The notes below the pieces were generated by a model. It saw only the letters and a list, made by a program, of their open reading frames with translations. It searched no databases and had not been told where the DNA came from. A program made the position numbers and the translations under genes. A DNA stretch of 64,000 nucleotides from Eudromia elegans (lineage: Eukaryota; Chordata; Aves; Tinamiformes; Tinamidae), in NCBI GenBank assembly GCA_003342815.1, contig PTEX01000420.1:290995-354994 (forward strand), given 5' to 3'. Shown here one piece after another: positions 1-64,000 of this stretch; within the stretch, counting starts at the first letter, position 1; each line of letters begins with the position of its first letter.

Positions 1-3000
1 ACCAGTCCCATGGAGCACTTTTTGCATACACAGTTTGAGGATATTCTAGTTTGCAAGCAGCGTATCTTTTGCTCTCTTAAGCCAACTCAGGATGTTCCCT
101 GATACATAGGATCAGAGACCTCACAAGTAACACTGTAATTGTGAGAGTATTTGTTGAGTAGATCAATTACAATTTGCAATTCTGCACCCTTTGCATTTTC
201 TGTTAGTCAAACCTTCATCTGGACTTAGTACCTGTTATCCACATAGATCTCAGATCTTACTACAGTTCTTACTTAGCCCATACACAAAATTTCCCTTTCT
301 AAGGAAGGAGCTATGTTGTGATGTGCTCCTGCATCTTACTCCAACATGGAGTAAGAACACAGCCAGAGTTTGTATCCAAAGCCAGGAGCCTTGAAACACT
401 TCTGAGTCATTCAGTTCACATGTAGCCTAACAATTTTTAAAACATCAATATTCTTTATCAAAACTAATTATAATTTTTTAAATCAATATTTCAGTTAAAA
501 TATCTTAAATTTCTGTATTCTACACAGATTTATCTCTTTGTAGAAAAAAAAAGCTTGATTTTGTGATTGAATTTTAGCATAGAAATAGGTCATTCCATCA
601 GACTCAAATTCTTGATCATCAGCATTATCCTAGGATTGCTGTCTACTGCAGTTTACAGATTTCTCTTTGGCAAACTTTAGTGGACTCAGAAAAAGTGAAG
701 CTACTGGAGAAACATTTAGTTACAATCTTGAGTTTTAAAGCGCAAACCAAGAGAGGACAATGGGTTATAAATTCTGGCATCACTTGACATTAAGATCCTT
801 CTCTCTGCTTGCCTAATTCAATAATAATCCAGAGCAGAACAGCTGTAACAGCTGTTAGTGGATTTGTGTCATCTATCCATCACAGAGTAGATTATACTGA
901 ATAACTTCTCTCTGAGTTAGCAGAGGTAATGAGGAATGAGAAAGCAAAGTGAGAATAGGTTTTCAGCACTCTTCTGCTATTTGGAGTCCATAAAATAATA
1001 ATGGATTTTGGAAGGTTCTCTTCAAAAGACTGGAAATTATGGCCCCTCAGGCTATCAAATGGTGATACTTACACCGAACAATTTTTAGCTCTGTTGTCTA
1101 AATCACAGACTAATAGAAATATCATTAAGGGTAAGACATTTGGCTGTTTTTTGTTCTATTTTTGAAAAAGTGAGTCTCTAGAAGTGGTAGTAAGAGGTGA
1201 ATGCAATCAGGGAGAAAGCATATTAATCTTGTCCTTGAAAACTGTGGAATTCAAACAAGAAGGTGGAATGGAGAGCTAATATACAACTTGTGCTACCAAT
1301 TACTCTGCTTCACAAACCAAGCCTAACCAAGCTCACCAAATCACCGCTGTATAATACTTCTGTCTTTGCACAATTCCAAAACAAAACTAACTCATCCATT
1401 TCTTCTTCAAATGAAATCCTGACTATGCCTCACATAGATCAATTCTGGGACTACCTTGGAAGAGAATTCCAGAGTCAAATATCCTCTGCTGAGCCTGCCT
1501 TGCTAGCAGCTGCCTAACAATTAAACCTATGGACACCTTGCTCAAATGTCTGTTAACCTCTACAGTCCTGGGAATGATGGAGAAATGAAGGAAGTGTGTT
1601 TCAATCTACTTAACTGCTGTGCTCTGCTAGGAGTCATATAGAACTGTGCTCATGCAGTCATGGTCCTAGTGGGTGCTCTGCCCTGGGATGACATAACTGA
1701 GATGGAATACCTGCTACAGCATCCACTGCATGCCAGTCTAAAGTAAATACCCAGGAAGAGGGAATATGCCATTCCAGAAGCAGGGAAGATAAAGCTGAGC
1801 TTGCCGCACTTCACTCAAGAAGGACGTAAGGCACACATCCATACTGCCAACATTTTGCAGAGAGAGAGACAAACACTCATTGAGAAAAGGTATCTACATT
1901 CTCTCAAGTTCTGTAAGCTTTTATAAATTCCTTCTTTAACATCAGCCCTGTCTCACTCAGATTAAAGTTCAGTGATTTTTTTTCATACCCATCTCTCAGT
2001 CAGACATTTTATAGGCAAAAATACTGTTCTGCTGGCTTGGCACACTGCCTGTAATCAGCAAAATTCTGCGACAGTAGCGTAATTCGTTTCAGCACCTCTC
2101 CTGAAAGAAGAAAGGTGCAGAATATAAGAAAAAGAGAAGAGTGAAAAAAACAAAGCCTGTGCATCCTGTATTTTGGACAATATATCCCAATCTATCTGGA
2201 TTTTCGAGCAGTTGAGGAGACAACATCCTACAAGAATGCAAAACAGAAATACAGAGAGAAAAAAAAAGAGGAAAATAAAAGGAAAAAATGTAAAGAAACA
2301 TTCATAAACTGGTAAATTTTATAAAGAACTTGTGAAATAGAGTGTTATTCCCGGTTTATCTCAAGTAAACATAAACTAGCAAGGGACAGGGACACTAATC
2401 CTGCCTCCAAATTTTGCACCTATGTGATGTGTTGTTAAAATTACATCAGATCAAAAAAAGCAGAGTCAATCTTTATGAAAAGTGCAGTAAGTTCCACAAA
2501 TTAGTGCTTAAGCAAAGAGACTACAAGAGGCACATATTGTTTGTAATTCTCATACTAAAACTAGAACAGCAGCTCTCAAGCATTCTAGATTTTGCAGAGA
2601 AATAGGGATGACACCTAAAGAAGGAGTGCAACATTTTACTGGCACAAGACAGAAGACTACCTAATAGCTGAGCATTTTCTTCACTAGAAACCAGGAATTT
2701 GAGGACAAGATCCTCCCATCTGTATCATTCATCTTCACAGTGGGTTCAAATAATATTCCTGGCCAGAAAAGACACCAGAATATAATGAAAGTGCAAAAAT
2801 TGACAGCTGGTTGTATCTATCACATTTGGGCGTTTTTTAAGCTTAATTAATTCTGTCTTGTCAAATCAGCTCTTCTTAATTTATTGAGAGGGAGGTCTGT
2901 GAAATTTCTGTGGGTTCTGATATCTTGTACTAAACACTTTAGGTGCATTTTCAGAAGTCCAATTATGTATTAACTGTATGTATTCATCAATACTTGCCGG

Positions 3001-3839
3001 GTTCCACAGTAACTGTCAGATATTAAATCTTTGGCACACTGTGACCTGTCTTTAGTCATTGTCTCAGTCAAATTACCTGGTACTGAAAAAAAAGTAGTTT
3101 ATAATTCCCATGGCCTAGTTAGTATATTTTCTTAAAAAGAGGTGCCTCTATTATCTCAGACACATTTTAATTGACAGAGAACTCTGGTTTACTTACAAAT
3201 TGAGTTACCTCCTGTTTTAATTGGTTAAGGTTGCTGAACAAATGCTATGCAACCTTTACTATTCATGTGCTCCAGAACCTTCTTTTGACACTTCTTCAAT
3301 TATATTTTACTTTTATGGCAAAACACAGCTTTTGTAATACCTTTGTAATATATTCTATTAATATCTTCTTAATATATTTTTGTAATATCTTCTAGACAGT
3401 AAGGCAGATATAAAAAGATTATTCCACTTACTTGAAGAGTCTCTATCTCTCTGTCCTCTGTAACACTTTCCAAGTTCTTCGTAAGTCTAAAAGATTTAAC
3501 AATTCTCTGATCGCCATTTCTTTGCTCAAACTTATGCAAATGTGATTAAACATATGTAAAGTGTTTTTAAAAGAAAGACTAGCCTTGGTCAAAATCTCAA
3601 ATACTTAGCATACTCCCACAGGCACTAATACATCACATCAACCAGACTGAGTGCTCTGGTGATGCTGAAGGTACATCTGCTTTCCTATTTGCTGTGTCAC
3701 CCAAGCAAGACCTGTTTCAATCAAGAAGAAGGAGTATTCAGCAGGAAATGGCACCTTCCTGTGAGCTTATCACACTCAGCTACTGAAAGAGCATCTTTTG
3801 CAAGAGAGAACAAAATGTTCTGAAGTCTAAAGGCCTCAT
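1..3839. other. AT-rich non-coding DNA, no gene seen
   Basis: Open frames here are under 91 codons, have no paired splice signals or recognisable domain, and look like chance. No tRNA, rRNA or clear repeat is seen. Confidence 0.6.
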
Positions 3840-4120
3840 GTTATCTGCGGCTTAGAAGTGGTTTCGTGACTAGAGGTGTGCGCTGAGTGGCTCCCTCTGC
3901 ACTAAACACACTGGGCTCACTGAGGATCGCTGAGGCCAGGAAACATTCACCCAGCTGGGCTGCAGGGAGGTGAGCCCCAACCTCACGCAGCGAGTGCGCC
4001 CGTGAGCTCGTCGCCTTCCCAACCCTGCGAGGCTCTCCGGAACGGAAACACGCGGATGAGGCAGCCAGGCCCTCCGTATTTCTGTGGGAAACAGCAACCT
4101 TCCTTGTTGTCACTTCTCAA
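3840..4120. other. Isolated CpG-rich patch
   Basis: A patch of CpG dinucleotides (gcagcgagtgcgcccgtgag) in an otherwise AT-rich region, open in several frames. No start, splice context or homology makes it a gene. It may be an old inserted sequence. Confidence 0.35.
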
Positions 4121-6930
4121 GGAAGGCCGTCTATATGAAGAAATGAAGGTTATGCAGACGTCTGTATCCAAACCCAACACATAGAAGCTGCATACCTTTC
4201 CAGGTGTATGTACCAATGTTGTCTAGCATATAGAACCTAAGATGACTCTGACATTTTCTGGGAACTTAATTCCACAAGGAAATAGAATTTGATAATGGAT
4301 GGAGGTTAAACAGAGAAGATTAGAAGTGTTGATAGTTATCCGTCTTTATTGCCTTGATCTTTCTCTCCGGTGGTCTAAATCTGAAGAGAAGACGAATGAA
4401 ACCTTTCAGTACAAGTGCAAAATGTATTATCAGTGTGCCAGATACTGGCTGTAATGTTTCTATAGTTCCCTATTAGAAGGTGAAAAAGTCCTCCATTAAA
4501 TATGGTCTAGTATCTTTTATAAATTTTCCTATTGTACACTATCTGTGCGCAGTGAAAACTTAATCTGCAGCCACCCAAGATCACCTTTAAGCTGAATGCA
4601 GTAGCACACTGCATTTCAAAGTATTAACAAAAGTAAATCCCAGGTCAGTGGGTGATGAGATGTGGACGTTTCTTTGCAGAGCTTAAATGGGACATTGTTG
4701 TTGAGATGTGGCACATTTACCAAGAGATTTTGTGAAGGAAAGAGCTATAGCAAACAGCAGAAAGGACTGCTGGAATGGCTAAGAAAAAAAGAAGTGTGGA
4801 AATAAGCAAAAATAAAAATAAATTAAAAATAGGATGTGGAATGGGAAAGACAGCCAAGAAAAAGTGTTAATAAAAGGTATTGGATGAAAGCCCAGAATAG
4901 AAGCACAACAAATACAAACAGCTAGCAAATGTACAAATAACAGGGTGAAAATCCACAGAGAATGGCAGAGTCCATCCTCCCCTTGCATGCAGAGCTGAAC
5001 AAATAGAGTTACGAGGAATTCTGGAGAATGCCAGCAGTGAAGTAACGAGAGTATAAGAATTTCTTTCAAGCCAAAAGACAGAGACAGAGCAATGTCACCT
5101 GTGAGGTATCGGGAGATGATACAGTGATCAAATGGCTACATGATTCTTGGCTACCTGATGGAATAACAGACGTCTCAAAACGAGTGATCTCAGCTACCAG
5201 AACAATGCCCACTTGCTATGCAGATTTGTAAAGTATGCAAGGGCCTTTCACACAAGATTAGCAAAAGAACATGAAAGCGGGAGTTTCAGATATTGTTTGT
5301 ACCTTATGGAGATGAATAATTCTCAGTCATTGGTCTACACGGTGAACTCTCTCTTTTTTTCCTCTATTCACTTAAGTTTTTCATTTTTTTCAAGTTTATT
5401 AGTGAACTGATTTCAACTAGTAATTACTGAAGATGTTTAATGTTTACTCTAAAATATTTGTGGTTTCTTTACTAAAATACTTAATATTTAATCATCAGAA
5501 TTTGAACTATAGAATTTAGTTTGAGTCTGCTTATAAAGTTATAGTTACTCCCTGGCCTTGATGAGCTTCACTTTACAATTAGGAGAGATTTAACAAGTCT
5601 CTGACGAGAGTGTTTATATAAAATTGAAAATGTTACACAATTGTTACCCTTTTAACCCAAGCATAGACATTGGATTTACTAATAGAAAAGGTGTTTAAGA
5701 ACAAGCAGAATATGTATTTTACTATGTCAATGGTAAAATGTACTAACTACAAACTTTAAAGTTTTCTCCTTCAGTAAAAAATGGTTATAGTATATGCTCA
5801 TTCTTGCCAGGAGATAAAGGATTAGTTCTTTCATTATTTCCTTTTTATATAGTTCAGTTTGGGAGTTGGGATGCTGTTTGCCCTTCTGCAGTTGGGAGTA
5901 CTTCTTAGTTTTTAAATAGCTCCACTTTTGTGGCAAAAACACGAACAACACGAACACGAACTTCTTATATATTAAAACATGCATGCTTGAGATTCTTGAA
6001 AAGTGATCTTTTTAACACTTTAAGACAATAAACTTTGAAATAAGCACACACATATGTGCAGATAAGTGTTCATGTAATTGGAAGATGGATTAGTTTTAAG
6101 TGGAAAAAGTGGAAATGGTTAATTTTGTTTCACATTCAAAAAAAAGTTTATAAATGGGGAAAAGTATGTAAATGGGGAAAAGACAAAATAAAAAAAGGCC
6201 AAATGGAAAAGTTATTATCTACATTTAATGTTATATAAGGAATTTTGTAGGAGAAAAGAGGATAGGAAAATATTTTGGAGCAGTTTTCCGTTAGATTAAG
6301 AAAGATTTTTACAAGTGGGAAGTGGTGCAGTTAATCCAGCTTCAGGTTCCCAGCCTGCTTAAGATATCTCAAGCCATACAAGAAAGATCTGAGGTATCTA
6401 ACATCAATCACCACTTTTAAGAGACTAGAACTGTGGTAGAAAAGAAGTAGTTAGGTTCTTATCTTCTTCAAAACCATATCACTTTCAAGGCGCAGCAAAA
6501 TTCACTCCCTTTTTGCCAGGTCATTCCTCGTGACAAATTTCAAATACTTGCTTAGAAACGTGCACATGGTGAAGACTTGTACTGAACAGTTGGAAGAATT
6601 CACCAAAGCAGGCTAACTTTTTCTACGATTGGCAAAGTCTCACCTTTCTTTATAAATCACCTAGAAAATTGAGTTACGGATAGAAGACAAGCAAAGAAAA
6701 TTTCCTCTCAAAGCATAGAAGTTTGACAGAATTGTAAAAAAATAAAAACCATGGCATATAACGGAAATGATTAAACAACCATAACAGGAAATACACATAT
6801 CTGTACCTCGTTACATGGAATCTACTCCAGAAACTTTCTGTCTGAAGAAGTGTTTCTTTGGTTAGTTCCCTTTCCTAACCACTGCCTTCCTCTCCACAGA
6901 CAATTTGAGTTAAAAATAAAGTAGAAAGGC
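4121..6930. other. AT-rich non-coding DNA
   Basis: No gene seen. A short imperfect repeat of aaatggggaaaag occurs near 6,150-6,185. Confidence 0.55.
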
Positions 6931-6939
6931 TTTGAGGAT

Positions 6940-7110
6940 ATTTTTAGGCCTATCTAGTCCTAAATTCCCCTTCTTTCCAATCAAGACAAACAAAAGTCCC
7001 AAATCCTCTTGTCACAGGGTTAAACCAAAAATCCACTGGCCTTTGCCTGCTGGGTCAAAGCAAACAAAAGTCCTAAATATCCTTTCCTCAAGTTCTATAC
7101 AAACAAAAAC
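6940..7110 (+). repeat. Degenerate tandem repeat with period about 75 bp
   Basis: The motif caaacaaaagtccyaaat occurs near 6,987 and 7,060, with a weaker copy (caaacaaaaacctccc) near 7,100 and a partial one near 6,955. The 78-codon open frame through it is probably a by-product. Confidence 0.5.
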
Positions 7111-7169
7111 CTCCCGCTCTTCTTTTCTTCTGTCTCTAAAAGCAGAAATCCCAGACTTCTTTTTCTGAG

Positions 7170-10100
7170 GCTTTAAACAAACTCACAGATGTCTCAGGAT
7201 ATTTCCTCTCAGCAAATATTTCACCCTCATCCCGATAGCAGCCTGTAGCAAGGTTCCTACCCACTCCTGCCAGATGAGGATGCAAATCTTTGTTTGATTG
7301 TTTGTTTTATATTCCAGAGCTGGTTCTACTCAGTGAACAATGACTTGTGAACAATCTGATATGGCTGAGGCTCTGTTTCTCAGACCAACAAATGGGCCTG
7401 TTCCATGGATGAAGCAATGACAAGAAGAAAACACATAATTTTTGAGGGTAAATGAATTTCATCGAAAAATCTGGGCACTGAAGCCCAGCTAAAAACCAAA
7501 TGACATGCTCATGGGTCTTGGAGGGCAATGGTTGGTATCATGGGACCAGAAGACATCTAGGACTCACATACTGTTATGATTTCGTTTTGTTCCTTATTCA
7601 AAATCTCCTCACAGATGGACCTGTTCAGATGTCTTTCTGCACACTGCACACTGGTACACCCATAGTTCTAAAGGTACCGTCCTGGTTTTGTTTACCTTTG
7701 GTTAAATAGAAGATGTTATCCCGAGCAGAAAAGCCTGCAGACTCTGTGAAGTGCTGTGTTTCAGCACTTGGTTAATGAATCACGCCTTGTAGGATGTGAT
7801 GTTAGGTATTTCCACACGAACAACGCTAGGAAGGGTGACAAAGCTCAGTCTCGACTACATAGATGTTCCCCCGTAAGAAAATATCTTAATGATCTGATGG
7901 ATGCTTTTGGAGGGGTGGCCTCTATTTTTTGAAAAAGGCAGAAGAATATAGCAAGGTCTTGAACAACCAACAAACAGAAGATTCACTGTCAGAGCTAGAT
8001 TTCTGCACTTTTCACAAGCCATCTCAGATACATTTAAAAAAAAAAACCAACCAGAATTATTATATGCAGCTGCACAAAGGAAAGCCCATTTTGTGGATAT
8101 GCAGCAGTTATCCAAATGAAACTACAGTTTCAAGTATGTCTTAACAATGAGAGACATGCTATATAAATGTGCCAGGGCTTTAGGATCCGCAGATAAGATG
8201 GGCAATGAAGGCTCCGAGGACTTTCAAAACAGTTTTTGCTGAAAGAAGTAAAGCTTAGAAATCACACACAGAGGGGCTTAAAGAACTTTTCAAATAAGCA
8301 GTTTGTTAAGGCAACATAATGTTCACTGTTTTGTTACCAATCATGAAGTGAAAACTGGAGTGCTTAAACTAAACTTTAAAATCTAAGATGTGCGGATATT
8401 TTACAACCCACCACGTCCTTTACTACACTGTTGCCCACAATTTAAAGTGCTTTCAGAGAGCTATGTTTACTGATCCTGCTGATGCAAACCCCGCAACTAA
8501 CTAGGATTTATAAAGTAGTTTATGGGAGCTTAAGGAAAAACACCTCTTTTTACAAAAGAAGACCACGTATGGGTGTCCAAAATCCAAAAGAACTTTTGAA
8601 AAACACACATTCGCTGATTACATTTTCATACTGCATGAAATTATTAACCAGGACCAAGCAATCATGTTCAGGATAAAGGACTTTGAGGATAAGATGACTG
8701 TTGCTCTTTCTTCCCAAACAGTTAAAGAAGTTAATACCAAGCGCAGCAGATTTTACACGACTTCAAAAATGTAGGTGCGAAAGGAATAGGTAGGAAAAAG
8801 CAATTATTGGTGACACAGTTGGCATGGCCTACACAATTCAACAGCTGTGTGGCAAGACTTAAATCTGTGGCATTTAGATACTAGGCATTGTTCGAAGAAA
8901 ATAAAAGCAATGAAAGTTTTTATATCCTTCTCTCCAGAAACACCAACCTATTTTTTTCCTATAAAACATGAGTCCAGGTTTTACAGTGTAGGTAATTAAA
9001 TGCTTAGAAACAACACTGCCCTTAGAATTGGAATAGCAGCAGTAGAGAGATTCCTTTTCAAATTATGCTTGTGAATAAAAAGTGAGCTTATTTCATGCTA
9101 CTCTTTGACAATTTAATCTCCAAATGAATAAAATCTAACTTATAAAAATTATCCTGATAAGGATTACTTGTTTTCTACTTGGAATGAGCAAGCTAATATC
9201 TTAGGTCCAAGCTTCAGCCATTCATAAGTTTCCCTTTATCATAGGCATTATCAGAGGATTCAACTTTTGATATGACTGCATGGATGTAACAGAATGTGAA
9301 TCCATGTGAAACTGCTTTGTATCCCAGTTTCCTTATCCAGAAAGGAGAATTTGTTTGTCCTCGCTACAGGCCCCCATGAATAACAATACAACTACTTCTG
9401 AAATAAAATCAAACCAATTAAGATTAATCTAATTTTGTTTCATTAAAAAAATGGAACACATCACCTTTTCCATTTTTAAAACTGAGGGAGATAATTGTTC
9501 CATCTTTTCACTCACCTAGGACATGAACTACTTCTTTCTTGGTCTAAGAGGATGTAAATCTATATTTGTCATAAGATGCAAGCTGGAAAAGAATCTCTCT
9601 GTAAAATAACCAAAGTCACTGGAGAAAAGAAAGCTTGATTCTAGAGCCTGCTGGTTAAGATGTTAGCTTAAAAGAGACAGACCAGTATTTTGACCCATAT
9701 AGCAAGGGCTGTAATATCTATTTTACAGTACACAGGCAAAGAACAAAACACAGTTTGCAATTCACCCTCTAAAATTACAGTCTGACTTGCATGGTAAGCT
9801 GGGCAAAAAGAAAAAAGGAATACTTTTCCTTGCCTAACCTTAATGGATTTAGACCTCTGACTACTACGCAACACGCCATTCTGACAAAGCTATAACTCTA
9901 CTTGTAAGTTGGATTTTCTTGGTTCTCTCTTTTTTTTTTTTTTTTAATGTCTTGCACTCTAATGCCACAGGTTTACAAAACATATCTGAGTCAGGACCAG
10001 AAACAGTCGCAGGAAGTGGCAGACACAAAGCCACATGGATGTGATTTACAATGATAGGATCTACTTGACAGTCTGGAAAACACTACAAGAAGTCTCCAGG

Positions 10101-13100
10101 CCCTCTGTGCATCCTCCAGCTCTACATGGAGAACTCTAGTTACTGAGTCAAGCTCTCGGTGTCTGTGGATGAGGAAGCCAAATGGCTCTCCTATTTCCAC
10201 TAGATGAAATAGGCTATCTATGCTCCTACCCCATACGCAGACATCTGGATATACTTAAGTGTAAACATCTTAATGCAGAACTGAGGGAGTGGTGATTTCT
10301 GCACCATCTAAGAGGGAGATGGTGTTTTCTTTACACGTTACCATTCTCAGGTTTTTACTAGGCACAACAGAATATTCTCAAGAAGAGATCTGATAGAAGA
10401 TAGTGACTTTATTTTGCAATTGTTTAGGAGGAGTTTTCTTCTAAAATGGAGAGAACAGGAAAATATTTGTTTGAAGGGAGTAAATGCCATTTTTCCTGGC
10501 AATGCCAAATAAGATGAGGAATATCCAGAGAAGGCGGACTCAGTGGAGGGGCCAATGTGAGGGATGCCCTAGTCCTTCTCAGTAGACTGTATGCTACCCT
10601 TTGGGAGCCTTGCTCCCCCCAGCAAGCCCACAACTCATTAGCTGGAACCAAGGCAGGGAATAAGCTTGAGGATGGAAGAAGCACACAGAGAAATACTGAA
10701 GAGATCGGTCTAGAGGTGGCTCCCACAGAGCACCAGAGGCATCTGCAGGAAAATATGAGAGAAGCTGGGAGTGAGGGGCTGGTGTTGCCTCCCTTGATTG
10801 GCAGATGGACAAGAAAAGGTTCCAGAAGCCTAGGAGCTGGGGCCAATAAATAGGGGCATGTTGGTGCTCTGTGAGCGCCCTCCACACTGAACATCTTGGT
10901 TGGCAGGTCTGATGTTGGATCCAGGATTGGTGACCATCCTAGCTCTCTTTCTGTTATGTAACATAACACCAGGCCCACCTTGTTTTTATCATAAAGCCAT
11001 ACAGCTTAGGCAGATGGAATTGTTAGTAGGCCAATATCTGCAGAGTATCTCTTCTGTAAAAGCTGATGTTTGTGCATGGACCTTGAGTGTCGTTTCACCT
11101 TAATCCTCACCAAGAGCATTTGGAACTCTGAGTCAGCCTCTTCACTTGGAGGTGGGATGTGACATATTGATGCCATCTCCAACTCTCATGAGTGGGATGC
11201 GACACTTGGAGCACACTTGAACTGCAATACATGAAGCTAGAGCTAAAGAAGTACCCAGTCTTTCAGACTACATCTCAGGAAATTGCAGCTGAGGTCAGGC
11301 ATTGAAATTGCAAGCTTCAGGCCCCAGATATCAAAATAAGCCTGATACTACCAGGATATATTCTCCTGATCTGAGGAAGATAACCAGCTTTGAGCCCTTT
11401 TGTACAGAGGGCAGAGTTGTTTATCCTCTTGGAGGTGTAGATGAAGGCAGGTCTCAATTCATGATGCAAACATAACAGCAGTTTTTAAGGGATCCTCTGG
11501 GTGCACATCCTGCCAGGCCTCTTCTAGAAAAAGCAGAATCCTACACTGCAGCAAGTCCTCCCAAAATGGGAGTCCTCGGATTGCTCTCTCCACCATCACT
11601 CAGGAATGGGTTACTCTAGTCACTGGAGAGGAGAATCTGGGAGAGAAAATGAGTCTGATTACCCTTCCTCACTTTTGAGAGAGAAGAAAGCAAATGCAAG
11701 AAAAGAATCATAAAATCGGAGCGAGGAATGCAACAGAGAAAGGGAAGGATTTCTCTGGAAATGACAGAGAAAGTAGCAGTGGGTGGGCAGGTTAGAAGTA
11801 AGGTGAATAGATTTGGTGACAGCTTTAAGTGTGTGAGGCAGGATAAGGGAAGAGATGAGGGCACGGAGATATGGACAAGGATGAAACTAGCAACCTAGGA
11901 AAGGCCAAGGAGTCTGGAATAGACTACATTGTGAAGAGAAAGGGCAGAAGGAAGAGACGACTGTAGTTAAAATATTGATTTGGGACCTGTGAGTCAATAG
12001 TATGACTGGATACTAAGAAGAAGGAGAAAAGCAAGTCAAAGGAATGGGGAGGATGAAAGACACGATAGATCTGCAGAGAAGAGGCAGGACCCCGCCTGCC
12101 CCAGACAAGCCAGTGAGGATGGGAACAACGTGGGATGTGAAAGGTGTTCTGTGAGGGGAGGAATCAGGACACGCTCTCCATGGCTCCACCATGCCCAGCG
12201 AGGCTGGGGCACGGCCCTAGCAGCCCCTCTGCACTAGTGCCAGGTAGTATTCACTCTCTGAAGCGCAGGAAGGGTGAATCCCACCTCTGCCCCTGCCACA
12301 CAGTGCTGCCACACACCTCCTGGGCCGTGTTGCCTGGATCTTCTCTGGACACCTTACTTGAAGCTCAGAAGTCTGACTCAAACAAATGCTGAGCTCTGCA
12401 AAAATGCAATGGGACGTATGCTTTGTGCATGTGCAATGTTGCCCACCTAAACTGTCTGATACTTCAGAACAAAACTCTTTGTACCTGTTTCCTATCCGTA
12501 AGATGAACATGGCAATATCCCTGCTGCTCTTCACAGTGTGGAAGTGTAAAGAAAACCCCCCTGCGTGTTTGTGGGCTCTGCAGTGAACAAATCCAGAAGC
12601 AAGCTCGTGAGAAATAACTTCTCATGGAGTGAGCACTGTCCAGTCTGTACTCTGAAAGAAGCAGAGATCCTGCAGTAAAGGTAGTGCCCTTCCTCCTTCC
12701 CTCACCCCATATTGCTGTAGGTCACACCAGTATTCACTTTAAAAAAAAAAAAGCTATTTAGCATGCTGTGTCCCTCTTAACAACTTTGGGAGATTTGGCT
12801 TTACAGTTTTCACAATGTATTCCAAACTTTATTATTGGTTATAAGGTCATATAGTAACAGTAGCTCTGCAAGTGGCATTTAGCAGATGAGAAGGCAGCAA
12901 TAGGTACCTGCCGCTGGCTTTCCCACGGGCAGGTACGAGGTTGGCTGGTGAGCTACTGCCAGATTTCCCCGGGAGGAGGAGATTTCCCCTGTCATTCACA
13001 CGGGAATATTGTTGCGGTTCCTGGTTTCATGCACGCTACTAAGTGGAAGTGAGGAAAATCTTGTGGGTCGAGGATGCCCTGAGGAGGCGTCTGCCAACTG

Positions 13101-16010
13101 AGCTCTTGGGCAAGAGCAGGGCGCTGGGCTTGTTATTTTTATAAGAGTCTTGTAGCTACTTGAATGATGGTGGCTCTCTCTTGCAAAACGGTTCTGGGAA
13201 GAATCAGCATAAAAAAAGTCTGTTCTACTACGTTCTCAGTAGCTACAGGAATACTGAAGATGGTCTTAGACTGCTGCATAATCCTGAAACTCAGTTCCTT
13301 GTCTCGCTCAATTGCTCACTTGCTTAATTATTCACCAGCATGCATTCCTTGTTCATTTGTATACAAAAAGCTCAGCTCACTGAAGATACTGTGTCACAGG
13401 TAAATCAGACTAATTCTGTGACATGTTATTGCTACAACTTCTAAGTTCCTGTAGTTATTCATATTAGTTTACACATATGCATTATGGAGTAAAATAGAAA
13501 AGATGTTTTAAGATTAAACTTTGCAAAATCCAGAATGTTGGCATGCCTACTCTCTAAAGCTTTTTCTTTTCCTCTCAATGCCTGTTGATACATGTCTCTA
13601 GGCAAATGCTCCCCTTGTACACATTTTTACCATTCTCATATTATCAGGGCGTGCAATATAATAAACAGATCTGTTAAAGCACCAATGATGTCTCTATTGG
13701 CAGTCTTCTAAAAGAGCTTGGTGACCTTGGTTAATTAGCCATGTAATAAACCAGAACTGAAAGAGCCTCTTCCCACAAACCACAGCACAGCACCACTCCA
13801 CCCCCCGCTTGTCAGGGATGCTCTGAATGGCAAGTCAGCAGACGCAATGCAAAGTGCATCCACTCAGCCCTACAGCCCTTCTGAATATATGCAAAGGCTG
13901 ACAAAGGAATTTCTGCCAGCCACTGTTTAAGAAACCATCTCCAAAACAAAAAGATAAGTTTTCTAAATAGTTGTGGCTATTATTCCTCATCTCTTATTGG
14001 CTGGTTATATTTATGGAGAGAGGATTGTGTGTATTTCTGAAGCATCACAACATTTCTATTACAGAAAAAAAAAAAAAGCCTTTAGAAGTTCCCCTTCAGA
14101 ATTATTGCCTACAAATTATCTGCTTTTTTAGTTGCTTTTATTTAAGATATTCCAAATAGAAGACCTTGAACTCCTCAATTAATTAAGAGTTAATATTGTA
14201 TTCTGTAAGCAGAAGGCATTTTGTACCCATGCACATACTCCTCTCAGAAAAAAATGTCATGTTAATACAAACCATGTGAAAAAGTGTTACACGATCTTGC
14301 AGGAAGTTTAATTTCTGCTACTTTATATATTTTTGACTAAAAAAACAAACTTGAGAAAAAATAAAACTATTCTGTAAATAAAATTGTCTCTTTCTCTGAT
14401 GGCAGAAGGAAAAAAGAATCCTTTTTTTAGTAGATTCTTTGATTTTGCCCTATTAGAGTCTTCAGAAATAAAAGAAAAATTCTTCCTTAGGTGCAAGCAA
14501 GAATCACTGCAGTTTTAAAGACTTAAGTTTTTAAAGTGATGTCAGTTCACAGCAAACATATCCATGATTAACACAGTTTCTGAGGTAATATTTTCTGCAT
14601 GTGCAGAATTTTTTAATTATTTTTGATTGCTATAAGAGTTACTTCTTTCTTCAGTAAACGTTCTTGAGGCACATGAATATTATCCTTCCACAGCATATTC
14701 CTGAGTTCTTTCTGGCATTACACATAAAGCAAAAAAACCCACCTTAATAGAGACAAACACTGGTTTTCATACCATTAACTGTCACTTTGTACTGGACAAA
14801 GATTTGCATTTCTTACAAAAAAAGCAAGCAAACAAACAAAAAACCAGTATTAGCACCATAATTTTCTTGAACTGCACTTATTTATTGCTCGAATCCTCTC
14901 TTCCTTTTCCAAGTGATCATTTAAATTATAGGTTCAGTGTTCCTAAACAGGAAAGCTAAAAGAGACCATTCTGGCTTTAGAGCCTGTAAATCTATTCATC
15001 CATTCAAGACTGTTTTGTTTACAGTAATTTCTTTCAGTAAAGCAGATCATAGTAAATTCACAAGAAGTGAGTTGCACTGAGTCTGCCAAATACTCTCCAT
15101 TGTCCCAAGGAAGTTTGAGAATATCATATGTAATAGTATGGTTGAAAAATCTGGGATTATAGGTGCCTGACAGCTGAGTATGCAAGAAAAAACTTCTTCC
15201 TAGATATTCTTGATGGAAGAATCCCAAAACAAAGGAGGAGACACATCTTAGCAAAACATATTTGCCGACTCATTCTCTGTGTTTTCTAATGAGATCCTAT
15301 AGATCATTGGAATAGATTTAAAATCTCAAAAAGCAACTTAGATAGCTAGGTAGCTAGTACAGTAGACGTTGTGAATGTGTCTCTGTGTGTTTGTTGCATA
15401 CATAGAATTGACCATTCTGATCCATATATTACAAATGCAATATTTATACAGAAATGAAAGTCATTTCTCCCATTTACGGTAAGAATATACATAAACAGTT
15501 CAAGATCAGACCCTTCCACTGAATTTTTTGTTAGATTTTCAGCATTTAGGATGATTAAATCATAAATAGATAGAAAGAGTGATAGATACATACAATCTAC
15601 ATTGTAGATAGATACAATCTGTGTATGGGGGACTTGAAGCTGCAGAAAATACCAGCAAGGAAACAAGAATAAAATAGGAAATAGTGAGTTAATTGCTTTC
15701 CGTAGATCCCAAGACTATAAACACTTTGCAGGGCAGATCAATGTGACCTTTCCCAGGTATGAAGATGTGCACATAATTTAAAAGTTGGCAGAACTGAGGC
15801 TCTTAGGGCTTAAAAATGTTTTGTTACACACAGTGTATTCTGTTTAAAGTGTAACAGTCCCACCAAGAACAGCTAGTTGATAAAATACACAAGTCATCCC
15901 CTCTGGCCGACCCCGGTCCTGCCGCTTCCTACACGTTGGTACAGGCACACTGAAGGCACAGGAGCACAGCAGTGAAACCACGATCTGTGATCCAGGGCAC
16001 AGGGGTATTC
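7170..16010. other. AT-rich non-coding DNA
   Basis: No supported gene. The longest frame (184 codons, minus strand, 10424-10978) overlaps open frames in other phases and lacks a recognisable domain. A T-run lies at about 9,931-9,946. Confidence 0.55.
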
Positions 16011-16439
16011 AAGGGGATGCTCGAGGTTAGTCCAGCCTGCCACTTGGGAAATGCTCCGAGCAGGAGGCTGGAGGTCAGCTCACCACTGCTTCACAAACAC
16101 GTACCCGGGAGCATATTTTCCTGATTGCAAGAGCCGTGTGCCCCAGCAGGGAAAAGTTTGGAAGTGCCGGCTGCAGGCACACTCCTCCTCGCTGGTTTTC
16201 AGCGCCTTCAGATTTGCAGGAGCTGGAGGATGATGCCCTCCTCTGGCTGTGCGTCCTCTTTTCACCCAGCCTCAGAGGCCGAAGAGAAATCACTTTGAAC
16301 ACTGAGGCGGGGAGCGGGAGGCAATTACTTGTGATTGATAGCACTAAATATGAAACCGCATGTACCTCATCCATGAAGCATGGAATCAGCAGCATATTGT
16401 TAGTGGTGGAGATGAATGGGACTTGAGATAACCTTGGCA

Positions 16440-16690
16440 AATTAGGCATATGTTAGCATTAAGCTTTGTCAGTAAGCAGGCTATAAATTACAGACATATT
16501 GTAACTCCATAAACTCATCTAATGAATTGAATGACAGTGGTAATTTGAGGCAGAATGGCACTGTTTAACCCTTTTAAGAATTTAGCTGCATTTCTATATT
16601 ATGCAACAACCCAAACTGCATTAAAGGGCGGGTGTTTAATATTGGCTGCAAGATAAAATAATCATAACAAGGAAAAATTGCTCTATGTTT
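16440..16690. promoter_or_regulatory. Candidate conserved non-coding element
   Basis: Transposon-free sequence with dense homeodomain and POU/C-EBP-like words (taatgaattgaatgacag, ttatgcaac, gtttaatattgg) and no coding potential. The style is that of vertebrate developmental enhancers. This is an inference from composition; no alignment was possible. Confidence 0.25.
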
Positions 16691-19600
16691 CATGTGCATT
16701 TTAACAAACACTTGGTAACCTATGAATTACTTTACTTACGAGATGATTAAAAAAGGATGAAAAAAGCACGGAATAGCAGCAGGGGGGACAGGTTCCTTCA
16801 TTCTTTTATAGTTTTATCATTACTTTTCTGTATGATCAAGCTAAACATACTTAAGCAACAAGACACAGCATGCTGTGCATTTCTGAGCTACTCCTGAACA
16901 CCTTGGGAGGTGTTACAAGGTATGAGGCTAAAGGGCAAGTGACGTTAGTCACAGGAGAAGTGCAATAATCCCTTCAAAATGCAAGGCCTGCAGTGTCTTA
17001 TTGCTATGCTGAAATGGAATTTATAAATGAAAATAAGAGGCAAAAGTCAGACTCCTGCCTTTAGTGGCTGCTATTGACAGACTTACGCCATCAGTGACAG
17101 CTAATCTGGGTTTCTGAAGCCATTTTCTGTTTTACTGTATATTTCAGCTGAAGTCACTTTTTAAAATCACTGGCACATCAATGACATAAAAGGGCTTAAA
17201 ACCAAATCTGGAAAATTAAAGGCAGCATGCCATTATTTAAAATGTATTGACATAATAAAAAGTAATTTTGTTCTTATTCAGATGGAAGTAATTGAAGCAA
17301 TAGCTATAAAAGTTATACCATATGTACAGTTGCTCGCTGTAAACTAGCAAATTAAGAAATAACTGATTCCTACTTATTTTATGAAATTTAATTGAAAGAA
17401 TTACGAAATTTAATGAAAGCACACTTCTTTATATGCTACAGTTCTAGGCACTTGATCTTGACATTCACATAAAACACTGAAAAAAAATATAGAATATTTA
17501 CCATAATACACATCATTCCCTTCAAAAACATATGTCAACTGAAAGAAACAGGAGCCTTTATCTCAGTGCTAAAAGTGAGAAGCGAAATCAGAGGGTCAGT
17601 CGTATGGCTGCATGGTTAGAAGAGGGCCTTGGCAGAATGGACAATAAACAGAAAGTGAAAATCTTACCATATACCACTTTTTATTAAGTAAATAATTGTT
17701 ATTTCTACTATTTATTTGTGATAATCAGCAACAGGAGTCAATGTAATGGCTTATGGAATGAGCAGAGAATCATCAGAGGCAACTGATGTGAGTTGAGACG
17801 AAGTGACTGCAGTAAGCAAGGTGGGGGAAGATAACACAGGAAAAGTTACTCTTTCACCCTCTTTCTTTTCTTTTGAGACATTGGCTTTATGACTACTTCA
17901 GGAAATATGGCTGGATTTTGAGCCCAGTGAATGCGACAAGGCTTGTCCACGAGTCTTGTCTGAAGTCACCCAAGGAGAAGGAACATACATACAGGAGGAA
18001 TTGTTTCCACCAGTGCTGGTTGTTTTGTTGCTGTTGTTTTGCTCTGTGGTAGTTTTTTAATGTGTGTAGCATTTATACCACAGTTGATAATGTGTCTGAG
18101 ATGAGGAAGAACTTTTCCACTGCTAAAAGCTTCAGTAATGTGAAATTTGAGAGGGCAGCCAAGATAGTAGGATACTGCACTGGCCAATAGAGACATGAAC
18201 CTCTGAATAGGGGTGAAAAGATTTGTGAGCAGCTGGCATGGAAACCTTAAATAAAGCAGAGCTTATCTTCTCTGGCTTCATGCCCATTTTTCCAAATCCA
18301 GGTGTCTCAACCCTGCCCTTGCCAGTGTTTTCTGTGTGGTTTGGTATTTTCCATTATCTGGAATATCCGAGCCCTGCACCATCCTGAGATAGAATCAGTG
18401 GACTGTGATACATAATAAAAATAATAAGTCTTGTAACACTGCTGTGATATCAAGGGTAAAAATTGATTCTTTTTCAAATTAAACAATTACAGCACACTTT
18501 TCCCCTAATGCATGTGATGCAGAGCTTGGGAGCTAGAACTAAAACTTAAGGTTCAAAAAAATTGGTTCAAAAATCTAGTGTTATTTTTCCCTTTGGATTT
18601 TGTTTTCCTATGATTTTTTATTTCCCTGGGACCATTTACAGTGGTTCTAGATACCCCTGGTTAGGTATCTAAACATAGGTAACTCCCACCATTTACATTA
18701 GGTGTCTTCTAATATTCACAGACATAAAATTCACAGGGTTCTGTCAGACCATCGCTTAGCAGTTGCAGAAACCAGTCTTTCCTTAAAGAAATAAATAAAT
18801 TCATAAATTTCACACTTATACTGCTTTATTTTAAATGGAAAAGGGCTTCTTCACTGAAAAACCTTGCATATCTTCCATATACAAAAAGAAGAAATTTAAA
18901 TCTAATGACAATAATATTTTTTTTTTCATACAGCAGGAAGTATTTCCTGTAAGTATCCCTGGACAAAAAAAAAGAAAGAAATAAAGTGAATGCTGAGAAA
19001 AGTAATTCGTTGTGAGTTCCATGAGTTTACGGTTACGAGCTTGAGGCAGATCCAATGTCCTACTGTCCTTCTTCACATCCCAGAGATCATGGGCAAATGC
19101 AGACATCCCTGTAGGAAAATGGAGTGCAGGGATGCGTGCGGATCCTACCCTGCTTGGACACATCACAGAAATCCCCCACTCCTGAAACTCACAGTCTGTG
19201 TGTTGAAGGAGAGAAGTCGCTTCACACATTTCCGTCTTCTGTTAGGCTGTGTTTGTGTTTCACAAAAATTGTATGTCAATGAAACTTTGTAAATGCTTAA
19301 ATAATGGGATACTGTGAGTGCTTCAGAGCTCCTGGTACAAATCTGACCTCTGAATAAAATTGGTTCTTCATTCTTCATTCCAGAAAAGATTACTGTGACC
19401 TTTATTTCTCCATTTTCCTAATGGTTTCTTCACTACAATGACAAAATTGAATGACTATCTCAGCCATCTGTAAGATTTGGAATTAAATTTACCTAGTGCA
19501 AATCAATAGAGTGGGAATCAAAACTAAAAGCCTGGCATTATTTTTGCAAAACTCTGTGTGTAATACAGCTTTGCGTTTAACCTCTGAACTAAACGGTGAC

Positions 19601-20925
19601 TCCGTAACTCAGTCAGTCACAGAATGCATGCTTTGCATACCTTGATGGGATCAAACTAGTGTGATCAAAAATGATTAATGGCAAGATCTGTTAAAAGTGA
19701 TTCGGAGGAATCAAGCCTATTCAATCCTGTGAGTTTGTTAGGCCCTATGTTAGAAAGCCTATTTGAGATGCATATAAAACGATCATTTCAGTGGAAAATA
19801 GGATGACTGGCATTTAACCTATGTATAGTTTACATAATCTGGTTCTAATGAAAGATTTTTCATTTATATAGAGAACAGAAATTCACACCCAGCAGTGAGT
19901 CAGTAGAACGGACTACTACAGAGTCCTCCTCATACACCATTCCAGCTGCAGGAATCTCAGAGAGGTGGACTCATGTCTCCTGCTGGAGAGTGCGGCATCT
20001 TGGTGCCATTCACAGCCCCATCTGCATAAAAAAGTGCCTATTTCTAGGGCTGCCTTTAACCGACCTTGGAAAGACCTGCAAGCATTTGATTTTACCTCTG
20101 TCGAACTGCAGGCGTAGAAGCAGCTGAAATGATTTGCCTGAAGCAACTTCAGCAGGCAACCCAGGATCACCAGAACAGAACCCCGCTTTTCCCAAGCCCA
20201 ATTCCCCTATTCTCTGTGATAGACTCCAGTGCTGCTCCTTGCTGTGGTGCTTGAGAATCACAGCAAATGGGCAGCAGAGCGGCCACCCTTCAAAAAGCCT
20301 GTCCTGCATCAGCGCTACCAGTCCCACTGCTCCCTCCCAGTGCTAAAAGAACCAGGGAGACCTCACTTACTCTAAGGGAACAGGATTCAAATGCTGTAGT
20401 GCTCCAGAGAGTACTGGAATTTAACATTTACTAGGTTTTATTACCTCATTCCAGGAGTCACTACTGTTTCCAAAGGGACCAGGCTGACTTCTTCCTCTCC
20501 AACACAAGAGCTTAGGTGCACTGAGAGAAACTCAGGAAGAGGAACCACTCGCAGTCTCTAGAAGAGAGCTGATGCCACCTATCGTATCAATACGTCATCT
20601 GCCCACCCAGCAACAAATCCCAGCGCACACTTAAATCCCGATGCAGTGAAAGCCAAGAGAGAGGCTCAACCTCTCATTGAGCCGCCGGGTGTCACACAGA
20701 ATCTGTCTGTGCTCCAGCTTTGGGCTGCGTGCCTCAGGCTGCTCTGCCCTGGTTCTTCAGCAGCATAGACGTGGTGCACAGGGAAAGCACACTTGTGCTC
20801 CAGCTCTCTCAGCTGGGAGTCTCTCAAGGACTCTCATCAGCCCGTAGGGTCTGGGAGACCTCCTTAGGCTGGGTGGATAATGGGCAACCAGCTCCTTACA
20901 GCTCTCTCCCTCCTCCACAGCACCA
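16691..20925. other. AT-rich non-coding DNA
   Basis: No gene seen. The segment at 19,640-19,800 has a similar enhancer-like character but weaker. Confidence 0.5.
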
Positions 20926-21240
20926 GTCTAATTAGCTGGCAATTTACCAGAGGTAAATATTAATTAATTGAGATGAACCTTCTTTTTACCTGAATATTTC
21001 AATTTAATTTTTATTCTTCCATCCAGGACATGCATCATGCAAGAAGGACCCATTAGTGCATTAAAACTGAATATTAATGGGGACTGTGAAAGGATGGGAG
21101 GTATAATTAGCTTTTAAATAACATACAAGTGTAAGCAGGCTGTATGATGATAATAATGATAATAATAATATATCACCACTTATGATAAAAACATCAATTT
21201 TAATAAAAGACACAATTAAGATGAGTTCTAAATATGATTC
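20926..21240. promoter_or_regulatory. Candidate conserved non-coding element rich in TAAT motifs
   Basis: Contains tctaattagctggcaattt, attaattaattgag, ataattagcttttaaat and a short taataatgataataata run, with no coding signal. Homeodomain-type cores are dense. The call is by composition only. Confidence 0.25.
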
Positions 21241-24200
21241 CACCCTCATCTGAACTGTTGCTACACAAATGCTCCCAGTCTGAAGTCCCTGTGTGGCCAT
21301 GTACAAGAGTGAAAGGTAAGATTCAAGCACACACTGTCCTCCCCTCTGCACCACCCTATGGTTTCTTCTGCTAGAACTACTTAGTCAACTGAGCTAAAAG
21401 CAAGCCACGGTGCTTGGATGTAAATTGCTTGGGTCTTAGGTTCTAACAGTGCATTTGTAAAGGGCTTAGTCTTATTCTTTCAAAGTAAGTTGGTGTTTTG
21501 TTTTGTTTGGGTTTTTTTTTGTAAATTTGGTGAACTATGGCACCCCCTCAAACACTAAATAGGTACAGAATAAGCTTTTTGAATTGCTAATTACCAGAAC
21601 TGGAAGCATAAGCCAGTTGCAACGTGTAACTAAACTAGATGTAAAGCTCACTGACTTCAGCTCAGCTGCCTTATGGCAGAAGGGGGGCCAGAGTTTCATA
21701 TTTCAGCATAGAGAGCTAGAGACCAGTAAAGCAAAGGCAAAAAGCTTGTTTGGATTCCACAGAGGGTAAGTTAAGCCCTGCTTCTTCATACAATTTTCTA
21801 AAGTCTTTCTAGCATGCACATTAGGAGTTCAGTCTTCCTGAGATGACATTTTCTGGATTGGGTTTCCCTGACTTTGGTGAGACCACACTTTCACAGTTTA
21901 TTTCTGTGAGCTCCACAGTTAAACCACCCCTGCAGATTTCAGATTAAAAGGAGAGAAACACTAACTGGAACCAATTGCTTGCTGAATTCACTGGGGCCAG
22001 GATGTCACCACGTAAAAGAAGCTCTATGGATAGAATAGCTTGCAACAAGCTCTGACCTCTTGACAGTTTCCAGTCATCACAGGCAGTAAATAGGTCATAT
22101 TTAGCCACTCAGCCCTACAAAAGGAAAGGAAAAATATAATTTAAACACAACAGCACTTTTGAGAATCACAGTCAATTTGCAGCATATATTTTCAAGGAGA
22201 AATTGTAAAAAATATTACAATTGTTCAAAAAAGAGAGAGAGGAAGAGATGTGGTTAATAACTCAGGAAACAATGATTCATTAAATAAATTTGGGATCAGA
22301 GTTCTTAAAACTGCATGTAAAGAATTAAAACTGCTCTGATTGACTGCATTAAACATCAAGCAATTAGGATCTCATTTGACAGAACAGAGGTGCAGCAAAG
22401 AAGCACAAAGTTTATGAAGAATAGTGCTGCAGCTTCTGGAAGTGTAGTAGATATTCTTAGTTAAACAGATGAGGAAGATGAAATGCTGTCAGCAGAGACA
22501 TGTGTGTTACACATAAAAATTCATTTTCAAGACACTTTTATTCTCTCTCCTTTATAATAATTCCCGTGCCAAACTACTGAACTTTGACCAACCCTTTGTC
22601 ACTCCTCTCATGAGTGAAGTCATGAGACATAATTGCTAGTCAAAATTCAGAACCTTGCAGTTATTTCCATGATTATTAACTGACAGTTTTTAGTAAAAAT
22701 GTTCACACAAGCTGTTCTTCTCCACAACGAAAAGCCAAACAACAGCTTTTTTTGTCCTTGAAATCCTTGTGATAGTGAGAATAGCATGCAATATTTTCTT
22801 TAAGTGAAGGTAGCATATAATAATCTTTACAAGCTTTGAGATCATTTTGCTCATTGTTTGAAGATGTCACTTGTTATTCCTTGTGTTTTCCTCTTATCTC
22901 TGTACCCTGCAGCCTGCAAGTGGTCTTGTTCATTTGATAGGAAGGCTTGGAGGCAAAGCTCCTATTATTAATTCCCTTTTCTTAAAATCTTCAAGGTCTA
23001 GGTGAAGAAGTCCATGTCCCTTTGGGATATCCTGACTACTGAGTCCACAACAGCTCTTAAAAATACAAACAAAAGTATCTGTCTGGCAATGCACTTAGTG
23101 GTAGAGTACATTCACCAGCATTTCAAGTGTTCTAATGCTTTGAAAGGGCAGGCCCTAAAATTTTGCCTTCATCCGCATTCTTAATAAACATTCAGTCACT
23201 CTGGGTGAATTCTTAACATGATTAAAAGCAAATAGCGTCTTTCCATTGACTTCAGTGAGGTGAGAATTCCCTGTTTCGAATAAAAATTCATTTTAGTGTG
23301 TATGATTGAATGCACCTATATTTAATCCATCAAGATCACTCTTAATCTCCCATCACACACACTCCTTTCTAATGCACCTCACCAATTCACTTCAGAATGA
23401 AGTTAATCTTAGGCTTCAGTGCTATGTATAAAACAAATGACATCTTTAAATGGTGAGAAGAGTGATCTAAAAGACTCTAAAATACTCTAACTACATGTTG
23501 TCATGTTAACCATAGGGTGTAGCACCAATTCTCCTCTCTTCGTGCTGGTACAGAACTATCTCCATTTTCATGGACTGCACGCATGAGTTATGCGCTCCTA
23601 GACCCACAGATTGCTTCCCCTGATGTCCACATCCTGTGAACTTTCCTCAGTTTTTCCTGCCAGCAGCAATGCAGATCACCCCAAGGAGGCATTGTTGTTT
23701 TCAGTTATGTACAAATAATACTAAAAGGAAAACAAATTCTCCAGTTTCCAAATAGCTGGTGACTATGCTTCTTAATTAAAGACTAAAGCCTTCCCCTATT
23801 CTTCTCTAAACTGATCTATGGTATATGTCACCACAACAAGCCAGGTTGGGTAGACAATTTCCATGGTCAGATTGCTTTGCTGTCTCTTCCACCCGCTTAG
23901 AAATCAGTCTAGTACCAGGCCTTAATATTTAATCTTTCACTAGTATGTTGGAACTGAGCATGTTCTTTCCCCTTTATAATACGTATTTTTAAATAATTTT
24001 TAAAACTTTACATTTTAAATTTAATTTGTTTGCTTATAAATAATAAACCAGTTATTTTCTTATGTGTCATGAACTGCTAGATGTGCCTGCCTGATGATGA
24101 ACCAGGTGCAGAAAAGTAATACACACCATCATTTTTTTCACATAGGAGTTTAGAATTTCCTGAAAGAAAGGCAGGAAATGAGAATAAAACCAGGGTAAGA

Positions 24201-27175
24201 AAGTAGCAGCACGAAAGAATTGGAAACGAAGAGGGCTGTATTAGCCAGAGGTCATGTCATGCTAACAACAATTAAAGTGAATCAGATTACTCATGCTATA
24301 TAAATGACTGTTTCTCTCTACAACCTTTAAAGCAGCTTTGAGTGGCTAGCTTTTCTGTAGGCATCTAAATTATGTCATTTCCTATGAGCATCTACAGTTA
24401 GGTCCTATCCCTTGAATTTTGCTGTAATAGAATGATGGATTTATCGGGAAATCTGTCCATAGCTCCCTTCTTCTGTATCAGAATTGTATAAATGAGGGGG
24501 AGTGAATTTACCAGAAACACTTATATCCTTCTAAGAATAAAACTTTGAGTGGATTTTTTTACTTCCTCTTTTCTTTTTTCATGTGTCTTTTGGGAGGGTG
24601 GGATGGAGCAATTACAATTTGTGGGTTAGTACTCTGCTTTTTAAATAGTGAAAAGACCTTTCAAAACTGGAATTCTTGAAGAAATTCCCAAAGAGATAGA
24701 ACTTGATTTGATGGGTCCCCTTTGGAGAGCTGTTCTGAACTGAATTCCTTATCCTTGTAATGCTTTTGTCTCAGCTCTCACAGTTTTCATCCTGGACTTT
24801 GTGATCTGCAATGACGTGAAAGAATACAGCTGCATCAATAATTCACATCTGAAAATTTGATCTCCAGTATAGCAAGAGATTCGCTAGAAAATTTATTCAT
24901 TTTTTTATTAGAAGCAAAATCTTAAACTAGTGTCATAGTCTGCCTGGGAGGCAGAAGTGAGGAAAGCTACAGTGACCTCATCCAGGCAAAAGATATAGAA
25001 ATCTTTTTTATATCAGTCAGAGAAGGTGCATCACCTTTACCTTTACCTTGAGACTCAATTAATCTGTCACTGTAAGATCGACTAGAAGTGATATGACACA
25101 TCTTGGTGTTGAAAGGCATGCCACAACCACAATCAGAGTTCACAGAACAGGCAAGAAAGGCATTTTCCATTCAAAAATTCAGAAAAAGAAATCAGAGTTT
25201 AACTAGGGTTCAGCCAAGGAGAAAGGACATCTCCCTCTAAGTCGGGTAGCTCTGCTAAACTTTAGGGGTCTGATTTACAGACTGGAGGCCAGAGTCTTCC
25301 TCCAGGTGTCCTATACTGATCCTGGGGGCATTTAGGCACCCAAGGGTGAGCTCCAAAGTCAGCACTGAGTGAGGAGCTGCCTAGAGCTGCCAACAGAGAA
25401 TGTGTCAAACGGGTGTAATCTCACCCTGCCTCCAGAGAGGGCCTTGGGGCTCAGGAAGCAGAAGATGAGAGGAAAGGGCCACCTAGAAAGAATGATGCTG
25501 AGCACTCAGATTCCTCTCCTGGTCTTCTTTCAGCTAGACTAAGCAAGTGCACACAGCTCCTTAATGTCCTCTTGATCACACAATTTCTTTATCATCCTAG
25601 GGCCTTTTCCTTAAACCCTTTTAAATCACTGTTTTTTTAACACAGGTGAAGCAATTTTCTAAGTAAAGGCTTTCTAGTACCCTGTGTAGCAATACTGCTA
25701 ATTCCTGCTTCCTGCCAAAACTAGTTTGTCTGATGTGCCCATAATTATGTGAGTGGCTCGCTGTCATCCTAGAATCAGCCTTTATATCTAAATCCGTATG
25801 CTATTTATTTCCTCTCAGTGAGCCTCTGACTCACAGCAAAAAGTAGTTACTTAACCCTCTAAGTCTTAAAAAGACACTCACGTTGACTATCCTGATTCCC
25901 AGGAGATTGCTCTAATTACTGATAGGTGTTGCAACTAAGAATCCCATGTGTACTACATCTTTCCTGGTTGTATTTTGAAAAGAAGGTGGATGCAGAAGCC
26001 TTTGCACTGTCTGCCTCTCTTGTCAGCAAATGTCAAACGTGCCAAGGCCACTACTACCAAATTAGGCTTGCCAGTGGGTTTGGACAAGCACTTCCTTAAC
26101 TTGTTCAGACACGGACAAGCGATGAGGCCAGAGCAGCTCCCGTTGGTATACAGCACAGCTCCAGGTATGTAGACTGCTTTCTGGGCAAGGAGAGGCTTAT
26201 TAAGTATGTTCAGTATATTTAAGAGTCTAATGTGGGTCAGAATTGGTCGGGAGTACTTAAACTGACCTTAAGCTTAAGACTGCTTAGATGTCCTGCTGAC
26301 TCATCCAAGACAAGGGAGAGAAATGGTGGCATTGTCACCCTATGAATCCGCAAATTCCCAGTGCCCAGTTTTCATCAGAAAAGCATCCAATGCATGCTTA
26401 AGCCATTCCTACTCAGTAATTCACAGTCAGGCTTGTCCTCCACACAACACTGATCATCAGTATCACTCAGTGGAAGGGACAGCTCACAGCACTGGGATGT
26501 GTCCAGCCTGATACTTTTCTTCACAGATGGTGCTCGGAGCCATGGGCTGGCGAACATCTCTATCCTCACACAAGCCAGCGTTCAGACAGCAGTGCCTGGT
26601 GTTACCGGCATGGCTTTGGCCCTGCTCTGTCACTGTGGTCTTTCCCAGTCATCTTGGGACTGCATCTGCTCTGATTCAGCTCGTTGGACCTGATAGGACT
26701 CTGTTCCGCAGGCAACGGCCCAGCCCAGCCTCAGCCCTGACCTTGCCCCACTGTGGTGGCTGATGATGGATCTTCTCCCTCACAGCAGGTAGGACAGGAC
26801 CTGGTTTTACCAAGTCTCACCAGGAACACACCACTACCAGGGTCCAGCTTTAAGAAGTCCCTTGCCCACATGGCTCCCTGACCCATAATTTCCATGGGTT
26901 TTCTGTGCAATCTATGGAGAGAGAAGAGCCCCTTCATGACATATTCTGTCAACAGCTACCTAGACATAGCCTTTGAGTAGTTCAATCAAATGGAAAGACC
27001 TGGCACAAGCAAGGTTTTATGAAGTCCTTCTTCTCTCACTGTGCAATCATCACTTAGCGCTCAAGAGTGTTTTGGAGGGAATGACTGGAGATGCCAGAGG
27101 GTGTTTGGTTTTCACAGAGGAATGCTGTAAAGGCTCAAAGGCACAAGCTTGTAGTTGAGGTGTCTTTCAGTAAAA
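21241..27175. other. AT-rich non-coding DNA
   Basis: No gene, RNA or recognisable transposon seen. Open frames are all under about 80 codons and lack context. Confidence 0.55.
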
Positions 27176-27720
27176 TAAGAAAGCAAATGAGATTAATTCA
27201 TATAAGCTATGAGAAAACTCTGATTTTTGACATGGCTAATATGCCATAGTGATACTTTGCAGTTGTAACTTGACCTTATAAAAGACAAAAGGAGAAAAGA
27301 AAATTACACAAACTGCATGCAGACAAGAAATAGAAACTAAAAAAAGCCAACAACAATGCATCACAAACAGCTCAGTAAATAATAGTGCAATTTTCTTAGC
27401 TAATAGAATGGTTTAACACCTGAATACACTTACACGCCTGATTAAACACTAACAACATAAACCCATGAAAGAAGATTATAAGTTGTAATATCTCTTTGCA
27501 AATAATAGCATATTAGCCACTGTTGCATACTTCTCCAATTACATCCTTTTAATTCTTTTCATCTGGAAAACAGTTCACATTATAATAGTCAGCATCATTT
27601 TTGTTTTAAAACAAGTGATTACTTTATATGCAGTGTATATTGCCAAATTGCAGGTCTCTATACATCAGTATGTTTTCAAAGTTAAATAAATCAACAATTT
27701 GTAATTCAAGTTATCTTTAA
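27176..27720. promoter_or_regulatory. Candidate conserved non-coding element
   Basis: A long AT-rich but complex, repeat-free block with TAAT, TTAGC and TGATTAAA words. Similar in style to the 16.5 and 21.0 kb blocks. Confidence 0.2.
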
Positions 27721-28624
27721 CTGGGCTTTCTGTGTTTAAACACAGCCCTGTTGCTCTTGCACACACTGAACAAGCAAGGCCTCTTGCATTTTCTTACTAC
27801 AGATTGCCACAAGTTTGAGTTACACCTGATGGCATCACGCTCGTATTTCCTCAGAATGCATGAGCCTGTCCAGATCTTCCTTCATATGGTTTTGTTTAGC
27901 TTCTGTTCAGCTGATTTGAACCAAGCATGGGGTGGCTTTGAAACAAATGTGCAAAACAAAAGCCTTTGGTTTCAGTCACAGAAATCTCCATTTACCATCT
28001 ATTCTAATCAGTTACCCCCATTCCACTTTTTTCCCCATTCACCTTCAGCTATGTAATCCACCTTCTCTTCCTAATCCAAATTAGGATTTACAGACAGCAG
28101 ACAGCCCTCCTGATTGACTTAATTAGAAATCCCCACCTAAAATGAAAATCCCCTAGACAGAGAAGAGCTGTTCTTGCTTTTTTGCTTTCTTTTGCAGAAA
28201 TCTCTGCAAAGATGATATTAAAATTGAAAGGCAGGTGAGCAAAAGAGGAATAAAAAAATGAAAAACCACAAGAATAAGTAGCCATTTATGCTAAATCTTC
28301 TCTTTAAATGTTGTCTGGAGTAACCTCACACCAGCATGCATCTCAGGAGTAACAGCAAAGGATAACTGAGATTTGACATTGCCTGTCAAAATTTTGGTCT
28401 CCCACACACTCCGGGGCAGTAGGCAGTATTTTTAAAAAGTTGTTATTAAATACTTATGTGTTCCAGAGCCAGTTAAAATGGGGGTTTTTTCAGCTTGAAT
28501 TTGTGTTAGGTTGAAAATTGTTTTAAGCCTCAGATTCTTCTTGAAAGCAGCACAAGCTGAATTTGTGTTGACTACTCCTGTCTGCTTTTCTTAAAAATTA
28601 TCAGGACAATAATAAAATAAATAG

Positions 28625-28692
28625 TATTTTATTTTATTTTATTTTATTTTATTTTATTTTATTTTATTTTATTTTATTTTATTTTATTTTAT
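28625..28692 (+). repeat. (ATTTT)n microsatellite, about 13 units
   Basis: A perfect pentanucleotide array flanked by AT-rich sequence. It lies just left of an ancient LINE remnant. Confidence 0.95.
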
Positions 28693-28739
28693 ATCTAAAT
28701 TTAATTTAAATAAATAATTATAGGCTTATTTAATGCAGT

Positions 28740-29570
28740 AACTGGGAAGTGTCAGTGTTGGGCTGCAGCATGCCTCAGAGGATCATCTAATCCATTTCCT
28801 CTGGACCGCAGCACAATCAGGCACCTCCAGATGACAACGGTTGAGGTGTGGCCACAGCATTCACAAGCGAAGTGATAGCAAAAGAGAGTCTGAGGGGCAC
28901 CGACTTACGCCTCTTCATGTGGGTGTTCAACCTAGTTGTCCTCATGATGTCCTCATATTGCCAAGATAACATGTTTTTGGAACATTTGCTTGACTAATTA
29001 TTTTAGAAAGCATTTCTTTATGCTAGCCCACAACATTTTTATGGCAGATTAAAATAATTGCTTCTTTACAATTTCCCACAGGACAGAACAGGATATTCAG
29101 CTGTCCTCTCCGGGTACTGCAAGACTACTCCCATGGTATTGCTTGTTACATACCCTTAAAGCCTAGGGTGCCAGTCATACTATTCCACACCAAGCTTCAC
29201 CAGCATTTTCCCAAGTCTTACATCTGATGATCTTTTTAAGAGAATCCAGAATTAGATCTTTTTGTAAATTGATCGTGTCACTGATCCAGATTAAACTTCT
29301 GAACTGCAAACCCAGATCCCTCTCTACAATATGCTTGCATGAGAAATAAGCTCTATGCTCCGTTTCTATTTGTACATTGATTTATTTTCTTACATACAAC
29401 ATTTCTCACTTCTGTGTTGCTTTTTTTTTCTTTTTAGCATCAGATCATCTCTTCAGTTTGCCAAAAATCATGATGGATTAAGAATCTGTCCCCCAGAGTG
29501 CTCGCAGGCTCTCCAAATCTTCATCACATGAAAATTTTCTGCTCACTAGGTGCCTTTCACACCTAGCCAG
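28740..29570 (-). mobile_element. Ancient CR1/L3-like LINE remnant
   Basis: Plus-strand words such as aatctgtcccccagagtgct, gatctttttaagag and cagatccctctctacaat follow the order seen in old CR1/L3 3' regions read in antisense. The remnant is highly diverged, with no open frame. Confidence 0.5.
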
Positions 29571-32500
29571 TTAATTAAAATATTGCATGGAAATGGTCTG
29601 GGAGCATAATAATAAACTGCACAGTAAACACAATGTTTGAAAAAGCTGTGAACACCTCCAGTAAAGGAAATCCTACAATATGTATCTCTCTGTATAGCTA
29701 TAGGCAGTAGCAATGATGTTGACCTCACCATTTTCAGCAAATTCTGGCACTTTTCAAGTTGCACCAATTAGCAGTCACTGACGAAGAAAAGATTTATCTG
29801 AACAGTTTCAATTAAAAAACTCACTAGAAAGATATTAAATAATATCAACTGAAAAGTTAAACTGCTCAGACATCTTCAAGCATGTTAAACATGATGAAGA
29901 CACACAAGTCAGTGATCCAGTCTTATCTTAGCCCTGCAACTAGCTCACAGCAAATTTGTACCTAGGAGAAATCATTTCATAAACAGGTATAACAAAATGT
30001 TGCTGTCTCAAACACAGATATTTTATATTTTCCAAAACATATTGTTGTGGCTGTTGCTCAAGCTGTTGTTGGCGTTATTACTACTGTTCTTCTTCTAAAT
30101 CAAAACTAAAGTAAAGAAACAAAGATATATACCTTTACGATGTAAACCTTTTTGTTCTCGCCTCTTTGCTGCAGCCACATGCACTTGTGCCAATATTGAT
30201 GAGCACATCCACAAGCTTTAAGCCGGTTCACTGCAATAAAAAATCCCAGTGATCTCTGTCAGCAACTCGGAGGGAAGGATTCCCTTTGCCCTGCTGTGGA
30301 GGGACAGAACTATGAGGCAGCCAAAGCTTGTGCTTGCTGCCAAACCAAACATCACCCACTCTCTGAATTGGAGGTGCTGAAGTGCAATTGAGAATTAACC
30401 TCCCCGTTAGGACCTTAATAACTTAAAACAGCAACCACCACCATGGAATCAGAAACAGTCACTGTTACCTGAGTTGAACAGCAGGGTTAATTATCCTTAA
30501 TACAGATTAAGTGATTTGGATCCATATCTGGGACCCAAAAAGAGAGTCTGCCCCTGCTGGAAAAAAAATAACATAAAAAAGAGCCTTTTCCCTGGGACAG
30601 CTGCAGTACTCCCTGCTCCATAGTTGCTTCCTGGGGAACACAGCAGGCAGAAGAATTGGGAAGAAGACCAGCAGTATCTGAAATGAATCCTTCAAAAGTA
30701 ATTCATGCAAATAGGAACTCACCTGCCATGTTAGAAGCTTCAATTTTATTCAACTTGTTCTTTATAAATAAGCTTTGTAAGAAGTACATTATAATGATCT
30801 TTAAAAAAAAAAGAAAGAAAAGTACACATTTTATTTTTCATACATATGTAGTATGCAGTCCCATTCTGGAAGTAGATTTCAAGGAAAGGCAATGTGGTAA
30901 GAAGTAGGTAGTCACGATTCACCCAATGAAGATATGAGTACCACTTCAAACAGCTAGAATCTCTTGAAATGGATGGGGGTGCCTGCATGCTAAACAATCA
31001 TTTTGCACATGGAGAGACCTACAAACCCAACCCCAACATGTCCAAACTTTTTCATGAGCTATACTCACTGAAGCTGTTACACAACATCAGAGACTTGATG
31101 TCCAAACACGTGCATGAGCGTTCATGTCCTTCCCATTCACTTAGTAACTGCTTTTTTTCCCCCAGATCTCTACTCTTGTGCCTTGTTCACCCTACCTTTG
31201 CTCATGACAGTTGTATGGCTGGCTGGGATGCACTTTAGGCATCTGCTAACGGTGGCCAGGGCCCCTTGGCAGTCATGGTTCCTCATTCAGCCCTACCCAG
31301 GGATGTCCCAAGAGCAGTTGGTCCAGAGTGCCTGGACAGAGCACAGACCTGAAGCTGGGCAGCAGTGCTGGGGCAGAGGAGAGGTCAGACCTCATCACGG
31401 TGCTTCTCGGTACCGCCTTATAGCTATAAAATAGCAACACGCTACAGTCTGTTGTCACTGATTGCTTGTACTGCTTTTTCATTGTAATTACAGGAGAGAC
31501 ACAGAGTGAGAAGAGTATGTCTAACAAAGTGCTCGTGTGATGCAGCTGTGTCCATTCCTAATCCTTCACTGATGCCTCATCAAAAGAGTACTGTACTTGC
31601 TGTTTGCTTCATTTATGGAAGGTCAGCATGCTTGGAAGCTATTGTTCTAGAGCATTACAGACTTTTTACACATCTCTCTGGTATTGTTCCAAAGTATTGT
31701 GTGCAGAAATGAGTCAATTGGTATACAGATTGTCTATCATTAAAGCCATTTCAAAATCAGCTTCGTCATTGGTTTAGTGCTGGAACTTTCGCATACTTAA
31801 GGAATGTAATGTGTTGTTCTACACATACGATATTGGTGAGCAGGTTATACCAAACTCATCCAGGACTCATCTTAGTTTCTATATATGCAGAACTTCTGAT
31901 CTCAAGGGAAATTCTGCCCAAGTTAGAGTTGCAAGCTGGAGTCCTCTGCTTATATCATATCTCCTTTGTGAACCAATAGGTCTGTACGGATTGTATATGA
32001 CCATATCAGTCACAGTACTTTACCCTCTCCACTACTGTCCACTGAGTTGCCTTTTGCCTCAATGACCAAACATGTGCTTAAAAGGCCACAGAGTGTTTGC
32101 TATTGAAGCAAACCAGCTATTGAAGAGCTGTCAGCCCTCTGAGTTGCTTCTTTTTTCCACCAGATGGCATGTTCTCCACAGCAATTTGTACTTCATGTGA
32201 CAGCAACTGCCTTTCTGTGGATGGCACTGAAACCCTCTCAGCATCCTTACACAACTGAAGTCCACAAGTACCCACGGTAGAATGTACTACTTAGTTTGTA
32301 CTATTGATTTTCACCTTTGAGCAACAAATAATCCTTCAAAAATGAGAAATACTTGCCTTTTCTGTTTAGTATATTCACACAGTCATTTAGCCTTTCCTTT
32401 GGTTTTCTTTTCTGAAGTTTGTATTCATGCATCTTGGTATAGAATCTGAATCCAGTCATCTACAAATAACATATTTTAATGACTTATATGTGAAAAGAGA

Positions 32501-35500
32501 AAGTAAAACAAGTATTTTTATTTGCAGCTGCATTATGGATGTACTAATTGTCATAAAACAGTTTTCTATCTTTAACAAGTGAAATGTATAAGCATAATCA
32601 GAATAAAATGAAAGTAAAAATTTAAAACTATTTTTTAAAAGAGTTTCAGTTTCTGTGTTAGCTGGATAGGTTGGTTCCCATAATATCATGTTGTCTAACA
32701 GTCTTCTCTGGTCCCGCACTACAAAAGCATGTTTAATAGATTACAATTTATTGAAGTAAAATTACTGTAGGAATAACTTCTTTGCTTACTTGACATGCAG
32801 CAATCTCAAGGCTAAGGAACACTTACTTGAAAAGATAAACCTTTGCTTCTAAAACTTTCCAAAATGATGAAGTAGATACTGAAGGAACTAGGGAAAACAT
32901 ACGATGGCTAAGTTTTGCTCTGTAATAGATACAAACCTGCTGTTATAGGAACATATATGGATGAGTTTTAGCTTACTCAGCAGAAGGAGATCAATCAGAG
33001 CCTCACTGCAGTGACACACTACTTCACACCCTGCAGGCTTTAGAAGTATGTGGAGCTTGTCCTGAGTCTCTTCTACCAGTTACAGTTCAATCTGAGGCCC
33101 GGGGACAGCTGCTGCCTCCAGTTACTGGTCAGAGTTATTTTGTGCAGACATCGGAATCCAAACATCAGGGATTGGCTTGTGCTGAATTTTTGCACAGCTC
33201 ATACACAAGCGCCGCCTACAATTGAACGAGTTCAAGGTAGGAATGATTTTCAAAACAGGACTGGCTGCCCTTTCCTAATACTGCAAGTCAAGATGCTGAT
33301 TCTGCGGGCATTTCTGTTTGCGATCCATTTTCAATGCACAAAATGACATCAGTCATTGGCCAAATGTGACTGTTGATGGTGCTGAAACCAAAAAGTAGGA
33401 GGAACTTGATCTGGGGCTAATTTCTTTTTAGCTATCAGAAGGCAAGCACCTTTAGGTAGAAGGCAGAGTAGCCTTAGGACTCTGAGAAGAGGCAGAGCCA
33501 GATTTGGGGTCCTGTGGCTGGAAGAGTTCCTCTGACAAGGAGGCAGATGGATTCCTCTCCTAAACCTGAGCAACCCCTAGGTTCACTGTCTGATCCAGTT
33601 ACTGCTCTACAATGTCTGCAGAGTTTTAGTGACGCTTTGGGCTCAGGACGGAATACTGCCTGTGCATCTGAACTACCTGGTTCAGGCAAGAGAAGCCTGA
33701 CAGATCAGAAGCATGTGGTCCCCACTGTGCTTATATTTGCTTTTACATTTGGAGGGATTTCATACTTCTCAGGTGCAGCCAACTGGTTTAATTTGCCTAC
33801 ACTGTGATGTTCTGTCCCTTCCCAAGGAGATGTGGCAGAAAGCGTGACTGAAGCCACGGTCACAGGAAAGACGTGTCTCCCACTGCCCCAGTGTGAAGGA
33901 CATGTGCAAGTCAGGCTATCAGTGCACAGAGCTTGGAGTCAGCACCACCTGGCTGTGACTTCATATCTTGTCCCCAGTCAGGTGCCGTCCATTCAATCTT
34001 GTTCTACTTCCAGTCTCTAGCACTGTCTCTGGGAAATCAGAGCAATCAGTGCAGAAAGCTTTTCTTGACTGGCACTAGAAGAAGCATATCCAAAACACAG
34101 CTTGTGACCTGCAAAGTAGGAGCTTTGCCATTTGGGGAACAAGGAAGTATTAACCATATTCAGTACATTAGGAAACGTGGCTCTTAATCTAATACACTTC
34201 CTGCTGCATCTTTATCTCAGAACTCGTGGTGAATCTCAGAGGCTGTAGGTACAGAAGGAGCACACAGTGGAATCACTCCTATGAAAGGAGGTCTGATTCA
34301 CGGGCCAGGTAAGGGTTTGGATGGAAACATCCCCATCCTGAGCAATGCTGAATCTTTGTCTACATCTTTTTCTGATTCTGAGTAGTGCTTGCAACTGTAT
34401 CAAAACTAAGAGAAGCTCACAAGGTAATTTTAAAGAGCATCAGGGTAATACCAGCCAGTTCTATTTGTTTTTATATAAAACTGCCCTTTAAGACCTTTCA
34501 ATATAGGCAAATAGTGAACACTAATTTACTCTTCCTGCACATCTATATGCAATGCACTCTTATGTAGTCAACTGAGTGTTGCCTAATACAAGAGTATTGC
34601 TTTGATTTTGTGTTCCTCTATCTATTGACTTAGCACACTACAACTATCCTGGTGCCATTTTGAACACTTGATTTATGACTTATACCTGGGTTTTATTGAA
34701 ATAAAAGGTACATTTTGTGTTCCTCTGAAAGACAGCAAGCATTGCTTCTATGGCTATAGCAACTTGTTTGCTCAGCTACAAAATTACCAGAGCAGATTTT
34801 GTTCATGTTGAACTTCTAAGAAGGCACCTTCAATAAAATGAGATGTGATAATTCATAATGAGACACTCTAAAAAACTATAGGCTCTTCTCTACATTTAAT
34901 TTTGAAATCTAGCTGTGTAAATTTAGTTTCAGAATTCACCAAACAGATCCTAAGAAAATATTTTACAGATTAATGCTTACTAATGGGTTTAGCTAAGCAA
35001 TATATTTTATTAGAATTAGATTCTACAGAACTAAGAAAGTTATTTAAATGTGTAACTCACTTATTACAATAATTCAGTAAAGGCATATGATAAATGATTC
35101 CCTCACACAGCCAGAAACCTAGAATTTACAGTTTTAAGGTAATGGACTATAAAGAAACAAGCAGAGATTGCATTTATTGGACAATAAAAAGGAGCAACCC
35201 AACTGGAACCCTACTCATGTCAGAAGTGTCTCTCTATTGCACTATGATATCTTTATCTGTACTCCTCTGTTTTTTCTGTTTCTTTTTCCAAGATATCCAT
35301 GCTGAAACCCCCATGTAAGGGCTTGTCTTTGGATGCCATAGTAGTAGTATTGCTGCACTGGAGATAGCCTAACAGACTCAAGGTAGCTTTTTCTGAGGAT
35401 CGAAGTCAGAGTACCAACTTCCATACATACGCATTAACTTAGTGGATGCCAAATCTAGTGGAGAGGATCTTGCAAACTGCATGTACTAGGTCCTGTGACA

Positions 35501-38500
35501 TAGCAGGCTGCTATAGAAGATGTTTTGCTTTAAGGAGTATATGAGTTCAAGAGAATGAGTACTACAAGATTTCTCACTTCTTTCTACATTAAGAAGGGGA
35601 AGCATGCAATATCACATGGTAAATTTGGCAAATACCAAATAGATCGGATTGCATAGGAAGAAGAGAGCAAGGAATAACAGACATGGAAAGGAGAACTTCT
35701 ACCAGTATAGATATCCATATTTACTTCTATCCAAGTACTGATGTTTTCCTTGAACAAGGCTGAGGCGTTAACTTCTGTTCTTAGAATGTTTTATATGCAA
35801 CAAGGTCACTCCTAGCGACCTTGAAAACAAAGAAAATACTGTATATATGCAACTTTGTGTCCCATACAGTCAAATACATCACAACATTGAAAATCAGCAT
35901 TACATGTGTATATATATATAAAAATAGGTGTGTATTGCTTTCTATAGACTCTGAATAACAACTTTAGTTCTAAGTGCAGATCTGCTGTTTTTAACAAAAG
36001 TCATTATCAAATGAAACAAGTATACGTAGAAAAAACAGTGTTCTCATTTTCCTGTTAAAACAGGAAATTATGCTTTCTTAAACAACAAAATGTGTTATTT
36101 CCTGGGCACAAACATAAGTTTCAGTGGGGAGAGCTTGCAAAGCTCCAACTTCAGGATGGAATTCAATAAGGATGATCTAACAAGTGGATTAGAAGAGCTT
36201 CAATCTGCCCATTTAGTTGGGTAATTTTACAGACACCAGTGTAAAACTTGCTCTCTGATGTATGCTGTCACATAATTACATGAAACATGTTGCCTACAGA
36301 CACAGTAGGCCCCTATTACATGTTTGATTTAATTATGTCAACACAGATTACTTATGCCAACAAGATATACCACGACGCAGTTAGAAATTGTTTTACGTAC
36401 TGAACTTTGTCTGCCTCTAGTGCCTAAAGAAATATGAAATCTTGGATCTCATTAATTCAGTCTATTCTGAAGCTGAGAAATAAAGGATTTTTATCTGAAC
36501 TGGTTATAAGTAAGTCCAAGAAGTACTGGATAACTCCTTGAATTAGAAAGAAAAACCCAAGAGATATTTAAAAACGTGCCAGCACTCATGGATAGGAGGT
36601 AGTATACAAGATTGACAAGGAGGCAGACAGAGTTCAGGAAAGGGCATGCACAAGCATTTATACTTATTTGTTAGCAACTTAGCAACCGAATTACAAGTGA
36701 TTTAGGCTATTTGCAAAATCTCTGAAGCTTCATTATGCTTTTAAACTACTGTCATACACAGCTGAATTTCACCAGCACATCCAGCTCAACCCTAGAAGCA
36801 GAGCAGGCCCCTTGCCCTTCTGGGACTCCCCAGCTTGTCCAAGGACACTGGGGATGGAGCTGCAGGGCAATTGCCCCTGGCCCGCTGCCCTGAACCTCTC
36901 AGGCCAGCTCTGTAATTCTTCAGAGACCACTCAGGACCCAACTCATGCAAGCAGGACACCTCAACAGGTTCCCAGGTTGCAGGAACTAGGCAGAGCAAAC
37001 CAGTTTGAAAGAACCACTTCCTTCCAAAGTATGCAGCTGTGGCAGGTACTCCAGCACCACCAGGCAGTAGAGGATCTGCTGAATGGGGCAGTGGGTGTTG
37101 CTAAGCCAGTGGCTAGCCTGTGTGTATTTTGAGGAGAGTTTATTTGAAGCAAGCTTTCATCTGGTCTCCTGGGCTGAGCAGCTGGCAGCAGTGAGGACCT
37201 GGGGGGCAGGGGGTCCTGCAGCTCATCTTCCCATTTGGTTCTAACCAAGAGCTGGGGGAGATCTCCACAGGATAGAGTGCGGCTCAGGAGGCTGGGGGCG
37301 TGGGAAGACTCATTTCAGGAGCTCACTCCTATCTCCAATGACACTCTAGGGTGGATGTCTCTTAAAGAACTCTGCTCTTAAAGAATTCAGCTCCATTTTT
37401 CACCAGGAGGAGAGAATTCAGTATTCATACCCAGAAGGCAGGTTGCTCCCAAACTTGAAATCAAAGCCAAGGATCACTACAATCTCTGACAACAGCAGCC
37501 ACATTTTCTTCTTTAACCTGGTCACAGTATCCTGAATAGGAATAACCAAACTTATTTTGTCAATGCAATATTTCATTTAGAATGGCTGGAACCTAGCATA
37601 TATAAAAGTAATAAAGAAATGGATATTGCAGTGGAAGTGGAATTATTAAAGACAAGAATGATACCGTATTATTAAAAATATTTTTAACTATTTTATAACT
37701 GAGATTTCAAGCAGTATTTTGATGCCTGACTAAACATAGCCATTATGAGCTTAATACTTGTCTTATAATCAGAATACACAAACTGCACACATGAATACAA
37801 TTGCATCTACTCTATATTTGAAACCAGAACCATAATTCAAATGAAAAAAGACAAGGACCCAGGACCATGAGGTTGGAGTGGGAAAACATGTCATTTGCAA
37901 TTCTCCGCTGTCCTCTAAAGGCTGTTCCAGGAACTTCAAGCTTGGAGACTGAACATTCTGCTTATTGACTAGAGTGCAAGCCAGTGGGTCACAGACAAGC
38001 AGGGGTTTTGTGAGCTCTCCAAGAGAGAAATCTAACAAGGCACGTGGAGATGATGATGTTTGTGTATTGTGTTACACTGCACTTGCAGAACGGCTGCACT
38101 TGACAAGACAAAGTCAGTGAGATTTCTATGGTGCTGTCTATCAATATCTTTTACAGGATAAGAAACAAAATATTTCAGTTCTGTTACAGATGTTTCAATG
38201 GCCTTGGTCATTCGTCCAAAAGTATATATTCTGCTATTGTCTTAAAATTTACTTCACTTAGCAAAGTTGCAGTGAATAGGAATTCTACCTTTCTCATTTA
38301 TCAAAACTCATTCTCCTCATTTTATATTCCCCATTTTATATTCCCTTCACCTTTTCCACTATTCACTGAAATGTGCAGTTGCACTTTTTTACACTGGATG
38401 GCTAACATGGCTGTTTTCCTGATAATTTAACTTTCTTCAATATACCCCATTGTAATATGCTCTAATTCGTATTTTATACAGATTGAGTTTTTAAAATTAT

Positions 38501-41500
38501 GTGCTAATTTGCACTATTAATTGCTCTTCTAATTCTATCCGTAATTTTACTCAATTTCTTTACATATTTCAGTCCTGTTCAATAGAAACAAGAGGCAAAA
38601 TTCAATACAAACATCTTCTTTTAAAAATGTAGCATGTTGTTAGCAAGCAAACAAGCTGACTATGTTCTTTGTTTCTCTCTTGGCTATATTTTGAAACCTC
38701 TAAGGGGAGATGAAGTGACCTTGCCTAGTCATGGTAATGTTCCCGTGTTAGAAGTGAGGGATCGTAGATGCTTAACCCATCTGTACTTGTAGCATACACC
38801 TCAATGCAAATAATTGGCTTTTCTTTTCCATAGTGTTGTAAGATTCAATACACATGGTAATAACACTGTGACAGTTTTTCTTATCATATCTTTTAATATT
38901 CAGAGTGACAGTAGCCATCATTCCACTTGCATTTTCCATATTGTATTGTATAGCAAACTTAATTGCAGTTCTGATGGCTTCTGGAGGAAAACATTTCACA
39001 GAATTTGTTCCACAAAAAGATAAAACAAATTGACTGTACAATGATAGAAATTTTGCCTCCTACGCTCTTCATAGCTTTCTATATATGCTTTTTCTTTCTC
39101 TCCTCTTTTCTTCATGTCTGTGGTCACCATCTGCTGCCTGTCAACATCTCTGCTCTGTTTTTCTCTTCCCTTCTCTCCTTTCGTGACAGACCAGCCATCA
39201 CCTTGGTTTCTTTTATCTACCTTTTTTATCCTCTTTGTCCTCTCAGACCCATCACATTTATTCTTTCCCCTGTCCTATCATCTGCACTTCAGTATTTTCA
39301 GTATTTCAAGTTTGGGGCCAATGATTTTATTAGGGAACACACAAAACTGGGTAACTAAAGGGCATTAGCAAAAACGTATTTCTAAAACAGAAAGAAAGAA
39401 AACAAATACTAACTGAGGCACCGATGTTCATTTTCTAATGAAAGACAGTAATTATAAAGCTATCTCTTAGAAGGAATTTTGGTTGCCGTATAGGTTGATG
39501 AGCTAGAATAAACCATTTAAAATACTGTGCCAGGGAACCTAGCTTAATAGAGACCTGATGGCTTGTGCTTTAAATCCTTAGTATTCCCTGTCAACATACA
39601 AATAATGTATTTTTGAAAGATTTTAAAACTACTGCTCCGCAAACTCTCAGAGTACAACAAGTTACATCAATGGCTGCAAAAACTTTGCACTCTGGCCAGT
39701 TACAGAGTATGAAAGACAACATCCTACTTTGGTTGCCTGTTATACTCAGCATCATGACTAATGCTGATTTGTTGGATTGGGTAGAACAGGTAACTGTCCC
39801 TGTCCTCTTTAGAAACACCTTCATGTCTCTTTCAGCTGCCTCAATACCTTTTTCCCTCTTTCCACTTACTACAGGCATATTAGAAGTTAAAGTGAGATCT
39901 TATCTTCCAAGGCACCAAAAGATTACTTCCAAAATAAATTTGGTATATCTGACCATCTTTATTTGTGTAAATTAAGTACAACTATCATTTAGAAGTGCTC
40001 ATTAAGGTCAACATCAGGAAACATGCATGATATGTATGGTCCATGGAGGACTTTAAGTCTAGAAGTTTTTAAATAAGCTCCAATATTCTGTCCATGGACC
40101 CCTGAAATTGTTTTAATCATTCATTAGCTTTCAACTGTTTGTGTTCAAGAATTAAGAACATGTGTTCTTAATACTAAAAATCATTGCTAGATGTGATAAA
40201 CTGGAAGTTATAGTTTTCACACAGACCAAATACAATTGGCCATTCTTGATAGAAATGGTATTTTTAAGGCGTGAATGATATTTTTAAGGCATGAAAGAAT
40301 TCTTGTGCAGAAAATGAGCATCCTAGATGGCAAGCCGAAAATAGAATCATTCTACGTTTATAAAAATAATCATGTAGATTTAGTTTTTTAGAAAGAAAAG
40401 TACCCTCCAGTACAGAATAAAAAGGCCTTGGCATTTGTTCATTGGTTCAATTGCATCAGGATTTATCATTATTTTCTGCAATTCTTTTTACATGTGCTAT
40501 AATAGGAGAAAATTTAAAAGGCTTTGAGAAAAAAAAATCAAATCAATCAAATAAAGCATATTACTGTTATATTTTGACCCTGATCTCATACTCTAACTAT
40601 TTTTCTGAAAAATGCAATCTGTAATGTGCTTCTTTACTTCATAGCCAATGTTTTCTAGGTATTACAATTGCATCTTGCTGTGTCCTGATATAATCAAGCT
40701 TTTGTGACTTGCAGAAGAAGATTAAATTTTCTAAGGCTGTTCTTTATCTTTTTTTTCTTCAGAGTTCATTTTGGTCAAAAGAGAATTTCTGTATCAGTTA
40801 CCAGAACAAATATCTCTTACAGTTTAAAAGAATAAGCCATAAGTACGCTTCATGTCTTTTTCTTTTAAGGTTTTTATGATACTATCAGTATCATACTAAC
40901 GTTATGATACGTCAGTAGTTCCTCACCTCACTAGACTCACATCTCATGAAGTCCCAAAGCAGTCAATAATTTTGTCCTTTTTTTTTTTCCTCTTCCTCTC
41001 TTTACTAGAGTTTCTTAGAAATATCTTTAGTTCTTCACAGTTCTGAGAGGGAAGGGGAGATGATCGTTTATCTGTTAGTGATGGCTCAGGGGCAGGATAC
41101 AGCCAGCAGGAGGAGCTCGGCCTTTTTCAGCCCAGAAATGGGACTGCATGAACAGGCAGCTGTATTTATATTTTCAGATGCTGTAGTTCCAGCAGAAAAA
41201 CATTGAAATTACTAGTTGAAAGTCTTCATTAGATAACTTAAAGAATAGAGTAGATAAACAAAGAACAGAGCTGAAAGAATTTTAAGTGCTTTTTAAGGTA
41301 CTTTTAAGAGTGAAAATCTTTAATATTGATGGTAGTGGATAAACAGTTCAGAGTTTAAGAAAAAGGACAAAACTTCTATATTTCTCTTTAGAAATTATGC
41401 TAGAACTGTGCTTCTGCCACATCCTGAAAGATAAGCCAGTTGTAAGGCAGAAAGAAGTTGTCAATTTCTGCATTAAAGGTACACATTTATGTAGAATTCA

Positions 41501-41694
41501 ATATTTGCCACCAGACACAGATGAAATACAAGAGGTGAGAGTCTATATTTTTCTCTCACTTTTGTTAGAGGTTGGCAAATCTGGTAGTATAATAGGGATG
41601 GGGGCTACTGCAGCTCCATGCTCCCAGGTCCAACCGGTAGCAAGGCTGAATATGTGTTTACAGTAACCACCCACCCAGATACACTTATGCAACT
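29571..41694. other. AT-rich non-coding DNA
   Basis: No supported gene. Small local repeats occur at 31,036-31,125 (two copies of atgtccaaac...catgagc) and 40,250-40,290 (a 20-bp tandem copy of tatttttaaggc). Open frames of up to about 120 codons (39.0-39.9 kb) lack splice or domain support. Confidence 0.55.
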
Positions 41695-41872
41695 CACACA
41701 CATATAAAAATAGAAATAGATATAGAAATAATATACACATTATACATAGAGGGGGTGTGTGTGTATATTATATACACGCTTATACCTACAAATGGTATGC
41801 ATAAATATATATATATGCACACATTATATAAAGATGTGTATGTATATATATATACACACACACACACACATG
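41695..41872. repeat. Compound TG/TA/CA microsatellite
   Basis: Blocks of (GT)n, (AT)n and (AC)n are interspersed with short unique sequence, ending in a pure (AC) run. The repeat abuts the break point of the minus-strand CR1 fragment. Confidence 0.9.
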
Positions 41873-42480
41873 AGCTGCCAGACAGTGCTCCTACCACCTG
41901 TGACTGTGAGGCTACTTGCAGCTGTCTGTAAATGGCCTCATCCACTTCCTCACCAGGTGGCCTGTCGTCAGCACCCACCACACTGTTGCCCCTCTTGGCC
42001 TGCCCTTTAACCCTCCCTCACAGGCTTTCGACTTGCACTTCACTCGCCTCTAGACAGACCTCCATACATTACAGTTGCTCTCTCACATAAAGAGCAACTC
42101 CACCATCCTGCCTTCCTTGCCTGTCCTTCCTAAAAAGCACAAAGCCAGCCATGGCCACATTCCAGTCATGAGAGCTGTCCCACCATGCCTCAGTAAATGC
42201 AATGAGATCATGGCCTTGCATGTGAGCTTGCAACCATTTACCCGTGTTTATTCCCCACGCTGTGTGCATTTGAGGCATTTGAGTTAGACTCCCAACGTGC
42301 CTCTTTCTAGCTGGAGCATCTCTAAGTTCTCTATAGGGGCCTTCTTTAGGTCTCCTGTTAATCTGTGTTCCTTCTCCAGGCTCCAGGCATCCTTTTCTAG
42401 CTCTGGTGTTAAACTGAATGGCATGGTATACCATCCCAAACCTTATTACAAGCATTCCTGATGACATTCTGCTCCCCTGT
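41873..42480 (-). mobile_element. Fragment of a minus-strand CR1, endonuclease region
   Basis: The minus strand reads HDLIAFTEAWWDSSHDWNVA and GFVLFRKDRQGRQDGGVALY, which are CR1 endonuclease blocks (42069-42467). Beyond a short shifted piece come RPPGEEVDEAIYRQLQVAS blocks (41694-41981). It ends at the dinucleotide repeat; the RT and 3' end are missing. Confidence 0.85.
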
Positions 42481-43079
42481 GGAATCTAGCTTAAGGTCAT
42501 ATCACTAAGCCGCACTAGCTCATGAACGAGGAGCCTTTTCCTCCTTTGGAAACATGAATCCCATTCGGTGCCAGCATGTCAGGTGCCGTGTAAGGCTTCC
42601 TGTTGTCAAAGAATCCAAAGCTTTCGCAATTACACCAGCCATGAAGGAATCGATGCCATGAAAGCATATGGACTGCTCACCAGGTTGGCAGCACCCACTG
42701 TTCCCTCAGAAGATCCTCTGCTATTCCCTCCACTGCAAGCTGGCAACAGAGTCACCAATGTTTTCAGAGGTGGCAACCACTCCACCACTTTCTTGTGCAC
42801 AGGTAGAAGACAACTTGGGGACACCTTAAAAGAGCACACAGGATCCCGTGCTTTCCTCGAATAGTCTTGTATTCCCCTTTTTGCCCCACCTTGAGTATTC
42901 CTACCTTTTGGTTACCTTTGTGCCATTTTGAAGACAACTTCTTCCTATCATAGTCATTTCTGTACTCTTTACTGACCAAACCTCTCTGATTTTTCCCTAC
43001 TTGAAGACTTTCAGATTCTGTATGTGGAATACCACTGAGCTATACTCATCAGCCTCTGCTCTCACATTAAGCACCCTCT
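42481..43079 (-). other. Probable 5' part of the minus-strand CR1
   Basis: Minus-strand words such as NGIHVSK-like and KGLL-like fragments near 42,520-42,580 suggest decayed CR1 sequence upstream of the endonuclease. The rest is unrecognised. No gene is seen. Confidence 0.35.
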
Positions 43080-43492
43080 TACCTCATTGCTCACATCTCT
43101 CCATGACCTACTTAGCCTCATGGTGGAGCTGAAGGAGGAGGTAGAGTGATAGAACCCAGAGAACCCTGCCCCTACACCCAAAGCAACCTGAGGATCCCCT
43201 ACCCTCTTGCCATAGGGTGGGATGGCGGGGCAGAATTAACAGCATTAAGAGATGAACAAGAAAGAAAACAGGTCCCTGTTTGAGGTGGCAGGTGAACTCT
43301 TTTCAGGTCCACCTCACCCCCCCCCCAAGGTGACCACATTCAACAGGTATGAGGCCCTGGCATTTGAGGGCCAGACAAACAAGGTCAAGGACCAAGGCCC
43401 ATCTAGGGGGTTGTCTAGGGTGAGATAGTCAAGGTCACGCCTTTAAGGCTGCTCCCACTGAGGAGAAAAGGAGCATCTGGAAGAAGTGGTGG

Positions 43493-43900
43493 GTGACTGT
43501 TGTGGGAGACTCCCTGCTGCAGGGCACAGAGGCACCAATGTGTAGACCCTACCCCTTGTCCAGACAGGTCTGTTGCCTGCCAGGGACTCAAATAAGGGAT
43601 GTCATGGACAGACTGCCAAGGCTTGTCCAAGCATCTGATTATTACCCCTTGTTACTGTTTCATGTGGGGACTAATGACACCATGGGGAAACTGAGCAACA
43701 TCAAACGAAATTTCAGAGCCCTGGGGATGTCAGTCAAAGGTCTGGGAGACCAGGTCGTGTTCTCTTCTATCCTTCCAATGAGGAAAATGGCTATGAAGAG
43801 GAAAAGGCAGATATTGCAGGTTAACAAGGGGCTGTGCCTCTGGTCTGGGCAACAGAATTTTGTTTTTTATGACCATGGGACACTGAAGATCAACAGCTAG
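43493..43900 (+). pseudogene. CR1 ORF1 esterase-like domain remnant
   Basis: A 135-codon open segment of CR1 ORF1. The GDS block and the HVGTND block of SGNH-type esterases are both visible. Upstream ORF1 is broken by stops and a C run near 43,318. Confidence 0.75.
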
Positions 43901-45036
43901 TGGGGAAAGATGAGAGCCACCTCAGCAAGAAGGTCACGAGGGTCTTCGCCAACAGGTTGCCCAACCTGATTAAGAGGGCTTTAAACTAAGCAAGAAGGGG
44001 GAAGGGGAGTAGTAAATGGACAGGGCTATCGGTGTGATGCAAAGTCAGAATGCGTCCAGCAGGAGCATAGAAGTGGAGAAGTTAATATAAGATATGGTTA
44101 TAGAGGGTCCTCTTTCACCACTCTCAGGAAAACTGCAGGATTAATTACTTCCCTGAAATGCACGTAGCATAGGAAATAAACAGGAGGAATTGGAGATCTG
44201 TGTGCAGTCCCAGCACAGATCCATCTGTGTGCGGTCTCCTTATGTGAGAGAGCATCTGGAATGCATGGAGCTCAACCTGCGGGTGGATGATGAGCGAGTT
44301 GAGAGCTTTTGGGTAAGGGAGAAAGGACAGGCTAATGTGGGAGACACTGTGGTAGGTGTTTGCTATAGGCCACCTGACCAGGATGAGGAAGTTTATGAGG
44401 CGTCTACGGACAGCTGGATGGTCACAGGCCCTGGTTCTCACGGGAGACTTCAACCACCCCTATATCAGCTGGAAAGAAAACACAGCGAGGCACAAACAGT
44501 CATGTAGGTTCCTGCAGATCATTATGGTAACTTTTTGACACAGGTTGTAGAGGAGCCAGCGAGGAGAGGGGACCTACTCGACCTGGTACTAATAGAGAGG
44601 GATTATTGGAGAAGTGAAGGTGGCGGGTAGCCTTGCCTGCAGTGATCATGAGCTAGTGGAGTTCAGGATCCAACGAGGAGGAAACAGGGCTATAAATAGC
44701 CGTGCAACCGTGGACTTCAGGAGGGACAACTTTAGCCTCTTCAGAGACCTCCTTGGAAGAATCCCGTAGGGTACCATTCTAGAAGGAAGAGATGCTCAAA
44801 AGAGCTGGTTAGTATTCAAGCAGCACTTCCTCCAATCACAGGATCGGTTCATCCCTATGAAAAAGAAGTCAGGCAGGGGGAATAGGAGGCCTGTGTGGAT
44901 GGGCAAGGAGCTCCTGGAAAAACTCAAACAGAAGAAGGCAGTACGCAAAATGTGAAAAAAAGGACAGGCCCCATGGGAGGAATATAGGAATGTTGTCAGT
45001 GAATGCAGGGATGCAACAAGGAAGGCTAAGGCACAT

Positions 45037-45639
45037 TTGGAATTAAATCTGGCAAGGAATGTTAAAGACAACAAGAGCTTCTTCAAATATATCAGTGGCA
45101 AAAGAAAGATCAGGGAAAAGGTGACTTTGCTGTTGAACAGGGTGGGTGTCCCGGTTACAAAAGACACAGAAGAAGTAGAGTTCCTGAATGCCTTCTTTGC
45201 TTCAGTGTTTGCCAAGGGCAGACCTCTGGAATCCCAGACCCTAGAGACAAGAGAAGCCTGGAGAGAGGAAGACTTGCCCTGGGGAGAGGAAGATTGGGTT
45301 AGAGAACATTTAGGTAAACTTGATACGCACAGATCCATGGGCCCTGATGGGATGGACTCCAGAGTGCTGCATGAACTGGCCAGTGTTATTGCTAAGCCAC
45401 TCTCCATCATTTTTGAAAGGTCCTGGAGAACAGGGGAGGTGCTGGAGGACTGGAAGAAAGCCAATGTCACTGTGGTCTTCAGAAAGGGCAAGGAGGAGGA
45501 TCCAGGCAGCTACAGGCCGGTGAGCCTGACCTCCATCTCTGGAAAAGCGATGGAGCAGCTCATCCTGGCTGTTGTCTCCAGGCACATGGAGGACAAGGTG
45601 CTCAAGAGTAGCCAGCATGGTTTCACCAAGAGGAAATAG
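45037..45639 (+). pseudogene. CR1 ORF2 reverse transcriptase fragment
   Basis: A 200-codon open stretch containing the N-terminal RT blocks, ending in a stop after GFTKRK. The remainder continues in frame past further stops, with IYLVISKVFDTIPHSI at the motif that usually reads YLDFSKAFDTV. Confidence 0.85.
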
Positions 45640-46352
45640 TGCTTAACTAACTCGATAGCCTTCTATGATGGAATGACTGGATGGGTAGATCAGGGCAAAG
45701 CAGTGGATGTCATCTATCTGGTCATCAGCAAGGTTTTTGACACCATCCCTCATAGCATCCGCTTGGAGAAGCACTGGAAGTGTGGGATAGATGAGTGGAT
45801 GATGAGGTGGTTGGAGAATTGACTGGATGGCAGAACTCAGAGGGTTGTGATCAGTGGTGAGGACTCTATTTGGAGTCCTGTAGCTAGCAGTGTCGCCCAG
45901 AAGTCAGTCCTCAGTCCAGGCCTGTTCAATTTATTCATCAATGACCTGGATTAAGGGACAGAGTGCACCCTTACCAAGTTTGTGGACAATACCAAACTGT
46001 GTGCAGTGGTCAACACTCCAGAGGGCTGTGCTGCCATCCAGAGGGAGCTGAACAGCTTGGAGAGCTGGGCAGAGAGGAACCTCATGAGGTTTAGCAAGGA
46101 CAAGTGCAGGGTCCTGCACCTGGGGCGGATTAACCCCAGGCAACAGTACAGGTTGAGGACCGATCTTCTGCAGAACAGCTCTACAGAGGGTGACAGAGCC
46201 CTAGAACAGGTTCCTGAGAGGGTTTGTGGAATCTCCTTCTCTGGAGATATTAAAAAGCTGCTCCAAGTGCAGTCCTGTGCCACATGCTCTAGGTGACCCT
46301 GCATGTGCAGATGGTCTGTAAAGGTCCCTTCCAACCTTAATGATTCCATGAT

Positions 46353-46714
46353 CTGCACTGCCATCCTTTGAAGCACCTCGTCCCTTCTCAGGCCCCAGAT
46401 CTGACAGGATTCAGAGCAGCAGCTCCAGGATGCTGCTCCAAGGTTCATCTGCAGTCACCACTGGCATAGGCATGAAGGAATCCTTAATGACAGCCCAAGC
46501 TGGGAAACTGCAGTGATGGGCGTGAGAGCGTTCCTCGATGCACTGCATCCCTCCAACAGCTCCTCTAACTTACCCAACCCTGCCAGAAGTGCTGTGCCTT
46601 GAACCCACACACCATTGACCAAGAGTCCCAAACACTTGCAACAGCTTCTCCCAACAGTTTTCTCAGTCTATCCACAACAGAGACCAGGAAGCAACTGCAG
46701 TTATTGCTGAGATT
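46353..46714 (-). other. Gene A 3' UTR region
   Basis: This is non-coding sequence between the gene A stop codon and the 3' end of the plus-strand CR1. I see no canonical AATAAA in it. If the transcript extends further, it would read antisense into the CR1. Confidence 0.4.
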
Positions 46715-46832
46715 TTAATTTTCAACAACAAGCTCCTCCGTTTCTCTGTTGTTTTCTCCTTGTGCGCTCTCTTCCTCTTGTGCAGGAGCTTCCTCATCGG
46801 AGGCAGCATCCCGATTAGCTGTCTGCTCTTTT
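46715..46832 (-). CDS. Gene A exon 12: acidic cytoplasmic tail and stop
   Basis: The coding part of the terminal exon is 118 nt after the acceptor ctttttgttgcag. It completes Q and adds 38 residues rich in Glu, Asp, Gln and Asn (SDEEAPAQEEES, ending TEELVVEN), then TAA. No tyrosine-based signalling motif is present. An ATTAAA overlaps the stop region; the nearest AATAAA on this strand lies inside the downstream CR1, so the poly(A) site is unclear. Confidence 0.8.
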
Positions 46833-49800
46833 CTGCAACAAAAAGAAGGGCTTTCAGGAAGGAGGCTTCACTGCTCTGAAGAAAGAGTCCACCTAGGTGT
46901 GCTCTCAGCACACCTCTCAGCAGAGTACTCTCAACGGCTCACAAGGGACTCCACAATACTGCCACTACACAAGGTAGGTTGATCCAAGGGAAACTGTTAA
47001 GGAATGTGGGAAAAGAGCTACTCACTGTTTCCTTTTACTCAGTATGAAATTGGTGAAGTAAGAGAGCGCCATCAAATACAAGAGAGAGGCTGAGCCCACA
47101 GCAATGAAGATCAAACGAGGCTTATTTTGGAATTTCCGAGCTGCAGCCTCTGCAACTTTCTCAGCATCAAGACCTGGAGGAAAGGAGAAAATCCCGTACA
47201 TCACTGGGGTCTGCAGATTTGATATCACCCTATATTTGGGAATCCCAGACAATTTTACATTCCCAGTTGTTATTAATGCTGGTTCTTGTGCCTTGGATTA
47301 TAATCCAATGGATGATAAAGTTCATTTACATTTCTCATGGGTTCCTGGTCCTCCAGCCAGTGAAAGCCTGAACCATCAGGAGCCCTAACGGTACTTCAGG
47401 GAGGGCATGTGAGCTGGGGAACTTGGATTCCCCAGGAGGGCAATGAAGTAGGAAACAAGAAAGAAAGCTGATAGAAAAATCAAAAGGCAAGGACGACAGC
47501 CAGCTTACCCCTGTGATCTCCCTGAGGCTCAAGAGAAGGCTCCAGCCCCCTAGGAGGTGCAGAAGCAGTGCCTGCAGGGACATCTGTAATGACACACGGG
47601 GAAGAAAAGGTAAAATACCTGTGCCAAGACACGTGGTTGCAAAGGAAGCCCAGTGCATTGAGAGGGATGCCCTACGGAGGCCTAGATTCACACAGCAGCA
47701 GGGTGTCCTGCACCCCCTTTTGCTCAGGAGATGGCTGCTCTCACAGGAAACCAGGAGCTATGAGTCACTCCTGGGGTTCCCCAGGCACTAACTGCCACCG
47801 TCTCACACACCCAACACAAAAGCCATCTTGGGAAACATACTTCTGCCTTGTTTTAGACCATGTCCCATGCTCCTGCTAGCCTTTACTTTAATAAATGCAC
47901 CAAAGAACACACTCGTACACCTTGAACAAGCCAAGCCTTGTGCCAGTGCATGCAAGGTGTGAAGTGGTGGGTCATGGCTCTCATCAATCCCTTTCCTCTG
48001 CATTACCTGCAGCATATCAAGACCTTTTTCTGAAACCTCAGGTTTAAAGCACTTGCACCTTAATACACAGCAAAAGCTACTCACTAGCTGCTCTCTCCAA
48101 TTCCGCCAGGAGTTCCTTTAGGATTTCAGAAGAGTCCTTGCTGGATTTTCCTTTGGGGGACTGATCACCTAAACAGAAAGCCTTGTGTTAAATACCATAG
48201 GAACAAGAGAAGCACAAGTGAATGCTGCTTCTGTCAAGCAAAGCGCAACAGGAGGCCAGTGGGCACCACTCACCTCTGTGATTCCCCAGAAACCCTGATC
48301 CGGCATCCAGCTGAGAAGCTGCATTGCCATCATCTACAGCCACATCTGTAACCAAAGAGAAAAGCAGAGCTCTCTCCACCTTTTCCTGTTGAGCTTCCTC
48401 ACATTTGAATGGCAGTGAAGGACCATGGAACATCTCATTACACCAAGGCTCTTCTCTTGCCCTTCCACTCCAGAGTCTTTTGCAGACACTTATCCAGCCC
48501 ATGCAAAGGTTCCATATGGCTACAAATCTACATATGTTGTGAAAGGAGGCCCTGGTGTTCATATATTCTGTAACCACAACCCCAACAAGTTGTCTGGNTC
48601 TGCTGTAGGCATGGGAAGAAGCGTGAAGCACGAGGCTGTGGAAGCCAGGCAAAGCACCCCCCGCAGGTCTCTGAAGCCCTCCCAAAGCCCCATCTGCCCT
48701 TCTGCACCTACTAGCCATGCACAAGGAACTGCGCAAGCAACAAGGCACAAGGAAGTGCACAAGCGATGCAGCCCGTGCATAAAACACACTGAAACAAAAG
48801 GCTCCTTCCAGGAAGCACAAATAATTCCAGCACTTACTCTGGGCTGGCTCCTGAGTCACAGAGATGGGATCCAAATGACGAGCCGGAGGGACACTGCCTG
48901 CAGGAACGTCTGTAAGGAAACACGGCCAAGGTTCATTACAGGCTGTGTGATCCTTCTGCAGAAGGGGCTTGAGAGGAACAGAAATGGGAACGGGGAACAC
49001 ACATGTTGTTCAAGACCCTTCCAGATCCACGGGGCCAGCCTGGGAGCCGGCATCTTCCCAAATCACCGCTGAGGCTCTACCCTGCAGCCCCCAAGCACCC
49101 CAGGACAAACATGCAGCCCCTCGGTGCTTCTCCAGGGGAGGACTCTAATACACACCAAGGAACCTGACCTCTAGCAAGGGGCAGCCTGCAGAACCCCAAG
49201 ACAACAAGGATCATTCACATTGCTCACACGCAGCAGCCCGCTGGCCAGTGGAACCTGACCCGGCGCTACCCCTACTTGTCCTGCTGCCCTTTGGTGAGGC
49301 CTTGTGTCCTGCAGACCTTGGCTTCCTCAGCCCTGTGCTGCAGACTGGGAGAAGGAACGAGCGCTTGTTCCACTGAGGAGCTGATGACTACTCACCTCCA
49401 GGGACAGATCCGGGATCCAGACGTGAAGAGTGACCGTCACCACCTGGAACCCTGTCTATGTTGAAGCAAACATGGACACAGCTCCCATTACTTATTGGCA
49501 CAGGCTTCTTCAGAGTTCACTGGTAGTGAACGAGAGTAGAAGTGAATACACCAGGGCCACGTACCCTGAGGATCGCTCCGAGGCTCCGCAGCAGCAGGTC
49601 GCAGAAGAGCCGCATAGCCCTTGCCTAGACACAGAGCAGAAATGCAACACGGAGGTGGCAGGTTTCCTTATAAGCCCGTAACAACTTCTTTACAAGCGGC
49701 CGTAAGGAATGAAGTGCATGTGTGTGTGTGGGGGTAGCACCATGACAGGCACAAATACATGGGACAACGGAAGGTGCGGAAGGGCAGGGAGGACCTTTTC

Positions 49801-50810
49801 CCTGCCACCTGCCAGTTCTCAAAGTCAAGCTGCACTTCACACCCTACCTCTGTGGCTCCGCTGCATCTCCAGAGTTCCCAGAAGTCCTGAAGGGGAAAGA
49901 TGATTGACAATTTCATGAGAACAAAGAAGGACAAGGGAAGTTCTCGTTTCTTTTGGGAACTAAAACTTGACTACGTACTCCTGGGAAGACCTGGAGGACG
50001 CGCCTTGAAATCCAGCTGTGGAGCTGGATAATCTGCGACAACCACATCTGTAACGAAGCCAAGATGAGAGCAGAGTATCGTGGACTGGCACCTCCAGGTT
50101 GCCCAAGAGGGTCACCAATCGCATCCAGCCCAGCACGGAAAGAACACTCAGGCTCTGCTGTGCCCGCGGGACGAGAGCTCCCATCACGTCACGTACCCCT
50201 TGCAAGACCCGGAGGCCGTGCCTTGGGATCCAGCTGGGAAGCTGGATAATCCATGACAACCACATCTGTAACGAAGCCAAGATGAGAGCAGGGTCTCATG
50301 TGAGCAGCCCCAGGCCCAGACAAGGGCAGGAGCCGCTCGAGCAGAGCGCAACTTCCAGGCTTCCCGGGGCAGGTCCCGGTGCACCCACCTCCAGCCTGTC
50401 CAGGACGGTCCCCACTGGCCTCGGGCCAAGCACTGGTCTCACGGCCAGGCCCCGCTGTGTCCACAGGACGAGAGCTCCCGTCACGTCAAGTCACATCCCT
50501 CCCCGTGGCACCAGGCGCTGCTCCCGGGCCCGTCTGGCCCCGCACGCAGCCCGTCCCACCCTGGCCCCCAGCCCGTCGCCGCCCTCACACCCCTGGCACC
50601 GCTCGCGTCGCCGCTCACTGCCCATAGCCCTGGCCTCGCTGCCGTCTCCCACGGCCACTTCCCGCCGCCCCGGCCCGGCCCGGCCGCCCTACCTGGGCGC
50701 GGCGCCACCCGCGGAGCAGCGCAGCCCGCCCGGGCTCGCAGCAGCACCGCGAGGCCCAGCAGCAGCAGCAGGCGGCGCCCGGCGGCGGCCGCCCCACGCG
50801 CTCGCCCCAT
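46715..50810 (-). CDS. Gene A: predicted 12-exon single-pass (type I) membrane protein built from phase 1-1 mini-exons
   Basis: I do not recognise this family. Twelve exons with GT/AG borders join into one open frame of 972 nt (323 residues plus TAA). The order is: signal peptide (residues 1 to about 33, an RRLLLLLGLAVLL core), nine ectodomain mini-exons (39-84 nt), a transmembrane exon (hydrophobic span about residues 256-280, followed by SKRKQ) and an acidic tail ending ELVVEN. Every junction from exon 1 to the transmembrane exon is phase 1, so any mini-exon can be skipped without breaking the frame. Several exons share a DVxV..D....QLD pattern. No cysteine occurs in the ectodomain after the signal region, and I see no N-glycosylation sequon, which suggests an extended or disordered stalk. 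The start ATG at 50810 has A at -3 and G at +4 and lies in a CpG island. The inferred role is a surface protein of unknown function. Exons 4-6 are the least certain. Confidence 0.7.
47026..47173 (-). CDS. Gene A exon 11: transmembrane exon
   Basis: A 148-nt exon with phase 1 entry and phase 2 exit, acceptor ctttcctccag, donor GTGAGT. It encodes an amphipathic juxtamembrane stretch (GLDAEKVAEAAARKFQNKPR), a hydrophobic span starting LIFIAVGSASLLYL and a basic stop-transfer SKRKQ. The gene B counterpart at 61192-61330 has the same acceptor, GL start, phases and donor. If the donor is not used, translation stops at once, because the codon after CAG is TGA. Confidence 0.85.
47509..47583 (-). CDS. 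Gene A exon 10: VPAGT module, membrane-proximal
   Basis: A 75-nt exon, phase 1-1, with acceptor gtcattacag and donor GTAAGC. It encodes VPAGTASAPPRGLEPSLEPQ plus GDHR and resembles exon 7. It is the last ectodomain module before the transmembrane exon. Confidence 0.75.
48085..48168 (-). CDS. Gene A exon 9: helical module ending LERAA
   Basis: An 84-nt exon, phase 1-1, with acceptor tttctgtttag and donor GTGAGT. It encodes a charged linker, then SSEILKELLAELERAA, with leucines spaced as in an amphipathic or coiled-coil helix. Gene B exon 4 ends [16 protein letters not shown] and has a matching acceptor (tttctgtctag), so the two exons are homologous. Confidence 0.85.
48274..48345 (-). CDS. Gene A exon 8: VAVDDG module
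   Basis: A 72-nt exon, phase 1-1, with acceptor tttggttacag and donor GTGAGT. It encodes VAVDDGNAASQLDAG followed by SGFLGNHR. It is the clear counterpart of gene B exon 2 ([16 protein letters not shown]). Confidence 0.8.
48838..48909 (-). CDS. Gene A exon 7: DVPAG module
   Basis: A 72-nt exon, phase 1-1, with acceptor tttccttacag and donor GTAAGT. It encodes DVPAGSVPPARHLDPISVTQ plus EPAQ. It resembles exon 10 (VPAGT...) and gene B exon 3 (DVPM...). Confidence 0.75.
49396..49443 (-). CDS. Gene A exon 6: LDPGSVPG module
   Basis: A 48-nt exon, phase 1-1, using the acceptor gggttccag and a strong GTGAGT donor. It encodes GGDGHSSRLDPGSVPG. The RLDPGSV segment resembles HLDPISV of exon 7. An acceptor 8 nt upstream (catagacag) would break the frame and was not chosen. 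Confidence 0.6.
49565..49624 (-). CDS. Gene A exon 5: alanine-rich module
   Basis: A 60-nt exon, phase 1-1, after a tgctctgtgtctag acceptor and before a GTACGT donor. It encodes GKGYAALLRPAAAEPRSDPQ. It has no clear similarity to the other modules, so support comes only from splice signals and frame. Confidence 0.5.
49848..49886 (-). CDS. Gene A exon 4: short LLGTLEMQRSHR module
   Basis: A 39-nt exon, phase 1-1. A pyrimidine-rich acceptor (ttccccttcag) precedes it and a GTAGGG donor follows. It encodes RLLGTLEMQRSHR with exon 3's last base. The HR end resembles the ends of exons 8 and 10 and gene B exon 6. The call rests on splice signals and phase only. Confidence 0.6.
49979..50047 (-). CDS. 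Gene A exon 3: DVVV module, duplicate of exon 2
   Basis: A 69-nt exon, phase 1-1, with TTACAG acceptor and GTACGT donor. It encodes DVVVADYPAPQLDFKARPPG plus LPR. Most of the base differences from exon 2 change the amino acid, at four positions (M/A, S/P, P/F, A/P), while the adjacent intron sequence (ttggcttcgttacag) is identical. Confidence 0.8.
50197..50265 (-). CDS. Gene A exon 2: DVVV module
   Basis: A 69-nt exon, phase 1-1, follows a TTACAG acceptor and ends before a GTACGT donor. It encodes DVVVMDYPASQLDPKARPPG plus LAR. Exon and flanking introns are a near copy of exon 3 located 218 bp away. Confidence 0.8.
50693..50810 (-). CDS. Gene A exon 1: signal peptide
   Basis: The 118-nt coding part begins at ATG 50810-50808, context agcATGg. 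It encodes a basic N-terminus (MGRARG), a leucine-rich core (LLLLLGLAVLL) and a small-residue region (RAGCAAPR), which is a classic signal peptide with likely cleavage near the AGC or GCA residues. It ends CCAG before a GTAGGG donor, leaving one base of a codon (phase 1). The damaged copy at 51582-51668 and the truncated gene B exon 1 at the right edge carry the same 3' end. Confidence 0.8.
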
Positions 50811-51000
50811 GCTGCCCGCCGCACGCGCGCCCCGCTCCGCTCCGCGCTCCGCCACTCGCTCCGCGCCCCGCTCCGCTCCTCGCCACATTCCGCCGGGCAG
50901 CACAGAGAAGCCCCCGCCGAGGCACCGCCCGCAGCCACACTCCGCTCGCGCGCAGCAGCTCCACGCCACGCACCGCTCATTCACTCATTGACTTAATGTA
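50811..51000 (-). promoter_or_regulatory. Gene A CpG-island promoter and 5' UTR
   Basis: This very GC- and CpG-rich block lies directly upstream of the gene A start. It contains degenerate gcggagcg-type repeats and GC-box-like CCGCCC motifs and no TATA box near the start. The GC-rich character ends abruptly near 50,985. A homologous block precedes the damaged exon 1 copy at 51669-51860. Confidence 0.6.
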
Positions 51001-51051
51001 GATATATGAAGTATTTCCCCCTCTCCCAACTTTTTTTTTCTCCCCCATAGG

Positions 51052-51087
51052 CTTTAGGGAGTGGAAGCGCCAGCAAGGCTTCTGTGG
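51052..51087 (+). repeat. 36-bp direct repeat, copy 1
   Basis: The motif beginning ctttagggagtggaag and ending ggcttctgtgg matches 52098-52133 with a single mismatch. The two copies bracket the damaged exon 1 copy. Confidence 0.8.
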
Positions 51088-51217
51088 CACTGGTATATTC
51101 TGGTTAAATCCTAAAAGCAGCGCGTCTTTTTTAAAATCTGTATGTCTGCTGGGGAACTTCATGGGATGGTCCTAGCTCCAGGCGATGATATTGATGGGAC
51201 AATAGCAACAGCATACA

Positions 51218-51860
51218 GAGCCGCTCGAGCAGAGTGCAACTTCCAGGCTTCGCGGGGCAGGTCCCGGTGCACCCACCTCCAGCCTGTCCAGGATGGTCCC
51301 CGCTGGCCTCGGGCCAAGCATCAGCCTCGCGGCCAGGCCCCGCTGTGTCCGCAGGACGAGAGCTCTTCTCATGTCACATCCCGTCCATTCCCGTGGTGCC
51401 AGGCACTGCTCCTGACCCCACTATGGCCCCGCACGCAGCCCGTCCCACCCGGGCCTCCAGCCCGTCGCCGCCTTCGCACCCCTGGCACTGCTCGCGTCGC
51501 NGCTCGCTGCCCATAGCCCTGGCCTCGCCACCGTCTCCTGCCGCTGCCTCCCGCGGCCCCGGCCCGGCCTGGCCGCCCTACCTGGGCGCGGCGCTGCCCG
51601 CGGAGCAGCGCAGCCCGCCCGGGCTTGCAGGAGCACTGCCAGGCGGCCGCCCCCCACGCTCGCCCCATGCTGCCGCCACACGCGNGCCCCGCTCCGCTCC
51701 GCTCTTCACCCCGCTCCGCCGGGCAGCGCAGAGAAGCCCCCGCCGAGGCAGCGCCCGCAGCCGCGATCCTCTCCCCGCGCTGCGGCTCCGCGCCACGCAC
51801 CACCCCACTGCCACGCAGCTCCGCGCCCCGCGACCGCCCGGCCCTGTGTGGCGCAGCGCA
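51218..51860 (-). pseudogene. Damaged tandem copy of gene A promoter, exon 1 and start of intron 1
   Basis: This block aligns with about 50328-50985. Both start at cgctcgagcagag, continue through the same intron sequence and carry a matching exon 1 with a CCCAG/GTAGGG donor at 51582. The ATG at 51668-51666 keeps its context, but the exon is 87 nt instead of 118. A 31-nt loss removes the leucine core of the signal peptide and shifts the frame, so the product would be MGRAWGAAAWQCSCK... in the wrong frame for exon 2. No other exon is present. It could still act as an alternative promoter or non-coding first exon for gene A. Ns at 51501 and 51685 leave small uncertainty. Confidence 0.7.
51582..51668 (-). 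pseudogene. Exon 1 copy with deleted signal-peptide core
   Basis: This is the coding remnant inside the damaged copy. The start ATG and splice donor are intact, but the reading phase at the donor is 0 rather than the phase 1 needed by the downstream exons. The frame matching CAAPRAAPR is present but not linked to the ATG. Confidence 0.65.
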
Positions 51861-51879
51861 ACAGCCCCGCGGGCAGCAG

Positions 51880-52097
51880 CGCACGCGGGACGAGCACCTA
51901 GAGCAAAGTGAGGTTTGACTTCTCTGTGACCGGTACTTACAATAAATGATGATAATGGAAGAGGGTGGGGTGTTTTTTGTGAGTTTCTTTAGCAAGAAGC
52001 TTGTGTCACTCAGAAATGGTTTCAGGGTCACTCTGCAAAGATGTGACCCGATGGGTCGCAGAGGAGGTCCTCAGTGACTTCAGATGGAGCTCATTGA
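51880..52097. other. AT-richer spacer, no gene seen
   Basis: Ordinary non-coding sequence between the damaged exon 1 copy and the second 36-bp repeat. I see no splice-supported exon. Confidence 0.5.
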
Positions 52098-52133
52098 CTT
52101 TAGGGAGTGGAAGAGCCAGCAAGGCTTCTGTGG
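52098..52133 (+). repeat. 36-bp direct repeat, copy 2, ending at an N
   Basis: This is the second copy of the 51052-51087 motif. The match stops exactly at the N at 52134, after which composition switches abruptly to GC-rich DNA. Confidence 0.8.
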
Positions 52134-52134
52134 N

Positions 52135-52300
52135 GCGCGGGCCGCCCGGCGCTGCTGCCGCCCGCGCTCCTGCTGCCCGCGGCGCCCCCGGGGCAGCGGC
52201 CGCTCTGCGCCGCACGCGGAGCTCGCCCGTGGCTACGAGCGGGGGAAGCGACGTCCCCGCGCAGAGCCCGCGGGGCGGGAGCCTCTGGAACGGGCGGAGT
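52135..52300. promoter_or_regulatory. Orphan GC-rich CpG block
   Basis: This is a short CpG-island-like segment directly after an N. On the plus strand it reads a leucine/proline/alanine-rich stretch (ALLPPALLLPAAPPG) that looks like a signal peptide but has no ATG directly tied to it. It may be part of another first exon or a misjoined contig end. It does not align obviously to gene A exon 1. Confidence 0.35.
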
Positions 52301-55300
52301 CCAAGTTTTCACACCTGGCTCGTCAGTGGGACCTCAGATAGAGCGTGGCTTTCTCCTCTTACACCTCATTGAAATCAGCAAAAACCTCAGCATTTCTGAG
52401 GATTTTTAAAAATGTTTTAATTTTATTTCAATACATCAAAAATCACACAGATAAGACTCATTTAGAGAAAAATAAATGACCTTTAGTGCATTTTCACCAT
52501 CACTTTCTTCAGTCTTTGCTTGAATACCAGGTGCAGCTAAACTGGCTTTCATTTAATGGAGTGCACAGTTCAACTTGCATCCTGGCGTGCACCCTCATCC
52601 CTCTTGACGGTGCGGACTGAGAGAGTGATAAGGACCAGCAGTTGATACCGGCTGTTATGGCAGGCCGTCAGACAGGGGAGTGCTGCTGTTCCTCATCAGG
52701 AGGCTGTTTCTCCCATCGCTTTTGACCCATGAGTTCTGTTCACTTCTAGCTGTTGTCCTGACTCCTGTGGTTTGGAGTGTCAAGGAAGGTTTTGGAGACC
52801 CCACACTTTTTAGGTGGTGTACACAGTGTTCTGTGCGGCTTCCTGAACTCACATGTGCTTTTTCTTTTCTCTTTTTTATTTTCTGATATAGCAGCAAGAT
52901 GTACCAGAATAAAAGCAAGATGGACTTTTGTTCTTAACAGTTTTCTGCATCATGGTGCCTTTTGAAGTTGGACATACTTGGTGCTGCAAAGCTGTAGGGA
53001 GTGGGAAGAAATACTTCCCTGCCAGCTCGCTAGGGCTTTTGTGAAAGAGCTATGCACCAGGAATGTCATAATAATGAGATGTGAGTTTTTTAGATGCCTG
53101 TACATTTCCCTTAGTGCTGCTGGTGGCTTTGGGTGCTCTGTGTGAGCAAGGAGGAGATCCTGATGCACTCACATCTATGCTGGCTCTGGAGGCTGGACAT
53201 GGTGAGGATGCCTTGTGTGCCTACCTGCCTTCCCCCTCTTCAGGTTAAGGAAGGTCACCAGCTCAGTGATGGGTTTAAGGAGCTCCTGGAGGCAGCATGA
53301 CTTGAGGAGAAAGTGTGGCCTGTGACTTGGATGAGGCCGATACCCCTGGGTCTGAGGCAGAGAGGGCAGCTATAAAGAGAGAACCTGCTGAAGCTGCGTG
53401 GGAGAGGGAGCAGGAGAGAAAGGGAAGGCACCTCCTTCTGCCTGACGCTTCTCTATTCCCTCTTATTCATCCTCCTCACAGCTTTCCTACTGTCCTCTCT
53501 ATTTTTCTTTCTTCTATGCTCCAAGTACGGACCTTCAGTGAGGCAGCCTCCAAACTGAGGTGCTTTTCCTTCCTGCATTCCCTGTGCTCTGACTCAGCTC
53601 CGAGCACAAGATGCTCAGTTAGGAGGAGCAGCTGTTGGAGATGGAACTGAAGGGTCTGAAGTGTAACAGTTCTGGTGTGTTCAGAAGGGACTGGGACCTT
53701 CACATGGTGCTCTGAGCTGAGAAATTGCAGTATCTCTGAGCATGTGTGCTAGCTCAGGCTTGACTTCCTGACCTAGCTGTGTGTCTCTCAGAAACTACAG
53801 CTCCACCAGGATTCACTTCTTTGTCACATAGTAATCTTCACCAAGAGGTATCTCTGTGTTCAGAGGACCTTTCTGACTAGTGAGACAGGAGGAGAAAAGG
53901 AGAAACTTCAGCATCCATGTTTAGTGCAATTTGTCTGGATTTTGCACAGCTTTGTTGTTACAGGACTAATGCTCCTAGAGCTCCCATAGGAACACTTAAC
54001 TTCCATAAGTGCTTCCAGTTCAGGAGGCTGTGATATGTGAAGAGTGATATGAGGAGAAAGGTGATGGGAAAGGTTATGCTGCCTTGTGTAGGAGCCGTGC
54101 CCACATGGCCGAAGGCCCACATGTGTGTTTTCACCCACATGGATCTTAGGAAAAATCCTCAAGCAGAAACTCCTAGATTGAGGTATAAACTCCTTTACTC
54201 CATCCATTTTTCTTCTGTTTCTGATGAGAGCAGTGAATACTCAAACTCTTTGCTTGCCTTTCCTTACATTTCTGAGTAGTGTAAGCAAGTCTTCTATTCC
54301 TTCCGTAATTCTTTTGCTTATAAGCTTGGAGGTGTGTAACACTGGTGTAGGGCAAAGTTCTCACATTTGTGCTGCATCCTTTGTAGAGCTGGACACTTGT
54401 GGTTTAGTGAACTGATGGCCTGTAGACTTGAAAATCAGATATTGGCCTGTAAGTGTCTCTGCAATGCAACACTGAATAACCGTGGCCCATGTGGTCAGGC
54501 CAAAAGCATTTTTAGGAAGGGCAGGAAAGAAAATGGAATGGATGGGAGCTTCCTCCATTTTTCAGGTCTTTGGGTAGGTTTTGCATTTGTAGGGTGTGGT
54601 GGAGGAGCTGGACACACTTTGTCAGCTCCCCAGAGGTAGCCTGTTCGATCTAGGATAGCTTTGTCACTCCTGACCTGTATGAGAGCCTGTGACCTTAATG
54701 TTCTAAAGGAGTAATTGCAGGCAGTAAGTCAAGCATGCTCTTTTTGTATCAGTATTGTGAAGAAGAAATGTAAATATGTCATCTTCATCAATGTCAAGGA
54801 ATTTCTACTCTTTAGCCAACCTGAAAGATCATTTTCATTAATCCTGTGTCAGGTTGATGCAACATAATATGTTGGAGACATTCTTCCTGCAAAGGCACAA
54901 GGAATGAAGAACAGAGGAGCTTGTTGGTCTATCATTCAGTGCCGTAAATGGTTCTGTGACATCCCAGCATATGAGAAGGCAGCATTCATTGTGTAGCAAT
55001 CACAGTGCCAATTTACACCTGCATAATCTCTTGAGAGAGAGGACCTCTTCTCTTCAGACATCTCCCCAGTTCCAGAATATTGGATATTCAGAGATTTATG
55101 GCATATCAGAGATTTATGCCATTGATGATAATCTTGGTAATTCTGGCCCTGTCCATCTGCAACAGAGCTACAGTTCTACAAGCTTCTGCAATTGAGGTAG
55201 TTGGCATGACCTGCCTGGGTCTCTGTGGTGAAGCAAACAAATGGGCCGGGATACGCAGAATCGTAAATGTCCCAATCCCATCACACCAGCCCTGCAGCTT

Positions 55301-56130
55301 GTGCTCCGTGACAACTAACATCACACCAGGAAGAGGTTAGTCTCTGTACTGCTTGTACCGGGTGCCACCTAGATTTTTTTTAAATGGGTGATGAATTTTG
55401 ATATGAAGAAATCATTTCAGTTGAGGAGTAGATGTTTCTGAGAGCAGTTTCTGAAGAAGGGCTTATCTATAGCTACTAAAATCTGCTATTGAGGTGCTAC
55501 CCAAAACCCACAAGGACTTGTGGGAAGAAGACACTGCCATGGTGCCAAGGGAGCTCTCTTGTACATTGTTTCTTGTCTGGATCAGAAAGGGTGGCTATGC
55601 ATCAGCCTTGGGCTGAACAGTGCTTTAGAGTGTATGAGTTTAAGGTAAGGGTTATGGATGAGAGGGCAAGCCTAGAGGTGTTGTGAATAGGGGAGCGGGA
55701 AGAGGCTGCGAAAGGAAGGTGTTCAGTACCATGAGAGCTATTGCATACGGAGTTTCTTCTTTGGTCTGTATGCTGACCTTGGCCTGAAGGAAATTTTGAG
55801 GTTTGGGATTAACTATAAAGAAAATAGGAAGGTTAGAGGCACCATTTTTGTGGGTTTTTAATGGACTCAGAAACAAAGGTGTGTGGTGCTAAGAGGGCTG
55901 TCATGTGAGGAGCTTCTTCTCTGGGCCAGAAATGGGGGCTCATGTCCCCCAATTGACCTGCACAGCAGTTGGAGTTCTAAGGTTGAGAGGAAGAGGAAAG
56001 CTAGAGGCAGTGATGGCATTGGTGGGGAAAAGGACTGCCAAAGGCAGGGCCATGCTTTTTTTCAAACCATGCTTTTATATTGACCCCCCTTTCTGGTCCC
56101 TAGGGGAATTCCTCACATGACACATCCGTA
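52301..56130. other. Intergenic spacer between genes A and B
   Basis: No exon of the A/B family was found here. A charged plus-strand frame (53315-53650, with SEAERAAIKREPAEAAWERE) has no convincing splice context. A short repeat of cagagatttatg occurs near 55,090. Confidence 0.5.
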
Positions 56131-56538
56131 GGCACCACACACCGTCCCTTCACAGTTTCTTCCCACACCCATGACAATGACACTTCTAGGTTTGCTCTTT
56201 TTCTCAATCCGAACCCAATGCAATCCCTAACCCTAAGATTATATTTTTTCCAACACCCCAGAAAAAAATGGGATGCAGACACACGATTTCTGATGATCTC
56301 AGATGATGAACTGAGATTAGGGTCAGATGACTTGCCCCGCACTCAAACCTGAACCTCCACAGAGTTTTCAGGCCAAGGCTGGGATGTGATCCCACCTTTC
56401 TAGCTCATTTGAAAAACGAAAAACTCTTCACACAACAGCTCTTGGCACCACACACTTTCCTTTTACAGCCCCTTTCCATACCCAGAACAGTGCCTCTAAG
56501 CTTGCTCTTTCTGTCAACCCAAATCCTAACCCTGAAAG
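56131..56538 (+). repeat. Local direct duplication of about 105 bp
   Basis: 56131-56237 and 56443-56538 share gcaccacaca, cacagtttctt/tacagcccctt, gacact.cta..tttgctcttt and aatccctaaccct/aatcctaaccct. The copies are diverged, with an offset of about 312 bp. Confidence 0.65.
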
Positions 56539-57148
56539 CCTGGGCTGGGATGGAGACACAGGGTCAGTGCTTCTGCTAGGAAATCAGAGGGAGGCAGCTG
56601 GGCAGACTCAGCTCTGCTGCTCCATCACAGTCTATGAATCCAAGTGGAAGCTCCCTTCCGTTCTCTTTCCTGCTGTTCCCAAAGGTGAACTTGTGCTGAT
56701 CACCAGTGCTGCAAATACTGCTCCATTGGAGAGACTCATGCAAGCCCGTGTCTTATTGCCAAGATGAGAAGCCATTAGGTGATGAAACAACAAGTATTCC
56801 AGCTCTTCAAAGCAGACGGCACAAAAGGGAGTGTTTAGCCTGCACCAGTTTTATGCGTGATACTAGAGACTGCAGTTTATCCTCCAGGCACGCTGCATCC
56901 ATGATCTCTTGATATCCACAAGTGACCTAGAGACTTCAACATGAAGAGGAGAGGGCGATAAGATGTTTAAGCCATCCTCACAGCCCAGCTTCCGGTGCCA
57001 GGAGTGCACCAGGAATTCTGTCTGGCAGTCCGCATAGTTATTTTCCCTGCTTATTGCCTATAAATTATTGACAACTTCCTCCCTTGGCAGCCTCTGCCAT
57101 GTCTGAAGGCCGCTGCCTGCTACCCCTTCGAATACATCCACACTTAGG

Positions 57149-57955
57149 ATTTCAGTGAAGATCAGGAGTGAGCTGTTGGAGCCTTCCCATGCTCCCATCC
57201 TCCTGATCTTCATCATGTGGAGAGCTCCTGCAATCCCCAGGCTAGAGCCAATTGGGAAGGCGGACTGAAAATCTGTCCTCCTGGGTCCTGGCTGCTGGTG
57301 GCTGCTCAGTCTGGGAAACCAGATGAGAGCTAGTCTAAATAAACACCACTTAAAAGGCATATGGGTCAGAAGCGCTAGGTTTAGAAAATGGTGGTGGCTC
57401 TTAGAGGCTGTACTGATGCCAGGGTATTGATTCAATATTGACTTCAAGGCTGGGAGAAATTTGCCTTCTGGGTCCAAATATGGCATTTTCCTGCATATAA
57501 ACAATTATGCTAAATTCTTTGAGAACTAGAAGTCCAGAATAAACTGTCATTTGCATGCTCAGAAGAACTGCTAGGGGTTGCCCATTTACCATCTCTCTGT
57601 CTGTCTGGACTGTATTCTGGCTCAGATGCACCATGAGCTTCCCAAGCAGGACCTCCCTGGACAGCCTATGTCCGAAAGTCATTGGATTCTCTCCCTATGG
57701 TTATATCTAAAGTAGCATTTCAGCTGAGATCAGGAGTGAGCTCTTGATGTGGGTCTTCCCATGCTCCCAACTTCCTGAGCTTTACTCCTTGCTGTGGAGA
57801 GCTCCCATAGTCCTTCAGCTGGAGCCAGAGGGGAAGACAGACTCCAGGCTCGAGGCCTGTGCCTCCAGGGACCTGACTGCTGTTAGGTTCTCAATCCCAG
57901 AAGCCAGATGAGAGCTACCCCCAGATCAATCCTCCTCAAAAGGCATACAGGACAG
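57149..57955 (+). repeat. Local direct duplication of about 220 bp
   Basis: 57149-57369 and 57718-57955 share, in order, atttcag..agatcaggagtg, cttcccatgctccca, gtggagagctcc, gccag..gggaag, aaccagatgagagct-type and aaaaggcata words. The copies are diverged and no coding frame is conserved between them. Confidence 0.7.
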
Positions 57956-58690
57956 TCACTGCCTTTGCAGCACCCACTGCTGTTTGGAGCTGTAGGTTGG
58001 AGATACTTGCAGATGTAGGTGCGCCCTACCACAGCTAGGTATTTGGAAGCAAGCGGCGCTTGCAAGCTGTTTTGACCTGCCTCGTTCCTGCGTCCTGAGA
58101 AAGTCTTGTGGGACTGCTGTGGGAGGGCCGGGGCAGCGGCAACAGAGCAGCTGCCCTGGCCTGCAATTCTGGAGTGCTAGGACAGCCTGGAGAGTGCCAG
58201 CAGGGCAAGGATCCGCTCTGCTTGGAAAGATGAGCTGGGCATGCTGGAGATACTGTAGCGAGTAAGCAATTGGTTTCTGCTGCAGCCTTTTCTGCTGTGG
58301 AGCTCCTTGCCAGAGGGATGAAAACAATTAAGTACTTTCCTCTGCCCCTGCAATCGCTTACCTCATGCTAGATTTTCTCCTCCAGCTTTTCTTTACTGCT
58401 AACTGCCTGCTTTGTTCATTCTCAAATCCCAGCCAGCTCCCTTTAGCCCTCAGAGGAAGGGAAGCCCTGTTCATGGAAGCTTCCCTACTTCTTAGTAGCT
58501 TGAGCAGTCACATTGATCCTAAGGGCACATGTCCACACAGCTCTCCCTACTACAGCCTGAGGTTGGCGCACATAGAGGCTAGAAACAAGCAAATGTAAAC
58601 AGGAAGCAATATTTAGGTTTGAATTTAACTTTGCCCAAACAAAGGGGGGAAAAAATGGTCTCTCTTCTGCCGCAGCCATGAAGCTTATAG
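57956..58690. other. Unassigned sequence downstream of gene B
   Basis: A 123-codon minus-strand frame (57956-58327) is open but has no start context, splice pairing or recognisable domain. Treated as non-coding. Confidence 0.45.
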
Positions 58691-58693
58691 TTA

Positions 58694-58703
58694 TTTATTT
58701 ATT
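58694..58703 (-). terminator. Poly(A) signal AATAAATAAA for gene B
   Basis: Two overlapping AATAAA hexamers on the minus strand lie about 85 nt downstream of the TAG of the proline-rich terminal exon. Confidence 0.6.
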
Positions 58704-58784
58704 ATTATGAAAGCTTCGCCTGCCTCAACAGCTGGCCGTAAGTGCTTACCCAGGTCTTGACGGCAGCTAATTCCTTCCAGGGGG

Positions 58785-59172
58785 CTAGGAGGTAAAAGTG
58801 GGTGGGGGGCCAGGGGGCCGGGGAGGTGGTTTTGGATGGTGCTGGAAAGTACCAGGCACAGAGGGTGGCAACTCCTGCTTTGCCCATGACTCCATCTGGT
58901 CTGCGGCCTCTGGCTGATGCTGCTCATCTGCTCGGGAGGTATTGGGGGGCCACGGAGGCCGTGGCGGGGGCGGACGGGGTGGACGGAGGCCCATGCTTGA
59001 TGCGTCTGCTTCTCTGGGGCGGCGGGAATGGTGGGATGCTTTTCCAAGTCCGAGGAGGGACCGCTGGGGTTGGCTCCACTTCTCCGGGGTGCCAGGGTTA
59101 CTAGGCCAGTTGTCCATGCGTGAGAGGGGGTTACTGCAATCTGATGCGGACCTCTGGGCTGCACGGAGTTTC
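58785..59172 (-). CDS. Gene B long terminal exon: proline-rich tail
   Basis: The acceptor is tgtctctctctgcag. Joined in phase 2 to the transmembrane exon it gives [12 protein letters not shown]... and 128 further residues to TAG at 58785. The tail has two polyproline segments ([15 protein letters not shown] and [15 protein letters not shown]) with basic residues beside PxxP, as in SH3-domain ligands. Two overlapping AATAAA hexamers lie about 85 nt past the stop. This makes it the better-supported end of gene B, with the CR1 at 59.81-60.74 kb inside the last intron. Confidence 0.6.
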
Positions 59173-62100
59173 CTGCAGAGAGAGACATGCAGGCTATAGG
59201 TCCCAACGTGGAGAAGAGCCAAATGTGCAGCAGTCCCACAGTGTGAATGGGCTCCAAGCCCCACTGGCTGCCTGGCTACATCAGGCCACAACTGACGCGA
59301 GGGTCCCAGGAGAGCAGCCTGCAGCCCCTACGGTGTCTGGCAGCCTATCTCCAAGTAGGAGCTGTAGGGTACCAGAAGCTACAGGTAGAAAACAGGACAC
59401 ACTTGTACCCCCAAGGCTTTGTTTATGCTCCCCTGCACCCAATCCTTGTGGCTTCTCAAGTTCTTCTTGGCCCACACCACATTGACCTGCCTCTCTGCAC
59501 ATGATGGGAGGGGGATCTAAGTCTGAGAAACAACAGAGGCTGAAGCACTCCACAGTATGCCAGGATCTAGGAGAGCTTCAAGCCTGAGAAGTCTTACTTC
59601 TCAGTGTCTGACAAAGACTAACACTCAGTTTATAATCTGACTGATAGTGAATACTCAAGGTATCTACAAAGAAACAAGATCACAACTTCTGCTGCAACTA
59701 ATGCGCTCTTGGGAATATGTATCCAAAGTACAAAATCCCTGCCTTTACTGAAAACAAACTCAATGTGAGTGTCTGGGTTCAGGTGGTATAATGCCTTTTC
59801 CAAAGCCATGCAAAGAATCATAGAATCATAGAATGGCTAGGGTTGGAAGGGACCTCTAGAGGTCATCTAGTCCAACCCCCCTGCACACGCAGGGTCTCCT
59901 AGAGCATGTGGCACAGGGTGATGTCCAGGTGGGTTTGGAAGATCTCCAGAGAAGGAGACTCCACCACCTCTCTGGGCAGCCTGTTCCAGGGCTCTGTCAC
60001 CCCCACTGTTAAGAAGTTCTTCCTCAAGTTCCTGTGGAACTTTTGGTGCCTCAATTTGTGGCCGTTTCCTCTAGTTCTATCACTGGCCACCACTGAGAAG
60101 AGGCCAGCCCCCTCCTCCTCACTCCCTTTCTTGAGATATTTATATACATTAATCAGGTCCCCTCTCAGTCTTCTCTTCTCCAGGCTGAAGAGGCCCAGTT
60201 CTCTCAGCCTTTGCTCATAGGGCAGATGTTCCAGGCCCCTAATCATCTTTGTGGCCCTGCGCTGGACTCTCTCTAGCAGCTCCACGTCCCTCCTGCACTG
60301 GGGAGCCCAGAACTGCACACAGGACTCGAGGTGCGGCCTCACCAGGGCTGAGTAGAGGGGCAGAATCACCTCCCTCGACCTGCTGGAGACGCTCTGCTTA
60401 ATGCACCCCAGGATCCCATTGGCCTTCTTGGCCACAAGGGCACACTGCTGCCTCATGGTCAACTTGTCGTCCACCATGACGCCCAGGCCCCTCTCTGCGG
60501 GGCTGCTCTCCAGGAGGTCGTTCCCCAGCCTGTAGGCATGTCTAGGGTTATTCCTGCCCAGGTGCAGGACCCTACACTTGCCCTTGTTGAACTTCATGAG
60601 GTTACTCGCCGCTCAATTGTCCAGTCTGTCCAGGTCCCTCTGGATGGCAGCGCAGCCCTCAGGGCTATCAGCTATTCCTCCCAGTTTCGTATCGTCAGCA
60701 AACTTGCTGAGGGAGCACTCCATCCCTTCATCCAGGGATGAGGTGGGATGGAGTCATAACCATGATCTGGGCTCCTCTGACAGCTAGACCGAGGAGCACA
60801 TTTGGAATTAATGTCATTAGATAAGAAGGTGTTTTAATATCATCAAATTCCCTCTGAGTGGACTGTAGATATTACAGTTCTTACTTTCTGTGGCAATCTC
60901 ACACTTTGCTTCTCTTCCTGATTTGGCTTAGCTTTCATCTGTGGTTGGGCCTTCGCTTTTAGTGACAGGGTCAGTATTAGGTAACACTGGCAACTGTAAG
61001 AAGGGTTTTCAAGAAAGAATACTCATTGCTATGAACTAAGGGTCCAAATAGCAATCTTACACCAGAACGTGCAACGGAGTATGTCCAAGAACCAACTTTG
61101 CTTTCCAGAAGACTACATATTCCTTACTAATAGCAGCTTATACAAAATTACAGAATTTCAGGNGAAAAAAAGAAAAAAAAGGAAAACTCACCGCATCCTC
61201 TTCCTCAGTATGCAAATAGCTATGCAACACAACACTGCTCCAGTCACGAGGCTACCCAAGACTGTTGCAGTGTGTATCATGCCGTATCTTTGGATGTCTC
61301 TTGGGTTTATACCTTTCATGCTAGCCAAACCTGGAGGAAATTACACAGGGCCATATGTTACTCTTTTCTGTACTGATAGTCTCACCATGGGTTTGAAATT
61401 GCCAGGAAAATGTTTTCTTTNCTCTTTCTTAGCATCTCGGAAGGAAGGAAGGAGGGAAATCTCAGACACTACAATCTGTTCTTAGCTTCAGTAGCAGCAA
61501 AGTCCCCAAATCTTTGCAAATCAGCCTGTTTGGAAGTGTCTCTTTAGCCTCTGAGCCCTAATCCAGTTCCCAATTGGATGGGTTTGTTCCCCTTTCTGGA
61601 AATCCTTTACATTCCACGATTGATTCTGTGCTCTCTCACCTTGCAGGGGCTCATAAGGGCAGTTGCATGGATGCGTGCTTGGGACAAGCTGTCCTGCTGA
61701 AGAAGACTTATTAGGCCAGCAGGAGAGCACGCAGTGGTGCTCACCTGGTTCACCAATAACTCCTCTGAGTGATGTGCACAAAAGCCATCCTGGCCCAGGG
61801 AACGCCACCCTGACTCTTCCCTCCCAGGTCAGCCTGCAGCAAAGGAGACACCTGATTCTGAGTCCCTCCCTTCATGTTTTCTCCAACACAGATAACAATT
61901 CCCCTTCCTACACCCTCTGGTGTTCCAAATGCCACTAATTTTCTGAGTCATCAACACTCATCTCTCACTTAGGATCCCTGTAAGACTGTTCATACCTCGG
62001 TGCTTTGGAAAAAAGGCGTATTTCCTGTCACGGAGAGCTTCGCTGGGCTGTGACACACCTGGAAGCACTGTCAAGAATCAGAGAAAGGTGAAGCCTCAGG

Positions 62101-64000
62101 ACTGCTCAGACACCACGGCATGCAGGACAGATGGGGTTCCCTCCAACCCCCTGCCCACTCTGTGAGGCAAGGCATCACTTGGGGCCTCCTTCTACACCAG
62201 GAATCCCACTCTGTGCCTGCAGCCTCTAGGCACTCCCTAGAAGTTCTGAGATGCAGGTACAGCAGGAGGACGCTTTAAAGTGCTTCCTTCCCCAAATGGA
62301 AAAGCTCCACAATCCCTGGGAGCTGCATGGTGTGAGAATTGAGGTTGTGTAACAGGAGCCACAAAGATTTATGTGCACCTCTATGGAACACTAAATGCGA
62401 TCATGCAAACATGCCAGACACAAAAGTCATCTTTAGAAAGCTGCTCCCAGCTTCTTTCTTCAATGCCATAGTGCCTTAACATTGCACATNGCTGACGTGC
62501 TGTGCAGTATTGGACTCCAAGGGAAAAACCTGCAGGCACAGTGGGATTTTGGTGTCCTACACCAGATGATAACAGACAGCAAGTACCTGGCACGCCTGCT
62601 ACGGGCATTGCCTCACTTTCTTCATAGTACATTGGCAGGCTGTCACTGCCTTCTGCAGGAAAGGGCCGCTGGTGATACTCTTTGGAAAGAAAGTGAGAAA
62701 GCTTGATTAGAGACAACTGTTCCTCATCTCTTCCTCCTGGTATCTTCCGGGGTCAATGCTTTTCAAACAGCTTCCAAAAAAATCAAAATCAAAACTTGGC
62801 ATTTCAGGGTGGGCACCAGATCACTAGCCGAAACATGCCCTTTGTAGAGAAAAATCAAAGCATACCAAACTTCTGGATAACCAATATAAGCAACAGCACC
62901 AGCAGGATGTGTGGGGAGACTAGACAAACGCATGTGCTCCTCTCATTCGCATCCCACTTGGTGCCTTTTTGATAACTGGCAGGATGACATTGAATCCTTT
63001 CCTTCAAAGAGGGCAGAAAAAAGGTTTTAGCCAATTCAGCTGGAGAAAAAAGGCGTTCGGAGAAGCAGGGGCTCCTCATGCTAACCTGACCACGCAGTAC
63101 ACACGGCAGTCACACACTGCACTGAGCCATGAACTCCTACCACGAGACACAGAGCACTTTCACAACCGTGGTGGAGAGCACCCTCATGGCCGAGATCCTG
63201 AGCCAGCTCTGCAGCACGCCGACGTGTGCAAGGTGGGAAATGGTGCAGCACAGGGGAGAGCCTCTCGTCAGTCTCTTTCTCCAACAAAAGCTACAGCTTA
63301 GCCATGGCTGCTCCTAAAAGTTTCCAATGATTACACTTAGAGGGAAAGCCACCTACCAGCTGCTCTCTCCAAGTCCTTCAAGATGTCTTCGAGGGTTTGA
63401 GAAGATTTCTGAGAGAAGTTTTTCATTTTGGCCTCAAATTTTGATCTTTGAGGACCTAGACAGAAAGTATTAAGTTAAATTTCACATGAAGAAACTGCTC
63501 AAAAATATATGTGGCTTCTTTCAAGTAAACCAAATATGTCCATTTACCNGTGCCATGCCGCAAAGGCTCTAGAGGAGGATCCTGATGAGAAGCCTGTGAA
63601 GTGCGACTCATGGGCACATCTGTACACCGGAGGGAGACATTTTTGTAACACACTGTGGTATATTTCCAGAGAAGTGAGTGGCAGGAAGTGGCAGGAGATC
63701 ACGCAATTGCAATAATCATCCAAGTACATCGAGGCTGTCAGGGCTATGAAGGCATGTGGGAGAGCTTTGGAAAAGTGAATTTTGACAACTTACCCTGACG
63801 CTGAACACCAGCATCCAGATGAGAAACAGCAGAGCCATCCTCTATCGGCACATCTAGAACCAAAACGCATGGGAAGAGGAAGAGCAGCTCTTAACCACGC
63901 TCACCCATCTGCCCATATACCCACACACGTGCGTTCAGCGCGGCCCCGCCGCCCCGGCCCGGCCCCGCCGCCCTACCCGGGCGCGGCGCTGCCCGCGGAG
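58785..64000 (-). CDS. Gene B: paralog of gene A, 5' end beyond the window
   Basis: The visible exons are the 3' end of exon 1, five phase 1-1 mini-exons (60, 72, 99, 66, 72 nt), a 139-nt transmembrane exon and a terminal exon. They join without a stop. Homology to gene A is clearest in exon 1 (APRP before a GTAGGG donor), exon 2 ([12 protein letters not shown]), the helical exon 4 (LERAA) and the transmembrane exon (same phases, same acceptor). The terminal exon is ambiguous. A 388-nt proline-rich exon at 58785-59172 fits the phase, has a strong acceptor and is followed by AATAAA. A shorter exon at 60843-60993 also fits the phase and sits at the same distance as in gene A. One N-glycosylation sequon (NFS) occurs in exon 4. 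Predicted as a type I membrane protein of unknown function. Confidence 0.65.
59814..60738 (-). mobile_element. 5'-truncated CR1 LINE, 3' part of ORF2
   Basis: The 3' end carries the CR1 hallmark on the minus strand: ggttggaagggacc-type sequence ending in repeats of ATTCTATG. An uninterrupted 232-codon frame (59899-60597) encodes the C-terminal part of the reverse transcriptase with typical CR1 segments ([27 protein letters not shown]). The 5' end stops near a DEG-equivalent position (ttcatccagg), as in the usual CR1 5' truncation. The open frame suggests a younger insertion than the copy at 43-46 kb. It lies in the same orientation as gene B. Confidence 0.9.
60843..60993 (-). CDS. Gene B short terminal exon candidate
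   Basis: The acceptor cccttcttacag lies 198 nt after the transmembrane exon; the matching intron in gene A is 193 nt. In the required phase it is open for 49 codons ([19 protein letters not shown]... to [11 protein letters not shown]). The other frame starting at the same acceptor reads [20 protein letters not shown] followed by S and a stop. That looks more like a cytoplasmic tail but does not match the phase. This may be a frame-shifted relic of the ancestral tail exon. Confidence 0.4.
61192..61330 (-). CDS. Gene B exon 7: transmembrane exon
   Basis: A 139-nt exon with phase 1 entry and phase 2 exit. The acceptor atttcctccag matches gene A and the donor is GTGAGT. It encodes [17 protein letters not shown], a hydrophobic span ([20 protein letters not shown]...), then LRKRMR as stop-transfer. 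As in gene A, failure to splice gives an immediate TGA. Confidence 0.8.
61996..62067 (-). CDS. Gene B exon 6: membrane-proximal module
   Basis: A 72-nt exon, phase 1-1, with acceptor gattcttgacag and donor GTATGA. It encodes [20 protein letters not shown] plus PKHR. Its HR end and position match gene A exon 10. Confidence 0.65.
62587..62652 (-). CDS. Gene B exon 5: acidic tyrosine-containing module
   Basis: A 66-nt exon, phase 1-1, with acceptor ctttcctgcag and donor GTACTT. It encodes [20 protein letters not shown] plus VP. No counterpart was found in gene A. The YYEE stretch is a possible tyrosine-sulfation-like context. Confidence 0.65.
63357..63455 (-). CDS. Gene B exon 4: helical module ending LERAA
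   Basis: A 99-nt exon, phase 1-1, with acceptor tttctgtctag and donor GTAGGT. It has a basic N-terminal half ([15 protein letters not shown]) containing an NFS sequon, then [16 protein letters not shown]. It is homologous to gene A exon 9 but 15 nt longer. Confidence 0.85.
63548..63619 (-). CDS. Gene B exon 3: DVPM module
   Basis: A 72-nt exon, phase 1-1, with acceptor ccggtgtacag and donor GTAAAT. It encodes [20 protein letters not shown] plus RHGT. The N at 63549 falls in the wobble base of the last full codon (ACN, Thr). It resembles gene A exons 7 and 10. Confidence 0.7.
63794..63853 (-). CDS. Gene B exon 2: DVPIEDG module
   Basis: A 60-nt exon, phase 1-1, with acceptor ttggttctag and donor GTAAGT. 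It encodes [20 protein letters not shown], closely resembling gene A exon 8 (VAVDDGNAASQLDAG). Confidence 0.8.
63977..64000 (-). CDS. Gene B exon 1, 3' end only
   Basis: The last 24 nt before the window edge encode PRAAPRP plus one base, followed by a GTAGGG donor. This matches the end of gene A exon 1. The following intron start (ggcggcgggg) is CpG-rich, as in gene A. The start codon lies outside the window. Confidence 0.75.

Follow-up and report, generated by a model that had tools for sequence, protein, structure and literature searches.

Tandem genes with symmetric mini-exons in Eudromia elegans and their emu homologues: an apparently undescribed family of modular membrane proteins

We analyzed a window of 64,000 nucleotides from the tinamou Eudromia elegans (contig PTEX01000420.1), in which two adjacent genes, referred to as gene A and gene B, lie on the minus strand in the same direction. 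Gene A spans 50810-46715 and was rebuilt as 12 exons bounded by GT/AG splice sites; joined, these form an open reading frame of 984 nt that codes for 327 aa and is free of internal stops. In order, they are an exon carrying the start codon and a putative signal peptide (exon 1, 50693-50810, phase 0-1), nine 1-1 exons of 39 to 84 nt, a transmembrane exon of 148 nt (exon 11, 47026-47173, phase 1-2) and an exon of 118 nt encoding the cytoplasmic tail and the stop (exon 12, 46715-46832, phase 2-0). The initial annotation of this DNA had described gene A as 972 nt devoid of internal stops. The uninterrupted frame is borne out by the rebuilt model, whose length is 984 nt; the figure of 972 nt would fit the use of an acceptor lying 12 nt deeper in exon 6.

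The nine mini-exons of gene A (A2 to A10, all of phase 1-1 and on the minus strand) are of several kinds. A2 (50197-50265, 69 nt) encodes a YPASQLD-type module, and A3 (49979-50047, 69 nt) is its duplicate: flanks included, the two are 85% identical over 110 bp, and on this sequence comparison they are recent duplicates that were copied together with their flanks. A4 (49848-49886, 39 nt) was called from its splice sites and phase alone. A5 (49565-49624) and A6 (49396-49455) are both 60 nt long, A6 being reduced to 48 nt if the inner acceptor is used. They are followed by A7 (48838-48909, 72 nt, a DVPAG module), A8 (48274-48345, 72 nt, a (N/D)VA-DG-ASQLD module), A9 (48085-48168, 84 nt, the LERAA exon) and A10 (47509-47583, 75 nt, a membrane-proximal DVP module). 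Five of the 17 acceptors (A2, A3, A7, A8 and A10) end in TTACAG.

Gene B lies upstream of gene A and spans 64000-61192, most of its exon 1 falling beyond the window. The last 24 nt of this exon (63977-64000) are present, and the segment 63945-64000, which covers them and the start of the intron, is 92.9% identical to its gene A counterpart. Thus the claim that both genes share exon 1 holds for these 24 nt, the remainder being past the edge. Five 1-1 mini-exons follow: B2 (63794-63853, 60 nt, a DVPI module), B3 (63548-63619, 72 nt, a DVPM module whose last codon reads CNG, with one undetermined base), B4 (63357-63455, 99 nt, the LERAA exon), B5 (62587-62679, 93 nt) and B6 (61996-62067, 72 nt, a membrane-proximal LPGVSQ module). 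They precede a transmembrane exon of 139 nt (61192-61330, phase 1-2). Both genes therefore possess a LERAA exon of phase 1-1 and a transmembrane exon of phase 1-2, as first described.

With both LERAA exons counted, all the mini-exons of the two genes (14/14, 39-99 nt) are of phase 1-1 and a multiple of three in length. The full symmetry of the 14 exons had been put forward initially, and the rebuilt exons establish it.

Exon 1 is present in the window in one more copy. At 51218-51801, on the minus strand, lies a third, frame-broken and CpG-rich copy of exon 1 with promoter and first-intron sequence; it is 79% identical to 50330-50974 over 647 aligned positions. The duplication of genes, like that of exons, is established from the sequence. 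The observed/expected CpG ratio is 1.04 at 50450-51000 (gene A exon 1) and 0.88 at 51200-51850 (third copy); across the exon-1 copies it ranges from 0.88 to 1.11, vs 0.32 in the body of gene A and 0.2 in positions 1-42000 of the window. To judge by the sequence, this richness is as expected of promoters unmethylated in the germline. The segment 52100-52320, beyond the duplicated exon 1, is also CpG-rich (GC 0.76, CpG ratio 0.98), and 52092-52133 matches 51046-51087 at 93%.

We searched the gene A protein against 5.8 billion proteins. A single match was returned, an uncharacterized emu protein (LOC135323800 isoform X1; E 1.4e-33, 90% of the query, about 35% identity). Residues 60-440 of the LOC135323800 protein, used in turn as query, returned the protein itself and five more emu proteins; both searches scored the 8000 candidates sharing most words. 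The emu thus has at least six relatives; the six proteins (referred to as P0001 to P0006) come from six loci, LOC135323800, LOC135323788, LOC135323859, LOC135324760, LOC135327464 and LOC135327487, all on one contig of 219.5 Mb. These entries are predicted models, and P0003 includes intron-like sequence. Isoform labels appear in three of the six names (X1, X3 and X2), for clusters of 31, 10 and 4 members, and a fourth, unlabelled cluster has 4 members; a protein present in two source databases may have been counted twice. A query made of gene A exons 8-11 gave no match among 419 candidates; as it missed the emu as well, it is uninformative on other birds.

The peptides of 17 exons (the transmembrane exon of gene B being excluded) were then compared with the six emu proteins, against 200 shuffles of each. 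For 14 of the 17 no shuffle scored as well (0/200); this includes A2, A3, A7, A8, A9, A10, the transmembrane and tail exons of gene A, and B2 to B6. The exceptions are A4, A5 and A6. For A6, which was placed on P0002 only, 3 shuffles of 200 were as good. A5 shows weak homology (8/200 shuffles and 2/14 non-genic exon-like controls as good) and was placed on P0001, P0005 and P0006. The homology of A4 is unsecured (148/200 shuffles, 14/14 controls). None of the 14 controls equalled the other 15 peptides (0/14); this control pool is small, and weight is placed on the shuffles. The exons of gene B match the emu proteins too, although these had been retrieved with gene A and emu queries.

Exon 1 of gene A is 63% identical to residues 1-46 of P0001 and P0002 and 69% to residues 1-39 of P0004. 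The LERAA exons A9 and B4 reach 54% and 64% respectively with P0001, A10 62% (E 5e-5), B3 62% and B5 56% with the same protein, and B6 68% with P0005 (E 5e-6). With the transmembrane exon of gene A, five emu proteins share 41-44% identity (E 3e-6 to 1e-5); that of gene B is 36% identical to P0006 (E 0.014). The tail exon of gene A matches P0004 (E 9e-6), and the emu relatives continue beyond its stop. Homology to the emu LOC135323800-type family is thus established along the gene A protein. In addition, residues 18-54 of P0003 match the translated end of the intron ahead of A2 (50195-50302; 54%, E 6.6e-4). P0003 may begin at an alternative start, or its first residues may be an artefact of annotation; the match is also a sign of a conserved A2 acceptor region.

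Like genes A and B, the emu proteins have the same kinds of modules, a transmembrane stretch and a tail, and are homologues. Compared with gene A, the tail is longer in five of the six, and P0003 ends ahead of the transmembrane stretch. We mapped the peptides of the exons onto the six emu sequences as best-scoring non-overlapping matches above a threshold score of 38. The N-termini of P0001 and P0002 display the order exon 1-B2-B3-B4-B5, while P0005 reads A2, A5, A8-like, A7, B6, transmembrane stretch and tail. A module of A10 type stands right before the transmembrane stretch in P0001, P0002 and P0004, and B6 in P0005; one or the other thus precedes it in four of the five emu proteins that bear this stretch, P0006 having neither. 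P0001 has an A2-type module after A5, and P0003 a second A2-type module after the A8-like one. A4 was placed on no emu protein, and the B4 peptide outscored A9 at each LERAA stretch. On this reading, which uses short modules that cross-match, the order of modules appears to be largely, not fully, common to genes A and B and the emu proteins.

Differences between emu proteins come in blocks of module size. P0006 is without two consecutive module-sized blocks of P0005 and elsewhere nearly identical to it, except for a 13-residue stretch of the tail and single changes. The last 219 residues of P0004 and P0002 are exactly equal, and upstream the two differ by module blocks. Because the proteins compared are products of different loci, these differences reflect gain or loss of modules rather than splicing. 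The tandem genes with modular mini-exons and a membrane exon proposed at the outset are borne out, the emu homologues having modules of the same kinds, in sets that differ between loci. To judge by the comparison of emu protein models and by the isoform labels, the mini-exons may also be interchangeable, as had been proposed.

P0001 and P0002 each unite B-type N-terminal and A-type C-terminal parts, which in the Eudromia window belong to separate genes. For this reason the two genes seem to descend from a longer gene of which each has lost different parts, or else to belong to a single transcription unit.

The 3' end of gene B appears damaged. A tail-homologous stretch (60750-60993, minus strand) is out of frame and contains stops relative to the emu tails. 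Similarity to these tails is found at 60824-60750 and 59783-59709, out of frame or with stops, and between the two sit pieces of a CR1-like repeat (59825-60736). An alternative tail of about 50 residues, starting from 60993, is open but not in the emu reading frame. A candidate proline-rich last exon (58785-59172) is phase-compatible and open, and overlaps another long open frame; a rough measurement over 58717-59158 showed no GC signal by codon position, and the matches listed include none between this frame and the emu proteins. Gene B may have acquired a new tail or may be decaying at its 3' end.

Several repeats were seen in the window. Weak endonuclease and reverse-transcriptase matches lie at 42072-42485 and 44956-45636, and the segments 45945-46352 and 59825-60736, the second of which falls within the gene B tail region, resemble each other in pieces; the LINE pieces at 42072-46352, like those at 59825-60736, are CR1-like. 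Three segments, 36969-37358, 57135-57369 and 57713-58102, are copies of another interspersed repeat; they lie on both strands and share about 70% identity. A perfect TATTT microsatellite of 13.6 copies lies at 28625-28692.

Beyond residue 30 the gene A protein is free of cysteines, and it lacks N-glycosylation motifs; a single NRT is present in the ectodomain of each of P0002, P0003 and P0004. The signal peptide and the membrane span are putative, being read off the sequence and a weak AlphaFold model. This model, of P0001, has a mean pLDDT of 36 and was built from an alignment of six close rows; it is too weak for a fold search. Values above 50 occur only at residues 14-21 (signal), 88-121 (LERAA) and 378-398 (transmembrane), which are also the only, weak, helices; the LERAA-homologous stretch is modelled as a helix with pLDDT 54-57. 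The ectodomain is probably disordered, low pLDDT being weak support for this. The proteins are probably single-pass, and the basic stretch that follows the span agrees with a type I topology.

Searches for known families were negative within their scope. Genes A and B gave no Pfam match up to E 1, and the six emu proteins, searched up to E 10, gave nothing at the curated cut-off. Among PDB sequences none matched gene A and nothing convincing matched the emu alignment. Matches below threshold fell mostly on helical or transmembrane stretches. The strongest, apolipoprotein (E 0.0064), DUF5856 (0.011), TM_ErbB1 (0.024), Keratin_assoc and LAX (0.12), FCP1_C (0.14) and, in PDB, keratin 1 (E 1.4) were rejected as effects of composition. 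Rfam gave nothing at the gathering score, and the search of viral contigs gave 91 pattern matches and no relative. The six emu LOC numbers retrieved no paper in PMC, and a search on elastin-like cassette exons retrieved nothing useful. The literature listings, searched at the level of titles and abstracts and covering few subscription journals, showed no description of the gene A/B family. The initial annotation had recognized no known family in this locus, and no Pfam, PDB or literature match identifies one. The family is real and apparently undescribed, its members being already in databases as "uncharacterized" emu proteins.

We consider it probable that genes A and B belong to a rapidly evolving multigene family that encodes type I single-pass membrane proteins, with ectodomains built of one module per exon. 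Behind the signal-peptide exon, each short ectodomain module, 13 to 33 residues long, would have an exon to itself; the transmembrane exon and a variable tail would come last. Because each module exon is of phase 1-1, any of them could be duplicated, lost or skipped with the frame kept, and we infer that modules are alternatively spliced. The ectodomain would be cysteine-free and probably disordered, with amphipathic helical LERAA modules; the proteins would be located at the surface, where chains could pair via the LERAA helix. Our guess as to function is a surface stalk or display molecule that varies by gene or isoform at a fast-evolving contact, reproductive or immune.

A first alternative is that the exons are always all included, their symmetry being a trace of exon duplication and the protein a constant disordered spacer. 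The duplication of A2 and A3 with their flanks and the shared TTACAG acceptors are as expected of duplicated exons, and duplication of a phase 1-1 exon yields symmetric copies. Against this stand the isoform labels of the emu entries and the module-sized differences between nearly identical emu proteins, albeit of different loci, and we hold this alternative to be rather unlikely.

That genes A and B form one transcription unit, in which exon 1 of gene B splices into the exons of gene A and the exon-1 copies serve as alternative promoters, appears unlikely. Such a unit would resemble P0001 and P0002, which join B2-B5-type N-terminal modules to A-type C-terminal modules and tail, and it would account for several CpG-rich exon-1 copies within the window. 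But gene B has a membrane exon of its own, and the arrangement seen in the emu would follow just as well from an ancestral gene that had not been divided.

It is improbable that the two genes are a divergent branch of a known small-exon membrane family such as CD99/XG/CD99L2. These are type I proteins with a cysteine-free disordered ectodomain and small exons, i.e. the same general architecture; to our knowledge none has a LERAA-like helix exon. The CD99 Pfam model was not listed for the emu proteins at E up to 10 or for genes A and B up to 1, in searches whose HMMER filters drop weak matches, and the literature search gave nothing on this relationship. In 9 of the 57 listed open frames of the window, which were scanned, no marker gene for CD99/XG synteny was found; three of the nine had weak, sub-threshold matches, to reverse transcriptase, endonuclease and DUF1422. 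It is just as improbable that the locus is a decaying relic, as the out-of-frame gene B tail with a CR1-like insertion and the broken third exon-1 copy might suggest, since gene A is open over 984 nt, most of its exons match the emu and its CpG island is kept.

Our preferred reading, a family with one module per exon, resembles two known systems in its design; the comparison is one of descriptions, and the matches listed in the protein searches are all emu proteins. The coding region of schistosome micro-exon genes (MEGs) is described as consisting mostly of very small symmetrical exons, which permit alternative splicing (PMC4350168); these exons measure 6-81 bp, most commonly 15 bp, and the products have a signal peptide and are secreted, several having been shown to be disordered (PMC10526429). 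Genes A and B likewise have very small symmetrical exons (14/14, 39-99 nt), larger however than typical MEG exons, and differ by their membrane-span exon, judged by sequence, where MEG products are secreted. The chicken BG genes are described as a multigene family with a transmembrane region, numerous tiny exons whose first codon is split, a number of exons that differs between genes and a proposed coiled coil, the 21-nt exons coding for the cytoplasmic tail (PMC5938342); a single Ig-V domain makes up their ectodomain. In genes A and B, by contrast, it is the ectodomain that the mini-exons code for, and an Ig match such as a BG/butyrophilin Ig-V ectodomain would give is listed neither for them nor for the emu proteins; the gene A protein also lacks cysteines past residue 30. 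We thus file genes A and B under neither system, because of the membrane exon on the one hand and the lack of an Ig-V match on the other.

A possibility that goes further than our preferred reading, and that we consider less likely than not, is that birds possess a multigene family that diversifies surface ectodomains by combinatorial splicing of symmetric mini-exons, a vertebrate counterpart of the schistosome MEGs, in which the exon-1 copies may be alternative promoters. If true, this expanding surface family, with its ectodomain written in interchangeable symmetric exons, would lend itself to the study of what purpose combinatorial splicing of ectodomains serves. The family also illustrates that a fast-evolving family of tiny exons can remain unnamed even though annotation pipelines find its members.
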